Assembly: GCA_004195045.1 (NCBI GenBank) | Contig: SGBC01000001.1 | Span: 1 to 64,000 of the forward strand | DNA length: 64,000 nucleotides | Direction of reading: 5' to 3' | From: Candidatus Acididesulfobacter guangdongensis | GTDB taxonomy: Bacteria > SZUA-79 > Acidulodesulfobacterales > Acidulodesulfobacteraceae | Shown here: positions 1 through 64,000 of the stretch, piece by piece | Numbering within the stretch: position 1 is the stretch's first letter | Layout of the letters: every line of letters begins with the position of its first letter | The notes under the pieces: model-generated | The model's database searches: none | Told to the model about the DNA's origin: nothing | What the model saw: the letters and a program-made list of their open reading frames with translations, nothing else | Made by a program: the position numbers and the translations under genes

Positions 1-857
1 ATTATTATACTATTACTTCCAGTCTTATCTTTATTTCTACTTTTATTTTTTATATTTGTATTTTGTTTAATCTTTTGCTGGGCGTAGCATCCCGCAAGTA
101 TTATTTTTTTCTTTTTATCTGTTATACTGGTCATTTTTTTTAAAAATAAAACCGACATTTTAGATGAATGTTCTTCGTTAAACCGGTTTATTAAATAGGT
201 GATATTATCATTATCCAACGAAGAATTTTTCTTATTTTGAATATCTTTAATATGCAGTTCATCAAAATCTTTTATTATCTCTTTTTTAACTTTAGCTTCG
301 TCAATTCTCGAAACTTCTATCGCCTTTCTTACGTTTTTTTTGGTTATTTTGCCTTGCAAATCGTTTTCTACGCTTAAAAGGGAAATCATATCGCTTATAT
401 GACTTTTGCTTTTACCGACAAGACTTGCTATATCCCTTATAGTTTTGTTTTTGTCTAAAAGTTTTTTATATGCCTTTGCAAGCTCTATGGGTTCTAATTC
501 TTTTCTTTGCAGATTTTCTATAATCTGAATTATAAAAATATCTTCTTCCTTTATATCGTTTCTTATATTGGCTTTGATAGTTTTTAAGCCTAACTGTCTA
601 AACGCCGCAAGCCTTCTTTCGCCGCATATAAGATTATAGTTGCCGCCACCGTCTTCTTTTACTACTATAGGTTCTAATAATCCGTGGGTCTTAATAGAAT
701 TCATAAGTTCGTCAAACTCTCTACCGCCTATATTTTCTCTTGGCTGCGAATATATTATTTTGACTTTTTCAGTTTCTATTTCGGTTTTATCGGTTTTATT
801 TTCTTCGGCTTTTCCTCCGAGCCAAGACAAGGGATCTTTTAGTTCAAATTTTGCCAT
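1..857 (-). CDS. parB: ParB-like partition protein of the left element (partial, runs off the window)
   Basis: ParB/Spo0J-family centromere-binding protein that would partition the left mobile element with the ParA encoded just upstream. The frame is open from its ATG to the window edge (at least 285 codons), so the C-terminus is missing here. Near residues 60-80 lies the ParB N-domain signature (GERRLAA box), followed by the ENLQRKEL motif and a helix-turn-helix (TIRDIASLVGKSKSHIS), as in KorB/ParB proteins. The start codon lies inside the end of parA (14-nt overlap), which implies translational coupling. It is a diverged paralog of the second ParB at 23.1-24.0 kb and shares the same N-terminal DPL.W architecture. 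Confident on family; the length of the missing end is unknown. Confidence 0.88.
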   Translation of the reverse strand, partial: MAKFELKDPLSWLGGKAEENKTDKTEIETEKVKIIYSQPRENIGGREFDELMNSIKTHGLLEPIVVKEDGGGNYNLICGERRLAAFRQLGLKTIKANIRNDIKEEDIFIIQIIENLQRKELEPIELAKAYKKLLDKNKTIRDIASLVGKSKSHISDMISLLSVENDLQGKITKKNVRKAIEVSRIDEAKVKKEIIKDFDELHIKDIQNKKNSSLDNDNITYLINRFNEEHSSKMSVLFLKKMTSITDKKKKIILAGCYAQQKIKQNTNIKNKSRNKDKTGSNSII

Positions 858-1611
858 ATTTACCTCCCGTAATTTCTTTGGCAAGGTCGATGTAGTCCGC
901 CGCGCATTTAGAATTATTTTTGTAAGTATAAACCGTTTTACACATTGCTTGAGCTTCTTTTAATTTAGTATCCGTTCTAATAACCGTTTTAAACATTTTA
1001 TCTCCAAGCTGAGGTTTTAAAACAGATTCATAAATTTGTTTAGATACGGAAAGTCTTTTATTATAGCCCACGGCTAAGTATCCCATTATTTCGAGATTAT
1101 TATTGATTTTTGATTTCACTCTGTCAAAAGTATTCAAAAAATCCGAAAGGCCGTCCACGGCAAACTTTTCAAGAAGTATAGGCACTATTATCCGGTCTGA
1201 AGCGGCAAGGGCGTTAAGTGATATTAAACCTAAAGAAGGCGGGCAGTCGATTAAAATATAATCGTATTTGTCTTTTACGTCCTTAAGAGCGTCCTTTAAA
1301 ATATATTCCCTGCCTATTTTCATAAAAATTTCAAGCTCTACGCCCGATAAAGAAATATTCGAAGGCACTAAATCAATGCCGTCAACGTTGATTACGACAT
1401 CTTTTAATAACGCCTTTTCCATTAAAACCGCTGATATTGATTTTTCCGGTTCCACTCTTTCGGTTAAATGAAGCGTAGCGTTTGCCTGAGGGTCTAAATC
1501 TACGAGCAGTACTTTTTTTGAAGCCAGAGGCAAGGTTAAAGATTTTGAAAGATTAACAGCCGTCGTAGTTTTACCTACGCCGCCTTTCTGATTTACGATA
1601 GAAATAATCAT
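844..1611 (-). CDS. parA: ParA-family partition ATPase of the left element
   Basis: Soj/ParA-type Walker ATPase of 255 residues that drives DNA partition with ParB. The deviant Walker A (KGGVGKTTTAVNL) is at residues 10-22, the DLDPQANA switch motif follows near 40, and IDCPPSLGL (Walker B region) is near 120. It resembles the second ParA at 24.0-24.8 kb over its whole length but is clearly diverged, so the two parAB pairs belong to different elements rather than a recent duplication. Its promoter probably lies in the divergent region shared with the DsbA-like gene. Family certain; that it maintains an integrated or excised element is inference. Confidence 0.92.
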   Translation of the reverse strand: MIISIVNQKGGVGKTTTAVNLSKSLTLPLASKKVLLVDLDPQANATLHLTERVEPEKSISAVLMEKALLKDVVINVDGIDLVPSNISLSGVELEIFMKIGREYILKDALKDVKDKYDYILIDCPPSLGLISLNALAASDRIIVPILLEKFAVDGLSDFLNTFDRVKSKINNNLEIMGYLAVGYNKRLSVSKQIYESVLKPQLGDKMFKTVIRTDTKLKEAQAMCKTVYTYKNNSKCAADYIDLAKEITGGKYGKI

Positions 1612-1665
1612 AAAATCCCCTATTAAATTAACGTTGATTAAAAGTCCGCAATGCGAACTATTAAA

Positions 1666-1734
1666 TAAATATCACTTTAATAAATCTTTGTCAATACAAA
1701 ATTTATTGACAATGTCATTTTAATATGGTATTTA
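1666..1734. promoter_or_regulatory. Divergent promoter region with overlapping -35 palindrome (parA / dsbA-like)
   Basis: A perfect 9-bp inverted repeat (TTGTCAATA at 1688-1696, TATTGACAA at 1704-1712) carries a consensus TTGACA -35 box on each strand. Seventeen bases beyond each box is an identical weak -10-like TATTTA: 1729-1734 on plus, 1671-1666 on minus. A dimeric regulator bound here would cover both promoters. ParA or ParB is the obvious candidate; the regulator is inference. Confidence 0.6.
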
Positions 1735-1744
1735 TTAAAACATT

Positions 1745-2323
1745 ATGAAAAAAATATTGATTTTTATTTTTATTTTGGCCTTATTTTTTACGGTAAGAAA
1801 TACATTCGCTTATAATATAGGAGACCCTGATGCTAAAATAAAAATTATAGAATACTCCGATTATGAATGCCCCTATTGCAGAAAATTTGAACTCAATGTA
1901 TTTCCTTATATTTATAAAAACTATATTAAAAGTGGCTATATAGATTGGGATTTTAGGGATTACCCGTTGGTAAATATTCATGCTTTCGCTTATAAGGCGG
2001 CGGTTATAGCCGACTGCTCAGGAAATAATTATATGGCGGTAAGGTATTATCTTTTTAAATATCAAAACGAATGGAAACAAACCGGAAATATATATAAAAT
2101 ATTAAAAAGATATATAAACATAAAGCCTGTGGAAACTTGCGTTAATACGAGATACTCTAAAAAGATAGTAGATAACGATTTAAGGCAAGCGTATAAATTG
2201 GGATTAAGAGCTACACCGAGTTTTGTTATTTATAAAAACGGCAAATATTTACAAACTATAAAAGGATATCATAATAGCAGTTTTTGGTATTTAACTTTAA
2301 ATTTTCTGCTATCCGAAAAATAA
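1745..2323 (+). CDS. DsbA-like periplasmic thiol oxidoreductase
   Basis: Thioredoxin-fold protein of 192 residues with an N-terminal signal peptide (residues 1-22) and the active site CPYC at 42-45. The cis-proline motif ATPSF near residue 157 and the C-terminal strands match the DsbA/DsbG-like branch. Two further cysteines (near 90 and 132) may form a structural disulfide. It should oxidise or isomerise cysteines in the periplasm. Conjugative elements often carry such enzymes to help fold pilus or channel subunits, but the transfer genes of this element are not in the window, so the substrate is unknown. The gene is divergent from parA and ends at a strong terminator. Confidence 0.85.
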   Translation: MKKILIFIFILALFFTVRNTFAYNIGDPDAKIKIIEYSDYECPYCRKFELNVFPYIYKNYIKSGYIDWDFRDYPLVNIHAFAYKAAVIADCSGNNYMAVRYYLFKYQNEWKQTGNIYKILKRYINIKPVETCVNTRYSKKIVDNDLRQAYKLGLRATPSFVIYKNGKYLQTIKGYHNSSFWYLTLNFLLSEK

Positions 2324-2353
2324 TTTCTTTAACCGCACCAATATGGAAGATAC

Positions 2354-2384
2354 CCGGGCAAACCTCAATTTGTCCGGTTTTTTT
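2354..2384 (+). terminator. Rho-independent terminator after the dsbA-like gene
   Basis: A 9-bp stem (CCGGGCAAA / TTTGTCCGG, one G-U pair) with a 6-nt loop is followed by seven Ts, 30 nt past the stop codon of the oxidoreductase gene. Confidence 0.85.
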
Positions 2385-2525
2385 GTCATTAATTTTATCG
2401 TCTTATACTCCACATGTCCTCAGTAGTTTTTTTTAAATAGAATACTTTTTGTCAACTTGATTATCTTTCCGTATAGTGCTATATTTTATTATATTGAGTT
2501 ATTAATTTTTACATAGAGGTTTACG

Positions 2526-2717
2526 ATGTCGGGCAAGGATTTAATAATTAATGAAATTGATAGATTGCCGGAAGAACTTCTTCCTGAAATATTGGATTTT
2601 ATAAAATTTTTAGAAGTTAAAGAAGAACATACGATTCATTCTTCGCAGGTTCTTTCCGAAAGAATTTTTGAAAAGATATGGGATAACGCCGAGGATGCCG
2701 CATATGACGCCTTATAA
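2526..2717 (+). CDS. DUF2281-type antitoxin
   Basis: Small acidic protein of 63 residues with the LPEELLPEILDFIKFLE pattern typical of DUF2281/VapB-like antitoxins. It is preceded by an AGAGG ribosome-binding site and overlaps the start of a MazF-like toxin by 14 nt, the usual layout of a type II toxin-antitoxin operon. It should neutralise the toxin and probably repress the pair's promoter, although no clear DNA-binding domain is visible in so short a protein. Confidence 0.75.
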   Translation: MSGKDLIINEIDRLPEELLPEILDFIKFLEVKEEHTIHSSQVLSERIFEKIWDNAEDAAYDAL

Positions 2718-3045
2718 AAAGGGCGATATAATTCTCGTCCCCTTTCCTTTTAGCGATCAAACATTTTCTAAAAAAAGACCCGCGGTCGTAATAAGTTCCG
2801 ATGTTTACAATAGCCGTTATTTAGATATAATTATAATGGCTGTTACAAGCAATACCCAAAATCCCCTTAGAACCGGAGAGTGTCTTATCGAGGATTACGC
2901 TTCTGCCGGACTCCTAAAGCCTTCGGTTATTAAGTCCGCTATATCTTCGATAGATAAATCCCTGATTTTGAAAAAATTAGGGGCATTGTCATCCGGCGAT
3001 TTAGATTTGTTAGATAAAACGCTAAAAGAATTACTATCCTTATAA
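2704..3045 (+). CDS. MazF/PemK-family endoribonuclease toxin
   Basis: Toxin of 113 residues from the chosen ATG. The frame is open upstream, but GAGG nine bases before this ATG favours it. KKGDIILVPFPFSDQ and the RPAVVIS segment are the conserved N-terminal strands of the PemK/MazF/CcdB fold, and the second half (PSVIKSAISSIDKSLI) matches the rest of the family. MazF proteins cut mRNA at short sequences when the antitoxin is lost. On an integrative element it would act as an addiction module. Confident on family; the cleavage sequence cannot be read from the protein. Confidence 0.87.
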   Translation: MTPYKKGDIILVPFPFSDQTFSKKRPAVVISSDVYNSRYLDIIIMAVTSNTQNPLRTGECLIEDYASAGLLKPSVIKSAISSIDKSLILKKLGALSSGDLDLLDKTLKELLSL

Positions 3046-3124
3046 TCTATTATAGGATAGAATAAAAAAATATGATTAATTTATATAAATTTCCGCCTAA
3101 ACGCCAAAAGGAAGTCAGTAATAG

Positions 3125-3328
3125 TTAATCATCGTTATTGTGTTGTAAATACATTCCTGCTGCTTTATCATCTAAATTTAAATATTTATTATCATTATCA
3201 TCATTATGATTATTATGATTCCGTGCGTTTAATCTTTTATTTAGCTTATCAAGTTTAGGATATTTTCTTGTAAGTAAATTAATAATTCCTAATACAACAC
3301 CAAATATAATAAAAGGTAAATAGCTCAT
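3125..3328 (-). CDS. Small single-pass membrane protein, unknown function
   Basis: A 67-residue protein with one N-terminal membrane segment (residues 3-20, LPFIIFGVVLGIINLL), a short basic stretch and an Asn/Asp/His-rich tail. A purine-rich AGGGAGAG site lies 6-7 nt before the ATG, which supports translation. I do not recognise the family. It sits between the toxin gene (convergent) and the left integrase. Confidence 0.5.
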   Translation of the reverse strand: MSYLPFIIFGVVLGIINLLTRKYPKLDKLNKRLNARNHNNHNDDNDNKYLNLDDKAAGMYLQHNNDD

Positions 3329-3378
3329 TTTCTCTCTCCCTTTTCTTTCGCCTTTACCTCAAAGGCAATTAATTTACC

Positions 3379-3401
3379 GCCTCTATTCTCTTGATAGAGG
3401 C
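3379..3401. other. 8-bp stem-loop in the gap before the left integrase
   Basis: GCCTCTAT / ATAGAGGC with a 7-nt loop. No T-run follows on either strand, so it is more likely an operator or RNA structure than a terminator. The rest of 3,329-3,576 shows no gene. Confidence 0.4.
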
Positions 3402-3576
3402 TCTTGATTTAATTATACAACTAAAATATTAAAAGTCAAATTAAAAGGCTTAAAAAGGCAAATACGAAAAGATTTTAAAATAAGCATTAATACAAGAAAA
3501 ACAGTTGATTTTTTATAAAAAATCCTTTCATATTTGCGTTTTAAGGGCTTTGATTTTTCGTTTAGGTATAAAACGA

Positions 3577-4620
3577 TTAATCTTTTTTGCTGCTCTTATT
3601 CCACACGTCGTCAACGGCCTTACGTAAAGTGCTTGGAACTAAATGCGAATACCTTTTCGTCATCTGCGTCGTTCTATGTCCCAGAAGTTCCCCTGTAATA
3701 TAAAGCGACGTCCCGTCCATTACCATTTTACTTGCAAATACGTGTCTTAAGTCATGAATATGCATATCCTTAAATCCGGCATTTTTGCAAGCGGTATGGA
3801 AAGAATTCTTAAAATCGCCTAATTTAGCCCCGTTTTTATTAAATACATATAAACAGTCCTGTTTTTTTTCAATGCCACTCAAAAGAGCTTTTAATGGCTT
3901 ACTTATAGGAATATACCTGTCGTATTTGGTCTTCGTTCCTTTTATCGCTATTACATCGTTCTGCATATCCACGTCGTCCCATTTGAGGTTAAGGGCTTCC
4001 CCTTTCCGGCAGCCTGAAAGGATTAAGAAAGTTATTAAGTCTTTAGTAAGTTTATTGGAAGCTCCATTAATCAATTTTAAGATATCTTCATCGGATAAAG
4101 TTTTTAACCTGGACAGCTCGTTAAGTTTTTTAACGCCGCCTGCCGGATTCTTTTCGATGAGTTCCTTTTCAATGCAGAAATTAAAAAAATTGGAAAGAAT
4201 TAAAATTTCCTTGTTTAAATACGCAAAAGATATTTCAGATTCTCTTTTTCCGATATTTTTCGGCATGGCCATAATTTCTATTTTTCTTTTTAACTGATAA
4301 TCCTTAATATTGGACTGCGTAATTTCCCCGATGTTTTTATCCTTAAAGGCGGGAATAAAATGTTTAGAAATCCACTCTTTAACTTCGACCGTTCCTTTCG
4401 AATTATTTAAAGAATTAAAATATTGCTCCCATGCAGTCAAAAAGGTATAATTATTTTTAACCGGCATGCTGAATTTTTTCCGGACCAAGTCGGCTTCAAT
4501 TGTATTTGCGATTTGCTGAGCGAGTTTTTTGTTGTTGGTTTTGGTAGAGCCACGGTATCTGAGTCCGTCAAGACGGATTTGATACCAATAAATATCGCCT
4601 CTTTTGTAAATATTTGCCAT
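3577..4620 (-). CDS. int: Tyrosine recombinase (integrase) of the left element
   Basis: Phage-type integrase of 347 residues. The N-terminal arm-binding and SAM-like core-binding regions are followed by a catalytic domain with Arg in SGCRKGEALNL (about 205), HDLRH (about 289), GHRT and the nucleophile Tyr in KRYSHL (about 323). All five expected catalytic positions are present, so it looks active. It lies just left of the tRNA-Val repeat, which it or its neighbour presumably uses. It is similar in domain order to, but clearly distinct from, the integrase immediately right of the repeat. Confidence 0.93.
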   Translation of the reverse strand: MANIYKRGDIYWYQIRLDGLRYRGSTKTNNKKLAQQIANTIEADLVRKKFSMPVKNNYTFLTAWEQYFNSLNNSKGTVEVKEWISKHFIPAFKDKNIGEITQSNIKDYQLKRKIEIMAMPKNIGKRESEISFAYLNKEILILSNFFNFCIEKELIEKNPAGGVKKLNELSRLKTLSDEDILKLINGASNKLTKDLITFLILSGCRKGEALNLKWDDVDMQNDVIAIKGTKTKYDRYIPISKPLKALLSGIEKKQDCLYVFNKNGAKLGDFKNSFHTACKNAGFKDMHIHDLRHVFASKMVMDGTSLYITGELLGHRTTQMTKRYSHLVPSTLRKAVDDVWNKSSKKD

Positions 4621-4627
4621 ATTTTAG

Positions 4628-4697
4628 CCGTAAAGTAATGTGGTCGTTTTTGTGTCCAAAATAAAAATATGATACGGTAAAATATAGCACTTTACGG
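4628..4697. promoter_or_regulatory. Spaced inverted repeat upstream of the left integrase
   Basis: CCGTAAAGT (4628-4636) and ACTTTACGG (4689-4697) form a perfect 9-bp inverted repeat just upstream of the integrase start. This is a plausible operator or recombination accessory site. Confidence 0.4.
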
Positions 4698-4784
4698 ACT
4701 AAAAAGGCAAGAAAAATTTTGAAATGAAAAACAGCAAAGTCTTGAAAGTGTTGATTTAGAATGATTTTTATACCATTGATTTAT

Positions 4785-4836
4785 CTACCTTGACACGGTA
4801 GGGGTCGGCGGTTCGAGACCGCCCGTGCCTACCAGT
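4785..4836 (+). repeat. attL: 3' half of tRNA-Val(GAC), 47-bp direct repeat
   Basis: Positions 4790-4836 are identical to 36041-36087. The sequence is the anticodon loop (TTGACAC, anticodon GAC), the 3' anticodon strand GGTAG, a variable loop, the T arm (GGCGG-TTCGAGA-CCGCC), a 3' acceptor strand and CCA. On this left copy the preceding CTACC also restores the 5' anticodon strand, but no D arm or 5' acceptor strand is present. It is therefore a tRNA-derived attachment site, not a functional tRNA. Confidence 0.9.
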
Positions 4837-4848
4837 GAAATCAAGTAT

Positions 4849-5910
4849 TCAAAGCTTTTCAATTTCTTCTTTATAATCTACTGCAACGATTTTGCAACGG
4901 TCGTCTAAAATTTCAACTGCTTTCTTAATATGAGCTTGCGATAAATGAGAATATCTTAGGGTCATTTTTATATCTTTATGCCCTAAAAGCTCTTTAACGG
5001 TTGTTAAATCAATACCTTTCATTACTAATTGACTTGCGAATGTATGCCTTAGATCGTGAAAATGAAAGTCTATTATACGAGACTTCCTTAATGCAGTTGC
5101 AAAGCTCCGTTTATGGTTATCATACGGCTTTAAGGTTTTTTGATTAAAGAATACATAAGGAACGTCTATCCGTCTTACAATATCTATAAGAGTTTTAAAT
5201 AAAGTATTATTTATCGGTATTTCCCGCCTTTCGCCGTTCTTTGTTATATCAAGCAAAATTATCCGGTTCTTTAAATCAACCCTATCCCAAGTCAACTGCA
5301 GAATTTCCGATTTTCTCATGCCGGTATTTAACGCCGTTATAACGATAGGTTTTAAATAGTTATCGCAGCTGTCAATTAAGCGCTCCGCCTCTTCGTCGGA
5401 TAAATATCTTAAACGCTTATTTTCGCCTTTAAGCTGCTTTGCTTTCCGGACCCGCTTCAAATCTTCTTCGGTTATCATTTCCCAATCTAAAGCTTTATTA
5501 TACATTGCTTTAAATACCGTTAATATCTTATTAATATAAGATATTTTATAATCGTTTTTTAGATAATCGCTCTGGAGCTGCTCCATGTCGTTAATTGAAA
5601 TTTGATTTAATTTAAGTTTGCCGATTCTTTTTACAAGTATACCGATAATATAGCCTTTTACCTTAGCCCCTTTCTGTCTGCCGGACATCCATTCAATATA
5701 CTTTCCTGACAAATCATCAAAAGTATAAGAACGTTCAATTTCTTTTTCTCTTATAGGCATAACGCCGTTAATAATTTCATTACGCCTGTTTAAAAAAATC
5801 TCTTCGGCAAACTTTTTATTTTTGGTTTTTGTCGACTCGTAAATACGCTGTCCGTTAAGCTGAAACTTCATAAAATAATAAGGGCTGTTTTTTCTTTTGA
5901 AAAGTCCCAT
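4849..5910 (-). CDS. int: Tyrosine recombinase (integrase) of the 31-kb element
   Basis: Integrase of 353 residues with catalytic Arg in NTGMRKSEILQL, HDLRHTFAS, GHKD and Tyr in LRYSHLS. The C-terminus ends 13 bp from the attL repeat, so the recombination site abuts the gene. The last codons contain a TGCAACG doublet that recurs inside the right end and is probably an arm-type binding site for this enzyme. It should catalyse excision and integration at tRNA-Val together with the small excisionase-like protein two bases upstream. Confidence 0.95.
   Translation of the reverse strand: MGLFKRKNSPYYFMKFQLNGQRIYESTKTKNKKFAEEIFLNRRNEIINGVMPIREKEIERSYTFDDLSGKYIEWMSGRQKGAKVKGYIIGILVKRIGKLKLNQISINDMEQLQSDYLKNDYKISYINKILTVFKAMYNKALDWEMITEEDLKRVRKAKQLKGENKRLRYLSDEEAERLIDSCDNYLKPIVITALNTGMRKSEILQLTWDRVDLKNRIILLDITKNGERREIPINNTLFKTLIDIVRRIDVPYVFFNQKTLKPYDNHKRSFATALRKSRIIDFHFHDLRHTFASQLVMKGIDLTTVKELLGHKDIKMTLRYSHLSQAHIKKAVEILDDRCKIVAVDYKEEIEKL
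4880..4901. promoter_or_regulatory. Putative integrase arm-type site, left
   Basis: ACTGCAACGATTTTGCAACGGT holds two TGCAACG direct repeats 11 bp apart, one helical turn. A copy with a single mismatch lies at 35901-35922 inside the other end. Paired sites just inside both termini are what lambda-type integrases bind. Here the site also codes for the integrase C-terminus. Confidence 0.6.
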
Positions 5911-5912
5911 GG

Positions 5913-6128
5913 TTATTTACCGCCTCCTTTAAGGGACTTTCCGCCTGTTCCCCTATTATACGGTTTAACTTCGCAAGTTTCAAGCCATACCATTACGGCG
6001 TCAACATCAAACTTGACGAGCCGTCCTAATTTATAGTGAGGAATTTTACGCGTAGATGTCCAGTCGTAAATAGTTTTAGGGCTTGTATCTAACATCTCCG
6101 CTATTTTTTCAATTCCGACTAATTTCAT
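5913..6128 (-). CDS. xis: Excisionase-like MerR/HTH_17 DNA-binding protein
   Basis: A 71-residue protein with a winged-helix MerR-like domain: GIEKIAEMLDTSPKTIYDW, then KIPHYKLGRLVKFD, the standard pattern of HTH_17/AlpA/excisionase proteins. It precedes the integrase by only 2 nt, so the two are co-translated. Such proteins bend att DNA to favour excision and may also regulate int. The tail is Gly/Lys-rich. Confidence 0.85.
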   Translation of the reverse strand: MKLVGIEKIAEMLDTSPKTIYDWTSTRKIPHYKLGRLVKFDVDAVMVWLETCEVKPYNRGTGGKSLKGGGK

Positions 6129-6221
6129 TGTTATGTCCTTATTATTTTTAGCGCCTGAATCGTTATTAAAGTCTATCTTATTAATCTTTAATAAATATAT
6201 GTCTTTATTTCTTTTATGCCT

Positions 6222-7118
6222 TTAAAATGCGTTTACGGCATTTCTATTGTTCAGTATTTTTCTTAGCTCTATTTGAACGGGTCTTTGCTCTATCGTATAT
6301 GTCCATAATGCCGGATATAAGGCTCCGATGTCTTCTTCTATTACTTCGGTTCTTTCATTTAATAAAGCCTGGGCTTTTAAAAGTCCCAAGCACCAAATCT
6401 GCCTTCTTTCGCTTATCACTATATTATTTAATTCTAAATTTTCAATCAAATCCGCAAATAATTCTTTTATTTTATTTTCTAAATGAATTTTTTTAACATC
6501 ATTTTGCAATGTTAAAATATCATCTAAACTTACTTTTAAATCATTAGCGCAATAATCGTCTATGTTATAAAGTCTTAGCCTTTCTTCTTTTAGCCTTAAT
6601 CTTTTCAGTTCATATCTCAATAAAAATCTATCGTATAAAGCTTCTAAAGAATCCCCCTGTCCGGGTTTTTCGTTTGAAGCTCCAAAAAAACTTATTAACG
6701 GAATTTTAAGTCTTCCCGGATTGTAATAAATCTTATCGCTCATTGCCAATAATAAACTTTGCAGCGTTTCTCCCTTCGCCTTAAAAAACTCATCGCCGAA
6801 AGCAATATGCGCCTCCGGCAAACGATATTCTATATTTCTAAGCATTCTGTCCAGGCTCTTTTCTTTTATGCTCCAATGCCCCATTATTTCTTCTTCGGTG
6901 GTTGAAGGCGTAAATAAGTATTCCCAATATTTTATTCCTTCTATATGGTCGCATACGCAATGCAAAACATGGCTTTTGGCAACTCCCGGAGGTCCCAAAA
7001 GCAATGCGTGTTTGCCTGTTGCTATTGCTAAAAATATACCGTCAATAATTTCCTGCCTTTTAATAAAATAATCATTAAGATTTTTCTTAATGTTTATAAT
7101 TTTTTGTAAGTATTCCAT
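6222..7118 (-). CDS. MoxR-type AAA+ ATPase at the end of the T4SS operon
   Basis: A 298-residue AAA+ protein. Walker A GPPGVAKS is at 42-49, a Walker B-like HIAFGDEFFK near 104-113, then the sensor-1-like SFFGASNEKP and the arginine-bearing YDRFLLRYEL. This fits MoxR/RavA ATPases, which remodel protein complexes, usually with a VWA partner; no VWA gene is present. Its start overlaps the end of the VirB1-like gene by 32 nt, so it belongs to the transfer operon. No VirB11 ATPase is found, and this protein may fill a related assembly role, but that is speculation. Confidence 0.8.
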   Translation of the reverse strand: MEYLQKIINIKKNLNDYFIKRQEIIDGIFLAIATGKHALLLGPPGVAKSHVLHCVCDHIEGIKYWEYLFTPSTTEEEIMGHWSIKEKSLDRMLRNIEYRLPEAHIAFGDEFFKAKGETLQSLLLAMSDKIYYNPGRLKIPLISFFGASNEKPGQGDSLEALYDRFLLRYELKRLRLKEERLRLYNIDDYCANDLKVSLDDILTLQNDVKKIHLENKIKELFADLIENLELNNIVISERRQIWCLGLLKAQALLNERTEVIEEDIGALYPALWTYTIEQRPVQIELRKILNNRNAVNAF

Positions 7119-7629
7119 ATATTCTTTTTACCTTTTCCTTATATCTAAAGCCGTCGCCGTTATGATAATTTTGCACGCCCTGCCAAATCCCGTTGGCTTG
7201 ATAATGTTTTAAAATAAATGCTCCAGCAAGTATATTTATTTTAGAAGTTAATAAATTTCCTATCGATAAATTTAGTCTTTTACCCCAAAAATTATAATTA
7301 ACCTGCATTAATCCGATATCTACGCTATAATTTTTTTTAATATAATATCGTGCGATATATATTGCTTCCTGTTTTGATTTAGGATATACCGCATTTCCGT
7401 TTATATCTAAAGCGTATGGATTTAAACCGCTTTCTACGTATGCAATTGATACTAATATTTTATAATTTGTTCCCGTAAGCGTTCCAGCCGTTTTAAATAT
7501 ATTGCCCGCTATTGATTCTCTTGCCGTAAATATTAAAATAGAGCCTATTAAGATTAATTGAATAACAAAATATATCTTAATATTATTTAGAGCCTTAAAT
7601 CGCATTTCAGAACGTTTATTCTTCTTCAT
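7087..7629 (-). CDS. virB1: VirB1-like lytic transglycosylase
   Basis: Periplasmic peptidoglycan-cutting enzyme that opens the wall for the secretion channel. The SLT fold is visible: ILVSIAYVESGLNPYALD carries the catalytic Glu, VDIGLMQVNYNFW the GLMQ motif, and YHNGDGFRYKEKVKRIY the C-terminal box. An N-terminal membrane or signal segment precedes it. The frame is open further upstream, but the ATG at 7629 gives a normal signal anchor (MKKNKRSEMRF) and a 14-nt overlap with virB6. About 180 residues. Confidence 0.88.
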   Translation of the reverse strand: MKKNKRSEMRFKALNNIKIYFVIQLILIGSILIFTARESIAGNIFKTAGTLTGTNYKILVSIAYVESGLNPYALDINGNAVYPKSKQEAIYIARYYIKKNYSVDIGLMQVNYNFWGKRLNLSIGNLLTSKINILAGAFILKHYQANGIWQGVQNYHNGDGFRYKEKVKRIYGILTKNYKH

Positions 7630-8698
7630 CGCTTGAGTTTTTCTTTTTTCTGTATGGGTGAAATTTATGCTGATTTGCATTTTCGGCGGCGTGTCTTGCC
7701 GCTCCCTTTTTTTTACTTGCTATATCTCTTGTAGCCTGAAGGGTTCCTCTTCTCGCCATTTTAGCGCCTATCCCTCCCATAAGACCGCCGCCGGTTATGC
7801 CTGCCGCTCCTAATGCCGCCGCCGTTCCGCCGGTTATTACCATTGTCGTTGCCGCACTCGCTATCGAACCCAAAGCCCCCATTCCGCCTTTATAAAGTTT
7901 TCCTGTAAGCATAGGGGCAAGTATAACAAGAACGATAAATAAAACAAGTATCGCAGCCATTACAATCGGATCTGTATTAGTTAATGAAGGAAAATCTATG
8001 TATGTACTTATTAACGTGTTTAATATTTGATATAAAATAGCAAGAGTAATAAGCCATGACATTATTTCTATCGTATCTCTTATCCAAGCCTTTAAAAGAG
8101 GTCTTAGAGGCGGTATTATGCTTAAAGATATTACTATAGGTCCTATTAAATACATAAAGGCAAGCAGTAAAAATCTGAGCCATTCGATTATCCATGCCGC
8201 TAATCCCGCAATAGCCGCAGCCAAAGCACCAAGTATGAGATTTAAATTTAAATCCCATATGCTTATTTTCGGAGAGGTTTCGCTGAATAAAGTCTTAAAG
8301 AACTCGCTCACCTCGTTAGCCGGCATAATAGCCGTGGCTATACCATGAATTACCGCTTCAAGCCAATTCCAGACCACATTATACATAACAAGCAAAGATA
8401 TAATGAATATCATATAAAAGATTTCTTTCATATATCCGCCTTCTTCATTCAAATATAACCTTATAGCCATAGCAAACAAAAATATCAAAAATGCAAAAGG
8501 TATTATTGTTTTTTCTAAAGGGACAATATTGCTATTCATTAAAGTTTGGAATGTAGCCGGTATTGTTGAAGCCGTTCCTATTTTAGGATACTTCGTTATA
8601 ATGTTGGTCTGTCCTGTATCTGCAAAAGCCGTCCCCGCTCCCGCCGTTATAGATATAAATAATATTATTAAAACAAATATTTTTTTCATAATTACCAC
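7616..8698 (-). CDS. virB6: VirB6/TrbL-like inner-membrane T4SS channel protein
   Basis: A 360-residue polytopic membrane protein with an N-terminal signal (residues 1-26) and about six further hydrophobic segments between 58 and 270. A Gly/Ala-rich stretch (near 275-315) and a strongly basic tail follow. Length, topology and position between VirB5 and VirB1 match VirB6/TrbL, the polytopic core of the inner-membrane complex. It overlaps virB5 by 7 nt. Confidence 0.82.
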   Translation of the reverse strand: MVIMKKIFVLIILFISITAGAGTAFADTGQTNIITKYPKIGTASTIPATFQTLMNSNIVPLEKTIIPFAFLIFLFAMAIRLYLNEEGGYMKEIFYMIFIISLLVMYNVVWNWLEAVIHGIATAIMPANEVSEFFKTLFSETSPKISIWDLNLNLILGALAAAIAGLAAWIIEWLRFLLLAFMYLIGPIVISLSIIPPLRPLLKAWIRDTIEIMSWLITLAILYQILNTLISTYIDFPSLTNTDPIVMAAILVLFIVLVILAPMLTGKLYKGGMGALGSIASAATTMVITGGTAAALGAAGITGGGLMGGIGAKMARRGTLQATRDIASKKKGAARHAAENANQHKFHPYRKKKNSSDEEE

Positions 8699-9510
8699 CC
8701 TGCCGCTAAACTTGTAGCCAATGACTGATTAGTTTCCATATCGGTCTTTTGCTGATATGTCGCTTTCTGTGAATCTCTTAACCGCCTTGCCGTCTCCGCT
8801 GCATTAGCCTGATTCTGAACCGCCTGATTTTGCAGTATTTCGCTTAAAAGTTCTATGATTTTTCCGTTTGCGCTTGCCGTTAATCTTTCTGCGTCAAGTC
8901 CGTTTGCTTTTGTTGCTTCCTGTGAAATTAAATGTCCCGCCGTCGTTGCCGTCTGCGCTTCTTTTGAGTCTAAAGCCGCCGTTGAAGATTCGCTATTGAT
9001 TGCGGATTCTTCTATCTGCTGCGTGTCCTGCGCCGTCGAGTTTACTCCAAGAGCGGAGTCCCACGGATTAGCCGCATTTAAATCGCTATTGCCGAGACCG
9101 TTGACATAATTTACAAGACTATTATCCAAACTTGCGTTCGGAGTTCCTGTCGGCACACTCGGTATAAACTGCTTATAATTTTGCAAAAAGCTGTCCATTC
9201 CGTCCAAACTTTTCAAATTCTGAATAAAGCCCGTGGCGGTGTAATAATAATTTTGATAAGTTTGAAATTGATTATATGCCGCCATAGCCTCCTTAACTGC
9301 GTCCGCATTCCTTACATCTTGCAATGCGGTTTGAATTTTAGTATTGATTGCCTGAACTTCGGTATTAGCTGCCGTTGCCGTTGTTTCAACATCAGTAGCT
9401 ATTGACTGCGGATTAGGCACTGACAAAACCGCTAATTGAGCATTAGCTTTTTTAACCGGCATTATCAGCATTCCTGCGATTAATAAAATAATCATACTTA
9501 ATTTTTTCAT
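8692..9510 (-). CDS. virB5: VirB5/TrbJ-like minor pilus protein
   Basis: A 272-residue secreted protein with a clear signal peptide (cleavage after the ANA at about 22-24) and long, Ala/Gln-rich coiled helices, as in VirB5/TrbJ, the adhesin-like tip component of the conjugative pilus. The helical region YNQFQTYQNYYYTATGFIQ recalls TrbJ. It overlaps virB6 by 7 nt. The assignment rests on architecture and operon place, as this family is poorly conserved. Confidence 0.72.
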   Translation of the reverse strand: MKKLSMIILLIAGMLIMPVKKANAQLAVLSVPNPQSIATDVETTATAANTEVQAINTKIQTALQDVRNADAVKEAMAAYNQFQTYQNYYYTATGFIQNLKSLDGMDSFLQNYKQFIPSVPTGTPNASLDNSLVNYVNGLGNSDLNAANPWDSALGVNSTAQDTQQIEESAINSESSTAALDSKEAQTATTAGHLISQEATKANGLDAERLTASANGKIIELLSEILQNQAVQNQANAAETARRLRDSQKATYQQKTDMETNQSLATSLAAGW

Positions 9511-9570
9511 CGTTGTCCTCCATAATTATTTTTAATTTAATTATTTTTTAAAATTATTTGCTTTTGCCTT

Positions 9571-9604
9571 TCTCCCCCTTTGCTAAGGGGGCTGGGGGTT
9601 AGGG
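9571..9604. repeat. G/C-run palindrome (REP-like), copy 1
   Basis: CCCCCTTTGCTAAGGGGG followed by a G-run. Similar modules occur at 22341-22412 and 22696-22723, always in gaps between operons of this element. This is the widespread PPLKRG-type palindromic dispersed repeat, judged by pattern only. Confidence 0.5.
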
Positions 9605-9636
9605 CTTGGTGAAAAAAAGATTTAGCCCGTCGCCGT

Positions 9637-9759
9637 AAGTTTTTCAATAGCCCTTTACCTGTGAAAATCGGCTTTTTGATTTTCATCAGGCGTCCATAGA
9701 TTTATCAATAGCGGTTTTTTGCTGTTGATTAATCTGTGGACGGGGCTGTTGAAAAACTT
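9637..9759. other. Three-way-junction palindrome between virB5 and the YdjM-like gene
   Basis: The outer arms 9637-9653 and 9743-9759 pair over 17 positions with at most one mismatch or wobble. They enclose two hairpins: TGAAAATC / GATTTTCA (about 9661-9685) and a longer imperfect one (9690-9742, GTCCATAGATT... / ...AATCTGTGGAC). The 318-bp gap between genes holds nothing else. It could be an RNA element, a non-autonomous mobile element, or a transfer or replication origin. Confidence 0.6.
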
Positions 9760-9828
9760 TTTATATTAAAAGCTACGCAGGGTATGATTCTTCTAATTTT
9801 AATTGCTTAAATATTTTTTTTACGCCCG

Positions 9829-10281
9829 TCAGTTCTTCAAAATATATTTACTTATTATAATTTCAATAAAAATTAAAAATAACGGCAATGTTATAAATAA
9901 ATATTCCTGTAATGTTTCCACTTTTAAAATCTTAAAATAAATTCCTGTTTTTACCGGATAAAAAGGTTTTTCTTCCTGAAAATTTAAAGTGTCTAAAGCT
10001 ATATGCGATAATAATGCTAAAAATATTATTAGCGCATATATTTTACTGTAATGAAAATGCGATAATATAAAATAGCTTATAACCGTTAAACAAAATGCAA
10101 ATAAAAGCGTGTGTGTAATTCCTCTATGTTTAAATAAATGCCAATTCCAATCTTTGCCCTCTCCAAATAATTTTATGTCTATGTCGGGGAGTCCTCCGGC
10201 AATTGCCCCTATTATTATTCCGTATTTACAAACTAACCCTCCTATTACCGCTCCGCCGAGCATATGCGTTATTCTTGTCAT
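9829..10281 (-). CDS. YdjM-like (DUF457) membrane-bound metal-dependent hydrolase
   Basis: A 150-residue protein with about four membrane segments and the DUF457/YdjM motifs: a histidine near the N-terminus (RITHMLGGAVIGG), GGLPDIDIKL, HRGITHTL and SHIALDTLN, which together form a likely metal site. The family includes the LexA-regulated membrane hydrolase YdjM; substrates are unknown. It starts 1 nt after the virB4 stop codon, inside the transfer operon, so it may act on the envelope or on lipid during channel assembly. Operon role is inference. Confidence 0.75.
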   Translation of the reverse strand: MTRITHMLGGAVIGGLVCKYGIIIGAIAGGLPDIDIKLFGEGKDWNWHLFKHRGITHTLLFAFCLTVISYFILSHFHYSKIYALIIFLALLSHIALDTLNFQEEKPFYPVKTGIYFKILKVETLQEYLFITLPLFLIFIEIIISKYILKN

Positions 10282-10282
10282 T

Positions 10283-13018
10283 TTATAACTCTCTCAGCGT
10301 AAAATGTCCTTTCGGATATTTTCTTGCTAAATTATATAAAAGCTCCGCTTTTGAATTAACATTGTTAAACTCTTCTTTTAAAAGGTTGTCGTTTTTGTTG
10401 TTAGTGCATATCCAGTAATCTACGCTTGAAGGTTCTATCTTTAAAATAACAGAATTGCCGCCATATTTCATAAAAGCCTGCGAGTAATAGCCGGGCCTTG
10501 ATTTTAACTCGGATATTACTACCGTTTCCCTGTCATTCATACCAAATCTTTCTATCACATCAATGCCGTCTTCTACATTAAGAAAAATCTTAATAAAAGT
10601 ATTATTCATTATTGCGTCTGCCGCAGGGTGTTTTATAAAATCTTTAGGGCTTTGCGATATGGTTGTTATATCTAAATTATATTTTCCGCCCATTCTATAT
10701 AAATCCGCTATCATCTTAGCCGCTATTTTATTAAGTCCAAATTCGTGAAATTCGTCTAAGACAACTTGATAGCGCCCCTTCTTTTTATTCTGCATTTTTC
10801 TTAAGACCATAAAATTAATCGTAAAAAATACCACGTCTCTAAGTTTAGGGTGCGCTTTTAAAAGACTTAAATCAAAACTTACAATTCTATTATTAATATT
10901 AAGTCCTCCTTTTGAATTTAATATTTTTGAATACATTCCGCTTGTCCAATAGTGCAAAGCTTTTCCTAATATTCTTGCCTGTTTTGCGTCATCATTGTCC
11001 CGCCCTTTATATTCAAACATTTCCGTTTCTACATTTGATAAAATCGGCATATCGTTATCGTCTATATTGTCGTAAGCATAAATTATGCACTTTTCAATTA
11101 TATTTAATTCATTTTTAGTTAATTCTTCCCCTTTTTCGCTTGTAAGAAGTTCAATAATCGTCGCTAAAAATTGAATTGTGTCAGAATCATAATTATCGCC
11201 TTTGATAATTTCATTTTTAACCGGAAATAAATTTAAACTGTCTGTTTCTAAATTTACCTGAAAATAAGAACCTTCAAAAATTTCAGTAAGAAATTTATAA
11301 TCCGGTCCGATATCTATTGTCGTAAGTTCATTATCGCTATTACTCATTAAGAAGTTTGTCAGCAAATAAATACTTAAAAAAGACTTTCCTTTGCGGGTGC
11401 TTCCGGCTATTATTTTATGCTTTGCGTTCAAATCTCTGTCGTCAAAATCGAAATTAATCAAATCATCATTGTCGGTTTTAAGCAGCGTCTGTAAATTATC
11501 CGTCCCTTTCCAGTTCTGCCACATCGGAAGCCACATAGCCAAAGCGTCGGTTTTAAAAACAAAGGTTAATTTATTTAAATTTCCGTGTCCGGGCAAAAAA
11601 CTTAAAAACAATCTTTCGTGATCGCTGTCAAATTTTATTGCCTGCGCATTGGATAATTTTGTGAAAGACTGTATTGCCGCCTCTATTTTTGAACTTAAAT
11701 TGCTGTATATTTTATCTTTTATAATTACGCATATGCTGACATTGAAAAGTTTTTGCGTTGAGCTTTGCATTTCTTTCAATAAAGAGTCTTGCTCGTCAAA
11801 TTTATTCTGCGCTTCATAATTATTGTTACTTGTTTTTAAAATCAAATCGCTCTGTTTTACCTTCCTTTTTAATTTGTTCAACTCATTTTCCATAATAGGC
11901 ACGTCGATTGCAACTTGCAGACTGTAAGTAAAAGGCAATTCCATTATAGTTTTTAGATCCGTTATCATTGCAGATTCAGGCGGCACTTTCATATTTACCG
12001 CTACGCAATAATAACCGTCTATAAAAAAATAGCTCCATGAGGGTTTTGCCGGCGAAAATGCAATTTGTTCTCTTGTGGTTAATTCAGGATTAAATCTTTT
12101 CGGAGCGTTTATAATATTTTTTCTTTCCGGATTTAAATGACTATATACATAGTCTATCAGGTCTTCATCGGTCAATCTTTCATACTCTGCTTTCATAGAC
12201 GCAAAATATTCTTTAGTTCTGTTTAATATTATATTTAATTCCGTTAAAGTATTTTCTCTTTCTTCTTCCGCTATTTTCTTATAGTTGTTAAATTTTACGG
12301 ACATATCCATAAAATCTTTTTTAAAACCGTTTCTTTTCAGCGTTATAAAAAAATAAATATTTACCTTCCTTATTTTTTGATTTCTTAAAGCCTCTAATTT
12401 TGAATTAAAAATTAATTTTTCAATTTCTGTTTCAGGTTGCATATTTTCATATAGTCTAATCATTTTTTCATTGCCGTCGTCTACATCGTAAATTATCTGA
12501 ACCTTTAATTTTTCGGTTAGATTATTAAGCATGCTTCTGACGCCCGCTACAATGTCGGTAGCTTCATTTTCATCTACTAAAAATATATTTTTCCCAGCAA
12601 TTTTAAAACCTGCCGTATAATCTTCGTTAAGTCCTACAATGCAATTGTCCTCTATACTCCAGATGTTGATTTTATTGTAGAAGCTTTTTAACCCTTTCTG
12701 TTCTTTAGCTTTTTTCACTGTTTGTTTGCCCTCTGTTATCTTTATATAATCTAAATCTTTATTAGCTAACGTATAAGCTTTATTGCTTCCTAAATAATAA
12801 AATAAATTAGAAGTGTAGTTCGGCGGTTTGTTAAATTTAAATATTCTGAGTCCCGCATAACAAACCGCCACTATCGCTAAATTTAAAAAGGTATTCTGAG
12901 ATATTGAAAAGGCTATCCCGAAAACCGCCCCCACTAAAAATAAATCCGTTATCTCAAGACCTAAGAATTTAGGTCTTACAGCTAAACTTCTTTCAACATT
13001 TACCTGAATAAGCGGCAT
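10283..13018 (-). CDS. virB4: VirB3-VirB4 fusion, conjugation ATPase
   Basis: A 911-residue protein. Residues 1-95 resemble VirB3/TrbD: RPKFLGLEITD, then two membrane segments between about 23 and 60. The rest is a VirB4/TrbE ATPase with Walker A GSTRKGKS at 539-546, a Walker B-type YQVVLDEFHEFG in the C-terminal third and the downstream TTISQSPKDF motif. VirB4 powers pilus assembly and substrate transfer at the inner membrane. Natural VirB3-VirB4 fusions are known in other systems, and no separate virB3 is present here, consistent with fusion. Confidence 0.92.
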   Translation of the reverse strand: MPLIQVNVERSLAVRPKFLGLEITDLFLVGAVFGIAFSISQNTFLNLAIVAVCYAGLRIFKFNKPPNYTSNLFYYLGSNKAYTLANKDLDYIKITEGKQTVKKAKEQKGLKSFYNKINIWSIEDNCIVGLNEDYTAGFKIAGKNIFLVDENEATDIVAGVRSMLNNLTEKLKVQIIYDVDDGNEKMIRLYENMQPETEIEKLIFNSKLEALRNQKIRKVNIYFFITLKRNGFKKDFMDMSVKFNNYKKIAEEERENTLTELNIILNRTKEYFASMKAEYERLTDEDLIDYVYSHLNPERKNIINAPKRFNPELTTREQIAFSPAKPSWSYFFIDGYYCVAVNMKVPPESAMITDLKTIMELPFTYSLQVAIDVPIMENELNKLKRKVKQSDLILKTSNNNYEAQNKFDEQDSLLKEMQSSTQKLFNVSICVIIKDKIYSNLSSKIEAAIQSFTKLSNAQAIKFDSDHERLFLSFLPGHGNLNKLTFVFKTDALAMWLPMWQNWKGTDNLQTLLKTDNDDLINFDFDDRDLNAKHKIIAGSTRKGKSFLSIYLLTNFLMSNSDNELTTIDIGPDYKFLTEIFEGSYFQVNLETDSLNLFPVKNEIIKGDNYDSDTIQFLATIIELLTSEKGEELTKNELNIIEKCIIYAYDNIDDNDMPILSNVETEMFEYKGRDNDDAKQARILGKALHYWTSGMYSKILNSKGGLNINNRIVSFDLSLLKAHPKLRDVVFFTINFMVLRKMQNKKKGRYQVVLDEFHEFGLNKIAAKMIADLYRMGGKYNLDITTISQSPKDFIKHPAADAIMNNTFIKIFLNVEDGIDVIERFGMNDRETVVISELKSRPGYYSQAFMKYGGNSVILKIEPSSVDYWICTNNKNDNLLKEEFNNVNSKAELLYNLARKYPKGHFTLREL

Positions 13019-13219
13019 TTATACTCCTTTAAATTCATAAATTTCTATTTCATTTATAAGTCTTGAAGATGTAATATCGGAAAAATTATTTTTTAAAAAT
13101 CTTTTTACCGCTATTAAATCTTTATTTTGATTCTGATATATTTTTTTTAAAGTTTCACATTCTATATGCGATAAGATTTCTTTGTTGTAAATATCTAATA
13201 TATAATCTTCAAAGTTCAT
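13019..13219 (-). CDS. Small hypothetical protein in the T4SS operon
   Basis: A 66-residue protein predicted to be mostly helical, without signal or membrane segment. Its start overlaps the upstream gene by 4 nt and its stop abuts virB4, so it is translated with the operon. No family recognised. Confidence 0.6.
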   Translation of the reverse strand: MNFEDYILDIYNKEILSHIECETLKKIYQNQNKDLIAVKRFLKNNFSDITSSRLINEIEIYEFKGV

Positions 13220-13458
13220 TGCTCCTCCTCTGCTTCCGCCTCTCCGTTAAATAAATCGGATTTATTATATAGCCATTCGGCAATTTCAATAACGCTTCCC
13301 GCTTTTTTAACATGATTAATAGGAAACCATTCCGCTTCTTCCGTTTCGCTGTTCTTAATTAAAATCCCTTTTTCCGTTTCATGCTCAACCTCAAATTTTC
13401 CGTCCAATTTTACATACTCGTTAGATTTTTGCTTGTCTTTCAAATTGAATTTAGACAT
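13216..13458 (-). CDS. Small acidic hypothetical protein in the T4SS operon
   Basis: An 80-residue soluble protein with a predicted beta-rich core (KFEVEHETEKGILIKNSETEEAEWFP broken by turns) and an acidic tail. The pattern E-E-A-E-W-F-P-I recalls small phage and plasmid proteins that present a W(L/F)P segment, but no function is known to me. It is coupled by a 4-nt overlap to the next gene. Confidence 0.6.
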   Translation of the reverse strand: MSKFNLKDKQKSNEYVKLDGKFEVEHETEKGILIKNSETEEAEWFPINHVKKAGSVIEIAEWLYNKSDLFNGEAEAEEEQ

Positions 13459-13468
13459 TGCCGTTCTC

Positions 13469-13903
13469 CTAATTTAAATTTAATTTAACTTTATCGTTTT
13501 TTTTAATACCGTATTCTTCCGCTATTCCCGCATTAACTTCTAAAACTCTGTTTACAAGGGTATCGGAATAGTATTTTTTGCAATTTTTAGTTGCGCATAC
13601 AGGTAGATTTTTATAAATATTAACTACTCTGTTATTTAGAATATAAATACAGTCGATAGGCATTAGCATATTCTTCATCCAGATTGCCACTTTTGCCGGC
13701 GGCATAATCATCAATAGCCCTGTATTTTTATCTAAATGCCTGATAAACATTAAGCCTAAAATCCACTCTTTAGGCTTGTTTGCTATTAAAACATTAGCAC
13801 TAAAAGTCTTTTGTCCGTATATTGTTATTTTACTTGCCCTATAAGCATAAGCAGTGTTTATGCTTATGCTTATAGAAAATATTATCAAAATTATATATTT
13901 CAT
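13469..13903 (-). CDS. DUF192 secreted protein
   Basis: A 144-residue protein with a signal peptide (residues 1-20) and the DUF192 hallmarks: WILGLMFI, GLLMIMPP, IWMKNMLMPIDCIYI, VLEVNAGIAEEYGIKKND. The function of DUF192 is unknown. It occurs here between VirB10 and VirB4, overlapping virB10 by 4 nt, so it is a built-in part of this transfer operon. Two extra cysteines (VCATKNC) sit in the middle of the domain. Confidence 0.85.
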   Translation of the reverse strand: MKYIILIIFSISISINTAYAYRASKITIYGQKTFSANVLIANKPKEWILGLMFIRHLDKNTGLLMIMPPAKVAIWMKNMLMPIDCIYILNNRVVNIYKNLPVCATKNCKKYYSDTLVNRVLEVNAGIAEEYGIKKNDKVKLNLN

Positions 13904-14895
13904 CTATTAAATCCGTTTAAAAATATTAATTTTATTGTTTTTCCCGCTTTTACGGTTATAGTAGTTTTATTATTAGCCTGCGCATTTGCAAGACTGTTTG
14001 CCGCCTGATTGGTTAAAGACGAGCCTGCCGCATATTTTAGCTGGTCATTCATCGAATAGGGATTAGAATTATTTCCTCCAAAGAATAAACTTCCGAGTCC
14101 TAACACCGCTTCCCCTACTCCTTCTAATGTGTCTGCGAGCGCTGGCGAGTTTACCTGTCCCTTTATGCCTGCGCTGCCGTTATTTGATAGCGCAAGTGCA
14201 TTAATATTGTAAGTTTCGCCGTTCGGATATACTGCCTGCGAAAATGCGATATTAACTCTATCCTGTGAATGAATCGTCGATACCGTTCCTAAAAATATTG
14301 TTCCCGCAGGCATAACAAGTTTATGGTTCTCCGTATATATACTTTGAAGAAGCTTTGCTTTGGCGGGAGCTTTCGTATTATAAGAAAAGACTGCCGTTGT
14401 AAGTTCTGCGTATGCCGTAGTTCCCGGCGGTATTCCGTTAAAATACGATATTATATTTTTTTTAGTTTTTTCCGTTAAAGACGTTTTAAGAAGTTTAGGC
14501 AATTTTTTCTTATAAATAAATACCGTCATTTTAGAATTTAATTTAGCTTTTTTTAATTTGATTTTTTCTTTCTGTTTATTAATTTCCTTGATTTTATGTT
14601 TTGCTTCTATCTTTGCGATTGCGATATTCCTTTTTTGTATCTTCTGCCTGAAAGATAAAAGGTAATTTTTTAAGTTTTTATTTACCTTCTTTGTTTGCGC
14701 CTGTTTTTTAATAATAGGCGTTTCTTGAGATTCACCTTTTTTAGCAAGTCCCATAAGCTGGCTGAAAATATAAATTGCAAATACTACTACCGCAAACCCG
14801 AATAATACGATTATTAAAGTTTTTTGTTTTTTAGTATTTTTTATATTTTTTTCTGTTTCTTCAGGCGGCGTCTGCTCTATATTATTATTTCCCAT
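13900..14895 (-). CDS. virB10: VirB10/TrbI-like T4SS core protein
   Basis: A 331-residue bitopic protein: cytoplasmic tail, one membrane helix at about 27-46, a long Lys-rich linker (50-135) and a C-terminal beta-barrel domain (about 150-331) with VMPAGTIFLGTVST and the amphipathic ALADTLEGVGEAVLGLGSL region, typical of the VirB10/TraB/TrbI fold spanning both membranes. The linker is unusually rich in Lys rather than Pro. It overlaps the lipoprotein gene by 11 nt. Confidence 0.88.
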   Translation of the reverse strand: MGNNNIEQTPPEETEKNIKNTKKQKTLIIVLFGFAVVVFAIYIFSQLMGLAKKGESQETPIIKKQAQTKKVNKNLKNYLLSFRQKIQKRNIAIAKIEAKHKIKEINKQKEKIKLKKAKLNSKMTVFIYKKKLPKLLKTSLTEKTKKNIISYFNGIPPGTTAYAELTTAVFSYNTKAPAKAKLLQSIYTENHKLVMPAGTIFLGTVSTIHSQDRVNIAFSQAVYPNGETYNINALALSNNGSAGIKGQVNSPALADTLEGVGEAVLGLGSLFFGGNNSNPYSMNDQLKYAAGSSLTNQAANSLANAQANNKTTITVKAGKTIKLIFLNGFNR

Positions 14896-15106
14896 TTTTT
14901 ACCCCCTGTATTTTTTTATTTAATGTTCCTGCCGAAGATATTACAGGCAAGCCTTCTAATTTATCTGCTTTAATCCCAAGTTTATATTGTTCCGTTTTAT
15001 TTAATTTATGATTATTTATGTTGCTATTGCTATAAGCACAACCTGCCATAATAGCCATTGTGCCTGCAATTGAAAGCATAAGAAGGATTTTTTTAATAAT
15101 TGTCAT
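14885..15106 (-). CDS. virB7: VirB7-like lipoprotein
   Basis: A 73-residue protein with a lipoprotein signal and lipobox IMAGC. The short mature part contains no other cysteine. Placed between VirB9 and VirB10 with overlaps on both sides, it is best read as the VirB7 outer-membrane lipoprotein that stabilises VirB9. The family cannot be recognised from sequence alone; position and lipobox carry the call. Confidence 0.7.
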   Translation of the reverse strand: MTIIKKILLMLSIAGTMAIMAGCAYSNSNINNHKLNKTEQYKLGIKADKLEGLPVISSAGTLNKKIQGVKNGK

Positions 15107-15995
15107 TAGAATTGTTTCCTCCTTCCCCTAAACTATTAAAACTAAATTTCTTAATAATTTTATTTTCGCTAAATAATAAAGTTAAATTAACCGGCTGAGC
15201 TTTTTTAGCTTTAAAAATTATAAGTCCTGTTTTAATAGTTAAGGGCTTAAATGTTTTATTTATGAGGTTTGACTTATAAATCGGCAAAATATGTCCGCTA
15301 TATCTTGTATTTTCATTTAAAAACAAAAACGGTTCGGAAGAATTATTTATAATTTTATAACTTATATAATCGTATCCGTCTGCTCTTGAAATGAAATTTA
15401 TTTTTACTTTAAACTTGCCGTTTAAAGCGGTTTGCGATTGATTTATTTTTACTTTATTTATTTTTAGCATTAATCCTAAAACAAATCTTTTATCGCCTGT
15501 GATTTTTTCTTTTAATTTTGCCAGTCTTTCAAACTTACCATGGTATATCTTCTGCAATTTTGCTTCTTTTATTCTTAATTTTCTATCAAAAGCGTTTTTT
15601 ACATAAGTTCCTGACCACGGAGATTTTACAAAAATTATAAAATCCGCCATTTTTGCCGTTCCGGATATTATCCTGTATGAAAACTTTAAATTTTTTGTCA
15701 ATATTACAAGGTCTGTTTCCGCTCCTATTTTATATGTAATAGGTTTTATCACTATATCTTTACCGTATGCGCTCGCTCTAAAGTTTGAGGTATTTCCTAA
15801 AAATACCTTTAAAGCTTTAGAAGGTAGTATTATTGTAGTAAGATAACCCGGAGCGGTATAAATCGTATGTACTAAATTATGATAAGCAAATGTTTTTCCG
15901 ATTCTTCCTGAATAAACATATTTAATACTTTTGGCGTAAGCATTCGTAGTTAAAGCAAAAAATGCTATTAAAAATGTTAAAATAACCTTTTTCAT
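15093..15995 (-). CDS. virB9: VirB9/TrbG-like T4SS outer-membrane core protein
   Basis: A 300-residue secreted protein with a signal peptide (1-21), an N-terminal domain rich in beta strands (HTIYTAPGYLTTIILP, then FRASAYGKDIVIKPITY and DLVILTKNLKFSYRI, the VirB9/TrbG pattern) and a C-terminal beta domain (YDYISYKIINNSSEPFLF). It forms the outer-membrane ring with VirB7 and VirB10. It lies 8 nt after virB8. Confidence 0.85.
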   Translation of the reverse strand: MKKVILTFLIAFFALTTNAYAKSIKYVYSGRIGKTFAYHNLVHTIYTAPGYLTTIILPSKALKVFLGNTSNFRASAYGKDIVIKPITYKIGAETDLVILTKNLKFSYRIISGTAKMADFIIFVKSPWSGTYVKNAFDRKLRIKEAKLQKIYHGKFERLAKLKEKITGDKRFVLGLMLKINKVKINQSQTALNGKFKVKINFISRADGYDYISYKIINNSSEPFLFLNENTRYSGHILPIYKSNLINKTFKPLTIKTGLIIFKAKKAQPVNLTLLFSENKIIKKFSFNSLGEGGNNSNDNY

Positions 15996-16003
15996 ACAAT
16001 CTC

Positions 16004-16657
16004 CTATTTTTGTTTAATTTTATTTAATATCGTTTGACTATATATTGCTATTTCAAGCCCGTATGGTCTTGAAGCGCTTCTTAAAACTTTTTTTAATACT
16101 AAATGTCCTTCCACAGTTTCAATCGTAATTTTTTTATTTTCAAAATGATTTTTAATGATATTTAAAAATACTTTTAAATATATATATTTACCTTCTATCT
16201 TTGTAATTCTAATTTTTTTTATCTTTATTTTTTCTCTGATATTCGCATTTTGAATATTAGAAATTGTATTGTTTTTCTCAATACTGTATATATTTTCTTT
16301 TTCATACTTTTCCGACATCATTCTTAAAGCCCTGTCAAGCTGATTTGCTACGCCATAGCTTGATAACGACAGATAACGTCTTAAAAATAATTTTGAAAAT
16401 GTATATATTTCTAATTTCGTAACCTTATCGTTATATAGAAGGTTTTTTATTACCTGTATTTGTCCTTTTGCATTTTCTCTTATAACGATAGGCGGTTTTT
16501 GATATGCTTTATATGCCAAAAATAATGAACCGCCTAAAAGAATTATAAGGATTAAAGACAGCATTTTTAAAAAGGAGTTCATGTCCATTACAAACCCCTT
16601 TATATTTGCGTGATTTAATTCTTTTACTTCTTCAATATCTTTCTTTTTTTTAAACAT
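16004..16657 (-). CDS. virB8: VirB8-like inner-membrane T4SS protein
   Basis: A 217-residue bitopic protein with a short cytoplasmic N-terminus, one membrane helix (about 28-45, MLSLILIILLGGSLFLAYK) and a periplasmic NTF2-like domain, as in VirB8/TrbF. The frame is open upstream, but the ATG chosen overlaps the VirB2 stop codon as TAATG, a classic coupling signal, and gives the normal family length. Confidence 0.82.
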   Translation of the reverse strand: MFKKKKDIEEVKELNHANIKGFVMDMNSFLKMLSLILIILLGGSLFLAYKAYQKPPIVIRENAKGQIQVIKNLLYNDKVTKLEIYTFSKLFLRRYLSLSSYGVANQLDRALRMMSEKYEKENIYSIEKNNTISNIQNANIREKIKIKKIRITKIEGKYIYLKVFLNIIKNHFENKKITIETVEGHLVLKKVLRSASRPYGLEIAIYSQTILNKIKQK

Positions 16658-16995
16658 TATGCCCCCGTCCAAGAAGATATTAATGCCCATGCGGCTTCGC
16701 CCAGCAAAATAATTAATCCGCCGACCATAACCCTTAGTCCCCAAACATGACCCTTTTCACTTCCGATAAAATGCGCTACCGCCACGCCGGCAAGCCCCAT
16801 TAAAAACATCCCCGGACCGAAAATTGTTTTAATCCATGTCTCTGCGCTCGAAAACGATGTGCCGATAGCCGAAGAATTTCCGCTCGTAAGCTGCGCCGAA
16901 GCGACAATCGGTCTTAGCCATACCCCTAAACTCCCCATTAATCCGATTAAAAATAATTCTAAAGCATAACTTAATTTTTCTAATTTCTTTTTCAT
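16657..16995 (-). CDS. virB2: VirB2-like pilin
   Basis: A 112-residue protein with a long signal sequence ending near ASAQ (residues 32-35) and two hydrophobic helices separated by a short basic loop (GSEKGHVWG), the layout of VirB2/TrbC pilins. It is the first structural gene after the Cro-like regulator, as expected for the pilus subunit. An AGGAGGG site lies just before the start. Confidence 0.82.
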   Translation of the reverse strand: MKKKLEKLSYALELFLIGLMGSLGVWLRPIVASAQLTSGNSSAIGTSFSSAETWIKTIFGPGMFLMGLAGVAVAHFIGSEKGHVWGLRVMVGGLIILLGEAAWALISSWTGA

Positions 16996-17032
16996 AATCC
17001 CTCCTTCTTAAATTTAATAATTAATTTTTAAT

Positions 17033-17242
17033 TTAATTTTCAGTTTTCGGATAAAGTAAATCTATTGCTTTAATTTCGTGATTTGTGTATTCCTCAATTT
17101 TCATAGCAAGCTTAGGAGAAGGAATATTTTTATATCCCCATATGTTGTAAACATGAACTTCGGTAATGCCTAAATCCAAAGCCAAGATTCTGCTCGTAAT
17201 CTTATGTTCATTGCAGTATTTTTTTAGTATGTGTATATTCAT
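17033..17242 (-). CDS. Cro-like HTH regulator heading the conjugation operon
   Basis: A 69-residue protein with a helix-turn-helix of the YdaS/Cro type (SRILALDLGITEVHVYNIW). It is the first gene downstream of the 63-bp promoter-operator shared with rep. The -10 box (TATTTT) ends 8 nt before the ATG, so its mRNA may be leaderless. It probably acts with the XRE repressor at 26.1 kb in a CI/Cro-like switch, judged from gene arrangement. Confidence 0.75.
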   Translation of the reverse strand: MNIHILKKYCNEHKITSRILALDLGITEVHVYNIWGYKNIPSPKLAMKIEEYTNHEIKAIDLLYPKTEN

Positions 17243-17301
17243 AATTTATAAAATACAACTTTAAAGAAAATATGTCAAGTATATTTTTACTTTAAAGAAA
17301 G
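17239..17301 (-). promoter_or_regulatory. Conjugation-operon promoter with duplicated operator (copy 1)
   Basis: Minus-strand promoter TTGACA (17278-17273), 17-nt spacer, TATTTT (17255-17250). Two CTTTAAAG palindromes (17259-17266 and 17290-17297) lie 31 bp apart, one in the spacer and one upstream of -35. All 63 bases are identical to 25922-25984; beyond it, 18 bases (17316-17333) are again identical to 25999-26016. Two identical operators on separate operons imply one regulator. Confidence 0.8.
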
Positions 17302-17455
17302 AATTTTATCAAAAGCTTTAATTATAATGAATTGCAGGATAAAACAATATTTGATAAAAATTTAGGAATTATGGAAAGAAATGTTATGTTTTAAAAAAAT
17401 ATAGGGGGCAGGGGGATTATTTCCCTGCTTTCTAACTTATATAAGATTTATTATT

Positions 17456-17485
17456 TACAAAAAAAAGGGAGCGTTTGCTCCCTTT
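17456..17485 (-). terminator. Rho-independent terminator
   Basis: Perfect 9-bp stem AAAGGGAGC / GCTCCCTTT with a 4-nt loop, followed on the minus strand by a T-run. It ends the small-gene transcript just upstream of the conjugation promoter and insulates the two units. Confidence 0.88.
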
Positions 17486-17497
17486 GATATTATTTGT

Positions 17498-17737
17498 TTA
17501 CATTAATTTTCTATTTTGAATTTTATCATATTTTTTACAGTATTTTAAAATATCTTTAAAATATTTGATTCTTACAATACTTTTAGACAGCGTTTCATAG
17601 CTTTCTAAATCTAAACTGCCATTATTATATAAATCTTTTAAAACCTGACGGCAAAAACTCTGCTCTTTTTTCATTTTTAAATATTCTGTGTCCTGGCTGT
17701 TTTCTAATTCTTGATGCAATGCCGATAAATAAGTCAT
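17498..17737 (-). CDS. Hypothetical helical protein
   Basis: A 79-residue, charged, fully helical protein without signal or membrane segment, preceded by an AGGAG site. It is the last gene of a three-gene accessory set that ends at the terminator. No family recognised. Confidence 0.55.
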   Translation of the reverse strand: MTYLSALHQELENSQDTEYLKMKKEQSFCRQVLKDLYNNGSLDLESYETLSKSIVRIKYFKDILKYCKKYDKIQNRKLM

Positions 17738-17784
17738 CTTTTAATCTCCTTTTATTAATTATTATTTTTAAAATTAATTTATAG

Positions 17785-17837
17785 AATGATACCGGCGTGA
17801 AAACCTCTGCTCACGCCGGCGATTATCAAAAATCACA
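17785..17837. repeat. Hairpin repeat, copy A (inverted partner at 18,996-19,047)
   Basis: Contains the hairpin CCGGCGTGA / TCACGCCGG (17792-17800 / 17811-17819) around a conserved loop ending TCTGC. The reverse complement of copy B matches over the whole length except five transitions and one deletion. In B the stem's eighth pair is A-T instead of G-C, a compensatory change that argues for selection on structure. Confidence 0.65.
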
Positions 17838-18113
17838 TTTTTTTATAGCAAATGAATTGATGATAATCTCTTTTCTTTCTTGGTCGACATTTTCGGCGTC
17901 GTACCAAAAAATTACATTAACGCCTTTTTCTAAATCATCTTTATCTGATTTGTTTGGATTATTTTTTTTTATTTTCCATCCATCAATTAACTCGATTGTT
18001 ATCAAGTTATTTAATGCTTCAAATGAATTGATTTCTCTAATTCGACACTCCTCATGTCTCGACATATGTTGAAGTACTGCAGCGACCCCCAATAATTTTC
18101 CTAATTTACTCAT
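17826..18113 (-). CDS. Hypothetical protein
   Basis: A 95-residue soluble protein with a CRIREINSFEALNNLITIELIDGW core, perhaps a small beta-sheet domain, and a short hydrophobic N-terminus. A GGAG site precedes the start. Its stop lies within hairpin repeat A. Function unknown. Confidence 0.55.
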   Translation of the reverse strand: MSKLGKLLGVAAVLQHMSRHEECRIREINSFEALNNLITIELIDGWKIKKNNPNKSDKDDLEKGVNVIFWYDAENVDQERKEIIINSFAIKKCDF

Positions 18114-18140
18114 TTTTAATCTCCTTTTTTTGTTTATTAG

Positions 18141-18365
18141 TTATTTTTTAACAAGTTCTTTTTTCTTAAAAATATAATTCTCTATCTTGCCGTTAATTGT
18201 AGCTATTACTTCACGTCTGTAAAATGTAATATCGTCATATATCGCAGGTAATACAACTTTACAATTAGATTTTTCGATTCCTTTTTTTCCTGTTTTCATA
18301 TTTTTAACTAATATACAGTGGTGATTATAATAAACCTGCGCTTGTATTTCTCTATCGTTTAACAT
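18141..18365 (-). CDS. Hypothetical protein with a WG-repeat-like segment
   Basis: A 74-residue protein. The stretch KVVLPAIYDDITFYRREVI resembles one WG (KWG) repeat unit, a beta motif found in many small secreted or regulatory proteins, but one unit is weak evidence. It is the first gene of the accessory trio and is preceded by an AGGAG site. Upstream lies the long palindromic region. Confidence 0.5.
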   Translation of the reverse strand: MLNDREIQAQVYYNHHCILVKNMKTGKKGIEKSNCKVVLPAIYDDITFYRREVIATINGKIENYIFKKKELVKK

Positions 18366-18440
18366 TTTTAATCTCCTTTTTTATTTATTTTATTTAATTT
18401 ATCCTGGCATCCTTGATTGGTGCTTCTCTCTAATGTTTTT

Positions 18441-18828
18441 TTCTCTCTGCACTCAATTTAATTTTTAATTTCATGTAATTTATCCCGTATATCCCGTCTT
18501 GTATGCTCTCGCAAATATGAACGAAGAAAAATTTACCATTTTTTTTGCAAAGAATGACAAAATTTTAGATATTTAAAAATAATTTAAACTTTTTCACTGC
18601 TAAATATAAATAAAATAAAATGCTGTCTAAAAAAATAAAGCTAAATAATGGAATGAAAAGTTTAAATTATTTTTAAATATCGTTAAGAAATTTTGGCGTG
18701 ATTTGCGTACTTAAAAAATGGCAAGCGAAGCGCAGTCCCGAAGGGATAAATTTTTCGTAGTGAACTTCGAGCATACAAGACGGATATATGGGATTTTGTG
18801 AAATTAATTAAATTGGGTGCAGAGAGAA
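18441..18828. repeat. Long imperfect palindrome, 388 bp
   Basis: The outermost 20 bases (18441-18460 and 18809-18828) pair with one mismatch. Pairing then resumes inward in blocks: CGTCTTGTATGCTC on the left with GAGCATACAAGACG on the right, and GATATTTAAAAATAATTTAAACTTTT-type arms around 18570-18680. The right arm carries an extra GC-richer insert with GCGAAGCG. The 748-bp gap between genes holds only this and the structures to its right. Candidates are a MITE-like element or an origin of transfer or replication. Confidence 0.6.
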
Positions 18829-18862
18829 CTAATAAAAGATGGTTTTATTTCCTTATAAATTT

Positions 18863-18926
18863 GTTTAAATTGTAAAAAAACCGACAGGCTCGGTCTTTCG
18901 TGAAAGACTTTTTTTACAATTTAAAC
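18863..18926. other. Perfect 18-bp palindrome enclosing two hairpins
   Basis: Outer arms 18863-18880 and 18909-18926 are perfectly complementary. Inside are CCGA-CAGGC-TCGG and GTCTTTC-GT-GAAAGAC. This is the same three-way-junction plan as at 9637-9759. Confidence 0.65.
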
Positions 18927-18995
18927 TCCTTACTGCTTTTTGCTGAAATTATTATAAAGTAATATCGACCAACGGGAGATAAACACAGGTTAAAC

Positions 18996-19047
18996 TGCGA
19001 TTTTTGATAGTCGCCGGCGTAGCAGAAGTTTTTACGCCGGCATCATT
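18996..19047. repeat. Hairpin repeat, copy B (inverted relative to copy A)
   Basis: Stem GCCGGCGTA / TACGCCGGC. It is the inverted copy of 17785-17837, so A and B bracket the small genes and the palindromic region. Confidence 0.65.
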
Positions 19048-19055
19048 TTAGTGAT

Positions 19056-19088
19056 GTTTTTGTGCGGAGCGAAGCGGAGCACAAAAAC
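19056..19088. other. Hairpin downstream of the TM2 gene
   Basis: GTTTTTGTGC (19056-19065) pairs perfectly with GCACAAAAAC (19079-19088) around a GCGAAGC-containing loop. On the minus strand it follows the TM2-protein stop by about 25 nt and may act as a weak terminator. Confidence 0.5.
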
Positions 19089-19113
19089 TACTTACAAATT
19101 AAATCAACTGTTT

Positions 19114-19443
19114 TTATTTGCCGTATTTTGCCGCAAACGCTTCGTCAGACATAGTAAGATATATTATACCCTCAATAAAGCCGACAAGTTCCGGTATGAA
19201 CGTCCAACAAAAAATTAAATAAACAATGCCCCACCCGATTTCTCCAAGATAAAACTTATGTATGCCTATACCTCCGAGGAAAATGCCGAATAGCCCTGCA
19301 GCTATTTTACTTTTGCCGCCGGATTGAACCGCATATTCCTGTCTTACTCCGCATTTTGGACAGATTTCGGCTTTTGCGTTTATTTTTTCTCCGCAGTCCT
19401 TGCAAAATTTAGTTGGACCGTCCATAGTTATTTGTTCTTCCAT
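19114..19443 (-). CDS. Zinc-ribbon TM2-domain membrane protein
   Basis: A 109-residue protein with an N-terminal zinc ribbon (CKDCGEKINAKAEICPKCG) followed by a TM2 domain: two membrane helices joined by the GGIGIHKFYLGEIGWGI motif. TM2 proteins are small membrane proteins of unknown function, common in bacteria and mobile elements. It lies downstream of the EexN-like gene on the same strand and may be in its transcript. Confidence 0.85.
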   Translation of the reverse strand: MEEQITMDGPTKFCKDCGEKINAKAEICPKCGVRQEYAVQSGGKSKIAAGLFGIFLGGIGIHKFYLGEIGWGIVYLIFCWTFIPELVGFIEGIIYLTMSDEAFAAKYGK

Positions 19444-19489
19444 AATTCCTCCTTAATTTTTTTTATAATATTGTTAGTTCAACTTCCCG

Positions 19490-19795
19490 CTATTCACCGT
19501 AATGCTTCTTTGCGGCATTAAAAAAGTTTTTATGAAAAGTGTTTCCAAGGTGTTTGACAACATTTTGAGCATTAAAGCAATTTTCGTTAGCTTTCGATAA
19601 ATCAAATTTCTTAGAATTCTGATTTACAAATTTCGGATTATTTTCGCATGCCTTATAAATCGTTTTAGCCTGCTTCTTATGTTTCATGTAATACGAATAA
19701 GAATGATAATTATTAACTTGATTATTTTTAGCACACCCGGATAAACCCGCAACAACTAAAAATAAAGCCCCAAAAATTAAATACAATTTTTTCAT
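19490..19795 (-). CDS. eexN: EexN-like entry-exclusion lipoprotein
   Basis: A 101-residue lipoprotein (lipobox GLSGC). The mature part has the EexN pattern: a YYM.H..Q...IY.ACENNP block followed by ENCFNAQNVVKH, with two further cysteines. EexN proteins sit in the membrane of carriers and block uptake of the same element. It lies in the coupling-protein operon, which supports a conjugation role. The family is short and divergent, so the call is good but not certain. Confidence 0.72.
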   Translation of the reverse strand: MKKLYLIFGALFLVVAGLSGCAKNNQVNNYHSYSYYMKHKKQAKTIYKACENNPKFVNQNSKKFDLSKANENCFNAQNVVKHLGNTFHKNFFNAAKKHYGE

Positions 19796-19886
19796 AAATT
19801 CTCCCTGTTTTTTAATAGTTTTAACTGTTATTATTTTTTATCATACTATATTACTATATATAGTATGCTTTAAAGCTCTATTCTAA

Positions 19887-20594
19887 CTATATATAGTCAG
19901 AATTATCTATATCCGCTATAAAATCATCTAAATTAAGAACCTCTAATTTCTTAATAGTTTCATCTAATATAATTCTTTCATCTAAAGTTTTACCGCCTTT
20001 ATATTCATCTATTTTAATTAATTTTTCTTTAAATTTATTTGCATTGCCTCTAACTATATAGATAAGCTTGTTTATCTCTTTTGTATTTTGCAATGCTGCT
20101 AACTTTTTTTCGTATTTTATCATAGATTTATATTCTAATTCTATCTCAAATGCTATTTTATTTTTAATTAAAATTAAATCAGGAACTAACAACCAATCAG
20201 GTTTTGTTTTTTTAATGTTTAAATCTATTTCATAATCTATATTGCGATTATTTAGTATAGCCCCTATTTCTGCTATTATTAAGTGATGATTTGCATTATT
20301 GTTAAGGGCTACTCTGTTAATATTAATGTTAAAATATTTTATATCATTTTCAAAAGATTCTTTTAATACTTGATAACCTTTAATATCTAAAGTGTATATA
20401 TTTTCCATATTTTTAACTTTTAAAACCTTTATATAACCAAAATTACTTATTTTTTTTAATCTTGCATATAGAGTTTTTATTTTAACCATATATAATATAT
20501 TTATCGCTTTAAGATTTGCATATCTATGTTTATACAAGAACTTAAATAGAATTATGTCCTTTTTGCTTAAATCAACCCGTCTCTGTTTTCCCAT
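19887..20594 (-). CDS. Replic_Relax-like protein (candidate DNA-processing factor)
   Basis: A 235-residue protein with an N-terminal winged-helix region (DIILFKFLYKHRYANLKAI, then TLYARLKKISNFGYIKVL) and a C-terminal domain with NHHLIIAEIGAIL, KPDWLLVPDLIL and IAFEIELEYKS. The layout matches the replication-relaxation (Replic_Relax) family found next to coupling proteins in mobile elements. The PD...FEIE pattern may reflect a PD-(D/E)XK-like fold, which is inference. It lies 2 nt after the two-TM gene, in one operon with the TraD-like ATPase. As no known relaxase is present, this is the best candidate for oriT recognition or nicking. Confidence 0.68.
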   Translation of the reverse strand: MGKQRRVDLSKKDIILFKFLYKHRYANLKAINILYMVKIKTLYARLKKISNFGYIKVLKVKNMENIYTLDIKGYQVLKESFENDIKYFNININRVALNNNANHHLIIAEIGAILNNRNIDYEIDLNIKKTKPDWLLVPDLILIKNKIAFEIELEYKSMIKYEKKLAALQNTKEINKLIYIVRGNANKFKEKLIKIDEYKGGKTLDERIILDETIKKLEVLNLDDFIADIDNSDYI

Positions 20595-20596
20595 AA

Positions 20597-21076
20597 CTAC
20601 TCCAATTTAAATTTATCGTTATTTTGCGCCTGTGTTTTTGATTGTTTTTCTTCCTTGTTAAAATTCTTATCTTTAGTTTCATTGCCTACCTTTTCTTGAT
20701 ATTTAGCTTCAATGTTTATATGCCGTTTTTCTTCAGATTTTATGATTTTATAAGCTGTATACATAAAGATAGCTTCAAGAATAATGATGTTTTCTATTAA
20801 AAAATAAAAAGCTAACATAACTGCGCTATGTCCGATATTCAGATTAAGATATGTCCACTGTCCGCTTTTAATCAATATTTTTAACATTCCGTATTCTTTC
20901 CAAAAGTCCTTTCCGTAAAACCAATTTAATATTAAAATTGGCGCTGCAATACCTGAAACAAAAGCTGCAAATAAACCTATCAGCCATACCTTTGACATAT
21001 AATTTTGAAAACTGTGTCCTTTACCTAAACTATTGCTGTTATTGCCGCTGCTATTGCCGCTGCTTTGATTATTCAT
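20597..21076 (-). CDS. Two-TM protein, possible membrane half of a split coupling protein
   Basis: A 159-residue protein: Ser/Asn/Gly-rich N-terminus, membrane helices at about 30-52 and 84-108 with a roughly 30-residue loop, and a charged Lys/Glu/Gln-rich tail. VirD4/TraD coupling proteins normally begin with just such a two-helix membrane domain, which the adjacent ATPase lacks. I infer the domain is encoded separately. It could equally be an unrelated accessory membrane protein. Confidence 0.6.
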   Translation of the reverse strand: MNNQSSGNSSGNNSNSLGKGHSFQNYMSKVWLIGLFAAFVSGIAAPILILNWFYGKDFWKEYGMLKILIKSGQWTYLNLNIGHSAVMLAFYFLIENIIILEAIFMYTAYKIIKSEEKRHINIEAKYQEKVGNETKDKNFNKEEKQSKTQAQNNDKFKLE

Positions 21077-21114
21077 CGCTTCTCCTATAATATTATTATG
21101 AAGTGTCTATTTTA

Positions 21115-22257
21115 TTATCTTTCAATCTCCACTCTATTAAATTGAAGTCCTACTAATTCTAAATTTCCGTCTATTATTGCCTTTGCAAATGCCTGTCCGG
21201 GTTTTAATTTACTGAAAGCCTGCGGCTGTATAATATAATCTCTTCTTTCGCTTTTACTGATTCCCAATGTTCCTGTATTGTCTTTGCTTTCCGCTTTAAA
21301 TTCAAATATCTTATTTCCAAATAATTTTGAGATATCTTCATTTCTTATTGAATCCTGTTTCATAAAATATTTATTCTGACTGTTGGACAAAAGAATATCT
21401 AATAAAGCTTTATCAAATCTGTCTGCGTCCGATAAAGACTGTGTCATCATTACTAATTGAACTTTAAAGCTTCTAATTTCCTTTATTATTTTTGAAAATG
21501 AAGAAAACATTAAGTCTGCAAATTCATCTATACACAAACAAACATCATAGTTTAATTCTTTCGGCTTTCTCAGTCTTAAATTTTCTATAATCATTCTTCC
21601 CATGCTGTTTTCTTCCTGTATGTTTCTTAAACTAACCCAATTTACTTTAGAAAAATTAATATTATCCGCTTCATCTATATTAAAGTTTTTTGCTAAAACA
21701 TAAGGCTGTAATTTATCCATAAACCCGGAAATATATCCTGCATAATTTTTGTCTTCCACTAAACCGCCGGCAATAAGTTTTTCCGCTTCCGTCATTTTGC
21801 CGGCATGCTCTTTATATAACTTCGCAATATTGTCTTTATATAAAGCTATAAAGATTTTTTCAAAGGTAGGTTTTTCAATATATTTTAAAATAAATCTTAA
21901 AGCCTGTGTTGCAAATGACTGATAAAAACTTTCCGCCGTTGATATTTCTTTCGGATACAAACTGTTAATTATTAGCTCTGTTATTTCCTTTTCGCTTAAC
22001 CCTTTTAGAAGGTTTATATTTGATTGAAAATCAAATATATTTGCCTCATCTCTTAATTTTTTAGCCGTGTCTTTTGCCGCTATTTCTCCCTTACCGTCAA
22101 TAATAGTTATAATCTTTTTTCCTATCCAAAAATTTAATAATACGCTTTCCGTTTTACCCGCTCCAGTTTCTCCAAAAACTATTGTGTGTCTATCCGGCAA
22201 TTCAATTTCAATTTCTTTATTATTTTCTTCTGTTAATATTGTTGCTTTTGCAAACAT
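21115..22257 (-). CDS. traD: TraD/VirD4-like coupling ATPase without membrane domain
   Basis: A 380-residue RecA-fold ATPase. Walker A GETGAGKTE is at 29-37, close to the N-terminus; Walker B VCLCIDEFADLM is near 240, followed by VQLVMMTQSLSDADRF and the NKYFMKQDS strand, as in TraD/TraG/VirD4 proteins that bring DNA to the type IV channel. It has no N-terminal membrane helices and is shorter than most family members (500-700). The gene heads the operon with the two-TM and Replic_Relax-like proteins. Confidence 0.85.
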   Translation of the reverse strand: MFAKATILTEENNKEIEIELPDRHTIVFGETGAGKTESVLLNFWIGKKIITIIDGKGEIAAKDTAKKLRDEANIFDFQSNINLLKGLSEKEITELIINSLYPKEISTAESFYQSFATQALRFILKYIEKPTFEKIFIALYKDNIAKLYKEHAGKMTEAEKLIAGGLVEDKNYAGYISGFMDKLQPYVLAKNFNIDEADNINFSKVNWVSLRNIQEENSMGRMIIENLRLRKPKELNYDVCLCIDEFADLMFSSFSKIIKEIRSFKVQLVMMTQSLSDADRFDKALLDILLSNSQNKYFMKQDSIRNEDISKLFGNKIFEFKAESKDNTGTLGISKSERRDYIIQPQAFSKLKPGQAFAKAIIDGNLELVGLQFNRVEIER

Positions 22258-22340
22258 ATTTCCTCCATAATTATCAAAAAATATTTTAACCCTCCAGTGT
22301 ATTTAAGGTAGTTTGTTTTTAAACTTCCTTATGCACTTTT

Positions 22341-22412
22341 ATTCCCCTCCTGAGAGGAGGGGGTAGGGGGCGGTGCTTCATTCTCCCCCTCTTCAGAGGG
22401 GGGCGGGGGGGT
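22341..22412. repeat. Two G/C-run palindromes (REP-like)
   Basis: CCCCTCCTGAGAGGAGGGG and CCCCCTCTTCAGAGGGGG, each followed by a G-rich run, are relatives of the module at 9571. A reading frame passes through this region (22,319-22,837, minus) but its translation is a chain of such repeats, so I do not call it a gene. Confidence 0.55.
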
Positions 22413-22694
22413 GTTTGCCTGTCGTCCGTGAAAGTTCCAATCACGGCACGACCAACCCAAAAAAAGCGTTTACGGTTTTTGCGAAGCAAAAATAAATTTC
22501 GCAAGAAATTTAAGTGCGGTCTTGTTTTAAAATTTTCGTCAGAAAAGTTTAGTTTGGCGAAGACAAACCACGAATTAGCGAAGCGTTTGCCGAAGGCAAT
22601 TTGTGAAACAAGATTTTTTGGGTTGGTCGTGCCGTGATTGGCTAGCGAAGCGTTTTGCGAAGCAAACCATAAACGGCACGGACGACAGGCAAAC
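22413..22694. repeat. Nested perfect inverted repeats, 282 bp
   Basis: Outer 18-bp arms (22413-22430 / 22677-22694) and inner 28-bp arms (22437-22464 / 22614-22641) are both perfect. Inside them TCTTGTTTT (about 22530) can pair with AAACAAGA (22606-22613), with one base unpaired. The centre contains GCGAAGC-type words also seen in the 18.4-19.1 kb structures. It separates the coupling-protein operon from the partition operon. Perfect arms of this length imply recent origin or strong selection. Confidence 0.7.
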
Positions 22695-22852
22695 TCTAAT
22701 GGGGGCAAGGGGGTGTCCCCCTTCCTAATGCCTTTAATGTCTTTAGAATGTATTCTAAAGGTAATTCTAAAGGTAAATTTTATATTATTCTTAGTTTTTA
22801 CACTGTCTACGATTTTGTTTTTGCTTTGCTTTTGCATTTTATTTTATTTTAA

Positions 22853-23068
22853 TCAGTCTTTAATATCCTTGTTATTTTTCTGTTCCTGTTCTATTCTTTT
22901 TGCAATAATGTTTCTTGCGTTATTTACCACCGTTCTTGCGATTAATGCCTTTTCTACTCCAAGCAGTTTCGCCAGTTCCGTTATTGAATTATACAATTCG
23001 CTATCTAATGAAATTGTAATTGATTTCTTTTTGCCTTTTGTGTTTTTTATACCGTCAAATATATCCAT
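22853..23068 (-). CDS. Ribbon-helix-helix DNA-binding protein
   Basis: A 71-residue protein. KKSITISLDSELYNSITELAKLLGVEKALIARTVV reads (in parts) as a basic beta strand plus two helices, the RHH/CopG fold. It directly follows parB (start adjacent to the parB stop) and may be a partition or copy-control regulator. Confidence 0.75.
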   Translation of the reverse strand: MDIFDGIKNTKGKKKSITISLDSELYNSITELAKLLGVEKALIARTVVNNARNIIAKRIEQEQKNNKDIKD

Positions 23069-24001
23069 TTACTCATCTCCTTTAATTTTAAATTTATTTA
23101 AATACTTAATAAATTTACTTGCCGTTGCATTGTCTTTAGCGTATATTGCCACAATATTATCTGTGCCAAAATAACTGTCAATAATATCAAATCTTATGTC
23201 AATTTTAATGTCTGTATGCGTATCGTTAAAATGGTCTATATCGGTTTGGATTATAGAATAATTCTCTTTAACAGCTTTATTAAAACGCTGGTCTCTTTCT
23301 TTATAGTTTCCCCATTCTTCTTTATTATCTTTATTTAAATTAATATTATTTTCTTCCTTATTTGTATCTAAGTTATTTCTTTTATTCTTAACTTCCCCTG
23401 CAGTAATGCTGTCATAATTTTTAATAAGCTTTTTCTTTTCTTGTTCATCTTTAATCTTTGATATTTCGATTGCTTTTTTAATTGTGCTGCCCGTGATTTT
23501 TTCTTTTAATTCTTCAGGCATTTCACATATACTTAATATCTCTTGCACATACGATTTTGATTTATGAATCTTTTCCGCTATCTGTCTAATAGTCAATCCT
23601 TTTTCCTTCAATTGTTTATAAACATTAGCAAGCTCTGGCTTGCTCAAATCTTTTCTTTGAATATTTTCTAAAAGCTGATAAATCAATATGTCTTCTTCTT
23701 TAATGTTCTTTACAAGACAAGGCACACTGTTTAATCCCGCCCTTTTAGAAGCCTCTAATCTTCTTTCTCCGGCTATCAAAAAATATTCGTTATCTTTATT
23801 ATTATTTCTCATCACTAAAAGATTTTGATTAACTCCAAATTCTTTTATTGATTCCGTAAGTTCGTCAATATCTTTCAAAACATTTTCTTTATTTCTAATC
23901 TGCTCATTGACAATTATTTCATCTATATTTATATCAATAACGCTTGCTTTATCTTCCGTATCTTTGCCAATCCAATCTAAAGGATCGTTTAATTTCTTCA
24001 T
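23069..24001 (-). CDS. parB: ParB partition protein
   Basis: A 310-residue ParB/Spo0J homolog with the GERRLEAS box (about 79-86), ENIQRKDLSKPELA, and HTH TIRQIAEKIHKSKSYVQ. A charged linker and a C-terminal dimerisation region follow. The ATG overlaps the parA stop by 4 nt. It should bind parS-like sites near the element's replication region; I did not identify an obvious parS. Confidence 0.92.
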   Translation of the reverse strand: MKKLNDPLDWIGKDTEDKASVIDINIDEIIVNEQIRNKENVLKDIDELTESIKEFGVNQNLLVMRNNNKDNEYFLIAGERRLEASKRAGLNSVPCLVKNIKEEDILIYQLLENIQRKDLSKPELANVYKQLKEKGLTIRQIAEKIHKSKSYVQEILSICEMPEELKEKITGSTIKKAIEISKIKDEQEKKKLIKNYDSITAGEVKNKRNNLDTNKEENNINLNKDNKEEWGNYKERDQRFNKAVKENYSIIQTDIDHFNDTHTDIKIDIRFDIIDSYFGTDNIVAIYAKDNATASKFIKYLNKFKIKGDE

Positions 24002-24762
24002 AAAATCTCCCTGTTTCTACTTTTAATTATTTGACTGACTTCTTCTCCGAGTTTTTCATAATCTTCATAACCTCTGCAATTTTTCTTATAATAAAATATG
24101 CTTTTGCCGGTTCCCGGAGCTTCCTTTAAAGAAGTATTTACCCTGATAATAGTTTTAAAAACTTGATTATCAAAATGTTTATGCAAATTTTGCAGTATAT
24201 CTTTTGATATTGAAGTATTTGCATAACCTGTGGCAAGATAGCCTAATATTTCAAGTTTGCCGTTAAGTTTCTTCTTAACCATGCTTACCGTTTTTAGAAA
24301 ATCAGACAATCCTTCCATTGCAAAATATTCAGTTAAAACCGGCACTATTATTTTATCCGCCGCTACTAAAGCGTTTATAGACAATAAGCCCAAGCTCGGC
24401 GGACAATCAATAATAATAATATCGTGGTATAAATCTTTTACGATATCTTTCAAAATCATTTCTCTGCCGACTTCGTTTACTATTTGCAGCTCAACTCCTG
24501 CAAGCGCTATATTCGCCGGCGCTACTTCTAAATTTGAATCTGCGATTTTTATTATATCCTTAATGTTTTTTTCTCCTGACATTACCGCTGCCATTGAATT
24601 ATCTGCGGTTTCTCTAATTCCTAAATGAATACTTGCGTTTGCCTGCGGGTCTATATCAATTAATAATACATTGTCGTAATTTCTTTTTAATGCAACGGCA
24701 AGATTTACCGCCGTCGTTGTTTTACCTACTCCGCCTTTCTGATTCATAATAGCAATTATCAT
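23998..24762 (-). CDS. parA: ParA partition ATPase
   Basis: A 254-residue ParA with Walker A KGGVGKTTTAVNL (10-22), DIDPQANAS and IDCPPSLGLLS. It pairs with ParB in the next gene. Its presence on an integrating element suggests that the excised circle is maintained for some time, as known for several ICEs. Confidence 0.93.
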   Translation of the reverse strand: MIIAIMNQKGGVGKTTTAVNLAVALKRNYDNVLLIDIDPQANASIHLGIRETADNSMAAVMSGEKNIKDIIKIADSNLEVAPANIALAGVELQIVNEVGREMILKDIVKDLYHDIIIIDCPPSLGLLSINALVAADKIIVPVLTEYFAMEGLSDFLKTVSMVKKKLNGKLEILGYLATGYANTSISKDILQNLHKHFDNQVFKTIIRVNTSLKEAPGTGKSIFYYKKNCRGYEDYEKLGEEVSQIIKSRNREIL

Positions 24763-24789
24763 TTTTCACCTCTTTATTTTTTTATTTAA

Positions 24790-24811
24790 TCTTGTCCGCT
24801 GAGTGGACAAG
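24790..24811. promoter_or_regulatory. Palindrome between rep and parA
   Basis: CTTGTCC / GGACAAG with a 7-nt loop upstream of parA. A related hairpin (GTCCG / CGGAC with TTGTCCGCCTGA on the minus strand) occurs at about 28449-28467 in the cargo. A possible operator or parS-like site. Confidence 0.4.
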
Positions 24812-24838
24812 AAATATAATTTACTTTATATTTAATAT

Positions 24839-25861
24839 TTATGGTCCGTTAGGGTTCTCGCTATTAAGCATATTTGATACTTCTGCTTTCAACTTTAATA
24901 TTGCAAATACATTGCCCAAATCGTCATCTTTGTAATTATTTTCTATAATTATTTCTTTTATCCTGTTATTTTTTTTATCTTTCGGCATTTTTGCGATATA
25001 TTCATCTGCAAGCTTTTCAGCTTCCTCTTCTTTTTCCCTTTCTTTTATTTCAGATACAATTTTTTGTTTTTCGTTTGCTATTTTTTGCTGTTCTTGCAAA
25101 ATTATTTCGTCCACATCCGAAAATAAGCCGTCTTTTAATGTTTTTATTAATAAGCCGCAGGGGTTTTTTACAGCTATCTTTCCTTTTTTAGCCTGATAAT
25201 CTAAATATTTGCCTGCAATAGCGGCGTCTTTATGCTGCCTTTCTATCTTAAACAAGACATTCTCATCTTCATTCTTAAATAATTCAAGGACTTTTAGCGA
25301 GGGCGTGTGTGAGTTATTTTTATTATTTTCTTCACACACGTTTTTTATAGCGGTAGGATTAACGAAATCGTTTTGTGTGTGTGATTCTTTTTCTTTTAGT
25401 GATTCTTCTTTATCTTTTATTCTTATTAGTTGCGGATTTACCGTATACGGCTTAACCGTATACGGCTTTTCAGGACACGGTTGAGATTGAGTATTATCAA
25501 TGCTTTGCTGATTTAAAGGTTCTTCTCCGATAAATTCTTTATAAATTTCTTCGTAATTATCGTTAAGCGATAAAATACGATATAAAGTTTTAGAAAATTT
25601 GCCGGCGGTTTTATGTTGCTGTTTTTTTAAAAGCAGTTTAGCTTCAATTAATTCATTCATTACCCTGTATAATTTATCTCTTCCGACTCTTCCGTGTTCA
25701 CAAAGATATTGAATTGACGGATATGAAATTCCCCCAAACGACCTTAGAAGTAAATATAATCCCATTACCTCCAGAGACAAAGATTTTGACCTTATTAGAT
25801 CATTTTCAACCCAAGTAAACGGAGCTGCTATTTTATTTTCAATTATTATTTTTTCTTCCAT
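24839..25861 (-). CDS. RepA-like replication initiator (winged-helix N-terminus)
   Basis: A 340-residue protein. The N-terminal domain (LSLEVMGLYLLLRS..., YLCEHGRVGRDKLYRVMNELIEAKLL) is the HTH_36-type winged helix common to plasmid and phage replication proteins. A low-complexity linker (120-190) precedes a charged helical C-terminal part. It is followed by parA, parB and an RHH gene, the usual order of a replication-partition module. The linker DNA carries two tandem CCGTATACGG palindromes, encoding the repeated peptide PYTVKPYTV. Initiator role is inferred. Confidence 0.68.
   Translation of the reverse strand: MEEKIIIENKIAAPFTWVENDLIRSKSLSLEVMGLYLLLRSFGGISYPSIQYLCEHGRVGRDKLYRVMNELIEAKLLLKKQQHKTAGKFSKTLYRILSLNDNYEEIYKEFIGEEPLNQQSIDNTQSQPCPEKPYTVKPYTVNPQLIRIKDKEESLKEKESHTQNDFVNPTAIKNVCEENNKNNSHTPSLKVLELFKNEDENVLFKIERQHKDAAIAGKYLDYQAKKGKIAVKNPCGLLIKTLKDGLFSDVDEIILQEQQKIANEKQKIVSEIKEREKEEEAEKLADEYIAKMPKDKKNNRIKEIIIENNYKDDDLGNVFAILKLKAEVSNMLNSENPNGP
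25441..25465. repeat. Iteron-like pair of CCGTATACGG palindromes inside rep
   Basis: Two perfect copies of the 10-bp palindrome, 15 bp start to start, in the linker of the RepA-like gene. Initiators of several plasmids and phages bind repeats inside their own gene, so this is a candidate origin. Confidence 0.5.
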
Positions 25862-25921
25862 TGTTTTGTTTTATCTTTAAATGTTTTCCGTTTATATTTA
25901 ATATTTAGGACATGTTATAAA

Positions 25922-25984
25922 TCATAATTTATAAAATACAACTTTAAAGAAAATATGTCAAGTATATTTTTACTTTAAAGAAAG
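25922..25984 (-). promoter_or_regulatory. rep promoter with duplicated operator (copy 2)
   Basis: Identical over 63 bp to 17239-17301: TTGACA at 25961-25956, TATTTT at 25938-25933 on the minus strand, and CTTTAAAG at 25942-25949 and 25973-25980. It drives rep-parA-parB and lies between rep and the divergent XRE gene. Confidence 0.8.
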
Positions 25985-26116
25985 GTATTTATTTAAAACT
26001 TTAATTATAATGAATTTATAATTTTTAGATAATATATTAATATTAAAGAGGTTTCGTTAATATCATTTACAATAAAGAAAAATATTAATTTAAATTCATA
26101 ATTGTCAATACATAAA

Positions 26117-26572
26117 ATGTCAAAAGAAATTAAGGATAAAAATCTTAAATTATTAAAATCAATAGGTGAAAAATTAAGAAGTAAACGTAAGGAACTTAAA
26201 ATTTCTCAAGGAAAAATAGCAGATTTGCTTGATATCAGCGATACGCAGATTTATAAATATGAGCTTGGCTATTCTTTAATACCCTTAGATAACTTACTTA
26301 AGCTTTGCGAATTATTTAACGTAGATATACATTATTTTTTAGGAGATATTAAAAAAGAAAAACAAGAAAATATTTCTGTCATTAATTATCCGTCTAATCC
26401 GGAGTTTGCAAAAAGAGTCGTGATGTTAAAAGAAATATACGATTTTAATTATGAAGATTTAAATCTTGGTGTAAATAATTGCATAGATTCAATGTATGCA
26501 ATATTAAAAAACCGGGAGAAGCAGGGAAGAGATAGAGAAACTCCTAAAAAAAAGAAGAATGCGAATAGCTAA
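26117..26572 (+). CDS. XRE-family repressor, putative master regulator of the element
   Basis: A 151-residue protein: an N-terminal HTH (LRSKRKELKISQGKIADLLDISDTQIYKYE) followed by a short C-terminal region, as in CI-like or immunity repressors without a protease domain. A TTG codon 15 nt upstream is in frame, but the ATG is preferred; no clear Shine-Dalgarno is present. It is divergent from rep and next to one of the two identical operators, so it is the likely repressor of both. Its 3' end is duplicated in damaged form 1 kb downstream. Confidence 0.8.
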   Translation: MSKEIKDKNLKLLKSIGEKLRSKRKELKISQGKIADLLDISDTQIYKYELGYSLIPLDNLLKLCELFNVDIHYFLGDIKKEKQENISVINYPSNPEFAKRVVMLKEIYDFNYEDLNLGVNNCIDSMYAILKNREKQGRDRETPKKKKNANS

Positions 26573-26660
26573 ATTTGAAAATTAATTAATATAATGAAAA
26601 TAATGATTATTAATATATTATAAAATAATGATTTTGGCAATAATTTAAAAGGTTTTAAAT

Positions 26661-27551
26661 ATGGAAATAAATAATACAAATAATGATAGTCCTGTTATAA
26701 AGGAACAACCAGAAATATTTAAAAGTATTTTAGAAGAGTCAAAAGGAATAGATGCATATAATGAAATAAACAAATTAATTAATTTGGATAATATAGGAAG
26801 TATAATAGATGATATTTCTATTAATTATTCAGATGAAACAAAAGAATATAATAAGGGTATCCAGAAAAGACTTAATAATAATCTATTAATAAATAATATA
26901 AATGATTGCTTAAAAGATGCAAAAATAGACTTGAGAGCTTATAACGCCTTATTTAAAGATGCAAACTATTCTCGAGCAATTTTTAATCTTCAACAAGCAG
27001 CTGAAAAAACGATAAAGGCTTTATGTTTTATAATGTTTGACAAATTTGAACCTCTTAAAATAGGGCATAGTCCTCTCACAATTTTTAATTTCTACTTTAA
27101 AAAAGAAAAGTTATTTTCAGAAATGTTAAACATTATTATAAAAAAAGCAGATGCACAACTTAAAACAGATATGTTAGACGTTTTATCTAAAATTTATGAT
27201 AAAAATTATCAAAAAGATTTTAATATAAATATAATAAAAATATTTTTAATCAAAGATGATTATAATATGGCTGGTTTAATAATAAAATTATTGCAAAACA
27301 TTAAACAAAAGTTTTTGAATAATGATCATAATTTAAATAATATATTTTTTTCTTCAGAGTTAATGATTTTTAATTTAATTGTATCTCCTCATGAAAATTG
27401 TTCTAGATATTCTGGGCAAAAAATAAAACCTGAAAATTATACTTTTGAATCTAAAATAGTAGGATATTCAAGCGGTATTGCTTTAGAATTAGGAAATATA
27501 ATTAATTATATAGATAAGTTAGTTAATATCGATAGTAATTCTACGCCATAA
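26661..27551 (+). CDS. HEPN-domain-like protein inserted behind the repressor
   Basis: A 296-residue Asn/Ile/Lys-rich protein. The segment at about 100-140 (DANYSRAIFNLQQAAEKTIKALCF and IGHSP) matches HEPN domains, which often act as ribonucleases or nucleotide-binding modules in defence and toxin-antitoxin systems. No clear R-x4-6-H catalytic motif is visible, so it may be a non-catalytic HEPN. It is more AT-rich than its neighbours and is bracketed by two copies of the XRE 3' end, so it appears to have been inserted. Confidence 0.6.
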   Translation: MEINNTNNDSPVIKEQPEIFKSILEESKGIDAYNEINKLINLDNIGSIIDDISINYSDETKEYNKGIQKRLNNNLLINNINDCLKDAKIDLRAYNALFKDANYSRAIFNLQQAAEKTIKALCFIMFDKFEPLKIGHSPLTIFNFYFKKEKLFSEMLNIIIKKADAQLKTDMLDVLSKIYDKNYQKDFNINIIKIFLIKDDYNMAGLIIKLLQNIKQKFLNNDHNLNNIFFSSELMIFNLIVSPHENCSRYSGQKIKPENYTFESKIVGYSSGIALELGNIINYIDKLVNIDSNSTP

Positions 27552-27603
27552 ATAATTACTAATTTTGCAACTATATATAAGTAAAAATTAACTATACTTT
27601 AAG

Positions 27604-27735
27604 AACAAAGATTTAAATCTTGGCATAAATAATTGCATAGATTCAATGTATGCAATCTTAAAAAAACAGGAGAAGCAGGGAAGAGATACTAATCCTAATA
27701 AAAAAGCTAAAATGGAAGGTAATAATAAATCATAA
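27604..27735 (+). pseudogene. Duplicated 3' end of the XRE repressor gene
   Basis: Reads as KDLNLGINNCIDSMYAILKK then EKQGRD and a different tail, ending in TAA. It corresponds to the last 40 or so residues of the XRE repressor, with a few substitutions and a changed C-terminus. No start codon or HTH precedes it. It marks the right edge of the inserted HEPN gene. Confidence 0.8.
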
Positions 27736-27819
27736 TTTTAAGGAATAATATTTAATATACGAAAAATATTGTTTAACGTCAATGCTTATACAACAACTAA
27801 AATAGGAATATATATAATA

Positions 27820-28413
27820 ATGAACCTACATCAAGCAAAAAAGAGGGTATGGAATTATAAGATTATATCGATAATTCTAAGATATCTGCCTCTACTTTTA
27901 ATTATATTTGGAACATTAAGATTCATTCGTTATACATTTGTTTCTGCCATAAACAATAATAATACCAAAGGTATCCAAGCATTCAATCAAATATACAGGA
28001 CTTTGGTTAAATTAATAAATTCCATTCAACATGAATCAATTTTCTTTAATTTTTTTTTGAAATATTCGCCAATGCCAATTTTAAGTCAAAATATAGAAAA
28101 AATGAATACAATCGGAAATTATGAGTATTTGTTTCTTATCCTTCTAATTCCTATTGGAGTTTCCTTAGGGGAATCAGCTAAGAATTTATCTAAGCGTATT
28201 CGTAGAGTAAAAGATGAATTGGAAGAACAATACGAATGGAAAAAAACATCTTATTACGGAAACAAAAATAACGTTCAGTTTCTTGAAATAAGGATAGAAC
28301 CTAAAGATAATTGGTATAACAGTTTGTGGGTTAAAATAGTTACAGGCATAGCAATAGTTGTATTGGGTCAAATTGCACTTATGTGGTTAGGTTTAACAAA
28401 ATATAATTCTTAA
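27820..28413 (+). CDS. YniB-like membrane protein
   Basis: A 197-residue protein with three membrane segments (near 20-45, 105-125 and 175-192 from the chosen ATG). From memory it resembles E. coli YniB: an N-terminal QAKKRVWNYK before the first helix, a hydrophilic loop with SPMPIL, then SLGESAKNLSKRIRRVKDELEE after the second. The function of YniB is unknown. It lies just before the GmrSD-like gene, which may be a functional link or chance. Confidence 0.6.
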   Translation: MNLHQAKKRVWNYKIISIILRYLPLLLIIFGTLRFIRYTFVSAINNNNTKGIQAFNQIYRTLVKLINSIQHESIFFNFFLKYSPMPILSQNIEKMNTIGNYEYLFLILLIPIGVSLGESAKNLSKRIRRVKDELEEQYEWKKTSYYGNKNNVQFLEIRIEPKDNWYNSLWVKIVTGIAIVVLGQIALMWLGLTKYNS

Positions 28414-28533
28414 GCTAAATATACATAAAATATTCGGAAGTTTGAAAGTGTCCGTCAGGCGGACAATAACACATTTATAACGCTAATCTATAAATTATTT
28501 TTATAAATTAAATTTTAAAAATAAAGAGGTGCA

Positions 28534-30183
28534 ATGTCAAAAATTGACTTTAGAAGAGAAGGTGTCGGTCATCTAATTATTGATAACTTTATGGAAGTTC
28601 CTGCATACCAAAGATCATATGCATGGGAAGAATTAAATGTAAGAGATTTAATCGAAGATATCAGAAATTCAAATTTTCAAGAATATTTTATAGGGACCGC
28701 AGTTGTCACTCCTAATAATAATGGGGATTTAGAAATAGTTGACGGACAACAACGAATTGCAACAATATATATGTTTTTTGTGGCAATAAGAGATTTGATG
28801 AAAGAAATAAAAGATGACGCAAACGCAAATATTATTGAAAATCAATATTTGCTAAAAACAACTTTCGGAAGTAAAGATATAAAACAAAAATTAAAGCTAA
28901 ACGATTTGGATAATGATTTTTTTCTTAAAAGAATTATCCAAGGGGACATCTCTCAACTCCCTTCTAAAGAATCTCATGATAGAATTTTGAAAGCATATGA
29001 ACTAATTAAGCAATTCGCCAAGAATGAATATAATAGTTTTGGAATGGAACGAATTACAGAACTGATTAATTTTATGGAAAAAGACCTTGCCGTTATTATG
29101 GTCAAAGTCCCAGATGATGTTAACGCTTTTACAATTTTCGAAACTTTAAACGATCGCGGCTTAGCCCTTTCTCAAACCGATTTGATAAAAAATTATTTAT
29201 TAAATATATCTAATGATAGACTTCAAGAAACACGAATAAAGTGGACGCATTTTACGGGTGCAATTGAAGCAGCAGAATATGAAGATGAGGTTCTGAATTA
29301 CATTAGGTATTATTGGTCATCTAAATACGGATTAACAAGGGAAAAGGAATTATTTAAAAATATTAAAAATAGTATTACAAATAAGAATGCCGCGGTTACA
29401 TTGCTTTCTAATTTAGATAAAGATAGCCGACTATATTTAGCTATCCTAAACCAAGATAACGAACACTGGAAAGATATGCCTAAGTGTGCCGAGTATATAA
29501 AAGCTTTAAAAGATTTGAGATTAACCCAGAATAGACCTTTGATACTCGCAATACTGGAAATGTTCAATGATAGCGAAGTTGAAAAAGCTTTAAAATTAGT
29601 TCTTAATTTATCTGTACGAACTTTAATTACCGGCGGCGGTGGCGGCACATTAGAAACAGAGTTTTCAAATCTATCTAAAAAAATACATAATGCTCTTATT
29701 AAAAATGCCTCAGAATTAAAAAACGGAATGAAAAATATAGTCCCCACTGATGAATTATTTAAGAAAAATTTTATGATCACCTCATTCTCTAAATCTTACA
29801 TCGCTCGGTATTTTCTGGTTGAAATTGAAAAATATATGGACAACACCATGGAAATCATACCAAATCAAAATCCAGAAAAATTAAATTTAGAGCATATTTT
29901 GCCGGAAACCATTTCTAACTTTTCAGATTGGCCCAGTTTCAATGAAGATAGTCATAAATCATATTATAAGAGAATAGGTAATTTAACGTTATTGGATACA
30001 AAAATGAACTCAGATGCAGGAAATAATGATTTTCAAAGCAAAAAGAATATATATAAAGATTCAAGAATAGCTATTACAAAAGATTTATGTAATTTCAATA
30101 GTTGGTCTCCGCAGGATATTGATAATAGGCAACAAATATTTGCAGATACCGCTGCTAATATCTGGAACACAAAGTTTAATTAA
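28534..30183 (+). CDS. GmrSD-like DUF262-DUF1524 nuclease (type IV restriction)
   Basis: A 549-residue single-chain protein. The N-terminal DUF262 (ParB-like NTPase) domain has VPAYQRSYAWEE, YFIGTAVV and DGQQR at 70-74. The C-terminal DUF1524 HNH domain has NLEHILPE, RIGNLTLL and a final F..K...Y..S pattern. This is the GmrS-GmrD fusion seen in BrxU/SspE-like defence enzymes, which cut modified DNA with NTP hydrolysis. An AGAGGTG site lies before the ATG. Target modification is unknown. Confidence 0.87.
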   Translation: MSKIDFRREGVGHLIIDNFMEVPAYQRSYAWEELNVRDLIEDIRNSNFQEYFIGTAVVTPNNNGDLEIVDGQQRIATIYMFFVAIRDLMKEIKDDANANIIENQYLLKTTFGSKDIKQKLKLNDLDNDFFLKRIIQGDISQLPSKESHDRILKAYELIKQFAKNEYNSFGMERITELINFMEKDLAVIMVKVPDDVNAFTIFETLNDRGLALSQTDLIKNYLLNISNDRLQETRIKWTHFTGAIEAAEYEDEVLNYIRYYWSSKYGLTREKELFKNIKNSITNKNAAVTLLSNLDKDSRLYLAILNQDNEHWKDMPKCAEYIKALKDLRLTQNRPLILAILEMFNDSEVEKALKLVLNLSVRTLITGGGGGTLETEFSNLSKKIHNALIKNASELKNGMKNIVPTDELFKKNFMITSFSKSYIARYFLVEIEKYMDNTMEIIPNQNPEKLNLEHILPETISNFSDWPSFNEDSHKSYYKRIGNLTLLDTKMNSDAGNNDFQSKKNIYKDSRIAITKDLCNFNSWSPQDIDNRQQIFADTAANIWNTKFN

Positions 30184-30290
30184 TTTAAATGAAATTAATC
30201 TCCAAAAAAATGCTTTTGCCATAACTGTAAATACTTTTTTATTAAAATTTATATGACTCTGGCTATTTTTTCGGACTTTCTAGTTTTAAT

Positions 30291-30404
30291 TTATTTGCGG
30301 AAAGTGTCTGCGCCCTTTTCCGCGATATTCCTCATTAATCCATTTTCCTTAATTTGCTTCGTCAGACAGCCATGAATATCCGCATTAAATAAAAGTTTTA
30401 AATG
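30291..30404 (-). pseudogene. Possible 3' remnant of a TnpB-like gene
   Basis: A 37-codon open segment with LLFNADIHGCLTK, resembling the NADINGAxxI motif near the end of IS605 TnpB proteins, ends in TAA. No longer frame and no IS end is seen, so this is weak evidence of an old insertion. The rest of 30,184-30,430 shows no gene. Confidence 0.25.
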
Positions 30405-30430
30405 CTAATTATAGTATGTAGAACTATTGT

Positions 30431-30670
30431 ATGCAACATTCTAAAATTAATAATGTGAAAAATATTAAAAAAGAAATACTTTTAAAATTTGGCAATAAAG
30501 TAAGGAAGGAAAGACTTAAGTTAAGCCTTTCCCAAGAAGAGCTTGCAGAGAAAGCAAACGTTCATAGAACTTATATTGGAATGATAGAAAGAGCAGAAAG
30601 AAACATTACTCTGGAAAATATTGAAAAGATCGCCAAAGCACTGAATCTAACAATTAAAGATTTATTCTAG
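30431..30670 (+). CDS. Restriction-modification controller (C protein), XRE family
   Basis: A 79-residue protein with HTH SQEELAEKANVHRTYIGMIERAERNITLENIEKIAKAL (shown in part), the standard C-protein/XRE pattern. It lies 17 nt upstream of the restriction endonuclease gene, so it is very likely the timing regulator of that enzyme. No ribosome-binding site is visible; a leaderless transcript is possible, as in known C genes. Confidence 0.85.
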   Translation: MQHSKINNVKNIKKEILLKFGNKVRKERLKLSLSQEELAEKANVHRTYIGMIERAERNITLENIEKIAKALNLTIKDLF

Positions 30671-30687
30671 GCAAAGGCTATTAAATT

Positions 30688-31383
30688 ATGAATATAACTG
30701 ACACTATCGTTTTATTATCAGAATCTAAATCAAAAATTTTAAACCACCTCAGGAAAGTAAACGAAGAAAATAACTTTAATTACCGAACATTCGGAACTGA
30801 AATAGAAGATTATGTAGTAGATATATTAGTAAAAATCCTGAAGGAGGCCGGGTTTATCAATAGTGAAGACGATTATAATGTGGCTAAAGATAAAAATGAA
30901 TTTCCTGATTTTACCCTGAACACAACAACTCCTAAATTAGCATTAGAATTCAAGTCTGGCAATCTTAGTAAAAAATCTGACGGCAAATGGGTTAAATGCA
31001 ACAACAGCAACAATGATATGGGTACTCTAAATAAGTGGGAGGAAAAGCTCAGTCAATTCGGCGGCGATAATATTTACTATATTTTTATCATTTATAATTT
31101 TAACGACAATGTTAAAGAGATTTCCGATATACAGATAGAACCATTTTATAAATTTATCGGAATCAACAGAGACGGAACGCTAAAATATCGTGAAAAAGAC
31201 GGCAACTTAAGGCCAAAAAACTTTGATGAACCATCCCCTATAACCAATTTAAGCATTTTCGAAAAGTTACTTGGAAAAACTAAAATATATCGCTCAAAAC
31301 GCATAATTAAAAAACATGTCAAAGAAATACCTATTGAAGAAAGAAACGTTTTTCTCGATAGTCTTAAAGTTCTTAAAAGTTAA
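30688..31383 (+). CDS. Type II restriction endonuclease, PD-(D/E)XK
   Basis: A 231-residue protein. FPDF (Asp74) and LALEFKSG (Glu87, Lys89) form a PD-(D/E)XK active site, with an upstream Glu (about 38-40) on the usual first helix. It is encoded between a controller gene and a convergent methyltransferase whose ends overlap by 11 bp, so the restriction-modification assignment is strong although I do not recognise the sequence family. Recognition site unknown. Confidence 0.82.
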   Translation: MNITDTIVLLSESKSKILNHLRKVNEENNFNYRTFGTEIEDYVVDILVKILKEAGFINSEDDYNVAKDKNEFPDFTLNTTTPKLALEFKSGNLSKKSDGKWVKCNNSNNDMGTLNKWEEKLSQFGGDNIYYIFIIYNFNDNVKEISDIQIEPFYKFIGINRDGTLKYREKDGNLRPKNFDEPSPITNLSIFEKLLGKTKIYRSKRIIKKHVKEIPIEERNVFLDSLKVLKS

Positions 31384-33145
31384 GATCTAAATATCTCTGT
31401 TTCTCGTCATTTAATAAAGCTATTCTGCCGGCTTTTAAAACCCTATGAGGTTCCGGATAAAGTATTTTTAATTGTTCTATATCTATTAAAAATTTTTCGA
31501 CAAATTCATTTAGCGTTGGTCTTCTTCCAAGAGCTTGAGAATAAGCCTGCACTTTGGTTTCCAATTCTTTTTTGGTATAGACAGAAACCGCTTTATTATT
31601 CTTGCCGACCCTGTCTAATTTGCCGTTTTTCTCGATTTGCTCAAGTTTAGCTGCCGTTATGTTTAAATAGTATTCGTCTAATTCTATAGTCGTATATTTC
31701 CTATTGTTTTTTAATGCACTGATAGCAGTCGTTCCGGCCCCGCAAAACGGGTCGAATACCAAATCGCCTTCATTTGAATATGACTGAATGATCCTATCCA
31801 TAAGTTTATCGGGTAATTGACAGGGATGGTCATCTCTGTCAATTTTATGTTTTATTCTATGTATATCCCACCAGATATCGGATACCGGCACTTTGTTATC
31901 TATATTTGCATTTTTTCTTGTTTTTATGCAATTTGCCCTTAAGCAATACTCTAAACTGTCGATATCCGCCGGTTTATTATAGGTAAAACCATTAGGGGCT
32001 TTAGAATATGCCAATAATGCATAATGGGCGGGCATAATTTTGCCTTTAGGCAAAGAGAGGGCATCCCACACTATCCAGTTCTGAAAATACGCTATAGAGT
32101 TAAGTAGTCTGGCATGCTCTAAAGCCCATTTCGGTATATTCAATATAAGAATATTGCCGGTCGGTTTCGTTAATTTAACGCATAATTCTAACCATTTATT
32201 ACACCATTCAATATACTGTTGCTCCGATAGTTCGTCATTATATTTATTATAGCTTTTATCTAAGTTATACGGGGGGTCTGCAAAAACTAAATCAAATATA
32301 CCGTCTGGATATTCTCGGGCAATTTCTTCCATTTTAGCAATGCAATCACCGTGAAGAAGCTTGTTTCTGTAACGACTCGAATCTACAAATATTTTGTCGG
32401 CAGGCCGTGGCTTTGACGTAAGATTCAGAGGTGCGATATATTCTTTATCGATATTGAGATATAGTATATTCCTTTCCTCTTCTTTTAAAAGGGCTAAAAG
32501 TCTTTTTAATACCTTATCCGGCATTCTACCATAGTCAAAATAATTGTTCGAAGATTGATAGTCTATTATATTCAAAGAAATATTATTATTATCCGGATCA
32601 TTGACAGTTTTTTGAATATCGTAAAAATCTTTCCATACGTCGGATATACCTGTTCCTTTAATATTCATTAAATGTTTCTTTCCGCCCCAGTCTTTAATAT
32701 TTCTCTTGCAAGCGCTGCAAGCAATATAATCAATTCGCGTATTTTTTGTGTCTAATTCTAAAAACTGCCCGCCCTTGCTAAGCATCAAAATACCAAGATG
32801 ATTATGCTTCAAATGATTTTTAGCTTTTTTCTCGATAGTATTTATAGAATCTATGGCTATCCAGTATCTAAATTTAAATCCGTCAGGAATATATTCATAA
32901 CACTTCATAAGCTGCGAAGGCGAACCATAAATAAACAGCAAACCTTTATCGCATATCAATTGCAATGAAGAATCAAAAATTTCTTGTATTTTCTGCACAA
33001 AATCCGGATTAAAATGAATATTGCTAAATGATTTTACCATATCTTCCGAATATACCGGCAAGTCTATTATCAAAGAATGAAAATATTTATCTTGATATGA
33101 TAATTTTAAATTTTTTGAATTAAATATATTTATTTTTTTTATCAT
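31373..33145 (-). CDS. DNA methyltransferase with duplicated, degenerate N-terminal domain
   Basis: A 590-residue protein. The C-terminal half is an active-looking amino-methyltransferase: DPPY at 290-293, then FCGAG at 467-471, the beta-class motif order (IV before I), followed by TIELDEYYL. The N-terminal half (about 20-175) parallels this domain, with DLPVY (28-32) in place of DPPY and YWIAIDSI and SDVWKDF matching NWIVWDAL and SDIWWDI, but it lacks motif I. It also holds a CSAC pair. This looks like an internal duplication in which one copy has lost catalysis. The partner is the convergent endonuclease. Confidence 0.88.
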   Translation of the reverse strand: MIKKINIFNSKNLKLSYQDKYFHSLIIDLPVYSEDMVKSFSNIHFNPDFVQKIQEIFDSSLQLICDKGLLFIYGSPSQLMKCYEYIPDGFKFRYWIAIDSINTIEKKAKNHLKHNHLGILMLSKGGQFLELDTKNTRIDYIACSACKRNIKDWGGKKHLMNIKGTGISDVWKDFYDIQKTVNDPDNNNISLNIIDYQSSNNYFDYGRMPDKVLKRLLALLKEEERNILYLNIDKEYIAPLNLTSKPRPADKIFVDSSRYRNKLLHGDCIAKMEEIAREYPDGIFDLVFADPPYNLDKSYNKYNDELSEQQYIEWCNKWLELCVKLTKPTGNILILNIPKWALEHARLLNSIAYFQNWIVWDALSLPKGKIMPAHYALLAYSKAPNGFTYNKPADIDSLEYCLRANCIKTRKNANIDNKVPVSDIWWDIHRIKHKIDRDDHPCQLPDKLMDRIIQSYSNEGDLVFDPFCGAGTTAISALKNNRKYTTIELDEYYLNITAAKLEQIEKNGKLDRVGKNNKAVSVYTKKELETKVQAYSQALGRRPTLNEFVEKFLIDIEQLKILYPEPHRVLKAGRIALLNDEKQRYLDLNF

Positions 33146-33334
33146 TATTTTTCCTATTAGACCGTATTTATTACAATTATAATATATAATTTATAAAAAT
33201 ACAAAACCTTAAGTGCAAAATGTAGCTTACACAGACACATATATATAAGATATTACAGTTGTAAGTTTTAAATGTATTTTAAATTTTACAATAGAAATTG
33301 AATTATGCAAATATTGTTGTTTTAACTTTTTTTA

Positions 33335-33363
33335 TTGATTTAAAAAAATAAATATGGCATAAT
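33335..33363 (+). promoter_or_regulatory. Promoter of the 33-residue peptide
   Basis: TTGATT, 17-nt spacer, CATAAT, about 50 nt upstream of the peptide's start codon. The stretch 33,146-33,334 has no gene. Confidence 0.55.
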
Positions 33364-33414
33364 ATTTGCATTACATGAATACTATTCCTAATTAACAAGG
33401 AGGAGGTGATTAAA

Positions 33415-33516
33415 TTGCAGAATAATTATTTTAATATTCTTTTAAAGCAAGTTATTGTCGGATTAGCTGTTACTTTGGCCGCTCACGTAATAATTGCCGC
33501 ATTAGAAGAAAAGTAA
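33415..33516 (+). CDS. 33-residue hydrophobic peptide with an extreme Shine-Dalgarno
   Basis: Starts with TTG and ends in TAA: a single membrane helix (LLKQVIVGLAVTLAAHVIIAAL) with a polar N-terminus and an EEK tail. Upstream, AGGAGGTGAT (33401-33410) matches the full anti-Shine-Dalgarno, 4 nt from the start, which is strong evidence that it is translated. Size and shape match type I toxins or holin-like peptides. The dyad just downstream could belong to a regulatory RNA. Toxin role is inference. Confidence 0.62.
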   Translation: MQNNYFNILLKQVIVGLAVTLAAHVIIAALEEK

Positions 33517-33567
33517 CATTTTAGTTTAATTGGAGAAAACTGAAATTGGTTAAAATTAAATTATTCT

Positions 33568-33618
33568 CCTTAGGCCGTCAATGTAAGATTAAACATATAA
33601 ACTACTGACGGCTTAAGG
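33568..33618. other. 13-bp stem-loop downstream of the peptide
   Basis: CCTTAGGCCGTCA (33568-33580) pairs with TGACGGCTTAAGG (33606-33618) with one mismatch (G-U as RNA). No T-run follows. It lies between the peptide and the end of the convergent frameshifted gene. Confidence 0.5.
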
Positions 33619-33629
33619 ATTTAGTAAAA

Positions 33630-34173
33630 TCATATTTTCATTATACTATGCCGTATCTCTTTTAACAAAGCAATAATTGCCGAAAAATATATTATCCTCT
33701 CTCTCCCTTTTTGCTCTTTATCGCTTATCCTAAATAAATCCATAAATTTATTATTTAATAATTTATCCATACTGTCTGTTTCCGATTCTAAACTCCTGTT
33801 CGTTTTTCCGGTAAAGAAATCGTCAATTGCTTTTTTTGACGATACCGCTCATATTTACGGTTATCTCCAGTAACTCCAAATCAACCGGCGGATATCCTAC
33901 AAGTTCTTTTATATTAATCTTTATTTCATTAGTTGAATTATAAATACTTTCCATTATAGCAATAAATGTTGTTATTCTTATAATTTCTTCAGACGGATTG
34001 CCGACCATTCCGTTTTCAATTTCAGTTTTAAGCTTTTTTAATTTCCCCAGACAATTTTCATCTTTATATTTTGCCGCTGGCTCTTCCAATACTGTTAATA
34101 GTCTTAATGTATATTCGAGGTTTGCTTCAACAATGCCTGCAAAAAGGGATAAGTTATGAGTTATATCGTTCAA
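33630..34173 (-). pseudogene. Helical hypothetical protein interrupted by a frameshift at A7
   Basis: The first frame gives 116 residues and stops just after a run of seven As (33831-33837, T on the plus strand). Removing one A, or a +1 shift there, continues into an open frame of about 65 more residues (AIDDFFTGKTNRSLESETDS...) ending at 33630. The joined protein (about 180 residues) is helical, soluble and of unknown family. It could be a real mutation, a phase-variable tract or a sequencing error. Confidence 0.65.
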
Positions 34174-34228
34174 AATTTAATTTTATAAATATTAAAAATT
34201 TTATCTGCAATATAAAATTACATTTTAT

Positions 34229-34891
34229 TTATTTAAGATGGTCGGACAAAAAATCACTTGTTTTTTTAATCATATCTTTAACATCATTTTTATCATATTC
34301 ATCGAATTTTCCGTGATCTGCATTGTTGCGAATATCGTTCAATACCTGGATTTTCTTTTGTATTAATCTGTTATAAATATTGCTATCAGCACATTTTTGA
34401 TTCATTGAACTTAGGTCTTCTTTAGATTTTAGCTTTATCCCATTTTTTAATGTTATTTTTCTAAGTCCATCTTCTAAAACTGCTCCACATAAAGAGGCGG
34501 CTGGGTCTTTGTATCCGCATTCCAAAAGGTGTTTCGCCATTTCTATGAAATCTGTAAATATTTCTGCAGAAACAAGCATCTTTATATCGGTAAGAAATCC
34601 ACCTAAAACATCTTCTCTAACAGAATTAAGAATCGCCTGACCCGACCTCACGGAATCTTCATATGCTGCCGTCAATTTTATAATTTCCTTAAAACTTTGC
34701 ACATATGTGTGGGTCTCTCCCAGTAAATTAATTAAAAAAGCTATCGTCTGGGTTTGCCACCCTGAAAATGAAGCTGAATCAAGGGTTGGTAATCCAAAAG
34801 GATTTGGTAGATTAGGTTTACGCGTTTCAAGTACTTTATCGCCTTTTTCAATTAGTCTGCCTATATGTTCTAATATTTTTTCTTTAGACAT
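34229..34891 (-). CDS. HEPN-type protein with R-x4-H motif
   Basis: A 220-residue helical protein. The C-terminal part has DPAASLCGAVLEDGLRKI and then DIRNNADHGKFDEY: Arg188 to His193 is the R-x4-H signature of HEPN ribonucleases. Proteins with this C-terminal module are common in abortive-infection and toxin-antitoxin loci. It lies upstream of the frameshifted gene on the same strand (55-nt gap), so the two may form a unit. Nuclease activity is inference. Confidence 0.7.
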   Translation of the reverse strand: MSKEKILEHIGRLIEKGDKVLETRKPNLPNPFGLPTLDSASFSGWQTQTIAFLINLLGETHTYVQSFKEIIKLTAAYEDSVRSGQAILNSVREDVLGGFLTDIKMLVSAEIFTDFIEMAKHLLECGYKDPAASLCGAVLEDGLRKITLKNGIKLKSKEDLSSMNQKCADSNIYNRLIQKKIQVLNDIRNNADHGKFDEYDKNDVKDMIKKTSDFLSDHLK

Positions 34892-35068
34892 TTTAATACT
34901 ACCTCTAATTCGGCATGCCGGTCAATATTTATAATTATTATTCAACTGTATTAAAAATCAAGTATTTTTATTGTGCCATGATTTTTAAAAATCCGGCGGA
35001 TTTTATTTTCCTGAACCGTTCTTTTATTATTACGAAGCAAGCATTATATTTATTTCCCTGGAAAAATG

Positions 35069-35629
35069 TTATATACTTTTATTCATATCTTTTATTTTTA
35101 ATCTTATGCTTTCTGCTATTTCATCGGCTTGTTTAAAAAGTTTAATGATGTTCTCTTTTAAGGAATCCAACGCATACATCTCTTCGCTGCAAGCTTTTTC
35201 TATTTCCTCACGGCTAACTTTCTTTGGGTAATATTTTTTAATGTATTCTTTAATTATATTTTCTTTTTTATCGCCCTCATCCTTATCTTTCAAAAAATCC
35301 CGCCAATTTTTATTTCCTTTTTTTGAATTACAATCTTTACAGCATGGTACAAGATTCCCGATAACATGACCATATCCGGAATATTCAGAATTTTTTACTA
35401 ATCCAACGAGATGATCCCAAGTCTCGGCAGGTTTACCGCAATATACACAATGCAAATCGTCTTCATTTTGGCCAAGTAAACGAACTGCTTCTTTAAGTTT
35501 GTTAATATCGTATGAATCATTTGGCGCAATCGCCGAAGCAAAGGCATGATTTATGGTAGTCTTTCTTTTGTTGGTTATTGAGTATGGTCTTAAATGAGAT
35601 TTAATGCTATCTATTTTCATTGTTTTCAT
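35069..35629 (-). CDS. HNH endonuclease
   Basis: A 186-residue protein. CVYCGKPAETWDHLVGL, then NLVPCCKDCNSKKGNKNW, form a Zn-binding HNH/McrA-like nuclease: two CxxC pairs and the DH catalytic dyad. The C-terminal tail is charged and helical. It is the last gene before the right end of the element. Such HNH proteins occur in restriction systems and in phage or plasmid cargo. Confidence 0.85.
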   Translation of the reverse strand: MKTMKIDSIKSHLRPYSITNKRKTTINHAFASAIAPNDSYDINKLKEAVRLLGQNEDDLHCVYCGKPAETWDHLVGLVKNSEYSGYGHVIGNLVPCCKDCNSKKGNKNWRDFLKDKDEGDKKENIIKEYIKKYYPKKVSREEIEKACSEEMYALDSLKENIIKLFKQADEIAESIRLKIKDMNKSI

Positions 35630-35900
35630 AATTCTGATATAGTTATAAAACCTTTATCATTTTATTTAACGCGACATTTTTTTGTTCGACGAATTACATA
35701 TTTCAAATTCTTCTTCGGTTTTGTATTCGTTGAAAAAATCACATTGCCCCATATTATATTAGTATTTCTTTTTATAACTATAACAAAAATATAATAAAAT
35801 GTTAATAAAATTATATAAAATATGCACTTTTTTTAAATTACATAAGCACATAAGAATGAAATGACATACATTATCGCCATTATAATTTAATTATTTTCTC

Positions 35901-35922
35901 ACTGCAACGCTTTTGCAACGGT
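35901..35922. promoter_or_regulatory. Putative integrase arm-type site, right
   Basis: ACTGCAACGCTTTTGCAACGGT, one mismatch from 4880-4901, in the same orientation, 118 bp inside the right repeat. The rest of 35,630-36,040 holds no gene. Confidence 0.6.
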
Positions 35923-36040
35923 AATAAACAAAAAGGCTATGAATTAACGGAAATATACGGAATAGACGGAATGGGTCAAACTGTTTAAATAACTGCAAAA
36001 TCAGGCGGAAAGTCGGTTTAGTTAAATTAATTGAAACGTT

Positions 36041-36087
36041 TTGACACGGTAGGGGTCGGCGGTTCGAGACCGCCCGTGCCTACCAGT
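36041..36087 (+). repeat. attR: 3' half of tRNA-Val(GAC), 47-bp direct repeat
   Basis: Identical to 4790-4836. Here the sequence upstream (AAACGTTT) does not restore the 5' anticodon strand, so this copy is the shorter tRNA fragment left at the distal end after integration. Confidence 0.9.
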
Positions 36088-36192
36088 TAAAACCGCAGTA
36101 AACAAGCACTTTCTGCAACATTCCTCTTGACAGGCATATGCACAAAAATGTATAAATATGAATAGAAATAACTTATTTTTACTACTATATTA

Positions 36193-36369
36193 CTACCATT
36201 TACTACTAAAAAAATGGCATGCCAAGCATTTCCTGCCGGTTTTAGGGAATAAAAATATTGCCGATATTTCGACTAATAAAATATCTTTTGCAATCTCATG
36301 TTTTTTTAAATCTGTGTCCGAAAAACCGTATAGAAATATATTCGAATCAAGGAGGATATTATCTTTCAT
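36193..36369 (-). pseudogene. Truncated PIN-domain toxin (VapC-like)
   Basis: A 58-codon frame overlapping the end of the antitoxin gene by 11 nt. It begins KDNILLDSNIFLYGFSDTD and continues KKHEIAKDIL, the N-terminal PIN motif with the first catalytic Asp, then drifts into unrelated sequence and stops. A full VapC needs about 130 residues. Truncated, so inactive. Confidence 0.72.
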
Positions 36370-36565
36370 TGGCTTCGTCTCTCGATAAAAAAGATACGCC
36401 GTCCCTAAGATGAACGGGATTGTTTACCGTCCTGAAAATAAAATCTTTCTCGCCTTTAGAATCTTTATCTAATATTATGACCTTAGCTTTTTTTGCGTTA
36501 AAATATTCTTTAGGCAAATGAATTATGCCGTTTTCTATTTCCGCCTCAAATTCTGTATTTCGCAT
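36359..36565 (-). CDS. Antitoxin of the broken VapBC-like pair
   Basis: A 68-residue protein with an AbrB/VapB-like N-terminal strand pattern (EFEAEIENGIIHLPKEYFNAKKAKVIIL) and a C-terminal toxin-binding tail. It is intact although its toxin is truncated. It lies outside the 31-kb element. Confidence 0.65.
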   Translation of the reverse strand: MRNTEFEAEIENGIIHLPKEYFNAKKAKVIILDKDSKGEKDFIFRTVNNPVHLRDGVSFLSRDEANER

Positions 36566-36717
36566 CTTCCGTGCCTCTTAATATATTATGGTATTATAAT
36601 TCTATAATAAATAAATCATTTATTTATTCATTTATTAATTATACTGCTTTTTTTGGATGTATTCAATATTTTAGCATTTTTCGCATTTTTTATTGAATCT
36701 GTAAATTTGTAATAGAT

Positions 36718-36749
36718 ATTGTTTATAATCTGTATTGTTTATAATCTGT
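36718..36749. repeat. Tandem 16-bp repeat
   Basis: Two perfect copies of ATTGTTTATAATCTGT in an AT-rich gap (36,566-36,945) that holds no gene. It could be a duplicated -10 region or operator. Confidence 0.6.
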
Positions 36750-36945
36750 TCTTTACTGCCATATTACTACCTTATTATAAATATGTATTAATGTATTTGC
36801 CTGTTTTATGGGACAGTAACTGCTATTTTATGAACTTGATTATTTCTATAAATAGATATATATTGAATATATATTTATATTTATATTTTATTAATATAGT
36901 TGTAATTTTTGTTTTTTACAAGTCAAATAATTATTAAAATAAAAT

Positions 36946-37209
36946 ATGGATAATAAAAATATAGTCGTAAAATTAACAAAACACGCTGAAATAAAAATAA
37001 AAGAAAGAAATATTTCTTTAAATATCATAGAAAAAATTATTTCAAATCCTGAAATGATTGAAAATGACAAAATTGACGAATAATTAGTGCATTTCATAGG
37101 AAAAGTTGACGGACGGTATTTACGAATAATTGGAAGGCGGGATAGTAAAAACAGTTTCTTGGTTATAAGTTCTTTTTTTGACAGACGGATTAAAAAAATA
37201 AACAATTGA
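36946..37209 (+). pseudogene. DUF4258-like toxin gene with in-frame stop
   Basis: The frame reads KLTKHAEIKIKERNISLNII through to DRRIKKINN, the DUF4258 pattern, but TAA at 37081-37083 interrupts it after 45 codons. It precedes a DUF2283 gene, the usual partner in this probable toxin-antitoxin pair. The second half remains well preserved, so inactivation looks recent. Confidence 0.72.
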
Positions 37210-37217
37210 GGTAAATT

Positions 37218-37418
37218 ATGTTAAAAATAGATTATGATAAAGACGGCGATATTTTAGAAATTAGATTTTCCGATAATCCCATAAAGGATAGCGAATATAT
37301 AAATGAATCCGGTTTAGTGATAGATTATGACAAAGACGGTAAAATAGCCGCAGTTGAAGTCATTTCATTTTCTAAGAGAGTAGCAACAAATAATTCGCTT
37401 GAAGCATTGGCTGTTTAA
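37218..37418 (+). CDS. DUF2283 protein (probable antitoxin)
   Basis: A 66-residue protein with two DYDKDG motifs (YDKDGDILEIRFSD and VIDYDKDGKIAAVEVI), the DUF2283 hallmark. AGGT lies before the ATG and the start is 8 nt after the broken DUF4258 gene. DUF4258 and DUF2283 genes commonly pair. Confidence 0.82.
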   Translation: MLKIDYDKDGDILEIRFSDNPIKDSEYINESGLVIDYDKDGKIAAVEVISFSKRVATNNSLEALAV

Positions 37419-37480
37419 TAAACAAATAATCACTCCTGTTGTATTTGGTAATATTTTAAACAAAAAGTACTATACAATGC

Positions 37481-38599
37481 TCATAACCGTTTTCTTTCAT
37501 TCTTTTTATTTATTTTATTAATATTATACAATTTTATTGTCTTTGGCAAATATGATGCGAAAAACTTAAACACCTCTAAGTTCCATCCGGGCAAAACCAC
37601 ATGACCGCTATTTTTTGCTATAAATAGCTGCTTTTTAGATTTAATTAGTTTATATACGACGAAAGTGCCTTTGGGCGGACAATCCTCATCTTTAAGTCCT
37701 ACCCCAATAAGAACGGGCGATTTAATCCAGCCGGCAAAATTCTTTGTATCTACATAATACAGTGATCTCATAACCTTAGTTTTATCGGACGGATGTTTTT
37801 TTAAGAACGATTTGACTTCCATATATGGACCCATCTTTGCAAGAGGCATCTGTACCGGTATATCGCTCAAAAAGGGAACATCTGCGGCGGCGGCTACGAC
37901 ATGATGGTCTATTGCGGCGTCGATTAATGATAGCCCTCCTCCCATACTTCCTCCTGTAACGAATATAAATTTAGAATTTATATTTTTAAAATGCTCAAGA
38001 AATCTTAACGACGATAGAGAATCCATTATTATTTTTACCATCGAAAAAGTTTTTACGCGTAGAATGCCGTTTGTCATGAGCCCCGGAAACCCGGGATTGT
38101 AAACTGACCTGCTCCTTCCGTGCCCCCTTAAATCAATAGAAAGTGCGCCGTAGCCCCTTTCTGCAAAAAAATGTGCCCAGCCCGGAGTACCATAGGAACC
38201 GTATCCATGCAATAACAGCACACCGGGATATTTTTTTCCTTTAACTCCGTATGGAATAGCAAAATAACCTTTTAACTTTAGTCCGTCATATGATGTTAAG
38301 GTTAAATCGTAGGTCTCTATTTTATTTATTTTGTCGTTATACAGCGGTTTTAGACTATAAACGACATTTTTTTTGCGAAGATTTCTATACATAGTGTTCC
38401 AGAATTTTTTAAACTTATGATATACAACTGACTTCATCATTGCCGTTTTAACATTATCCTTATAATAAACAGCATTTTTAATCGGTTTTGCAACCTCTGC
38501 CGATATAAAAAAGTGAGCATATAAAAAAAATGACGCTACAAAAATTATCACTGCAAACAGTATTACATATAAAATTTTATTTTTCATAAAATACCGCAT
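37481..38599 (-). CDS. Alpha/beta hydrolase (esterase-like), membrane-anchored or secreted
   Basis: A 372-residue protein with an N-terminal hydrophobic segment (residues 6-30). The hydrolase core shows GVLLLHGYGSYG (oxyanion), DLRGHGRS, GGSMGGGLS (nucleophile Ser), a probable Asp in GVGLKDEDCPP and the catalytic His in NSGHVV. It resembles acetyl-xylan-esterase or dienelactone-hydrolase-type enzymes. Substrate unknown; periplasmic location likely. Confidence 0.8.
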   Translation of the reverse strand: MRYFMKNKILYVILFAVIIFVASFFLYAHFFISAEVAKPIKNAVYYKDNVKTAMMKSVVYHKFKKFWNTMYRNLRKKNVVYSLKPLYNDKINKIETYDLTLTSYDGLKLKGYFAIPYGVKGKKYPGVLLLHGYGSYGTPGWAHFFAERGYGALSIDLRGHGRSRSVYNPGFPGLMTNGILRVKTFSMVKIIMDSLSSLRFLEHFKNINSKFIFVTGGSMGGGLSLIDAAIDHHVVAAAADVPFLSDIPVQMPLAKMGPYMEVKSFLKKHPSDKTKVMRSLYYVDTKNFAGWIKSPVLIGVGLKDEDCPPKGTFVVYKLIKSKKQLFIAKNSGHVVLPGWNLEVFKFFASYLPKTIKLYNINKINKKNERKRL

Positions 38600-38871
38600 T
38601 TTATCATAATTTTATTATAAAAATAGGTATATTTTTTGAAATATTCCAAAAATATACCTATAAACGCACCAATAAATATTATTATTATTTGAGTTAAATT
38701 TATCTTTTTACCTTTCTATTGAGTAAAGCAGCTGTACAAAAAGAAATTTTCGATTAATATTCATATATTTATAAAATAACGCAAATGCCCGTTGATTAAT
38801 ATATAAAATGAAAAAAGAAACATCATAATACCAATCAGCAGGCTATAATTTTATAAAAATAGACGGCTGAA

Positions 38872-40596
38872 CTAATCAGAATTTTTACTTGACGGACGCG
38901 ATGTTTTAAATTGCGCAGTCCTTGCATTTTGGCTTTTACCATAACGCTGCGGTCGGTTTTGGCTGCCGGGCGCTGCAGTGCGAGGCATTGCTGCATTATT
39001 TGTACGGGTTGTATAATAATTATTACCGGCACCGGTTTTTCTGCTATTATCATCAGCGTTTGCGCCGGCGGTATACCTTTTATTATCGGCACTGAAAGTC
39101 CTGCTGTTAGTGCTATATCCCCTGCTGCTATCGCCGGCTCTGTTAGCGGTTGTGCCTGCATATCTCTTATTATTATTATCGGCTCTGTTAGCGGTAGTGC
39201 CGGTATATCTCTTATTAGTATCAGCGGTTCTAGTGTTATCAGTATTAAAATTTGCGCTCGCAGTCCTTCTTGGCATATTCTGCCGGCGCGGCGACGAATT
39301 TTGAACTTCAGCCGGAAGATTAGCCGGCGGCACAAAACTGTCAAATACTACTTTAGGAATCTCCCGTTTAATAACTCGTTCAATTTCTTTTAAATATTGA
39401 AGCTCTTCTCTATCTACTAATGAAATAGCAGCACCGGCGCTGCCTGCCCGTCCTGTGCGTCCTATACGGTGAATGTAATCTTCGGCAACATTCGGCAATT
39501 CAAAATTTACTACGTGCGGCAGATGGTCTATATCTAATCCGCGTGAAACAATATCTGTAGCAACCAGTACAGAGAGGGAGCCGTTCTTAAATTGGGTTAG
39601 CGCTTTTGTCCTTGCAGGCTGACTTTTGTTGCTGTGTATAGCTGCCGACGAAATGCCGTCTGACAGCAGTTTTTCAGTAAGTTTATTGGCGCCGTTTTTA
39701 GTGCGTGTAAACACTAACACCTGTTTCCAGTCATAATGTCTGATGATGTGTGAAAGCAAATGGCTTTTAAGACGCTGCTGCACTAAATGCACACTTTGTT
39801 CTACAAGCTCAGACGGAGTATTCCTGCGTGTAACTTCGACAAATACAGGGTTATGCAATATACCTTTTGAAAGAGATTTAATCTCTTCGGAAAAAGTCGC
39901 CGATAGTAATAAATTCTGTCTCTGTTTGGGCAGCAATGCCGTTATTTTTTTTATATCCCTAATAAAACCCATATCTAACATGCGGTCTGCTTCATCCAGC
40001 ACCAAAACTTCTACGCCGGATAAATCAAGCGTTTTTCTCGTTATATGGTCAAGCAGACGTCCGGGCGTTGAAACAACTATATCAATATGCCTCCTTAAAG
40101 ATTTAATCTGAGCGAAAATACTGACGCCCCCATACATAACCATAGTTTTAAGAGAAGTATATTTCCCGTATGTTTTCACTGATTCTTCTACCTGAGCAGC
40201 CAGTTCACGCGTAGGGGTCAGTATTAAACAGCGCGGAAAACCTGAGCGGTTATTATTAACTGACGGCTTTTCCAACAGATGATGTAATATCGGCAGGGTA
40301 AAAGCGGCAGTTTTACCTGTGCCGGTCTGAGCACTTGCCATTACGTCGCCGCCTGCCAATATTAGCGGAATCGCCTTAGCCTGCACTGCGGTCGGCGTGA
40401 TATAACCAGCGTCGGCAATAGCGCGCATTATCGGCTGTGATAGATTTAAATCTGCGAAAGATATAGAAGCATTATCCGCTTTGTCTGCACCATTATCCGC
40501 ATTTTCCGGCATAGTTTTAAAAGGTGCCGTTTTAAATTCCGCTTTTTTTGCAAATTTTGAATCGTAGTTCTTTCCGTTTTTAAACATTTTTTTCAA
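38872..40596 (-). CDS. rhlE: DEAD-box RNA helicase, RhlE-like
   Basis: A 574-residue protein with an intact helicase core: Q-motif region, AQTGTGKTA, PTRELA, DEAD, SAT, and HRIGRTGRAG between residues about 40 and 410. The C-terminal 140 residues form a low-complexity Asn/Arg/Thr/Gly tail with near-repeats (KRYAGTTANRAD), as in RhlE/CsdA-type helicases where basic tails bind RNA. It should remodel RNA in ribosome assembly or decay, perhaps at low temperature. The gap at 38,600-38,871 contains no gene. Confidence 0.93.
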   Translation of the reverse strand: MKKMFKNGKNYDSKFAKKAEFKTAPFKTMPENADNGADKADNASISFADLNLSQPIMRAIADAGYITPTAVQAKAIPLILAGGDVMASAQTGTGKTAAFTLPILHHLLEKPSVNNNRSGFPRCLILTPTRELAAQVEESVKTYGKYTSLKTMVMYGGVSIFAQIKSLRRHIDIVVSTPGRLLDHITRKTLDLSGVEVLVLDEADRMLDMGFIRDIKKITALLPKQRQNLLLSATFSEEIKSLSKGILHNPVFVEVTRRNTPSELVEQSVHLVQQRLKSHLLSHIIRHYDWKQVLVFTRTKNGANKLTEKLLSDGISSAAIHSNKSQPARTKALTQFKNGSLSVLVATDIVSRGLDIDHLPHVVNFELPNVAEDYIHRIGRTGRAGSAGAAISLVDREELQYLKEIERVIKREIPKVVFDSFVPPANLPAEVQNSSPRRQNMPRRTASANFNTDNTRTADTNKRYTGTTANRADNNNKRYAGTTANRAGDSSRGYSTNSRTFSADNKRYTAGANADDNSRKTGAGNNYYTTRTNNAAMPRTAAPGSQNRPQRYGKSQNARTAQFKTSRPSSKNSD

Positions 40597-41171
40597 TACC
40601 TCCGGTACTGTTTTGACAAATCAAATAGTTATATGTTTTGACGCCATATCTATTCTCCGTATCTATTCTAAAGTTAAATTCTAAAGTTAAATAGTTAATT
40701 TAGAAATGCCTATACTTTGCTCTCTTTAAAATAACATAAAGCGAACATACTGCTTTCTTTAACAAAAGCCGTAAAGACAATGCTTCGTTCAATTATAGAT
40801 AAAATAATCTTCACTCGGCTTTTTAGGCAATTTCTTCAATTTGAATTAGATAATATGAGATATAAAAATCAGGCTGTCAAAACGATAAAAAATTTAATGC
40901 GGAGTCAAAGCAAAAAATAACTATAACCATCACCGAAGCGTATTTTTCATCAGCAGATATTTTTTCAAATTTTTTTCATTTGAAAATTTGAAACATATAT
41001 TTCATATTTACGTTAGTATATCATATTTTGGAAAAGTAAACTATTCTAATTTAAATAATTTCATTTTAAAACATTTAAAACCAAAGAGATTTTTATTCGC
41101 ATAATTAATGATTAACTAATATGTTACTATTTATAAAACATTAGCAGCGCGAATTTCATGCTTAACTTAAT
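40597..41171. other. AT-rich gap without a gene
   Basis: No coding frame or RNA is recognisable. It includes a short duplication (TCTAAAGTTAAAT, about 40668-40693) and must hold the rhlE promoter. Confidence 0.6.
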
Positions 41172-41210
41172 AAAAAAGCGGAAAGACTTTTTCTGCACAG
41201 TCTTCCCGCT
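41172..41210 (-). terminator. Rho-independent terminator of the cytochrome-porin gene
   Basis: A 12-bp stem (AGCGGGAAGACT / AGTCTTTCCGCT, one wobble) with a T-run on the minus strand, about 80 nt past the stop codon. Confidence 0.85.
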
Positions 41211-41288
41211 AATATTTTCACTATTGCTAATCAGCTCAACAGCAACATACTTTTTTTATAAAAGTGTCTCTGCTCTCTTGCGCATTTA

Positions 41289-42782
41289 TTAGAATGCGAA
41301 GAATAAGCCTGTCTGCAATGTGTTGTCCTGTGTATGATTGGTAAAATCATATCCTGCATATAAATGAGCATTGTATGCCAAATTATATTCAGCCATTAGA
41401 TATAATGCATCTTTTACACCATCGTTTCCATTATATGAACCAACTTGGTACAAATCATCATTATTTGGGTATGAAGAATTTAATGTTCGATCAAATGCTT
41501 CCTGAGCATCTTTATGCGCCCATGAATATGTTGCATAATCAGCATAAACCATCAAACCGTCTCCAACCTGCGGAAATAAATATCTTCCGTAAACTTCAAA
41601 GTCTGAATAGCCGTTTGAAGTATTGTTAATAGTATTATTACCTGTTAAACCATTAAATGTATTCACATTTTCATTGCTTGGTCCATATGGATTAGAGTCA
41701 TTCTGTTCCATCCAAGTTGCGCCAAGTTCGTAAATGTCGTTAGCTAAATCTACGTCAATGCCGTTAACCGTAACTCTGTCAGTCCATGAACCAACAGTTT
41801 TAGCGGAGGCTGTTGTCTGAATCGGCTCTGCGATTGTTGCTCCATAGTAACCAAACTCTAACTGACCGACAGGGACTGGATAATATTCTTTTAACTGATA
41901 AGAATATTCCATTGCGTTGGAAGTTGTATCATTACTTAGAGCTGCATCATTATTTGCTAATGTAATTCCAGAGGTATTAAGATTTGGATTGTTATTAATA
42001 AAGCTACCCGCACTTCCTGCATCATTCGTCATTGTTACTTTATACCACAAATGATATCCGGGTGTTCCGTATAATTCGATACCGGGATTCTGGGCGTGAA
42101 TTAAAGTACCAGCTTCGCCGTCATAACCAATGTTTAAGTCCTGACCATTACCTACCGGACCGACTGAATTCCAATCCATCATCTGTCTGTAGAAATAAGG
42201 ACTTGCGGTTGTGATGATACCCATTTTTAAGTTAAGCAAATGCGGTGCTATACCGAAACCTGAACCTAAACCGTTAAGAGATGCCCATACCTGATTATTT
42301 TTTATAGCATTGCCATTTGTTGCTCCGGTATGCACATAAAAAGATATAGAATTTGACAGCGGTGAATAAATTTTGAATGCTCCGCCGGCAACTATACCTA
42401 ATTTGTCGTTAAAACCGTCGGTTTGACCGGTACTTCCGTTATCAACAAACCCTGGAGTAGCAATGCCTTCATTTCCCTGATGTAAATAAGCAATATTCGC
42501 CTCAATCATGATAGGTACAGGCCATGGATTCGGCAATGACAATCCTTTTGTAATCTGTGTTGCGTCTGCAGGCGTTCCGTTTGTGCCCGGAAGTCTGAAT
42601 CCGTTTCTCCAGAATGCTCTTCCGAAGGGGTTTAAATTTGGAAATACCGTGTGACAGACTGCGCATGAAAAATGATACTTCTGCGCAAAAGCAGGAATTG
42701 CGTTTGCTTTCTTAGGGACGATTGCGAAAGAAACCCCTAATACAAACAAAGCAATCAAAAACACTGTAAGTTGCTTTTTCAT
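41289..42782 (-). CDS. Monoheme cytochrome c fused to an outer-membrane beta-barrel (Cyc2-like architecture)
   Basis: A 497-residue protein: signal peptide (cleavage near ANA, 26-28), then IPAFAQKYHF and one c-type heme site CAVCH (40-44), followed by FPNLNPFGRAFWRNGF and a long region of alternating strands ending in Phe (FFAF), typical of a porin. The same plan (small cytochrome plugged into a barrel) is that of Cyc2 iron oxidases, whose heme segment is similar. It may carry electrons across the outer membrane. Cyc2 function is inference; several related cytochrome-porins have unknown roles. It has its own terminator and a long upstream region. Confidence 0.78.
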   Translation of the reverse strand: MKKQLTVFLIALFVLGVSFAIVPKKANAIPAFAQKYHFSCAVCHTVFPNLNPFGRAFWRNGFRLPGTNGTPADATQITKGLSLPNPWPVPIMIEANIAYLHQGNEGIATPGFVDNGSTGQTDGFNDKLGIVAGGAFKIYSPLSNSISFYVHTGATNGNAIKNNQVWASLNGLGSGFGIAPHLLNLKMGIITTASPYFYRQMMDWNSVGPVGNGQDLNIGYDGEAGTLIHAQNPGIELYGTPGYHLWYKVTMTNDAGSAGSFINNNPNLNTSGITLANNDAALSNDTTSNAMEYSYQLKEYYPVPVGQLEFGYYGATIAEPIQTTASAKTVGSWTDRVTVNGIDVDLANDIYELGATWMEQNDSNPYGPSNENVNTFNGLTGNNTINNTSNGYSDFEVYGRYLFPQVGDGLMVYADYATYSWAHKDAQEAFDRTLNSSYPNNDDLYQVGSYNGNDGVKDALYLMAEYNLAYNAHLYAGYDFTNHTQDNTLQTGLFFAF

Positions 42783-43470
42783 AATTCTCCTCTCTTTTAA
42801 TTAATGATTAAATTTAATTTTAAAACGTTTAATAAATATAAAACAGTTAACGAACACGGGTTAAATAAATTTTAATTAAATGCCAAAGCACTTTTAACAT
42901 ACTTACGATTTATTAATATTTTCACCTCCAACACAAAATCTCAGTATATAAAATTATATTAACATATGCATAAATATTATCTTTAAAAATATTATATCAC
43001 TTAATTTCTATTTGTAAATATATTATCTGCTATTTTAATAAAATATTAAAATAAATACATTATCTTTTGTGAAAATAAATTTGAATTTACAGCTTTATAT
43101 TTATATCGCAAATTAATGCCGATGTCAATATTAAATCTTTTCTCTAATTCTGCAATAGAAAGTTATCTTTTGCTTAACCGAGCAAAGAAATGCATAAATA
43201 TTTTCCATTGCAGGGTTAAGGTATAGTGTAGTATGAGTATGAGATGCAAACCCTTCTATTAAATAATTTCCAAACCAACTACTTATACTAATTATATTAT
43301 ACTAATTATACGAATATACAAACATCTAATATGCTAACATGCGATTATTCGGCAGCCCGAATATATTTTATATATAATATATATCGCAAAGCTATTATAT
43401 TGTCAATATTAATTTGCTGCCATTCTAATAATTTTTTGGTATCTATTTGATAATATTTACATTTTTTTTA
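42783..43470. other. Long upstream region without a gene
   Basis: About 690 bp, very AT-rich, with several TATA-type palindromes (for example near 43370). No frame or RNA recognised. It probably contains the cytochrome-porin promoter; an AGGAG site is close to that gene's start. Confidence 0.55.
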
Positions 43471-43695
43471 TTATTTTTTTACGTAAACGGTGTATTCCGG
43501 TTCGGCTATGTCGTAGGAAAGAAATTCGTGACCTGTCTTTTTACAGTAGCTTTTTAAATCTTCGATTATGCCCTCGTCTGACGCCACAACTTTTAAAACT
43601 GAGCCGTCCGGAATCTTTTTAAATTCTTCCGCTACTTTCATTATAGGAACCGGACAGCTCAATCCGAATGTATCTAATTCATAATCGTAATTCAT
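43471..43695 (-). CDS. tusA: TusA-family sulfur-carrier protein
   Basis: A 74-residue protein with the CPVPIM motif (Cys14) and the SDEGIIEDLKSYCKKTGH segment of TusA. It carries persulfide sulfur between desulfurases, thiolation enzymes and dissimilatory sulfur enzymes. Third gene after iscS and iscU, so it may accept sulfur from that unusual IscS or act in sulfur oxidation or reduction. Confidence 0.9.
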   Translation of the reverse strand: MNYDYELDTFGLSCPVPIMKVAEEFKKIPDGSVLKVVASDEGIIEDLKSYCKKTGHEFLSYDIAEPEYTVYVKK

Positions 43696-43768
43696 GGTCT
43701 ATTTTTAAGTCTATTTTTAATTTAAGTCTATTTTTAATAAATTTTAATTCGCTTTAATTTTTTTTAAA

Positions 43769-44215
43769 TTAAGCGTGCTCCAACTCGTCTAAGCCCTCAT
43801 GTTCATGGTCGCAGGTCTCAACCTTGGCTATATGACCTTTACCGGCTTTTACGGATCTATAATCTTCTATTGCAAGATGAAGCGCATCAGCGGCTAAATT
43901 AGAACAGTGCATCTTTACTGGAGGCAGCCCGTCAAGAGCCTCCGCAACGGCAGCATTTGATATTTTTTCGGCTTCTTCAAGCGTCTTGCCTTTAACCAAC
44001 TCCGTAACCATAGAACTGGTCGCAACGGCTGCGCCGCAACCGAATGTTTTAAATTTTACGTCTTCAATCTTATCGTCTTTTACTTTAATATAAATTTTCA
44101 TTATATCGCCGCAAGTAGGATTTCCTAACTCTCCTATTCCGTCGGCGTCCGTTATTTCACCTACATTTCTTGGATGCTGAAAGTGATCCATTACTTTTTC
44201 AGAATATACAGGCAT
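43769..44215 (-). CDS. iscU: Iron-sulfur scaffold IscU/NifU N-type
   Basis: A 148-residue scaffold with all three cluster cysteines (GNPTCGD, FGCGAAVA, MHCSNLA) and the conserved Asp after the first. It builds [2Fe-2S] and [4Fe-4S] clusters from iron and persulfide. The C-terminal His/Asp/Glu-rich tail (ETCDHEHEGLDELEHA) is an addition. It follows iscS by 43 nt. The intact scaffold contrasts with the altered desulfurase. Confidence 0.93.
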   Translation of the reverse strand: MPVYSEKVMDHFQHPRNVGEITDADGIGELGNPTCGDIMKIYIKVKDDKIEDVKFKTFGCGAAVATSSMVTELVKGKTLEEAEKISNAAVAEALDGLPPVKMHCSNLAADALHLAIEDYRSVKAGKGHIAKVETCDHEHEGLDELEHA

Positions 44216-44258
44216 ATTAATTTCTCCTTATTTAATTATTGTATTTATATTTAGTTTT

Positions 44259-45452
44259 TTATTTACCGCTTTTAGCTTCTTCATACAGCGGCGACATTTC
44301 CCTTAACTTCTGAACTATGGGAGGCAGCTGTTCCGTGAAATACTTGGCATCTTCCATGTTATTGTCTTCTCCCAGCGATATAAGCAGCGAGCCCTGCGCC
44401 AATGCGGCATCGACACCTATTGCGGTCAATACATGAGAAGATTTAAGGATTTTAGAAGTGCAGGCTGAACCGCTCGCGACCATTATCCCGCTGTTGTTGA
44501 GCCACATGAGAATAGATTCGCCTTCTATATATTTTATGACAAAATTTATATTATTCGGAAGCCTGTTCGTCCTGCTGCCGTTAAGATACACTTCGTCAAT
44601 AGACGATAAAACGGTATCTATAATGTGTTTCTGAATAGGCAAAAGATGTTCTCGTCTTTTATTTAATTCATTTTTTGCAAGCTCGCACGCTGCGCCTGCT
44701 CCGGCTATTGCCGCCACATTTTCAGTTCCCGCCCGTCTTCCGAATTCCTGCACCCCGCCGTCGATCAGAGGCATTATGCGGGTTCCTTTTTTCAGATAAA
44801 ACAAACCCGCTCCTTTAGGACCGTAAAACCTGTGAGGAGCTGCCGAAAGCATATCCACGCCGAGTTCTTTAACATCGGTTTCTATAAATCCGCACGAAGT
44901 ATTGGCATCCGTATGCATATATGCTCCATTGCCAAACCCGTGAACTATCTCAGATATAGCTTTTATGTTTTGAATAGTGCCAATTTCGTTAGAAGCGTGC
45001 GTTATACTGACTAATATCGTATCTTTCCTCATTGCGTTTTTAACGTCGTCTGGATTTACAAAACCGTCCTTGTCAACCGGAAGAGCCGTAAACTCAAATC
45101 CGAGCTTTGTGAGCGATTTAACAGCGTTTAAGACGCTAAAATGTTCTATACCGGAAACAATTATATGTTTGCCTTGGGCCATACGCGCAAAAGCAGCGCC
45201 TTTTATAGCAAGATTGTTAGATTCCGAACCGCTTGAAGTAAATATAACCTCGTTAGAAGCGCAGTTAAATAACGAAGCAGCCTGAACGCGGGCTTTATCT
45301 AACGCCTCTCTGGGCGCATCGCCGAGATTATGTATGCTCTGCACATTTCCGTACTCCTCTATAAAAAAAGGCTCCATAGCCGACTTTACTTCCGGCCTCA
45401 TTTTTGTTGCAGCAAAATGGTCAAAATTTATAGTTTTCAATTTTACCTCCAT
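44259..45452 (-). CDS. iscS: IscS/NifS-like desulfurase lacking the PLP-binding lysine
   Basis: A 397-residue class V aminotransferase-fold protein. It keeps His104 (IEHFSV), Asp182 and the persulfide loop ASGSACTS with Cys331. The Schiff-base lysine of the SGHK motif is Arg208 (APHRFYGPKG), and the conserved Gln three residues after the Asp is Thr185. The DNA supports Arg (AGG). Without the lysine, normal PLP chemistry should fail. Archaeoglobus fulgidus IscS similarly lacks this lysine, so the protein may serve as a scaffold partner or use sulfide. First gene of iscS-iscU-tusA. Confidence 0.88.
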   Translation of the reverse strand: MEVKLKTINFDHFAATKMRPEVKSAMEPFFIEEYGNVQSIHNLGDAPREALDKARVQAASLFNCASNEVIFTSSGSESNNLAIKGAAFARMAQGKHIIVSGIEHFSVLNAVKSLTKLGFEFTALPVDKDGFVNPDDVKNAMRKDTILVSITHASNEIGTIQNIKAISEIVHGFGNGAYMHTDANTSCGFIETDVKELGVDMLSAAPHRFYGPKGAGLFYLKKGTRIMPLIDGGVQEFGRRAGTENVAAIAGAGAACELAKNELNKRREHLLPIQKHIIDTVLSSIDEVYLNGSRTNRLPNNINFVIKYIEGESILMWLNNSGIMVASGSACTSKILKSSHVLTAIGVDAALAQGSLLISLGEDNNMEDAKYFTEQLPPIVQKLREMSPLYEEAKSGK

Positions 45453-45652
45453 ATGATAATAAGCAAAAAAGCATATAAATAATATTACCGCTATGCCTCA
45501 TTCTTATTAATTTTTACTTATCTCTATTTATCTTGCTCTACTTTTATTTTTATTCTTATATTAATATTATTTATTTTTGTTGAACTATTCTATTAATCTG
45601 TGCTTCTTATTTACAGTAAAACATACATTACTAAATTAGTCAAGTATTATTG

Positions 45653-45687
45653 AAAAAAATGAGGGGCAAATTAAAATCTGCCCCTCA
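45653..45687 (-). terminator. Rho-independent terminator upstream of iscS
   Basis: Perfect 9-bp stem TGAGGGGCA / TGCCCCTCA with a 10-nt loop and a T-run on the minus strand. It ends the cytochrome c transcript and isolates the isc operon. Three near-repeats of TATTTTAACTG lie just upstream (about 45716-45748). Confidence 0.85.
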
Positions 45688-45899
45688 TTGCTATGATAAA
45701 ATTCAGATAACTATTTTATTTTAACTGTATTTTAACTGTATTTTAACGTGTATTTTTTTACATTATCCATAATTATGCTGCCTAATCAAGCAATTATTCT
45801 TAAACCTCACGATTCAAGCCCGTACATAAGTAGCGGTTTGATTGACTGCTGCTGATTAGCTAACATTCAACTCATTACTTCTTACCCATTCGTTGCCGA

Positions 45900-46289
45900 T
45901 TATTTTAAAGAATCTAAATAAGAAGCAAGTTCAAACAATTCTTTTTTATTCAGCATTTTATGGTCAGGCATAATAGCCATGAAAGTTTTACCGTTTATTT
46001 TGACCATAGAACCGGATTTAAAATGTTTCCCCGGCGTGGCTATCTGTACTTCAATCCAGTGAATAGAATGTTTTGCAAGACCTTCTTTTGAAAGATTAGG
46101 TCCAACGTTGCCGCCTTTGCCGTCTATCGTGTGGCATGCAAAGCAATCAATACCGGGTTTATGGGAATGAATAAGCTCGCCCCCTAACTGAGCGGCGCTT
46201 AATTTCACCGGAGCAGTTAAAGCATGAACGGTAATATAACCGAAAACTATTACTAAAACAATAAATACGACTGTAATTCCTTTTTTCAT
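45900..46289 (-). CDS. Monoheme c-type cytochrome
   Basis: A 129-residue protein with a signal or membrane anchor (residues 1-24), heme motif CFACH, GKGGNVGPNLS and a likely axial Met (MPDHKM). It is a class I electron carrier, periplasmic. Single gene ended by the terminator near 45.65 kb. Confidence 0.88.
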   Translation of the reverse strand: MKKGITVVFIVLVIVFGYITVHALTAPVKLSAAQLGGELIHSHKPGIDCFACHTIDGKGGNVGPNLSKEGLAKHSIHWIEVQIATPGKHFKSGSMVKINGKTFMAIMPDHKMLNKKELFELASYLDSLK

Positions 46290-46465
46290 ATTTCCCCCTT
46301 AGAAATAAACGGATAAAAAATCCGCAATGTATTTTATTTAAATTAATTTAATTAATTTATTAGTTCCGATTGTTATTTAATTATTAAACTAATTTCATAG
46401 CTGTGTTATTAATTATATATAATATATATTAGGTTGATAATTTTATTATATTAAATTAACAACGA

Positions 46466-46999
46466 CTAATAGGATATTAAAGAAAATACCCTATACGGTT
46501 TTAATTTTTCTCTGCCGTTTAAAAAAGCTAATTCTGCCAAAAAAGCAGCCTCTACTACTTCTGCTTTAAATTCAGATATAAGTCCGGCAACGGCGGCGGC
46601 AGTACCCCCTGTTGCAAGAACATCGTCCGCTATAACAACCCTGTCGTTTTCTTTAAGGGCGTCTTTATGAATTTCTAGCGTTGCGCTGCCGTATTCAAGG
46701 TCATAACTCATGGCATTGCACTCTGCCGGAAGTTTGCCGGGTTTTCTTACGAGTATAACGCCGCAGCCAAGTTTATAGGCAAGCGCCGAACCGAAAACAA
46801 AACCTCTAGCCTCGACAGAAACAATATAGTCTACCGATTCGCCGATATAACGATTCGCAAGCATATCAATCGTATAATTGAAAGCCTTAGAATGCGTGAG
46901 CAAAGTAGTTATATCATAAAAATTAATTCCTTTTTTAGGAAAATCAGGCACTTCGCGGATATAACTTTTTAACTCTTCAGGATTTTTTATGTTTTTCAT
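46466..46999 (-). CDS. apt: Adenine phosphoribosyltransferase
   Basis: A 177-residue enzyme that salvages adenine to AMP with PRPP. It shows [28 protein letters not shown] and the PRPP loop [14 protein letters not shown]. Normal length. Confidence 0.95.
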
Positions 47000-47050
47000 T
47001 TTTTTAGGTTTAAGTTACATTTATATTTATTTGATTTATATTAGCTTAAT

Positions 47051-47095
47051 TTATATTGATTTTATGTATATTGACTTTATGTATATTGATTTTAT
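47051..47095. repeat. Three tandem copies of a 15-bp TATATTGAYTTTATG unit
   Basis: Near-perfect tandem repeat in the gap upstream of apt; a further diverged copy lies to the left. No gene in this gap. Confidence 0.65.
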
Positions 47096-47212
47096 TTTTT
47101 CGTCTAACTGTTTAATGTTATATCTTAATGTTATATCTGATTTATTTTGTAATTATAAAACATCAATTTTTTTATGTCAATAATTTAATACCGAATATAT
47201 AAAAATCTATCT

Positions 47213-48046
47213 TCATTTATATATTCCCAGCCTGAGTTTCAGTACCGTAAAAAATGCTTCAAATATAATGGACTTAGACATTTTAGATTTGCCGAATGTT
47301 CTTTCGTAAAAAATTATAGGTATCTCTTTATATGCGCATTTCTGTTTTATAATTCTGTATTTCATTTCTATCTGAAAAGCATAGCCTTTAGATTTTATCC
47401 CTTTCAAATTTATTTTCTTAAGACATTCCGCGCTATATGCGTTAAATCCTCCGGTCAAATCTGTTATATCCGAGCCTGTAATAAATTTAGCATATATATT
47501 GGCGAAATAGGAAATTAGAAGCCTGCTCATTTTCCAGTTAATAATCCTTATACCGTCTTTATAGCGTGAACCTACAACCATACCGCATTTTTCATTTTCT
47601 ATTGTTTCAATAAATTTTTTTATTTCTTCAGGGTCATGTGAAAAATCGCAGTCCATTGTTATTACATAATCGTAATTATTCTCAGCCGCAAATTTGAAGC
47701 CCTGTACATAAGCCGTCCCTAAACCTAATTTTGACGGTCGTTTGAGCAAAAACAGCCTGTCCGCAAAAACATATTTCCCGTCTTTTTTTTTATTTTTTAA
47801 ATCTAAAATGATTTCAGCCGTCCCATCCGGAGAATTGTCGTCAATAATCAAGAGATTTATTGATACATTATCATTATCGCCATTGCCATTTCTATCACCA
47901 TCATCATACTTGTCTTTGTAATTATAGCTATCAGCTAAAAAATTGCTTTTCGCCGCATTTTCAAAAGATAAAGACAGAACGGCATTTATCATCTTTTCTA
48001 TATTATCTTTTTCGTTATATGTCGGAATAACCGTCAATATTTTCAT
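47213..48046 (-). CDS. Polyprenol-monophosphomannose synthase-like glycosyltransferase (GT2)
   Basis: A 277-residue GT2 enzyme with VIPTYNEKDNI, LIIDDNSPDGTAE, DCDFSHDPEEI, GSRYKDG and LTGGFNAYS, matching dolichyl/polyprenyl-phosphate mannose synthases. An Asn/Asp-rich insert sits at about 40-60. No membrane domain follows. It probably supplies the lipid-linked sugar used by the GT39 enzyme two hundred bases upstream. Confidence 0.86.
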   Translation of the reverse strand: MKILTVIPTYNEKDNIEKMINAVLSLSFENAAKSNFLADSYNYKDKYDDGDRNGNGDNDNVSINLLIIDDNSPDGTAEIILDLKNKKKDGKYVFADRLFLLKRPSKLGLGTAYVQGFKFAAENNYDYVITMDCDFSHDPEEIKKFIETIENEKCGMVVGSRYKDGIRIINWKMSRLLISYFANIYAKFITGSDITDLTGGFNAYSAECLKKINLKGIKSKGYAFQIEMKYRIIKQKCAYKEIPIIFYERTFGKSKMSKSIIFEAFFTVLKLRLGIYK

Positions 48047-48209
48047 CGTTAATCAGAGAAATTTAATTGAAGAATGGCATTATTTTTTTAAGTTAATTAG
48101 AAACAAGTGATTGTTTGAAGTGATACACTTTATTATTATTTAATCGTTATTTTTTATGCATTATTCATTAATTATTATTTTTTAATTTTTATTTTATCAA
48201 TATAATTTG

Positions 48210-50114
48210 TCAATATAATCTTTTTGACATATGTCTGAGCGCATATTTAGCATGGAAATCCTTCATAAGATAAATATAAAATTCTCTGACCGGCATAAAT
48301 TTACGATAAATATCAAGCCTTCCGATAAATACTATGGATTTAAAATATTTTAAATAAGTCGAAACGGGGTTTATCATGTATTTATTATCCATGACAAACA
48401 TAGCGTCTTTGCCGTCCAATCCTAAAATTTTGCTTCTGTTCTGCCATATATCATACTGATTTAAAAAACCTGAAATATTATATATATTCGCCTTTTTATC
48501 AAAAGCCGGTTTAAAATTCCCGTAAAAAACAAGCTCATCGCTTATAGCGTAATGATGGGTAAGCAAAAATAAGGAATGATATTTGTTTTTATATCCGGAA
48601 TACACCATTTTCAGATATTTTGCGGAAGCCGTCCAGCCGAACAAATCGTCGGTAATATTCGCAGTCTTAGCTTTGCCGGGTATGTGCGGAATCAGTTTAA
48701 AGATGCCGCCTTTATGTAATTTATGTTCTTTATCTACATAGCTTATTATTTTTGCAACAGGTATAAAATTATAATAAATCTGATAATAAAGAACCATACT
48801 CATAAAAAAACCGATGAAAAGAGACAGGTATAAAAAAGATTTAAACATATTCAGTTTAAAATTATCCGGCTTTACAGATTTTGCAGAATTTTCATAATTT
48901 TTTATAACGGAACTTACGAAAAAACCTGCAAGCGGAAAAGCGGCTAAATAACCGATGTCTGGCCAGTGAAACAGTATCCTGTGGGAATAGCCGTTTACGA
49001 TAAAAAAAACAAGTATAGGCGCTGACATACTTAGGGCATACAATATGCTTTCATTAAAAATGTTTTTATTATAAATAATGAAAATAATGTAATAGATAAA
49101 AACAAAAAATAAAGCAATATATATGAAAGGACTTATAGCAACAAACTGTTCAAGCCAGTTTTGAAAAAATAAAACGGCATTGGGAGCGGGACTGGAAAAG
49201 CCGTGCGACAGCTGAAATTTAAAAGAAATGAAATTATGCTCCATATTCCAGTAAATTACGGGAGAAAACACAATAATGGCTATCACAAGAGAAAAGTATG
49301 GATAAATTGTCTTAAGCAGATATCTGTTTTTATTAGAAAATAATAGATAGAGCAATGCAGAAGGCGGTATCAAAGCCGCCGTATATTTGCTTAAAAATGA
49401 TAGTCCGAGAAAAACACCTGCTATAAGCCACCATTTAATATTTGTCTTAATATTGTCATTATTGTCCTTATTGTTCTCATTTTTAATACTGTTCTTATTA
49501 TTATTGTTCTTATTGTTATTACCGGTCTTATTGTTCTTATTGTTCTTATCAATATTATTATTAATATTGATTCCTGAATTATTATCTGCCGTCTTGTTTA
49601 CCGCTATATAAAAACTTATTAAAAAAAGCAGATAAAAGAACAGCAGGGGGGTATCAGGCAAAATCATCACCGAGAGGACAAGACCGAATATAGGAGCGCA
49701 TAAAAAAAACAAGAATGCAAAAAAAGCTGCTCGTTTATCTTTAAATAACAGATAACTGAAATAATATATTAAAAAACCGTCAAAAAAAGAAAATATAATA
49801 GCGGTTAATCTCGCCGTCAGTTCGCTTTTGCCAAAAATATGCGTAAAAAAATAAATACAGTATGCAACAAGCGGGGCATCGTCAAGATAACCCGCTGACG
49901 GATGAAGCGACCATACATAATAGTGCGCCTCGTCGTTTCCGAGATTTAAAGTAGCGGCAAGATGTTCATGAATAAAAAAAGCGATAACTGATAAAATTAC
50001 AAGCCATATTTCAAATTTATACGATTCTAAATAATCTAAAATTTCATCGGACTTTTCTTCTACCGCATCGCTTATTATATTTATTTTTTTTAAAATATTC
50101 TTCAAATTTCTCAC
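48210..50114 (-). CDS. ArnT-like GT39 membrane glycosyltransferase
   Basis: A 634-residue membrane protein with about a dozen helices. GNDEAHYYVWSLHP near residue 57 is the catalytic loop of the ArnT/PMT (GT39) family. These enzymes move a sugar from a polyprenyl carrier to lipid A or protein. An Asn/Lys-only insert of about 45 residues (186-230) sits between two helices, which is low complexity typical of this genome. It pairs with the adjacent GT2 gene. Confidence 0.82.
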   Translation of the reverse strand: MRNLKNILKKINIISDAVEEKSDEILDYLESYKFEIWLVILSVIAFFIHEHLAATLNLGNDEAHYYVWSLHPSAGYLDDAPLVAYCIYFFTHIFGKSELTARLTAIIFSFFDGFLIYYFSYLLFKDKRAAFFAFLFFLCAPIFGLVLSVMILPDTPLLFFYLLFLISFYIAVNKTADNNSGININNNIDKNNKNNKTGNNNKNNNNKNSIKNENNKDNNDNIKTNIKWWLIAGVFLGLSFLSKYTAALIPPSALLYLLFSNKNRYLLKTIYPYFSLVIAIIVFSPVIYWNMEHNFISFKFQLSHGFSSPAPNAVLFFQNWLEQFVAISPFIYIALFFVFIYYIIFIIYNKNIFNESILYALSMSAPILVFFIVNGYSHRILFHWPDIGYLAAFPLAGFFVSSVIKNYENSAKSVKPDNFKLNMFKSFLYLSLFIGFFMSMVLYYQIYYNFIPVAKIISYVDKEHKLHKGGIFKLIPHIPGKAKTANITDDLFGWTASAKYLKMVYSGYKNKYHSLFLLTHHYAISDELVFYGNFKPAFDKKANIYNISGFLNQYDIWQNRSKILGLDGKDAMFVMDNKYMINPVSTYLKYFKSIVFIGRLDIYRKFMPVREFYIYLMKDFHAKYALRHMSKRLY

Positions 50115-50149
50115 TATTTAAAACTTTTTAAATTTAATTTTTTTGATAC

Positions 50150-52162
50150 CTATAAACTCCGCATCTCAAGTAATTGCGCTAATACGCAGTTGTATCTGTC
50201 TTTTAATTCAATAGACGCGTCTATCGTCAAAACAGTTGCGCCGCCAGACTCTAAATCCGGTTCGTCGAGGGTTTTCTTCATTCTCAAATAGACTTCTTCA
50301 TCTGCGTCCGAATAATCTTTGGTAAAATCGTTTGATTTAAAATTCTCATTCTCAACGGTTTGAGAATCTGCATGAAAGCTGCAGTCAACAGAATAACCGG
50401 AAAATTCTGAAGACTTTGCAGATTTAAAATCAGATTTTGTCTTTCTGCTTTTAAGCCGATCAATAATTATATTTTCCTTTTCTTTATATATTTTAGAGTA
50501 AATAACAATAAAATTACAGTATTTTTTAGTAAAATAATCAATAAATATTTTTCTATGCGCTGCTTCCAAAAATGTTGCATCCATGACAACGCTTTTTTTA
50601 AGTTCGACAGTTTTTTTGGATTCCTCAAATATATATTCGTAAACCTTTTTACTTATAGATTTATCATATAAATATACGTCTTCTGATGCGAATAATTCTT
50701 TTCTTATTTTATCGGAAGCAAACAGCGAAGCGTTTAAATATCTGCTTAAAAGAAAAGACAGAGCGCTTTTTCCGCTTCCCGGGAGTCCTACGTTCATTAC
50801 GATAACGGGTTTTGTCAACAACTCGGCATAAAACATAGCTAAATTAAAATAATTGACTGCTTCATTAAGTTTATCCGCACCGTTTCCTTTACTATCATTG
50901 TTCTTTGTATTTTTTTCGTTTTCTTTGCTTTCTTTGCTTTCTTTGCTTTCTTCTATCTTATTATTTTCACCGTGTGTTTGCAGAATAGAGATTTTGCATC
51001 TGACAAGAGCCCTGTACAATTTGTATGCCGACATTACTTTAAATTCATATTCCCGAAATAGATAAATAAGACCGGAGCTAAAATAATTTTTGTAATAATC
51101 AAATATTTTAACGGATTCATAAAAATATCCCCTATGTTCCATATCCATCAAAAGAAAGGCAAAATCTAAATAAACATCCTGAAATCTTAATTTTTCGCTG
51201 AATTCTACGCAGTCGAGAATGCATATTCCGCTGATTTTCGAAATATTTCCGATAACTATATGCTCCATTCTTAAATCGCCGTGGCAATCCTTAATTAAAC
51301 CTTTGCTTATTCTTAATTTTATATATTGAGCAAATTCACCGGAATTTATAAAATCATAAAAAATATTTTTCAGTTTTTTAAGATTATTTTGATTATATAG
51401 AGCATTTTGATTGTTTTGATTGTTTTGATTATTTAAAATTTTTTGAGCATTTAAATAATTTATATTGTTTGCATTATTTATGCTATTTATGTTGTCTGCG
51501 CTATTTATGTTATTTATGTTATCTAACGCATCAAAATTTAATTCTTTTTCTCCGCTGATAAAATTATAGACGTCTGAATAATTATCGTCAAAATTTTCTT
51601 TTAATATATCAACCTTTCCGAACATGGAAATTCTTTTTGAGCTGTTTGCGTTTTTATGAAAAAGATAAATCCTTTTAGCCGTCTTTTGCAGAATTTTATC
51701 AATATCAGTATTAAAATTAATATCAGTATCTTTATTTTTATCTTTATCCTTAGCAAAGATACCGTCTAAAAATTTATCATCTGCAACACGTTTCATCCTA
51801 ACCAGATAATCTATAATTTTTCCTTTTTTATATCCCAATAGCAGACTGCCGTCATTCTTTAGCCTTAATTCAGGCATATCAAGGTATATTCCGGCGCACG
51901 ATCTTCTGTTAAGTGACAATTCTTTTCTGCAGTAAAATTTCCTCTTTTCTAAAGACGTATAGTCTAAAAATCCGAAATTAACTTTTTTCTTTTGTTTGTA
52001 TGCGAATTTTTGAGTGAGATAGATTAACGAAATGTGGGTTTCAATAACTTTTATTTGATTAATATTGTCGGAATTTATCGGCTTTTTTTCAAACTTTATA
52101 ATGGCTTTAATAACATCTGCGCTGTTTATTTCATAGCCATTTAGTATCTCTGTATCCTGCAT
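50150..52162 (-). CDS. APH-like kinase fused to a P-loop kinase
   Basis: A 670-residue fusion. The N-terminal aminoglycoside-phosphotransferase-type domain shows CHGDLRMEHIVI and a later LDCVEFS. The C-terminal P-loop domain has GLPGSGKSALSFLLS, then a zeta-toxin/gluconate-kinase-like MDATFLEAAHR region. Fusions of this kind are widespread and poorly characterised. Two Asn-rich low-complexity stretches occur near 215-265 and 425-455. Confidence 0.82.
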   Translation of the reverse strand: MQDTEILNGYEINSADVIKAIIKFEKKPINSDNINQIKVIETHISLIYLTQKFAYKQKKKVNFGFLDYTSLEKRKFYCRKELSLNRRSCAGIYLDMPELRLKNDGSLLLGYKKGKIIDYLVRMKRVADDKFLDGIFAKDKDKNKDTDINFNTDIDKILQKTAKRIYLFHKNANSSKRISMFGKVDILKENFDDNYSDVYNFISGEKELNFDALDNINNINSADNINSINNANNINYLNAQKILNNQNNQNNQNALYNQNNLKKLKNIFYDFINSGEFAQYIKLRISKGLIKDCHGDLRMEHIVIGNISKISGICILDCVEFSEKLRFQDVYLDFAFLLMDMEHRGYFYESVKIFDYYKNYFSSGLIYLFREYEFKVMSAYKLYRALVRCKISILQTHGENNKIEESKESKESKENEKNTKNNDSKGNGADKLNEAVNYFNLAMFYAELLTKPVIVMNVGLPGSGKSALSFLLSRYLNASLFASDKIRKELFASEDVYLYDKSISKKVYEYIFEESKKTVELKKSVVMDATFLEAAHRKIFIDYFTKKYCNFIVIYSKIYKEKENIIIDRLKSRKTKSDFKSAKSSEFSGYSVDCSFHADSQTVENENFKSNDFTKDYSDADEEVYLRMKKTLDEPDLESGGATVLTIDASIELKDRYNCVLAQLLEMRSL

Positions 52163-52315
52163 TTTATTAACAAAACTTTAAAGTTATGCGCCGTTCGGTT
52201 ATACACTGCCAAGTTATATACCGCTGCATTTTATTGCAGACATGTTTTATATTAGTATAATAAGAATATTTATTTGATATAATATATTTTCTATATGTAC
52301 TATGCTATATTTCCT

Positions 52316-53209
52316 CTATTTTTCCAACACGCCTGATTCTTTAGCCATTTTTTGCAATTTATCCATAGCTTTTGATTCAATCTGTCTTATTCTTTCTTTA
52401 GTAAGATTAAAAATACCGGCAATTTGATGTAATGTCATAGGTTTTTCATAATTCAATCCGTATCTCATCGTAATAATTTTTCTTTCGTTTTCTTTTAATG
52501 AAAAAAGCCAGCCGTTTAATAAATTTATAGTTTCAATTTTATTTAATATTTCATAAGGCGATGTACGTTCCTCGTCTTCTTTGACGACATTGTTTAAAGA
52601 CATGTTCTGGTCGTCTTCATTCTGCGACATTGAATAGTCTAATGATGTTATGTTGGCAATAGACCCGTAAATTTTTTCAACTTTATCGGAATTAATGCCT
52701 ATATATTCTGCAATATCTTCGGTATTCGGTTCATAGCCGTTTTCTTTTTCTAAATTTTTTGAGGCTTTTGAAATTTTAAACATACTTTCGGAAATATGTA
52801 TCGGAATCCTGATGAGACGCGCAGAATTTAATATTGCCCTTTCTATAGCCTGCCTTATCCACCAAGTGGCGTAAGTCGAAAATCTAAATCCTTTAGACGG
52901 CTGAAATTTCTCAACCGCTTTCATAAGTCCGATATTTCCTTCTTCTATTAAGTCTTCAAAAGAAACACCTCTTCCAAGAAATCTTTTCGCAACCTGAATT
53001 ACTAATCCTAGGTTTGACTGTATCATTAAATCTCTTGCTTCTTTATCGCCGTTCTGAGCTTTTAAACTGAGCTCATATTCCTCGTCTTTAGTTAAAAGCG
53101 GATGTTTATGAATATTTTTAAGATATTGGGTATAAATATTATTATTATTAAGTTCCTGATATTCAGTTTTGGGCTCATCAGGAAATATTGTATTGTTATT
53201 GTCTGTCAT
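52316..53209 (-). CDS. rpoS: RpoS-like sigma-70 factor
   Basis: A 297-residue group 2 sigma factor: region 1.2/2 with [38 protein letters not shown] and [12 protein letters not shown]; region 3; and region 4 with the final [22 protein letters not shown]. Gene order surE-pcm-rpoS is the proteobacterial RpoS locus, and the size is close to RpoS. It probably directs stationary-phase or stress genes. Confidence 0.88.
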
Positions 53210-53277
53210 AATATTTTATATTATTATTGTTTTTATATTTTTAATTCTGTTTAATTATATATCTTAATATAATTAAA

Positions 53278-53922
53278 TCAGCCTGCAAAACCTGATTTAC
53301 CTATAAGTTTTACAAAATTTGCCGGCGCTATAATTTTTTTTTCTATCTTTCCGCTATTTTTCCTGATTACATAAATATTCTGCTGGCGGTCTATTTCAAG
53401 CGGCATTACCATAACGCCTCCGTCTTTCAGCTGGTCTATCAGCGGTTTTGGTATTTCAGGAGAACATGCGGTAATAATAATTCGGTCATAAGGGGCATAT
53501 TCCTTAAAACCTATGGAACCGTCGCCGATTATAAATGTTATATTTTTGCGATTTAAGCCTTCAAGGATTGTCCGCGATTTTAAAGACAGCTCCCTGATTC
53601 TTTCTATAGTATAAACTTCCGATGCCAGATTTGAAAGGATTGCAGTCTGATAACCGGAGCCTGTTCCTATTTCTAATACTTTATGATTTTTATTGAGTTC
53701 AAGGACCGAAGTCATCAATGCAGCCGTATATATTCCCGATATTGTCTGTTTATGTCCTATCGGCAGAGGAGCATCGCTATAGCTCAATTCGCTAAAAGAT
53801 TCTTCAACAAAGATATGACGCGGAATAGACCTTATTGCGCTTATAATATCGGCATCACAGATACCTTTAGATATAATATATGAATTAATCATTTTTTCAA
53901 TCAAATTTTTATAATTTGCCAT
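53278..53922 (-). CDS. pcm: Protein-L-isoaspartate O-methyltransferase
   Basis: A 214-residue repair enzyme with PRHIFVEESF, GHKQTISGIYTAALM, the SAM motif VLEIGTGSGYQTAIL and a C-terminal GGVMVMPL. It methylates isoaspartyl residues in aged proteins. Middle gene of surE-pcm-rpoS. Confidence 0.95.
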   Translation of the reverse strand: MANYKNLIEKMINSYIISKGICDADIISAIRSIPRHIFVEESFSELSYSDAPLPIGHKQTISGIYTAALMTSVLELNKNHKVLEIGTGSGYQTAILSNLASEVYTIERIRELSLKSRTILEGLNRKNITFIIGDGSIGFKEYAPYDRIIITACSPEIPKPLIDQLKDGGVMVMPLEIDRQQNIYVIRKNSGKIEKKIIAPANFVKLIGKSGFAG

Positions 53923-53948
53923 AAATAAAAATATAAAATTAAAATAAT

Positions 53949-54758
53949 TTAATCTTTAAATGAAAAATCTATATTTTTAAACTTTTCGATAGCGTTATAA
54001 TTCGTCAGATCAATCTGAATCGGCGTTATAGAAATAAAACCTGCATGAACTGCTTCGTAATCACTGTTTTCAATATCTTCAAATTTTATATTTTTACCGC
54101 CTATCCAGTAATATTTCCTGCCGCGCGGGTCTTCTTTTTCTACAACGAAATCTTCAAAGTATCTTTTGCCCTGCCTTGTAATTTTATATTCAAAATCCGG
54201 TGATTTGATAATTGTCTGCGGAATATTAACATTCAAAAAAGTAAATTTAGGAAGTTCTATTGCTGCAACTATGTTGGCAAGACTGACTGTAAATTTTGCA
54301 GCTTTTCTGAAAGAAAGTTCAAGGTCGTCTTCTAAAGCAGGGTCTTTAAGCAGATAGCCGCCGCCTTTATTTACGACTAAGGAAACAGCTATTGATTTTA
54401 TGCCCATTATAGCGCCTTCCATAGCGGCGGAAACCGTACCGGAATATGTTACATCGTCGCAAATATTTCCGCCGTAATTTATGCCGGAAATAATAAGGTC
54501 GGGTTTATATTTCAATATTGAATTAACGCCGATATTTACGGCATCGGTTGGAGTACCGTCGACTGAATAAATTCCTGATTTAATCTCATGAACTCTCAGC
54601 GGTCTGTCAAGGGTCAGAGAATGCGAACTGCCGCTTCTTTCCCTATCCGGAGCTACAACGACGGTATTAAAATTTTTTCCGGAAGATTTAAATTCATCCA
54701 GCAATATATTTATTCCTGATGCAAAAACTCCGTCATCGTTTGAAATCAGAATATTCAT
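53949..54758 (-). CDS. surE: 5'/3'-nucleotidase SurE
   Basis: A 269-residue survival protein with NDDGVFASG, APDRERSGSSHSLTL, VDGTPTDAV and SGINYGGNICDDVTYSGTV, all metal and substrate motifs intact. It dephosphorylates nucleotides. Confidence 0.96.
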   Translation of the reverse strand: MNILISNDDGVFASGINILLDEFKSSGKNFNTVVVAPDRERSGSSHSLTLDRPLRVHEIKSGIYSVDGTPTDAVNIGVNSILKYKPDLIISGINYGGNICDDVTYSGTVSAAMEGAIMGIKSIAVSLVVNKGGGYLLKDPALEDDLELSFRKAAKFTVSLANIVAAIELPKFTFLNVNIPQTIIKSPDFEYKITRQGKRYFEDFVVEKEDPRGRKYYWIGGKNIKFEDIENSDYEAVHAGFISITPIQIDLTNYNAIEKFKNIDFSFKD

Positions 54759-54825
54759 TGATTGAGATGATATCTCTAAAAGCTGCAGCGATATTATTAA
54801 TATTGTTAGATGTTAGATTTATCTT

Positions 54826-55416
54826 TTATTTATGGATATTTTGGAATAAAATATTTTTGATTATTTTCAACTCTTCAATAATTTCACTTACGTTTATGCG
54901 TCCTGAATTTTCAGCACAGCCGCTCGCTTTACCGTTGCAATCAGCATAAACAATTTGATTTTTATTTCTGTCTTCGGTATCTTTGATGTCTATAATATCT
55001 GTAATATCCGGACCGATATTGCAGCTGCTGCTGCTATTATTTTCCGCACTGTCAAACGGTACGCAATCTATTGCCGCCTGATTATTCCGCGATACAACGC
55101 TATTCGGACATTTTGAAGTATCTGCGTCATTATTAGCGGCATCGGCATTAGTTTCGGTTAATTTATAAAAACCGGATTTTAAAGCATTCCTGGCGCCTTT
55201 GATAGTAAATTTTTTATCATAAAGCAAATCTTTAATGACTAAAAGTTTCTCTATCTCTTTTTTAGAATATAGTCTATGAGAACTGTTTAATTTTAAAGGC
55301 TTAATAAATTTAAATTCCGTTTCCCAATATCTTATGACATAAGTTCCGACCTTTAAAATATCGGCTACTTCTCCAATTTTATAATAAACTTTTTCCTTTT
55401 CATCCTTCCAATCCAT
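54826..55416 (-). CDS. MerR-family regulator next to ihfA
   Basis: A 196-residue protein with an N-terminal MerR domain (YYKIGEVADILKVGTYVIRYWE, HRLYSKKEIEKL) and a poorly conserved acidic, Asn/Cys-rich linker. This MerR gene beside ihfA is a common deltaproteobacterial and gammaproteobacterial neighbourhood. Its start lies within the ihfA end (17-nt overlap). Ligand unknown. Confidence 0.85.
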   Translation of the reverse strand: MDWKDEKEKVYYKIGEVADILKVGTYVIRYWETEFKFIKPLKLNSSHRLYSKKEIEKLLVIKDLLYDKKFTIKGARNALKSGFYKLTETNADAANNDADTSKCPNSVVSRNNQAAIDCVPFDSAENNSSSSCNIGPDITDIIDIKDTEDRNKNQIVYADCNGKASGCAENSGRINVSEIIEELKIIKNILFQNIHK

Positions 55417-55699
55417 TTTGTCTATTTACTTTATTTTTTAATACATTAGAAGGTTTGAACTTGAGAACTTTTCTTTCGCTTATATACATTACCTCCCCAT
55501 TTTGAGGATTCCTCCCTTTTCTTTTAGTCTTTTCTTTTACCGCAAAATTTCCGAATCCGGAAAATTTTAGCAATCCGGTTCTTTCGGCTTCAGATTTAAC
55601 CATTTCAAAAAAAGAATTTACATATTTAAGCGAATCGTTATGAGGAATTCCAACCTTTTCATGAACTTTTGAAGAAATTTCTGATTTTGTTAAAGACAT
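55400..55699 (-). CDS. ihfA: Integration host factor alpha subunit
   Basis: A 99-residue HU/IHF-fold protein with GFGNFAVKEKTKRKGRNPQNGE, the DNA-bending arm, and a typical N-terminal dimer helix (LTKSEISSKVHEKVG). It bends DNA at promoters and recombination sites and could also serve the tyrosine integrases in this window. Confidence 0.9.
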   Translation of the reverse strand: MSLTKSEISSKVHEKVGIPHNDSLKYVNSFFEMVKSEAERTGLLKFSGFGNFAVKEKTKRKGRNPQNGEVMYISERKVLKFKPSNVLKNKVNRQNGLEG

Positions 55700-55791
55700 T
55701 TTTTATTTTTATTTTATATAAATTTATAATTAGACTATTTATAAACTGCCTATCAATAAATAAGCTTCATTGAACTGCGTTTGATAGGGGT

Positions 55792-55811
55792 GAGCAGCCT
55801 GAAAGCTGCTC
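55792..55811. other. Hairpin in the rplT-ihfA gap
   Basis: GAGCAGC / GCTGCTC with a 6-nt loop, next to a second pairing CTATCAA (about 55750) / TTGATAG. No T-run on the expected side of the first. It lies where pheST often occurs in related genomes. Confidence 0.5.
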
Positions 55812-55870
55812 AAAAAACGTACTTGCTTAAAATTTTAAAATAAAATTCTCAAAATAAATTTTTTAGAAAA

Positions 55871-56227
55871 TTATCTTGATTGTGCGGCTGCGGTTTTAAC
55901 AATTTCTGAAAACCCTGCAGGATCAGACAAAGCAAGTTCCGATAAAACCTTTCTATTTAACAATATATCATTTTTCTTCAGCATATTCATAAAAACGGAA
56001 TAAGATATCCCATTTTTTCTGCATTCGGAATTAATACGCACAATCCATAGCGCTCTAAATTGTCTTTTTTTAACTTTCCTATCCCTGTATGAATATTTTA
56101 AAGCTTTATCGACTGCCTCCTGAGCAGTTTTAAAAAGTCTGTGCCTTGCGCCATAGTAGCCTTTAGCCTGTTTCAATACTTTTTTATGTCTTTTTCTAAC
56201 GGAAATTCCTCTTTTAACTCTCGGCAT
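55871..56227 (-). CDS. rplT: 50S ribosomal protein L20
   Basis: A 118-residue protein, [18 protein letters not shown] at the start, [12 protein letters not shown] and [18 protein letters not shown], all diagnostic of L20. It binds 23S rRNA and in many bacteria represses its own operon. Confidence 0.97.
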
Positions 56228-56468
56228 TACTAAATCGTAAAATAAAATTTTTTGACGGTATATAACAAATTATTAATATTAATAATTAATATTAAATTGA
56301 CAGCAAATTGCAGCCTATTCAGATTAATATTTATTATACACGGTAACAAAATATTTTATTTTTACGCCTCCTTTATTTTTAATTATTAAATTTAGTTTTA
56401 TTTTAGATATTTGAAATAATTACTGCTGTTATTTATTTTAATAATTTTAATAATTGATTAATAATAAA

Positions 56469-56672
56469 TTATAAATAAGGTATTAACTTCTTTATATTCA
56501 AAGAATCGACTGCGTTTACGACCCCTTGCTTAGCCAATCTTTTTTTTCTTTTATGCGCCTTTGATGTCAATATGTGGCTTTTGCCGGCTTTATAGTGCAT
56601 CACTTTACCGGTACCGGTAATTTTAAATCTTTTTTTTGCTCCCTTGCTGGTTTTAATCTTTATTTTTTTCAT
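56469..56672 (-). CDS. rpmI: 50S ribosomal protein L35
   Basis: A 67-residue L35 ([29 protein letters not shown]). The frame is open 24 codons further upstream, but GAGG 8 nt before this ATG and the standard length set the start. Confidence 0.96.
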
Positions 56673-56828
56673 TTTTATATCCTCTATTAAATATATTATT
56701 AAGCATATTATTAAGCATCTGGTTAAATATATTATTTTTAACAATTAAAACTAAATTTCACAAAGTAATTTACTTCTATTTTGTATATATGCTGCTTACA
56801 CATAGTCCTATGGATACAATAAGTCCAA

Positions 56829-57380
56829 TCAGTCTTGCGGCTTTGTCTGAGTACGCGGCGTACTCTTCAACGGAGCGACTATCGTGCTGAATGTTCTTTT
56901 TGCATCGGGCTTAATTGGAGATTCAGGCGATCCTATGTCTTTAATATCTTCAACAACCCTCTGCAGCACCTTCACGCCAAGGTCAGTATGAATTATCTCT
57001 CTGCCCTTGAAAGCAATGGTCAGCTTAACTTTATTTCCTTCTTTAAGAAAAGAAATAATATTTTTTAATTTAAAATTATAATCGTGGTCATCGGTATTAG
57101 GTCTGAATTTTATTTCTTTAGTATGTATAATAACCTGTTTCTTCTTTGCCAGCTGGTCCTTTTTGTTCTGCTCGTATTTGAATTTTCCATAATCCATTAT
57201 ACGGCAAACCGGAGGCGTGGAATTTTTTGAAACTTCAACCAGGTCTAAAGATTTTTCTCTGGCAAGTTTAATGGCGTCCGCTAAACCGATTATACCTAAT
57301 TGTCCGCCCTCATCATTGACTACGCGGACTTCTTTAGCTTTAATTTCTTCATTGATATCGAATTTTTTTTGGATATTAAT
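56829..57380 (-). CDS. infC: Translation initiation factor IF-3, AUU start
   Basis: 183 residues if started at ATT (57380-57378), 3 bases after AGAGG. An ATG start at 57197 would lose the conserved N-domain, which is clearly present upstream: EEIKAKEVRVVNDEGG, LGIIGLADAIKLAREKSLDL, STPPVCRIMDYGKF. The C-domain follows (KFRPNTDDHDYNFKLKN). An AUU start is the known basis of IF-3 autoregulation in E. coli. Gene order infC-rpmI-rplT is canonical. Confidence 0.93.
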   Translation of the reverse strand: MNIQKKFDINEEIKAKEVRVVNDEGGQLGIIGLADAIKLAREKSLDLVEVSKNSTPPVCRIMDYGKFKYEQNKKDQLAKKKQVIIHTKEIKFRPNTDDHDYNFKLKNIISFLKEGNKVKLTIAFKGREIIHTDLGVKVLQRVVEDIKDIGSPESPIKPDAKRTFSTIVAPLKSTPRTQTKPQD

Positions 57381-57490
57381 ATCCCTCTCTTCTAATTTTA
57401 TAATTATTTTATTTGTAATACTTAAATCGTATTTATTCTAAGGATTATTACATAATTCGGTATAAATTGTCAAGAATGATTTATAACCGT

Positions 57491-58234
57491 TCATGCTATT
57501 CTTTTTGTATATAAACTTCCTGAAAAATTGGTCTGCAGAATTTCCTTGTATTTATCGGCTTCTGTTTTATTATTTAAATTCTTATAGCATATATAAATAT
57601 AGTATAAATCTTTAGGAATTATAGGATATCCTCTATATTGTTTTAAAACAATTTTAAACATATAAGCCGCCTGTTTCCACATTCCGGCATTAAAGTAGTA
57701 TAATCCGGTAAAAAACGTATTTTTTGAAAGATGTATATTTATAATTTTTATCAGTTTTAGTGCTTCTTTTGAAAATTTGCTGTAAGGATATTTAGAAATA
57801 AGTTTTTCAAATTCAGCTTTGGCTTTTTTTGCCTGATTTTGAGACCTTCCGACCCCCATAATCCTTTTATAATGCGACATCCCTATATAAAACATTGCGA
57901 AAGGGGCTTCTTTGGAACGGGGATGAAGAACTAAAAAATCGGTATACGCTCCTCCGGCTTCAATATATTTCCCCGCAAAGTAATAAACATCGCCCAATTT
58001 TAATTCAGCCTTTCTTGTATTGCGATATGACGGATAGTTGGTTATAAGAGATTTAAAATTTTTTGCAGCGGCGGAATAATTTTTATTTTTTGCTTCATAT
58101 AGAGCTTTTTTATAATAAACCTGCGGAGGCAATATCTTTTTGGTATTTTTAGAAGCACATCCCGAAAGCATAAAAGAAAAAGAAATAATAGAAACGAATA
58201 TAGCAAAGAGAAATACAATTTTTAACTTTTTCAT
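57491..58234 (-). CDS. bamD: BamD-like outer-membrane assembly lipoprotein
   Basis: A 247-residue lipoprotein (lipobox MLSGC) built of TPR-like helical repeats: YYKKALYEAKNKNYSAAAKNF, KLGDVYYFAGKYIEAGGAY and FEKLISKYPYSKFSKEAL. Length and repeats match BamD/YfiO, which helps insert barrel proteins such as the cytochrome-porin. It starts 3 nt after the LolB-like gene. Confidence 0.87.
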   Translation of the reverse strand: MKKLKIVFLFAIFVSIISFSFMLSGCASKNTKKILPPQVYYKKALYEAKNKNYSAAAKNFKSLITNYPSYRNTRKAELKLGDVYYFAGKYIEAGGAYTDFLVLHPRSKEAPFAMFYIGMSHYKRIMGVGRSQNQAKKAKAEFEKLISKYPYSKFSKEALKLIKIINIHLSKNTFFTGLYYFNAGMWKQAAYMFKIVLKQYRGYPIIPKDLYYIYICYKNLNNKTEADKYKEILQTNFSGSLYTKRIA

Positions 58235-58237
58235 ATT

Positions 58238-59014
58238 TTAATTTTTAAAGTTTCTGCTTAATGTTAATTTGCTTCCTTTTGAAAGTTTAATAATCATTTT
58301 AACATTGTATAAATAATCGTCAATATTAATTTTCAAAGGAAGATAAATGCCGCTTTTCTTTATATATCTGCTAAACGTAATTGTTTCAATAAATTTTTTG
58401 TTTCTTATAGCCGCAATTTTATTTATAAGAAAATTGTTATTAACGTAAATATAATAGTATTTTTGTTTTGGTTTATATTCAAAAAAGTATCCGTTTTCGG
58501 TATTATAGAACATATCCGATTTATTTATTTTCTCGGTATTGTCCAAGTTAAGAAGCAATCTGACCGATTTGAATATTCTTTTATAAGAATTAATGCTTTT
58601 AATTTTATATTTTTTATTAAATAAAACCTTTATTATGGGGTTTGGATTTTTTTTAGTTCTGTATGTATTGGTAAAAATTGCTCCGTTATTATTAATTTTA
58701 GACGAAAAGACAACGTTTCCGTACATATCCATTATTGCAAATTTTAGACATTTCCCTTTTAAATACTTATAGAATACCGATTCCTCGTAAGGCGTTCCGC
58801 CGTAATAATACAGCATTTTTGCCCTTCCTGAAATATTCTTAAATCCTTTATAATTTGCAGCCACTTTTTTTATAACGGTTTTTTCCGGAATAAAAATATG
58901 ACTTTTGCGTATAGGAACGGTCTTTTCTTTAATATTATTATAAGCGCACCCTGTTAAAAAATATGACGCTGAAACAATGAGACATACGGCAAATATTTTA
59001 AAAAATAGCTTCAT
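58238..59014 (-). CDS. LolB/DUF4292-like lipoprotein
   Basis: A 258-residue lipoprotein (lipobox LTGC) with a beta-rich domain of the LolA/LolB-like type: an N-terminal ISGRAKMLYYY strand, LKFAIMDMYGNVVFSS, and a later GYFFEYKPKQKYYYIYV. It is likely an outer-membrane lipoprotein involved in lipid or lipoprotein handling. Its place before bamD supports this; similarity is by pattern only. Confidence 0.65.
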   Translation of the reverse strand: MKLFFKIFAVCLIVSASYFLTGCAYNNIKEKTVPIRKSHIFIPEKTVIKKVAANYKGFKNISGRAKMLYYYGGTPYEESVFYKYLKGKCLKFAIMDMYGNVVFSSKINNNGAIFTNTYRTKKNPNPIIKVLFNKKYKIKSINSYKRIFKSVRLLLNLDNTEKINKSDMFYNTENGYFFEYKPKQKYYYIYVNNNFLINKIAAIRNKKFIETITFSRYIKKSGIYLPLKINIDDYLYNVKMIIKLSKGSKLTLSRNFKN

Positions 59015-59231
59015 TGAATGTTATGTCGTCTAATGTTATATTGCAATTATTTTCATCGATAATACAAGGCACTTCGGCATTATGTCCCGCAATTATTAAA
59101 AATTCGTTATAAGCGTCTTTATCTGTTTCTATATTGTAAAGTTTAAAATTGATTCTTTTAAGAATCAATCCGTGTATAGCTTCATTGCATTTTTTTGAAT
59201 CAGAACGTCCGAATATTCTAATGATTTTCAT
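58998..59231 (-). CDS. Glutaredoxin-like protein with one cysteine in the active site
   Basis: A 77-residue thioredoxin-fold protein: IIRIFGRSDSKKCNEAIHGL, then INFKLYNIETDKDAYNEF and EVPCII (cis-Pro). The CPxC motif is reduced to SKKC, so it cannot act as a normal dithiol glutaredoxin. It recalls UXX-star-type small redox proteins with a variant motif. It overlaps the LolB-like gene by 17 nt. Confidence 0.65.
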   Translation of the reverse strand: MKIIRIFGRSDSKKCNEAIHGLILKRINFKLYNIETDKDAYNEFLIIAGHNAEVPCIIDENNCNITLDDITFNEAIF

Positions 59232-59443
59232 AAGTTATCTTATATTATCTATTGTTATCTTATATCAGAAAACCAAAGCTGTCTAATCAGTTTCCATAAA
59301 TTATCTTATATTGTCTTATATTATCTTATTATAGTAATTAATGCAGACAAAATACAACGTATGTGCGGCGATAATTGCCCGTACAACAAAGTTATTGCAC
59401 TTCCTAATTATATTATATATGTTTATTATTAAAATTTAAATCT

Positions 59444-62146
59444 TTATTTCAAATAATTTTTTATAATGCTCTCGGCATCTGCTTCAAATTCCTCGTATTT
59501 AGATAGATTAGAAGTGCCGCCCTGGGCAAAATCTTTTTTGCCTCCGCCTTTTCCGTCAAGCTCTTCCGATATTAATTTTATTATTTTAGCAGCGTCTATG
59601 GAACCCTCGGTAACCGCAATATAAATTATTTTTTCGTTTTGATAAAATGAACCTAATATGATAATAAAATTACTACTATTAGAATCGTTGACATTGACGC
59701 CCGCACCTGAACTATATTTTGATTTTATCATATTTGCAAGCTCTTTAAGTTCATCAGGAGTAAAACTGTCTAATTTTTTTATTAGATATGAATAATTTCC
59801 TATTTTCTTAAATTCTTTGCATAATTCACCCGCTTTAAGCATAAAATTGCTATGCTTAAGCTCTTTATTTTCTTTTTCTATAAACTCATAATCATAATAA
59901 AGCTTTATTATTTTATTATAAATATCGGCTTTGTTTGAATTTAAAAGGACTATTATATTGTTCAAATTATCTTCTTGAATATATACCGTATTAAGATAAT
60001 TATATCCTGTAACGGCTTCTATTCTTCTAATTCCTGAAGCAACGGAAGATTCAGATATTATTTTAAAAAAACCTATCGAACCGGTGCTTTTAATATGAGT
60101 TCCTCCGCAAAATTCTTTTGAAACGCCCCCTATATTGACAATTCTTACTTTATCCCCGTATTTTTCGTCAAAAAAATGCAGCGCGCCTGAATGCAGAGCT
60201 GTTTCCATTTCAGTTTCTTCAACCTCTACCGCATAATTAGAAAATATAAAATCATTAACTATAATTTCTATTTTGCGGATTTCTTCATCTGTTAAAGGTT
60301 TAGAATAATTAAAATCAAATCTTAATTTTTCGGAATCCACATAAGAACCCTGCTGCGAAGATGTGCTTCCGAGAACCTCTCTTAAAGCTGCGTGCAAAAG
60401 ATGGGTAGCGCTGTGATTTGACTCGGTCATTCGCCGTAATTTTGCGTCTACTTTAAAGAATGCCTTGCGGTGTAAGTAATTACCGGCATTGCCGCTGCCT
60501 GCCGCTCCTGTTTCCAATCCGGTGCTGTCGGTTATCCTGCCGTGATGCAAAAATACGCCTGATTTTGTTTTAATCGTCTTGTCAACTTTAAAATATCCTG
60601 TCTGCCATTCTATTATCCCTTTATCTCCGTCCTGTCCGCCGCTTTCGGCATAAAAAGGAGTTTTATCGGAAATTATAAATCCGGTCGCGTTATTTTCAGG
60701 ATTACTTAATAAATTGACCTCTTCGTCTAAAAAACCGATTATTTCTGCTTCTTCTTCAAGTTTATTGTAACCGACAAACACGGTTGGATTTAAATTTAAA
60801 TCCAGACCCGTAAAATCTATTTTACCCTTTTTCTGCTTTGAATAATTTTTTTGATTTTGCATTAATTTTTCAAAACCTGCCAGATCAACGTTTAAATTAT
60901 TTTCGGAAGCCGCATCTATAGCCAGGTCAACCGGAAAACCGTAGGTATCGTACAGTTTAAAAACAAAATCGCCGTTTATTGTTTTTATTTTTTCAGTTTT
61001 AAGGCGGTTGATTTCATCTTCAAGCAATTTTGTGCCTGAATTCAAAGTTCCTTTAAAACGTTCAAATTCGTCTGATATAATCTTTTCAAATATACCGAAA
61101 CTTTCCCTGATTTCCGGATAAAAAGCAGCCATCGTTAATACTACGGTATTGCCGATATAAACTAAATTGCTGATATTAAGATTTAATTTCAAAGCGTATC
61201 TGAACAGTCTTCTCAATATTCTCCTGAAAACATATCCTCTTCCTTCATTAGACGGAAAAATTGACTCGGAGGAAAGAAAAACGGAAGTTCTTATATGATC
61301 GCTTATAACCCTCGCCGCCGTGTCATAAAGATTGTTTCCGTCCTGATATTTTATTCCGGTTATATTTTCAATTTCACTAATATATGGCATAAAAACATCG
61401 GAGTCATAATTTGATTTAACATTCTGGAGGACTCTTGCCATTCTTTCAAGTCCCATACCTGTGTCTATTGAAGGTTTCGGCAAATTTGAAAGTTTTCCGT
61501 TGGTATCTCTTTCAAACTGCATAAATACTAAATTCCATACTTCTAAATACCTCCCGCAATCGCAGGTCACGTCGCACTCTGTATGCCCCCATTCGGAAAA
61601 TCCCGTATCAAAAAAAATTTCGCTTGAATAGCCGCACGGACCGACATCTCCCATCTGCCATAAATTAGTATCATCGTCCAATTTATATATTTTTTTTTCG
61701 TCAATCTTTATTTTATCTTTCCATATCAAATACCCTTCTTCGTCTTTTTTATGAACGGTTATATAAAGTTTTTCGGCATCCATCTCAAGTTCGTTAATGA
61801 GAAAATCCCACGCAAAGCTGATTGCTTCATTTTTAAAATAATCTCCGAATGAAAAATTGCCGAGCATCTCAAAAAAAGTGTGGTGTCTTGTGGTTTTCCC
61901 TACATTTTCAAGGTCGTTATGCTTACCGCCTGCGCGCATACATTTTTGAGCAGTTACGGCTCTGTTGAAAGACGGTTTGGAAATCCCAGTAAAATAATCC
62001 TTAAACTGCACCATGCCGGCGTTGGTAAACATTATTGAATCATCGCCTGCAGGAATTAAAGACGAACTCGGAATATGTTTATGTCCTTTTTCTTTGAAAT
62101 AAGCAATGAATAATTCCCGCAGTTCGTTAGAAAGTAAATATTTCAT
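59444..62146 (-). CDS. alaS: Alanyl-tRNA synthetase
   Basis: A 900-residue enzyme of normal length. The class II catalytic core is at 1-400 (MFTNAGMVQFKDYF, HHTFFEMLGNFSFGDYFK, SSEIFFDTG, DTGMGLERMARV). The editing domain has HSATHLLHAALREVLG and CGGTHI (zinc-binding His/Cys residues), and a C-Ala region ends the protein. It should charge tRNA-Ala and clear mischarged Ser or Gly. Confidence 0.98.
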   Translation of the reverse strand: MKYLLSNELRELFIAYFKEKGHKHIPSSSLIPAGDDSIMFTNAGMVQFKDYFTGISKPSFNRAVTAQKCMRAGGKHNDLENVGKTTRHHTFFEMLGNFSFGDYFKNEAISFAWDFLINELEMDAEKLYITVHKKDEEGYLIWKDKIKIDEKKIYKLDDDTNLWQMGDVGPCGYSSEIFFDTGFSEWGHTECDVTCDCGRYLEVWNLVFMQFERDTNGKLSNLPKPSIDTGMGLERMARVLQNVKSNYDSDVFMPYISEIENITGIKYQDGNNLYDTAARVISDHIRTSVFLSSESIFPSNEGRGYVFRRILRRLFRYALKLNLNISNLVYIGNTVVLTMAAFYPEIRESFGIFEKIISDEFERFKGTLNSGTKLLEDEINRLKTEKIKTINGDFVFKLYDTYGFPVDLAIDAASENNLNVDLAGFEKLMQNQKNYSKQKKGKIDFTGLDLNLNPTVFVGYNKLEEEAEIIGFLDEEVNLLSNPENNATGFIISDKTPFYAESGGQDGDKGIIEWQTGYFKVDKTIKTKSGVFLHHGRITDSTGLETGAAGSGNAGNYLHRKAFFKVDAKLRRMTESNHSATHLLHAALREVLGSTSSQQGSYVDSEKLRFDFNYSKPLTDEEIRKIEIIVNDFIFSNYAVEVEETEMETALHSGALHFFDEKYGDKVRIVNIGGVSKEFCGGTHIKSTGSIGFFKIISESSVASGIRRIEAVTGYNYLNTVYIQEDNLNNIIVLLNSNKADIYNKIIKLYYDYEFIEKENKELKHSNFMLKAGELCKEFKKIGNYSYLIKKLDSFTPDELKELANMIKSKYSSGAGVNVNDSNSSNFIIILGSFYQNEKIIYIAVTEGSIDAAKIIKLISEELDGKGGGKKDFAQGGTSNLSKYEEFEADAESIIKNYLK

Positions 62147-62366
62147 ATAAAATTAATCCTTTATTAATTTAGAGTGAATTAGAGACAGGCGCCTTTTTAT
62201 TAATCCGCTATAAATTGGGGCAATTGCCGTCGTTTGTTTTATTTATTTATATTTTTAAATTAAATTATTTCTATGTTTCTATAGTTTTCTTATATTTTTA
62301 TATTTTTATATTTTTTTCTATATTTCTATGTTTCTATATTTCTAAATTTTTAATTATACATATTTT

Positions 62367-62855
62367 TCAGAATTTCCCATTTATTATATCTTCAACCGCG
62401 TCTGAAGAAAAACCTCTCCTCTGCAAAAAATCATACAGTTTTTTTTTATATATTATTTTGTCTTCTTTATATTTTATTAGAGCAGGTTTCTTTTTTTCAA
62501 GGGCTTTTTCGGCAATCTGCTTTTCTTCTTCCGAAGTATAGAGGCTTTCTAAAAGATTATTTATCAGCGAACTGTTTATTCCTTTAGTATGCATCTGATA
62601 GGCTAATTTCATTTTACCCACCATTTTCAATTTGCCGATTCTTATCATATTTTCGCCGTAGCTTTCATCATTTATATAATTTAAATCCTTCAGCTTTTTT
62701 ATAGTTTGGCTTATAGATGAAGTAGAAAATCCTTTCTTAATTAATTTTTGAGCCATTGAACTTTCTGAATATGATTTAATTGCCAGAAGTTTTAAAGCAT
62801 AATCCATAGGAAGCTTTTCAGTATTGCTTTTCAGTACTTTCATTTTGTTTCCCAT
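62367..62855 (-). CDS. recX: RecX-like regulator of RecA
   Basis: A 162-residue all-helical protein with LLAIKSYSESSMAQKLIKKGFS, KLKDLNYINDESYGENMI and a C-terminal FLQRRGFSSDAVEDII, the three tandem helical repeats of RecX. It limits RecA filaments. The start overlaps the pilT end by 16 nt. A second ATG four codons in is possible. Confidence 0.9.
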   Translation of the reverse strand: MGNKMKVLKSNTEKLPMDYALKLLAIKSYSESSMAQKLIKKGFSTSSISQTIKKLKDLNYINDESYGENMIRIGKLKMVGKMKLAYQMHTKGINSSLINNLLESLYTSEEEKQIAEKALEKKKPALIKYKEDKIIYKKKLYDFLQRRGFSSDAVEDIINGKF

Positions 62856-64000
62856 ATGGACTGGTTTGAAGACCCGGAACCGGAAGCAGAGTCCACGCCG
62901 GATATAAGCAGAGCCAGATCGTTAGGACTGGTCGATTCGGCTAATGCATCCTCGTAAGTAATAAGATTGTTTTTATAAAAACCGTATAATGACTGGTCAA
63001 ATGTCTGCATACCATATTGCGTATTTCCTGCTTTTATATAATCCCTGATACCTGAAGTCTTGTCTTCATTCAGTATGCAATCCTTTATCGTTTCAGTGCC
63101 TATTAATATCTCTGCGGCGGGAAGTCTGCCTTGCTTATCTGCTTTTTGGATAAGGCGCTGGGATATGACAGCCGTAATAACACTGCTTAATTGTATTCTT
63201 ATCTGCTTTTGCTGGTAAGGAGGAAAAACGGCTATAATTCTATTAATAGTTTCCTGAGCATCTAACGTATGTAATGTGCTCATAACGAGATGTCCTGTTT
63301 CGGCAGCGGTAATTGCGGTTTCTATAGTTTCAAGATCCCGCATTTCTCCTACAAGAACAACATCCGGATCCTGTCTTAACGCTTCCCTGAGTCCATGAGA
63401 AAATGAATACACGTCCATACCTATTTCACGCTGGTTTACTATGGATTTAATATCTTTGTGAAGATATTCTATCGGGTCTTCTATGGTGATTATATGAACC
63501 GACTTATTAGCATTAATATAATTTATCATTGAAGCAAGCGTCGTGGATTTTCCGCTTCCGGTGATACCTGTTACTAAAATTAGACCTCTTTCTTTTAACG
63601 CAACCGATTTGACAATAGGAGGCAAACTCAGCGTATCAATGGAAGGTACGCTGAACGGTATATATCTCATGGCTATACTTAAACTGTTTCTCTGAGAAAA
63701 AATATTTACCCTGAATCTGCCGACATCGGCAAGACTATATGCAAGGTCAACGTCTTTATTTTCTTGAAAAACTTTCATCTGATACTTATCTATCATACTG
63801 AAAGCAATCTTATCTATAATTTCCTTTGAAAGCACCCCGAAATCCGGTTGAACAACCAATTCTCCGTTAATTCTGAAAATAGGAGCGGAATTAACTTTCA
63901 AATGAACATCGGAAGCTTTTTTATTCACTGAAAATGTCAGAATTTTCTCAATAAATGTAAGAGATTGTTTCTGCTGTTCTAAAGCAATATTGCGCTGAGC
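62840..64000 (-). CDS. pilT: PilT twitching-motility ATPase (N-terminus beyond window)
   Basis: Over 386 residues visible; the frame is open to the window edge, so the ATG is outside. Walker A GITGSGKSTT, Asp box (EDPIEYLHKD), Walker B DPDVVLVGEMRD and His box AETGHLVMSTLHT are all present. It powers retraction of type IV pili. A GTG at 63928 could start a shorter version but would drop conserved sequence. Confidence 0.95.
   Translation of the reverse strand, partial: AQRNIALEQQKQSLTFIEKILTFSVNKKASDVHLKVNSAPIFRINGELVVQPDFGVLSKEIIDKIAFSMIDKYQMKVFQENKDVDLAYSLADVGRFRVNIFSQRNSLSIAMRYIPFSVPSIDTLSLPPIVKSVALKERGLILVTGITGSGKSTTLASMINYINANKSVHIITIEDPIEYLHKDIKSIVNQREIGMDVYSFSHGLREALRQDPDVVLVGEMRDLETIETAITAAETGHLVMSTLHTLDAQETINRIIAVFPPYQQKQIRIQLSSVITAVISQRLIQKADKQGRLPAAEILIGTETIKDCILNEDKTSGIRDYIKAGNTQYGMQTFDQSLYGFYKNNLITYEDALAESTSPNDLALLISGVDSASGSGSSNQSIWETK

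Follow-up and report, generated by a model that had tools for sequence, protein, structure and literature searches.

Which gene would process the DNA of a conjugative element in which no relaxase has been recognized? The question is raised by a stretch of 64,000 nucleotides from Candidatus Acididesulfobacter guangdongensis (contig SGBC01000001.1; the whole stretch analysed is called the window), in which a sequence-only reading had seen VirB-type transfer genes and no MOB-family relaxase in any frame. That reading singled out three genes at 19887–22257 as a possible undescribed DNA-processing and docking unit. Sequence comparison and structural modelling together make it very probable that these genes form the mobilisation module of an integrative conjugative element (ICE), with the winged-helix protein as its MOBC (TraX/MobC) relaxase. 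The computed support consists of profile-level family membership, fold, conserved catalytic-type residues, the gene's context in mobilisable relatives and a covarying inverted repeat.

The element and its genes

The DNA that hosts the three-gene unit is an ICE with tRNA-Val repeats at both ends (Table 1). The two 47-bp repeats are identical and represent the 3′ end of tRNA-Val(GAC), a gene that is intact in relatives; ARAGORN missed the tRNA at the element ends because only 3′ fragments lie there, and it was the relatives that revealed it. The 3′ end of tRNA-Val(GAC) is an integration hot spot common to several genomes of the phylum, where pairs of its 37-bp core lie 186 bp to 17.6 kb apart (hot-spot loci: window 4790–36087; G000:C3:8853 and 9039; G007:C4; G010:C1; G011:C12).

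Table 1. Features of the element; positions are those of the window.
Feature	Position	Strand	Basis
att repeat, 3′ end of tRNA-Val(GAC)	4790..4836	+	element boundary
Tyrosine integrase	4849..5910	-	PF00589
VirB1-like lytic transglycosylase (SLT)	7087..7680	-	Pfam/NCBIfam
Polytopic VirB6-like protein (inferred)	7616..8698	-	7 hydrophobic segments
Exported VirB5-like protein (inferred)	8692..9510	-	signal peptide-like N-terminus
VirB4/TraC-type ATPase	10283..13018	-	Pfam/NCBIfam
VirB10 (TrbI)	13900..14895	-	Pfam/NCBIfam
VirB9 (CagX)	15093..15995	-	profile match below cut-off
EexN family lipoprotein (entry exclusion)	19490..19795	-	NF033894
Predicted MOBC-type relaxase, 235 aa	19887..20594	-	profile comparison, relatives' HMM matches, fold, context
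2-TM protein, probable membrane anchor of coupling ATPase	20597..21076	-	TM segments; conserved in 7 element copies
VirD4/TraG-type coupling ATPase without transmembrane domain, 380 aa	21115..22257	-	profile match, hydrophobicity
Candidate oriT, nested long inverted repeat	22413..22694	-	repeat, folding, covariation
Ribbon-helix-helix-like small protein	22853..23068	-	weak PF01402/PF12651, below cut-off
ParB	23069..24001	-	profile match
ParA	23998..24762	-	profile match
HTH_36 replication-initiator-like protein	24839..25861	-	profile match
att repeat, second copy, element end	36041..36087	+	repeat comparison

Of the VirB1–VirB10 type genes seen earlier, profiles recovered VirB1, VirB4, VirB9 (below cut-off) and VirB10; VirB5, VirB6 and VirB8 are putative assignments based on gene order and hydrophobicity, and the ORFs scanned yielded no VirB11. 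The EexN-like lipoprotein, also named in that reading, scored 41 bits against the NCBIfam cut-off of 33. The ribbon-helix-helix-like protein is possibly a relaxosome accessory or a partition protein. A MoxR-type AAA ATPase (6222–7118) adjoins VirB1 in the transfer region, and defence-type cargo occupies 26661–35629 (two HEPN proteins, a GmrSD restriction enzyme, an N6/N4 DNA methylase and an HNH endonuclease). The interval 18366–19113, which holds no listed ORF of 60 aa, contains several AT-rich inverted repeats that are perfect or nearly so (18568–18593/18656–18681, 18863–18880/18909–18926 and 18441–18463/18806–18828).

All three ORFs of the unit are present on the minus strand, each with a good ribosome-binding site, and are separated by gaps of 38 and 2 bp. 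In two distant elements (L022:11336–13719 and L021:9665–11938), the relaxases of which are 26–29% identical to that of the window, the order ATPase, 2-TM protein, relaxase is kept.

The winged-helix protein and the MOBC superfamily

The 235-aa protein has no curated match in Pfam, NCBIfam or PHROGs, and the main ORFs of the element have no Pfam match to an HUH or other canonical MOB relaxase (MOBP/Q/V/F/H/T). Over the host genome PF13814 (Replic_Relax) found nothing and NF041423 (“MobC family replication-relaxation protein”) gave no more than a weak match at another place (E 0.09); no relative was found in viral contigs, and neither the window relaxase nor the relaxases of integrative mobilisable elements (IMEs) matched plasmids by tblastn. 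PF13814 is recognized as MobC by CONJscan and equals the MOBC family in IME work (PMC5357655). TraX, the experimentally studied MOBC prototype, combines a restriction-endonuclease-like active site with an N-terminal winged helix (PMC12857230).

The family to which the protein belongs comprises 11 members, the window protein and ten homologues from metagenome genomes of the same phylum, and it is among the relatives that HMM matches appear, all of them below curated cut-offs. PF13814 matches 6 of the 11 (best 1.1e-5), with L017 at 24.7 bits against a cut-off of 25.3 and the match in L020 beginning in the winged helix and reaching the catalytic region; NF041423 matches five (best 5.8e-13), including L020 with 43.5 bits over residues 10–183. 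When the family was compared by hhalign with an alignment of TraX-type MOBC proteins (pAM373, pTEF1, pLIS5 and relatives; CloDF13 was left out, as MobB and MobC are unannotated in its record), the match had a probability of 96.3, an E-value of 1.5e-9 and a score of 69.2 over 160 columns, against at most 20.2 in score and 1.1 in probability for 60 column-shuffled controls and 13.6 for the reversed one. The motifs N-x-x-H-H-L, D, FEIEL-x2-K, RY and LIYV are aligned. Comparison with a single TraX sequence was weak (E 0.0086), and the result is decisive only with the TraX alignment; MOB-suite types pAM373 itself as MOBC, and the annotation given to its TraX is replication-relaxation protein.

The layout of the protein is a winged helix (residues 1–84) followed by a PD-(D/E)XK-like domain (P138-D139, E150, E152, K156), the order also found in TraX of pAD1/pAM373 and MobC of CloDF13, which at ~260 aa are somewhat longer. 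P138, D139, E150 and K156 are invariant in all 11 members, and Glu152 is replaced by Gln in one distant member (L021). The earlier description as a winged-helix, Replic_Relax-like protein is borne out. An AlphaFold model of the full protein (pLDDT 85) has an N-terminal winged helix of MarR type (Z 9.6); a PDB search with it returned almost only winged helices, and the C-terminal domain was therefore modelled alone (pLDDT 86). The best PDB matches of the isolated domain are mostly restriction endonucleases and nickases at Z 6–7, among them EcoT38I, EcoO109I, BsaWI, R.BspD6I, the nickase Nt.BspD6I and Vsr. In this modelled structure each single Z is middling (under 8), and what suggests the fold is the consistency of the PD-(D/E)XK match list. 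Window relaxase and TraX/MobC further share the FEIEL-K-RY-LIYV motifs, a nearby coupling gene and a nearby long inverted repeat, at ~26% identity over aligned columns, with scores below curated cut-offs.

Context bears on function independently of sequence similarity. Four small integrated elements (L016, L018, L019 and L020) encode a relaxase homologue ~43–46% identical to that of the window, followed by an excisionase and an integrase; neither a coupling protein nor VirB4 was found in them (the L019 contig is 8 kb long). Since mobilisable elements require a relaxase gene, this arrangement argues for relaxase function. Were the winged-helix protein instead a transcriptional regulator or a restriction-like nuclease, as its MarR-like winged helix and the lack of a curated match for the window sequence would allow, its family would hardly be kept beside an integrase in mobilisable relatives that offer no other candidate, nor would relatives match MobC/Replic_Relax HMMs. 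Transfer would then depend on mobilisation in trans or on an unseen relaxase; elsewhere in the host genome there are indeed three further coupling proteins, which have TM segments, but VirB4, VirB9, VirB10 and a coupling ATPase are encoded by the element itself, and the relaxase profile PF03432 is absent from the whole genome. This alternative is considered highly improbable.

By profile comparison, relatives' HMM matches, fold and context, the winged-helix protein is a member of the MOBC superfamily, and the statement that the element has no MOB-family relaxase is not supported: the protein is very probably a divergent MOBC relaxase. In the HMM check proposed with that statement, no canonical MOB family was found in the main ORFs, and PF13814 missed the window protein and matched six of its relatives. 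The relaxase is too diverged for curated models, so HMM scans would call the element relaxase-less, and such elements would therefore be under-counted in uncultured lineages.

Coupling ATPase and two-TM protein

The coupling ATPase has a Walker A motif (GETGAGKT) and matches PF12696 (6e-12) and PF02534 (1e-8); no match was found among PDB sequences. No hydrophobic segment was detected in it or in its counterparts in L014, L015, L017, L021 and L022, and the 2-TM protein that follows has segments at residues 32–50 and 86–104, in agreement with the split into a soluble ATPase and a separate membrane protein first read from the letters. A 2-TM protein of 127–159 aa follows a TMD-less ATPase in seven element copies (window, L014, L015, L017, L021, L022 and L048), two of them distant, so that the conservation of the trio is not a matter of chance.

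Coupling proteins without a TMD, some with a small membrane partner, are an established class (PMC7434980, PMC7431656). In pIP501 a soluble VirD4-type ATPase, TraJ, is likewise encoded with a small membrane protein, TraI, its proposed anchor (PMC7434980, PMC13037476); the element described here differs in its MOBC relaxase, its VirB9/VirB10 channel as in diderm bacteria, and the position of the anchor gene between ATPase and relaxase. By contrast, the coupling protein of pAM373 has three N-terminal TM segments of its own, and CloDF13 MobB also has three (PMC7431656).

The 2-TM protein is probably the membrane anchor of the coupling ATPase, as suggested by an adjacency that holds even where ATPase identity is only 47–53%. 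It might instead be a small channel subunit in the membrane that is unrelated to the ATPase, which would then bind the channel by itself: a membrane partner of this kind is not necessarily used by TMD-less coupling proteins, and transfer by TcpA continues, at a reduced rate, when its TMD is removed (PMC7431656). The strictness of the adjacency over seven copies speaks against this, as does a topology (two helices and a ~35-residue loop) resembling the N-terminal domain of VirD4 proteins, and an unrelated subunit is held to be rather unlikely; the anchor reading is retained. The co-directional DNA-processing and docking unit proposed earlier thus stands as a unit, but it is not undescribed in kind, because MOBC relaxases and the TMD-less class have both been published. 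With both halves known, it is the combination that appears to be undescribed: the new part seems to be a TMD-less coupling ATPase with its membrane partner paired with a MOBC relaxase, a pairing present in 7 of the 7 element copies compared.

A candidate origin of transfer and the small relatives

A nested inverted repeat, 282 bp long and with a conserved interior of 149 bp, is situated upstream of the coupling gene; its outer arms (22413–22430/22677–22694; 18 bp) and inner arms (22437–22464/22614–22641; 28 bp) are 100% complementary. Among the repeats listed for the window, these arms are the only G+C-rich perfect long ones, and as a single strand the repeat folds with a z of -10.9. When five elements are compared, the 46 arm pairs show 99.1% pairing, with compensatory changes at 13 of them; none of 500 shuffles reached this covariation score, and slid versions scored near zero. 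Between the window and L017 the repeat core is more conserved than the relaxase gene (89% vs. 64% of aligned bases identical).

The repeat is probably the transfer origin, oriT, of the element. Comparable repeats lie between coupling gene and MOBC relaxase in pAM373 (z -14.9, with 12-bp repeats) and in Listeria pLIS5 (z -9.1, with direct repeats beside it that were read by eye from the sequence). In the 2002 work of Francia and Clewell, oriT2 of pAD1 and pAM373 reportedly comprises a large inverted repeat and 5-bp repeats with a period of 6 bp, and TraX reportedly nicks inside it. Like oriT2, the candidate oriT is a nested long inverted repeat close to the genes for coupling protein and relaxase; it is longer and differs in its place upstream of the coupling gene. 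Direct repeats of 6-bp period exceed the shuffled maximum in L016, L018, L019, L020 and L017 and are not significant in the window (0.53 vs. a shuffled maximum of 0.57).

The repeat adjoins the genes for the RHH-like protein, ParB and ParA, which would suit a partition site, and a replication structure, a regulatory attenuator or an inserted palindromic repeat are further alternatives, given that long palindromes can be mobile repeats and that its G+C-rich flanks are repeat-like. Among 30 genomes of the phylum, however, full-length copies occur only in these elements, with short partial matches on a relaxase-bearing contig (G003:C40), and the pAM373 and pLIS5 repeats occupy a similar setting. 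The partition-site alternative is also weakened by the small relatives: they lack ParA/ParB, yet keep a separate covarying repeat immediately behind the relaxase gene (z ~-13; 41 pairs, of which 10 are compensated), and the 6-bp-period direct repeats that come next exceed every shuffle. A role other than oriT is thus unlikely.

With the repeat taken as oriT, the element would first excise at the tRNA-Val repeats. Its winged-helix domain may then bind near the inverted repeat, where the metal-dependent PD-(D/E)XK domain would nick one strand; the coupling ATPase, itself soluble but kept at the membrane through the 2-TM protein, would pump the strand after delivering the relaxosome to the VirB-type channel. 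No covalent DNA intermediate has been seen for MOBC enzymes (PMC12857230). The compact set of relaxase, soluble ATPase, putative 2-TM anchor and candidate cruciform oriT offers a test case for how MOBC enzymes process and rejoin DNA, and for the role of the coupling-protein membrane domain.

A wider reading, put forward tentatively and judged possible rather than likely, is that MOBC relaxases of distant phyla share a long covarying cruciform origin, that the membrane domain of the ATPase is here a separate, possibly exchangeable gene, and that satellites with the same type of relaxase bring an exclusion lipoprotein and VirB6-like (in some, VirB5-like) parts and remodel the helper channel. SGI1-type islands replace parts of the helper pore (PMC5389848), and by analogy the small elements may do so as well; the genes are unrelated and the helper is another, the likeness being that pore-part genes are carried without the rest of the channel. 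ICE-related VirB6-like genes are carried by all four small elements (L016:5806–12664, L018:5908–11952, L020:5745–12513 and L019), EexN-like genes by L016, L018 and L020, and VirB5-like genes by L016 and L020.

Follow-up and report, generated by a model that had tools for sequence, protein, structure and literature searches.

The window, a stretch of 64,000 nucleotides, encodes on its minus strand (44259..45452) an IscS/NifS-type protein of 397 amino acids with an ATG start, in which the lysine that binds PLP in cysteine desulfurases is lost together with the glutamine and the arginine that serve cofactor and substrate, and in which the loop cysteine, Cys331, is kept. Its gene adjoins the only IscU gene of the genome. 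Normal use of cysteine by this protein is almost certainly impossible, a conclusion that its residues support well, and we consider it probable that the protein is a pseudo-desulfurase, a platform for IscU with Cys331 loaded from a donor other than cysteine and/or acting as a cluster ligand.

Structure and conservation of the lysine-less gene

The gene was assigned from its open reading frame, profiles, fold and aligned residues. The protein matches the aminotransferase class V/IscS fold family (PF00266, E 2.6e-66) and misses the NCBIfam equivalog cut-offs for both NifS (433.8 vs 530.75 bits) and IscS (345.4 vs 643.2). NFS1, A. fulgidus IscS and E. coli IscS all match its AlphaFold model (pLDDT 76.8) at a TM of about 0.85; this model, made from a ten-sequence alignment and with pLDDT <50 in the loop 329-340, supports the fold only, not the geometry of loop or pocket.

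Residue positions were taken from an alignment with members of the same bacterial family (the window family), the canonical paralogue of the genome and A. fulgidus IscS. Codon 208 (44829..44831, minus strand) reads CCT on the plus strand and AGG on the coding strand, which places arginine at the position of the PLP lysine (E. coli Lys206, A. fulgidus Asp199), and codon 185 (44898..44900, minus strand) places threonine at the position of the PLP-binding glutamine (E. coli Gln183). The loop cysteine at codon 331 (44460..44462, minus strand; E. coli Cys328, A. fulgidus Cys321) is present in 73/73 lysine-less sequences, and the histidine that IscS stacks against the PLP ring (codon 104, 45141..45143, minus strand) is kept and invariant. 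The original prediction, which had named Arg208, Thr185, an intact persulfide Cys331 loop and the absence of this lysine from A. fulgidus IscS, is thus borne out by the alignment and by the PDB sequence 4EB5 (Asp199). A third loss had escaped it: leucine stands at codon 357 (44382..44384, minus strand) in place of the arginine that holds the carboxylate of cysteine (E. coli Arg354), as seen in the alignment and the column ranking. The observation on Arg208 is right, and it is more general and deeper than was first stated.

The AGG codon is real. All 33 window-family sequences (among which some loci are duplicates from one and the same assembly, reached in two ways) have arginine at 208 and none has lysine, against the refuting outcome that the original prediction had named. 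Of the 27 family genes compared, 16 use AGA and 11 use AGG at this codon, and dN/dS stands at about 0.02-0.05 among the family pairs with measurable dS, indicating strong purifying selection. An error of sequencing, reading or assembly was excluded on these three grounds.

Coupled loss of cofactor- and substrate-binding residues

In E. coli IscS, PLP is held by Lys206 as a Schiff base, by Asp180 and Gln183, and by His104 stacking on it, and Arg354 binds the alpha-carboxylate of cysteine; activity is lost in mutants at His104, Asp180, Gln183, Lys206 and Cys328, with K206A and Q183E among the inactive ones, and R354K stays active (PMC9978102). Among the 159 proteins with a readable site, the Arg354 position holds arginine in 85 of 86 lysine-bearing proteins and in 0 of 73 lysine-less ones, and Cys, His104 and Asp180 (E. 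coli numbering; Asp182 in the window protein) are invariant in both sets. In a ranking of alignment columns by their power to tell the two sets apart, made without one protein (L130), the columns of Lys206 and Arg354 had no residue in common between the sets; Thr76, Ser203 and Thr15, which vary little or not at all in canonical IscS, were also changed or relaxed in the lysine-less proteins. A single conserved substitute for the lysine was rejected, because nine different residues (R, V, Q, S, T, H, G, N, D) occupy its position. The positions that contact TusA in E. coli (45, 49, 52, 55) were uninformative, with Arg55 invariant in all IscS and Trp45 rare.

Measured against the residues that define a type I cysteine desulfurase, the window protein has Arg208 for the Schiff-base lysine and Leu357 and Thr185 for Arg354 and Gln183, and it has the loop cysteine, the stacking histidine and the aspartate at N1 (Cys331, His104, Asp182). 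We therefore do not class it, as judged from sequence, as a cysteine desulfurase. Loss of desulfurase function is strongly supported, since lysine, glutamine and substrate arginine are gone together and K206A and Q183E are inactive in E. coli. Invariant Cys331, His104 and Asp182 beside a lost lysine and arginine are what decay of the catalytic site, and not of the loop that handles sulfur or clusters, would leave behind; the site for catalysis has decayed, with the loop cysteine retained.

The protein left out of the ranking (L130:3004, genome G126) is the single lysine-bearing exception without Arg354. Its Cys loop is altered (PGSTCTF) and TusA lies nearby; it clusters with the lysine-less proteins in the tree and is possibly an intermediate or a protein of different function.

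IscU, SUF and the canonical paralogue

Downstream of the lysine-less gene, on the same strand, lie the genes of the IscU scaffold (43769..44215; 148 amino acids, identified by profile, with Cys35, Asp37, Cys60, His103 and Cys104 intact) and of the sulfur carrier TusA (43471..43695; 74 amino acids, identified from its open reading frame and by Pfam, with an intact CPxP cysteine motif), just as the original prediction had described them, intact and next door. The order APRT - cytochrome c - IscS* - IscU - TusA, where IscS* is the lysine-less IscS, is kept in the family loci with long enough flanks.

The genome (2,217,123 bases in 5 contigs) matches Ca. Acididesulfobacter AP2, which belongs to Ca. 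Acidulodesulfobacterales and comes from acid mine drainage (PMC6776010). It contains exactly one IscU (PF01592), the one adjoining the lysine-less gene, and a profile search for SufB/D (PF01458; control positive in 14/14) found none, so that SUF was rejected as an alternative assembly route; the search for assembly routes covered IscU and SufB/D. SufB/D was also absent from 17/17 window-family genomes checked, and 16 of the 17 have a single IscU; the exception (G001) has two partial IscU hits, apparently pieces of a single gene broken across contigs. Outside the window family, the sole IscU adjoins a lysine-less gene in a further 11 of the sampled genomes (G084, G227, G211, G347, G070, G215, G289, G152, G304, G115, G276).

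The original prediction had raised the matter of another complete desulfurase in the genome, and one is present: a canonical lysine-bearing IscS with the SGHK motif (G000:C1:175835-176995), 36% identical to the window protein. It lies with an Rrf2 regulator, cysE, mtaB and a divergent mnmA (L185:4118-10362), and because it adjoins these genes, its cluster suggests a role in cysteine and tRNA sulfur rather than with IscU.

Occurrence and phylogeny of lysine-less IscS

A profile of lysine-less proteins was run over 386 genomes, mostly one to three per bacterial family, and the best-scoring loci were retrieved and read, the counts being lower bounds. Lysine-less copies were found outside the window family in at least 24 genomes of at least 19 families, and in addition in Elusimicrobia/Endomicrobia. 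A. fulgidus IscS, whose query sequence is identical to 4EB5 over 382 residues, shares the signature with Asp199, Ala for the glutamine and Leu for Arg354. In Endomicrobia and other Elusimicrobia (L015-L020, L022, L024), a canonical (SGHK) and a lysine-less (SSV) IscS lie close together upstream of iscU, and no TusA was found nearby at the Elusimicrobia lysine-less loci examined.

Trees were built from 118 proteins and, with the trait columns masked, from 68 proteins. The window protein falls among the main lysine-less group, and A. fulgidus IscS falls elsewhere in the tree with its sister L184. We consider it likely, not proven, that the lysine was lost more than once, because the lysine changes three or four times on the best trees, two of these changes being forced by well-supported branches, yet holding all lysine-less proteins as one clade, at a cost of 25.7 log-likelihood units, is not rejected (p-AU 0.12-0.14).

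A second lysine-less set (L131, L153, L154, L159, L162) has Ser or Asn at 206, mostly Thr at 354, and mostly adjoins IscU; it stands apart from the main group, beside the lysine-bearing PDB protein 9WEP.

Linkage to TusA and DsrE and the sulfur source

TusA is near the lysine-less gene in 30/32 window-family copies. Outside the window family and the Elusimicrobia, TusA lies within 2.6 kb of 11/24 lysine-less genes and a DsrE-type gene lies near 10/24, compared with 0/79 canonical IscS genes near either (Fisher p ~1e-8, a value that treats related genes as independent). We regard this linkage as a strong pattern that falls short of a proven correlation, because only one or two independent contrasts exist. 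The identities of TusA, DrsE_2 and DsrE at these loci were confirmed by Pfam. In L184, which the tree places as sister to A. fulgidus IscS, the order is tusA-dsrE-iscS-iscU.

At four loci (L088, L096, L097, L128) the lysine-less gene lies beside DsrE2 and TusA with no IscU within 2.6 kb, forming a sulfur-carrier cassette in which the lysine-less protein may act apart from IscU.

In the crystal complex of E. coli IscS with TusA, Cys328 lies about 4 Å from the TusA cysteine, and TusA and IscU compete for IscS (PMC2854127; PMC11302665). Since TusA can dock with its cysteine this close to Cys328, transfer in the reverse direction, from TusA to the lysine-less IscS, is plausible by analogy.

The original prediction had suggested that sulfur comes from sulfide or that the protein is only a scaffold. 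Its premise, the loss of desulfurase function, stands with lysine, glutamine and substrate arginine gone, and so does its analogy with A. fulgidus. Sulfide from sulfate reduction was rejected as the obvious source, because dsrA was not found in the genome by a profile search (none of the control genomes, which hold no sulfate reducers, reached the cut-off). The absence of dsrA agrees with the description of dsr genes in AP1, AP3 and AP4 only (PMC6776010). AP2 is reported to have soxA, soxB, soxY and soxZ and to be without soxCD (PMC6776010); such a set would yield sulfane sulfur rather than sulfide, and we infer a link to the lysine-less IscS on this ground. The linkage to TusA and DsrE favours a third option beyond the original two, in which Cys331 is loaded from a persulfide carrier.

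Proposed function and alternatives

The protein has the fold of a type I cysteine desulfurase, has lost the residues that bind and cleave cysteine, and has kept the mobile-loop cysteine and the IscU partner. We propose that it is a pseudo-desulfurase that most likely assembles with IscU into an IscS2-IscU2 platform like the A. fulgidus one. Sulfur that does not derive from cysteine would reach Cys331, most likely as a persulfide on the neighbouring TusA (on DsrE-type carriers in other lineages), or as sulfide. Cys331 would then pass it to IscU, and/or would ligate the nascent cluster until IscU departs. The lysine-bearing IscS of the genome probably desulfurates cysteine to supply tRNA thiolation, and TusA may be loaded by it as well. 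We infer the complex with IscU, the donor and the role of Cys331 with differing confidence: that the protein works as a platform for IscU is very likely, and TusA as the donor is a serious candidate that falls a little short of an even chance. Several points tell against the proposal. Sulfur passes from IscS to TusA in E. coli and its reverse direction here is an assumption; IscU and TusA compete for IscS in that organism; the Elusimicrobia copies are without TusA and often have a canonical IscS as neighbour, a possible donor in that lineage; and the retained His104 and Asp180 allow room for PLP without a Schiff base.

A pure scaffold and cluster ligand on the A. fulgidus model, with Cys331 as fourth ligand on the IscU cluster, free sulfide as the sulfur source and TusA as a bystander, would agree with the crystal of A. 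fulgidus IscS-IscU, where the cluster is held by three IscU cysteines and Cys321 of IscS, and with the identical residue losses in that protein, which is without desulfurase activity; however, the recurrence of the TusA/DsrE linkage in several lysine-less lineages, the lack of dsrA in the window genome and the four loci that adjoin DsrE/TusA and not IscU make it unlikely. We think it quite unlikely that the lysine-less IscS cooperates with a canonical IscS, in a mixed dimer or as a docking platform, and receives cysteine sulfur from it directly or via TusA: a lysine-bearing paralogue is present and two IscS genes are adjacent in several Elusimicrobia, but the paralogue in the window genome is unlinked, shares only 36% identity and lies beside cysE, mtaB and mnmA. 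Very improbable is a slow or altered PLP enzyme that holds PLP non-covalently and acts on cysteine or another sulfur compound. The invariance of the His104 and Asp180 equivalents, the PLP drawn in 4EB5, and the E. coli K206A protein, which keeps some PLP and carries out a partial reaction at a very low rate (PMC9978102), would fit such an enzyme, but the carboxylate-binding arginine and the glutamine are lost too and none of the nine residues found at position 208 is conserved between lineages. A decaying or spurious gene, or an error of sequencing or assembly, has practically no probability left and is already refuted by Arg208 in 33/33 sequences, the dN/dS of about 0.02-0.05, the conserved operon and the neighbouring only IscU.

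In textbook accounts, the sulfur for Fe-S assembly is cysteine sulfur released by a PLP desulfurase. A. fulgidus IscS is a structural model with a cluster bound, yet inactive; the sole IscU as neighbour in a family free of SufB/D and the recurrence in about 20 families near carriers argue for a working design, and the carrier linkage names a testable donor. Moreover, the annotation of such lysine-less genes as 'cysteine desulfurase' is probably wrong. We suggest, as a reading somewhat less likely than not, that lysine-less IscS is a widespread bacterial entry for sulfur not derived from cysteine, from TusA/DsrE2 to the loop cysteine to IscU; if so, it would be the only IscU- or SUF-type route to Fe-S clusters where a genome has one IscU and lacks SUF, and would bypass cysteine desulfuration. 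Lysine-less IscS was previously known from two archaea; its spread in bacteria, the coupled loss of the arginine and the linkage to carriers appear to be new, as the open-access literature searched yielded no description of bacterial members or of the TusA/DsrE link, and no biochemistry of any bacterial member.

Comparison with known systems

A. fulgidus IscS (4EB5, 4EB7, 4HVK; 4R5F is its D199K mutant) is like the window protein without the PLP lysine, the glutamine and the Arg354 equivalent, keeps Cys, His104 and Asp180, was crystallised with IscU and shares about 45% identity with the window protein by structural alignment; the window protein, too, has an IscU partner encoded alongside, the genome's only copy. 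The A. fulgidus protein differs in being archaeal and in having Asp, not Arg, at the lysine position, and in the best tree it sits on another branch with lysine-bearing relatives between, although one origin is not rejected (p-AU 0.12-0.14). It ligates a [2Fe-2S] cluster via Cys321 and, according to PMC7585200 and PMC8617193, has no desulfurase activity; its sulfur source and physiological relevance are called open (PMC8617193). By analogy, the window protein would work like A. fulgidus IscS.

M. acetivorans IscS1 is lysine-less like the window protein by its description, lacking the catalytic lysine and having its own IscU, and has been considered possibly non-functional or of different function; unlike the window genome, that of M. 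acetivorans also holds a functional IscS2/IscU2 and SufBC (PMC7585200). E. coli IscS and human NFS1 have the fold of the window protein (1P3W, TMq 0.86; NFS1, 0.85-0.88), the loop cysteine and an IscU partner, but they differ in having Lys206, Gln183 and Arg354 and in freeing sulfur from cysteine. The MIS minimal system (MisS-MisU of Garcia et al., as cited in PMC12442378) is a minimal pair of IscS and IscU homologues without other isc genes, and the lysine-less IscS with its single IscU and no SufB/D likewise forms an IscS/IscU pair in a minimal context.
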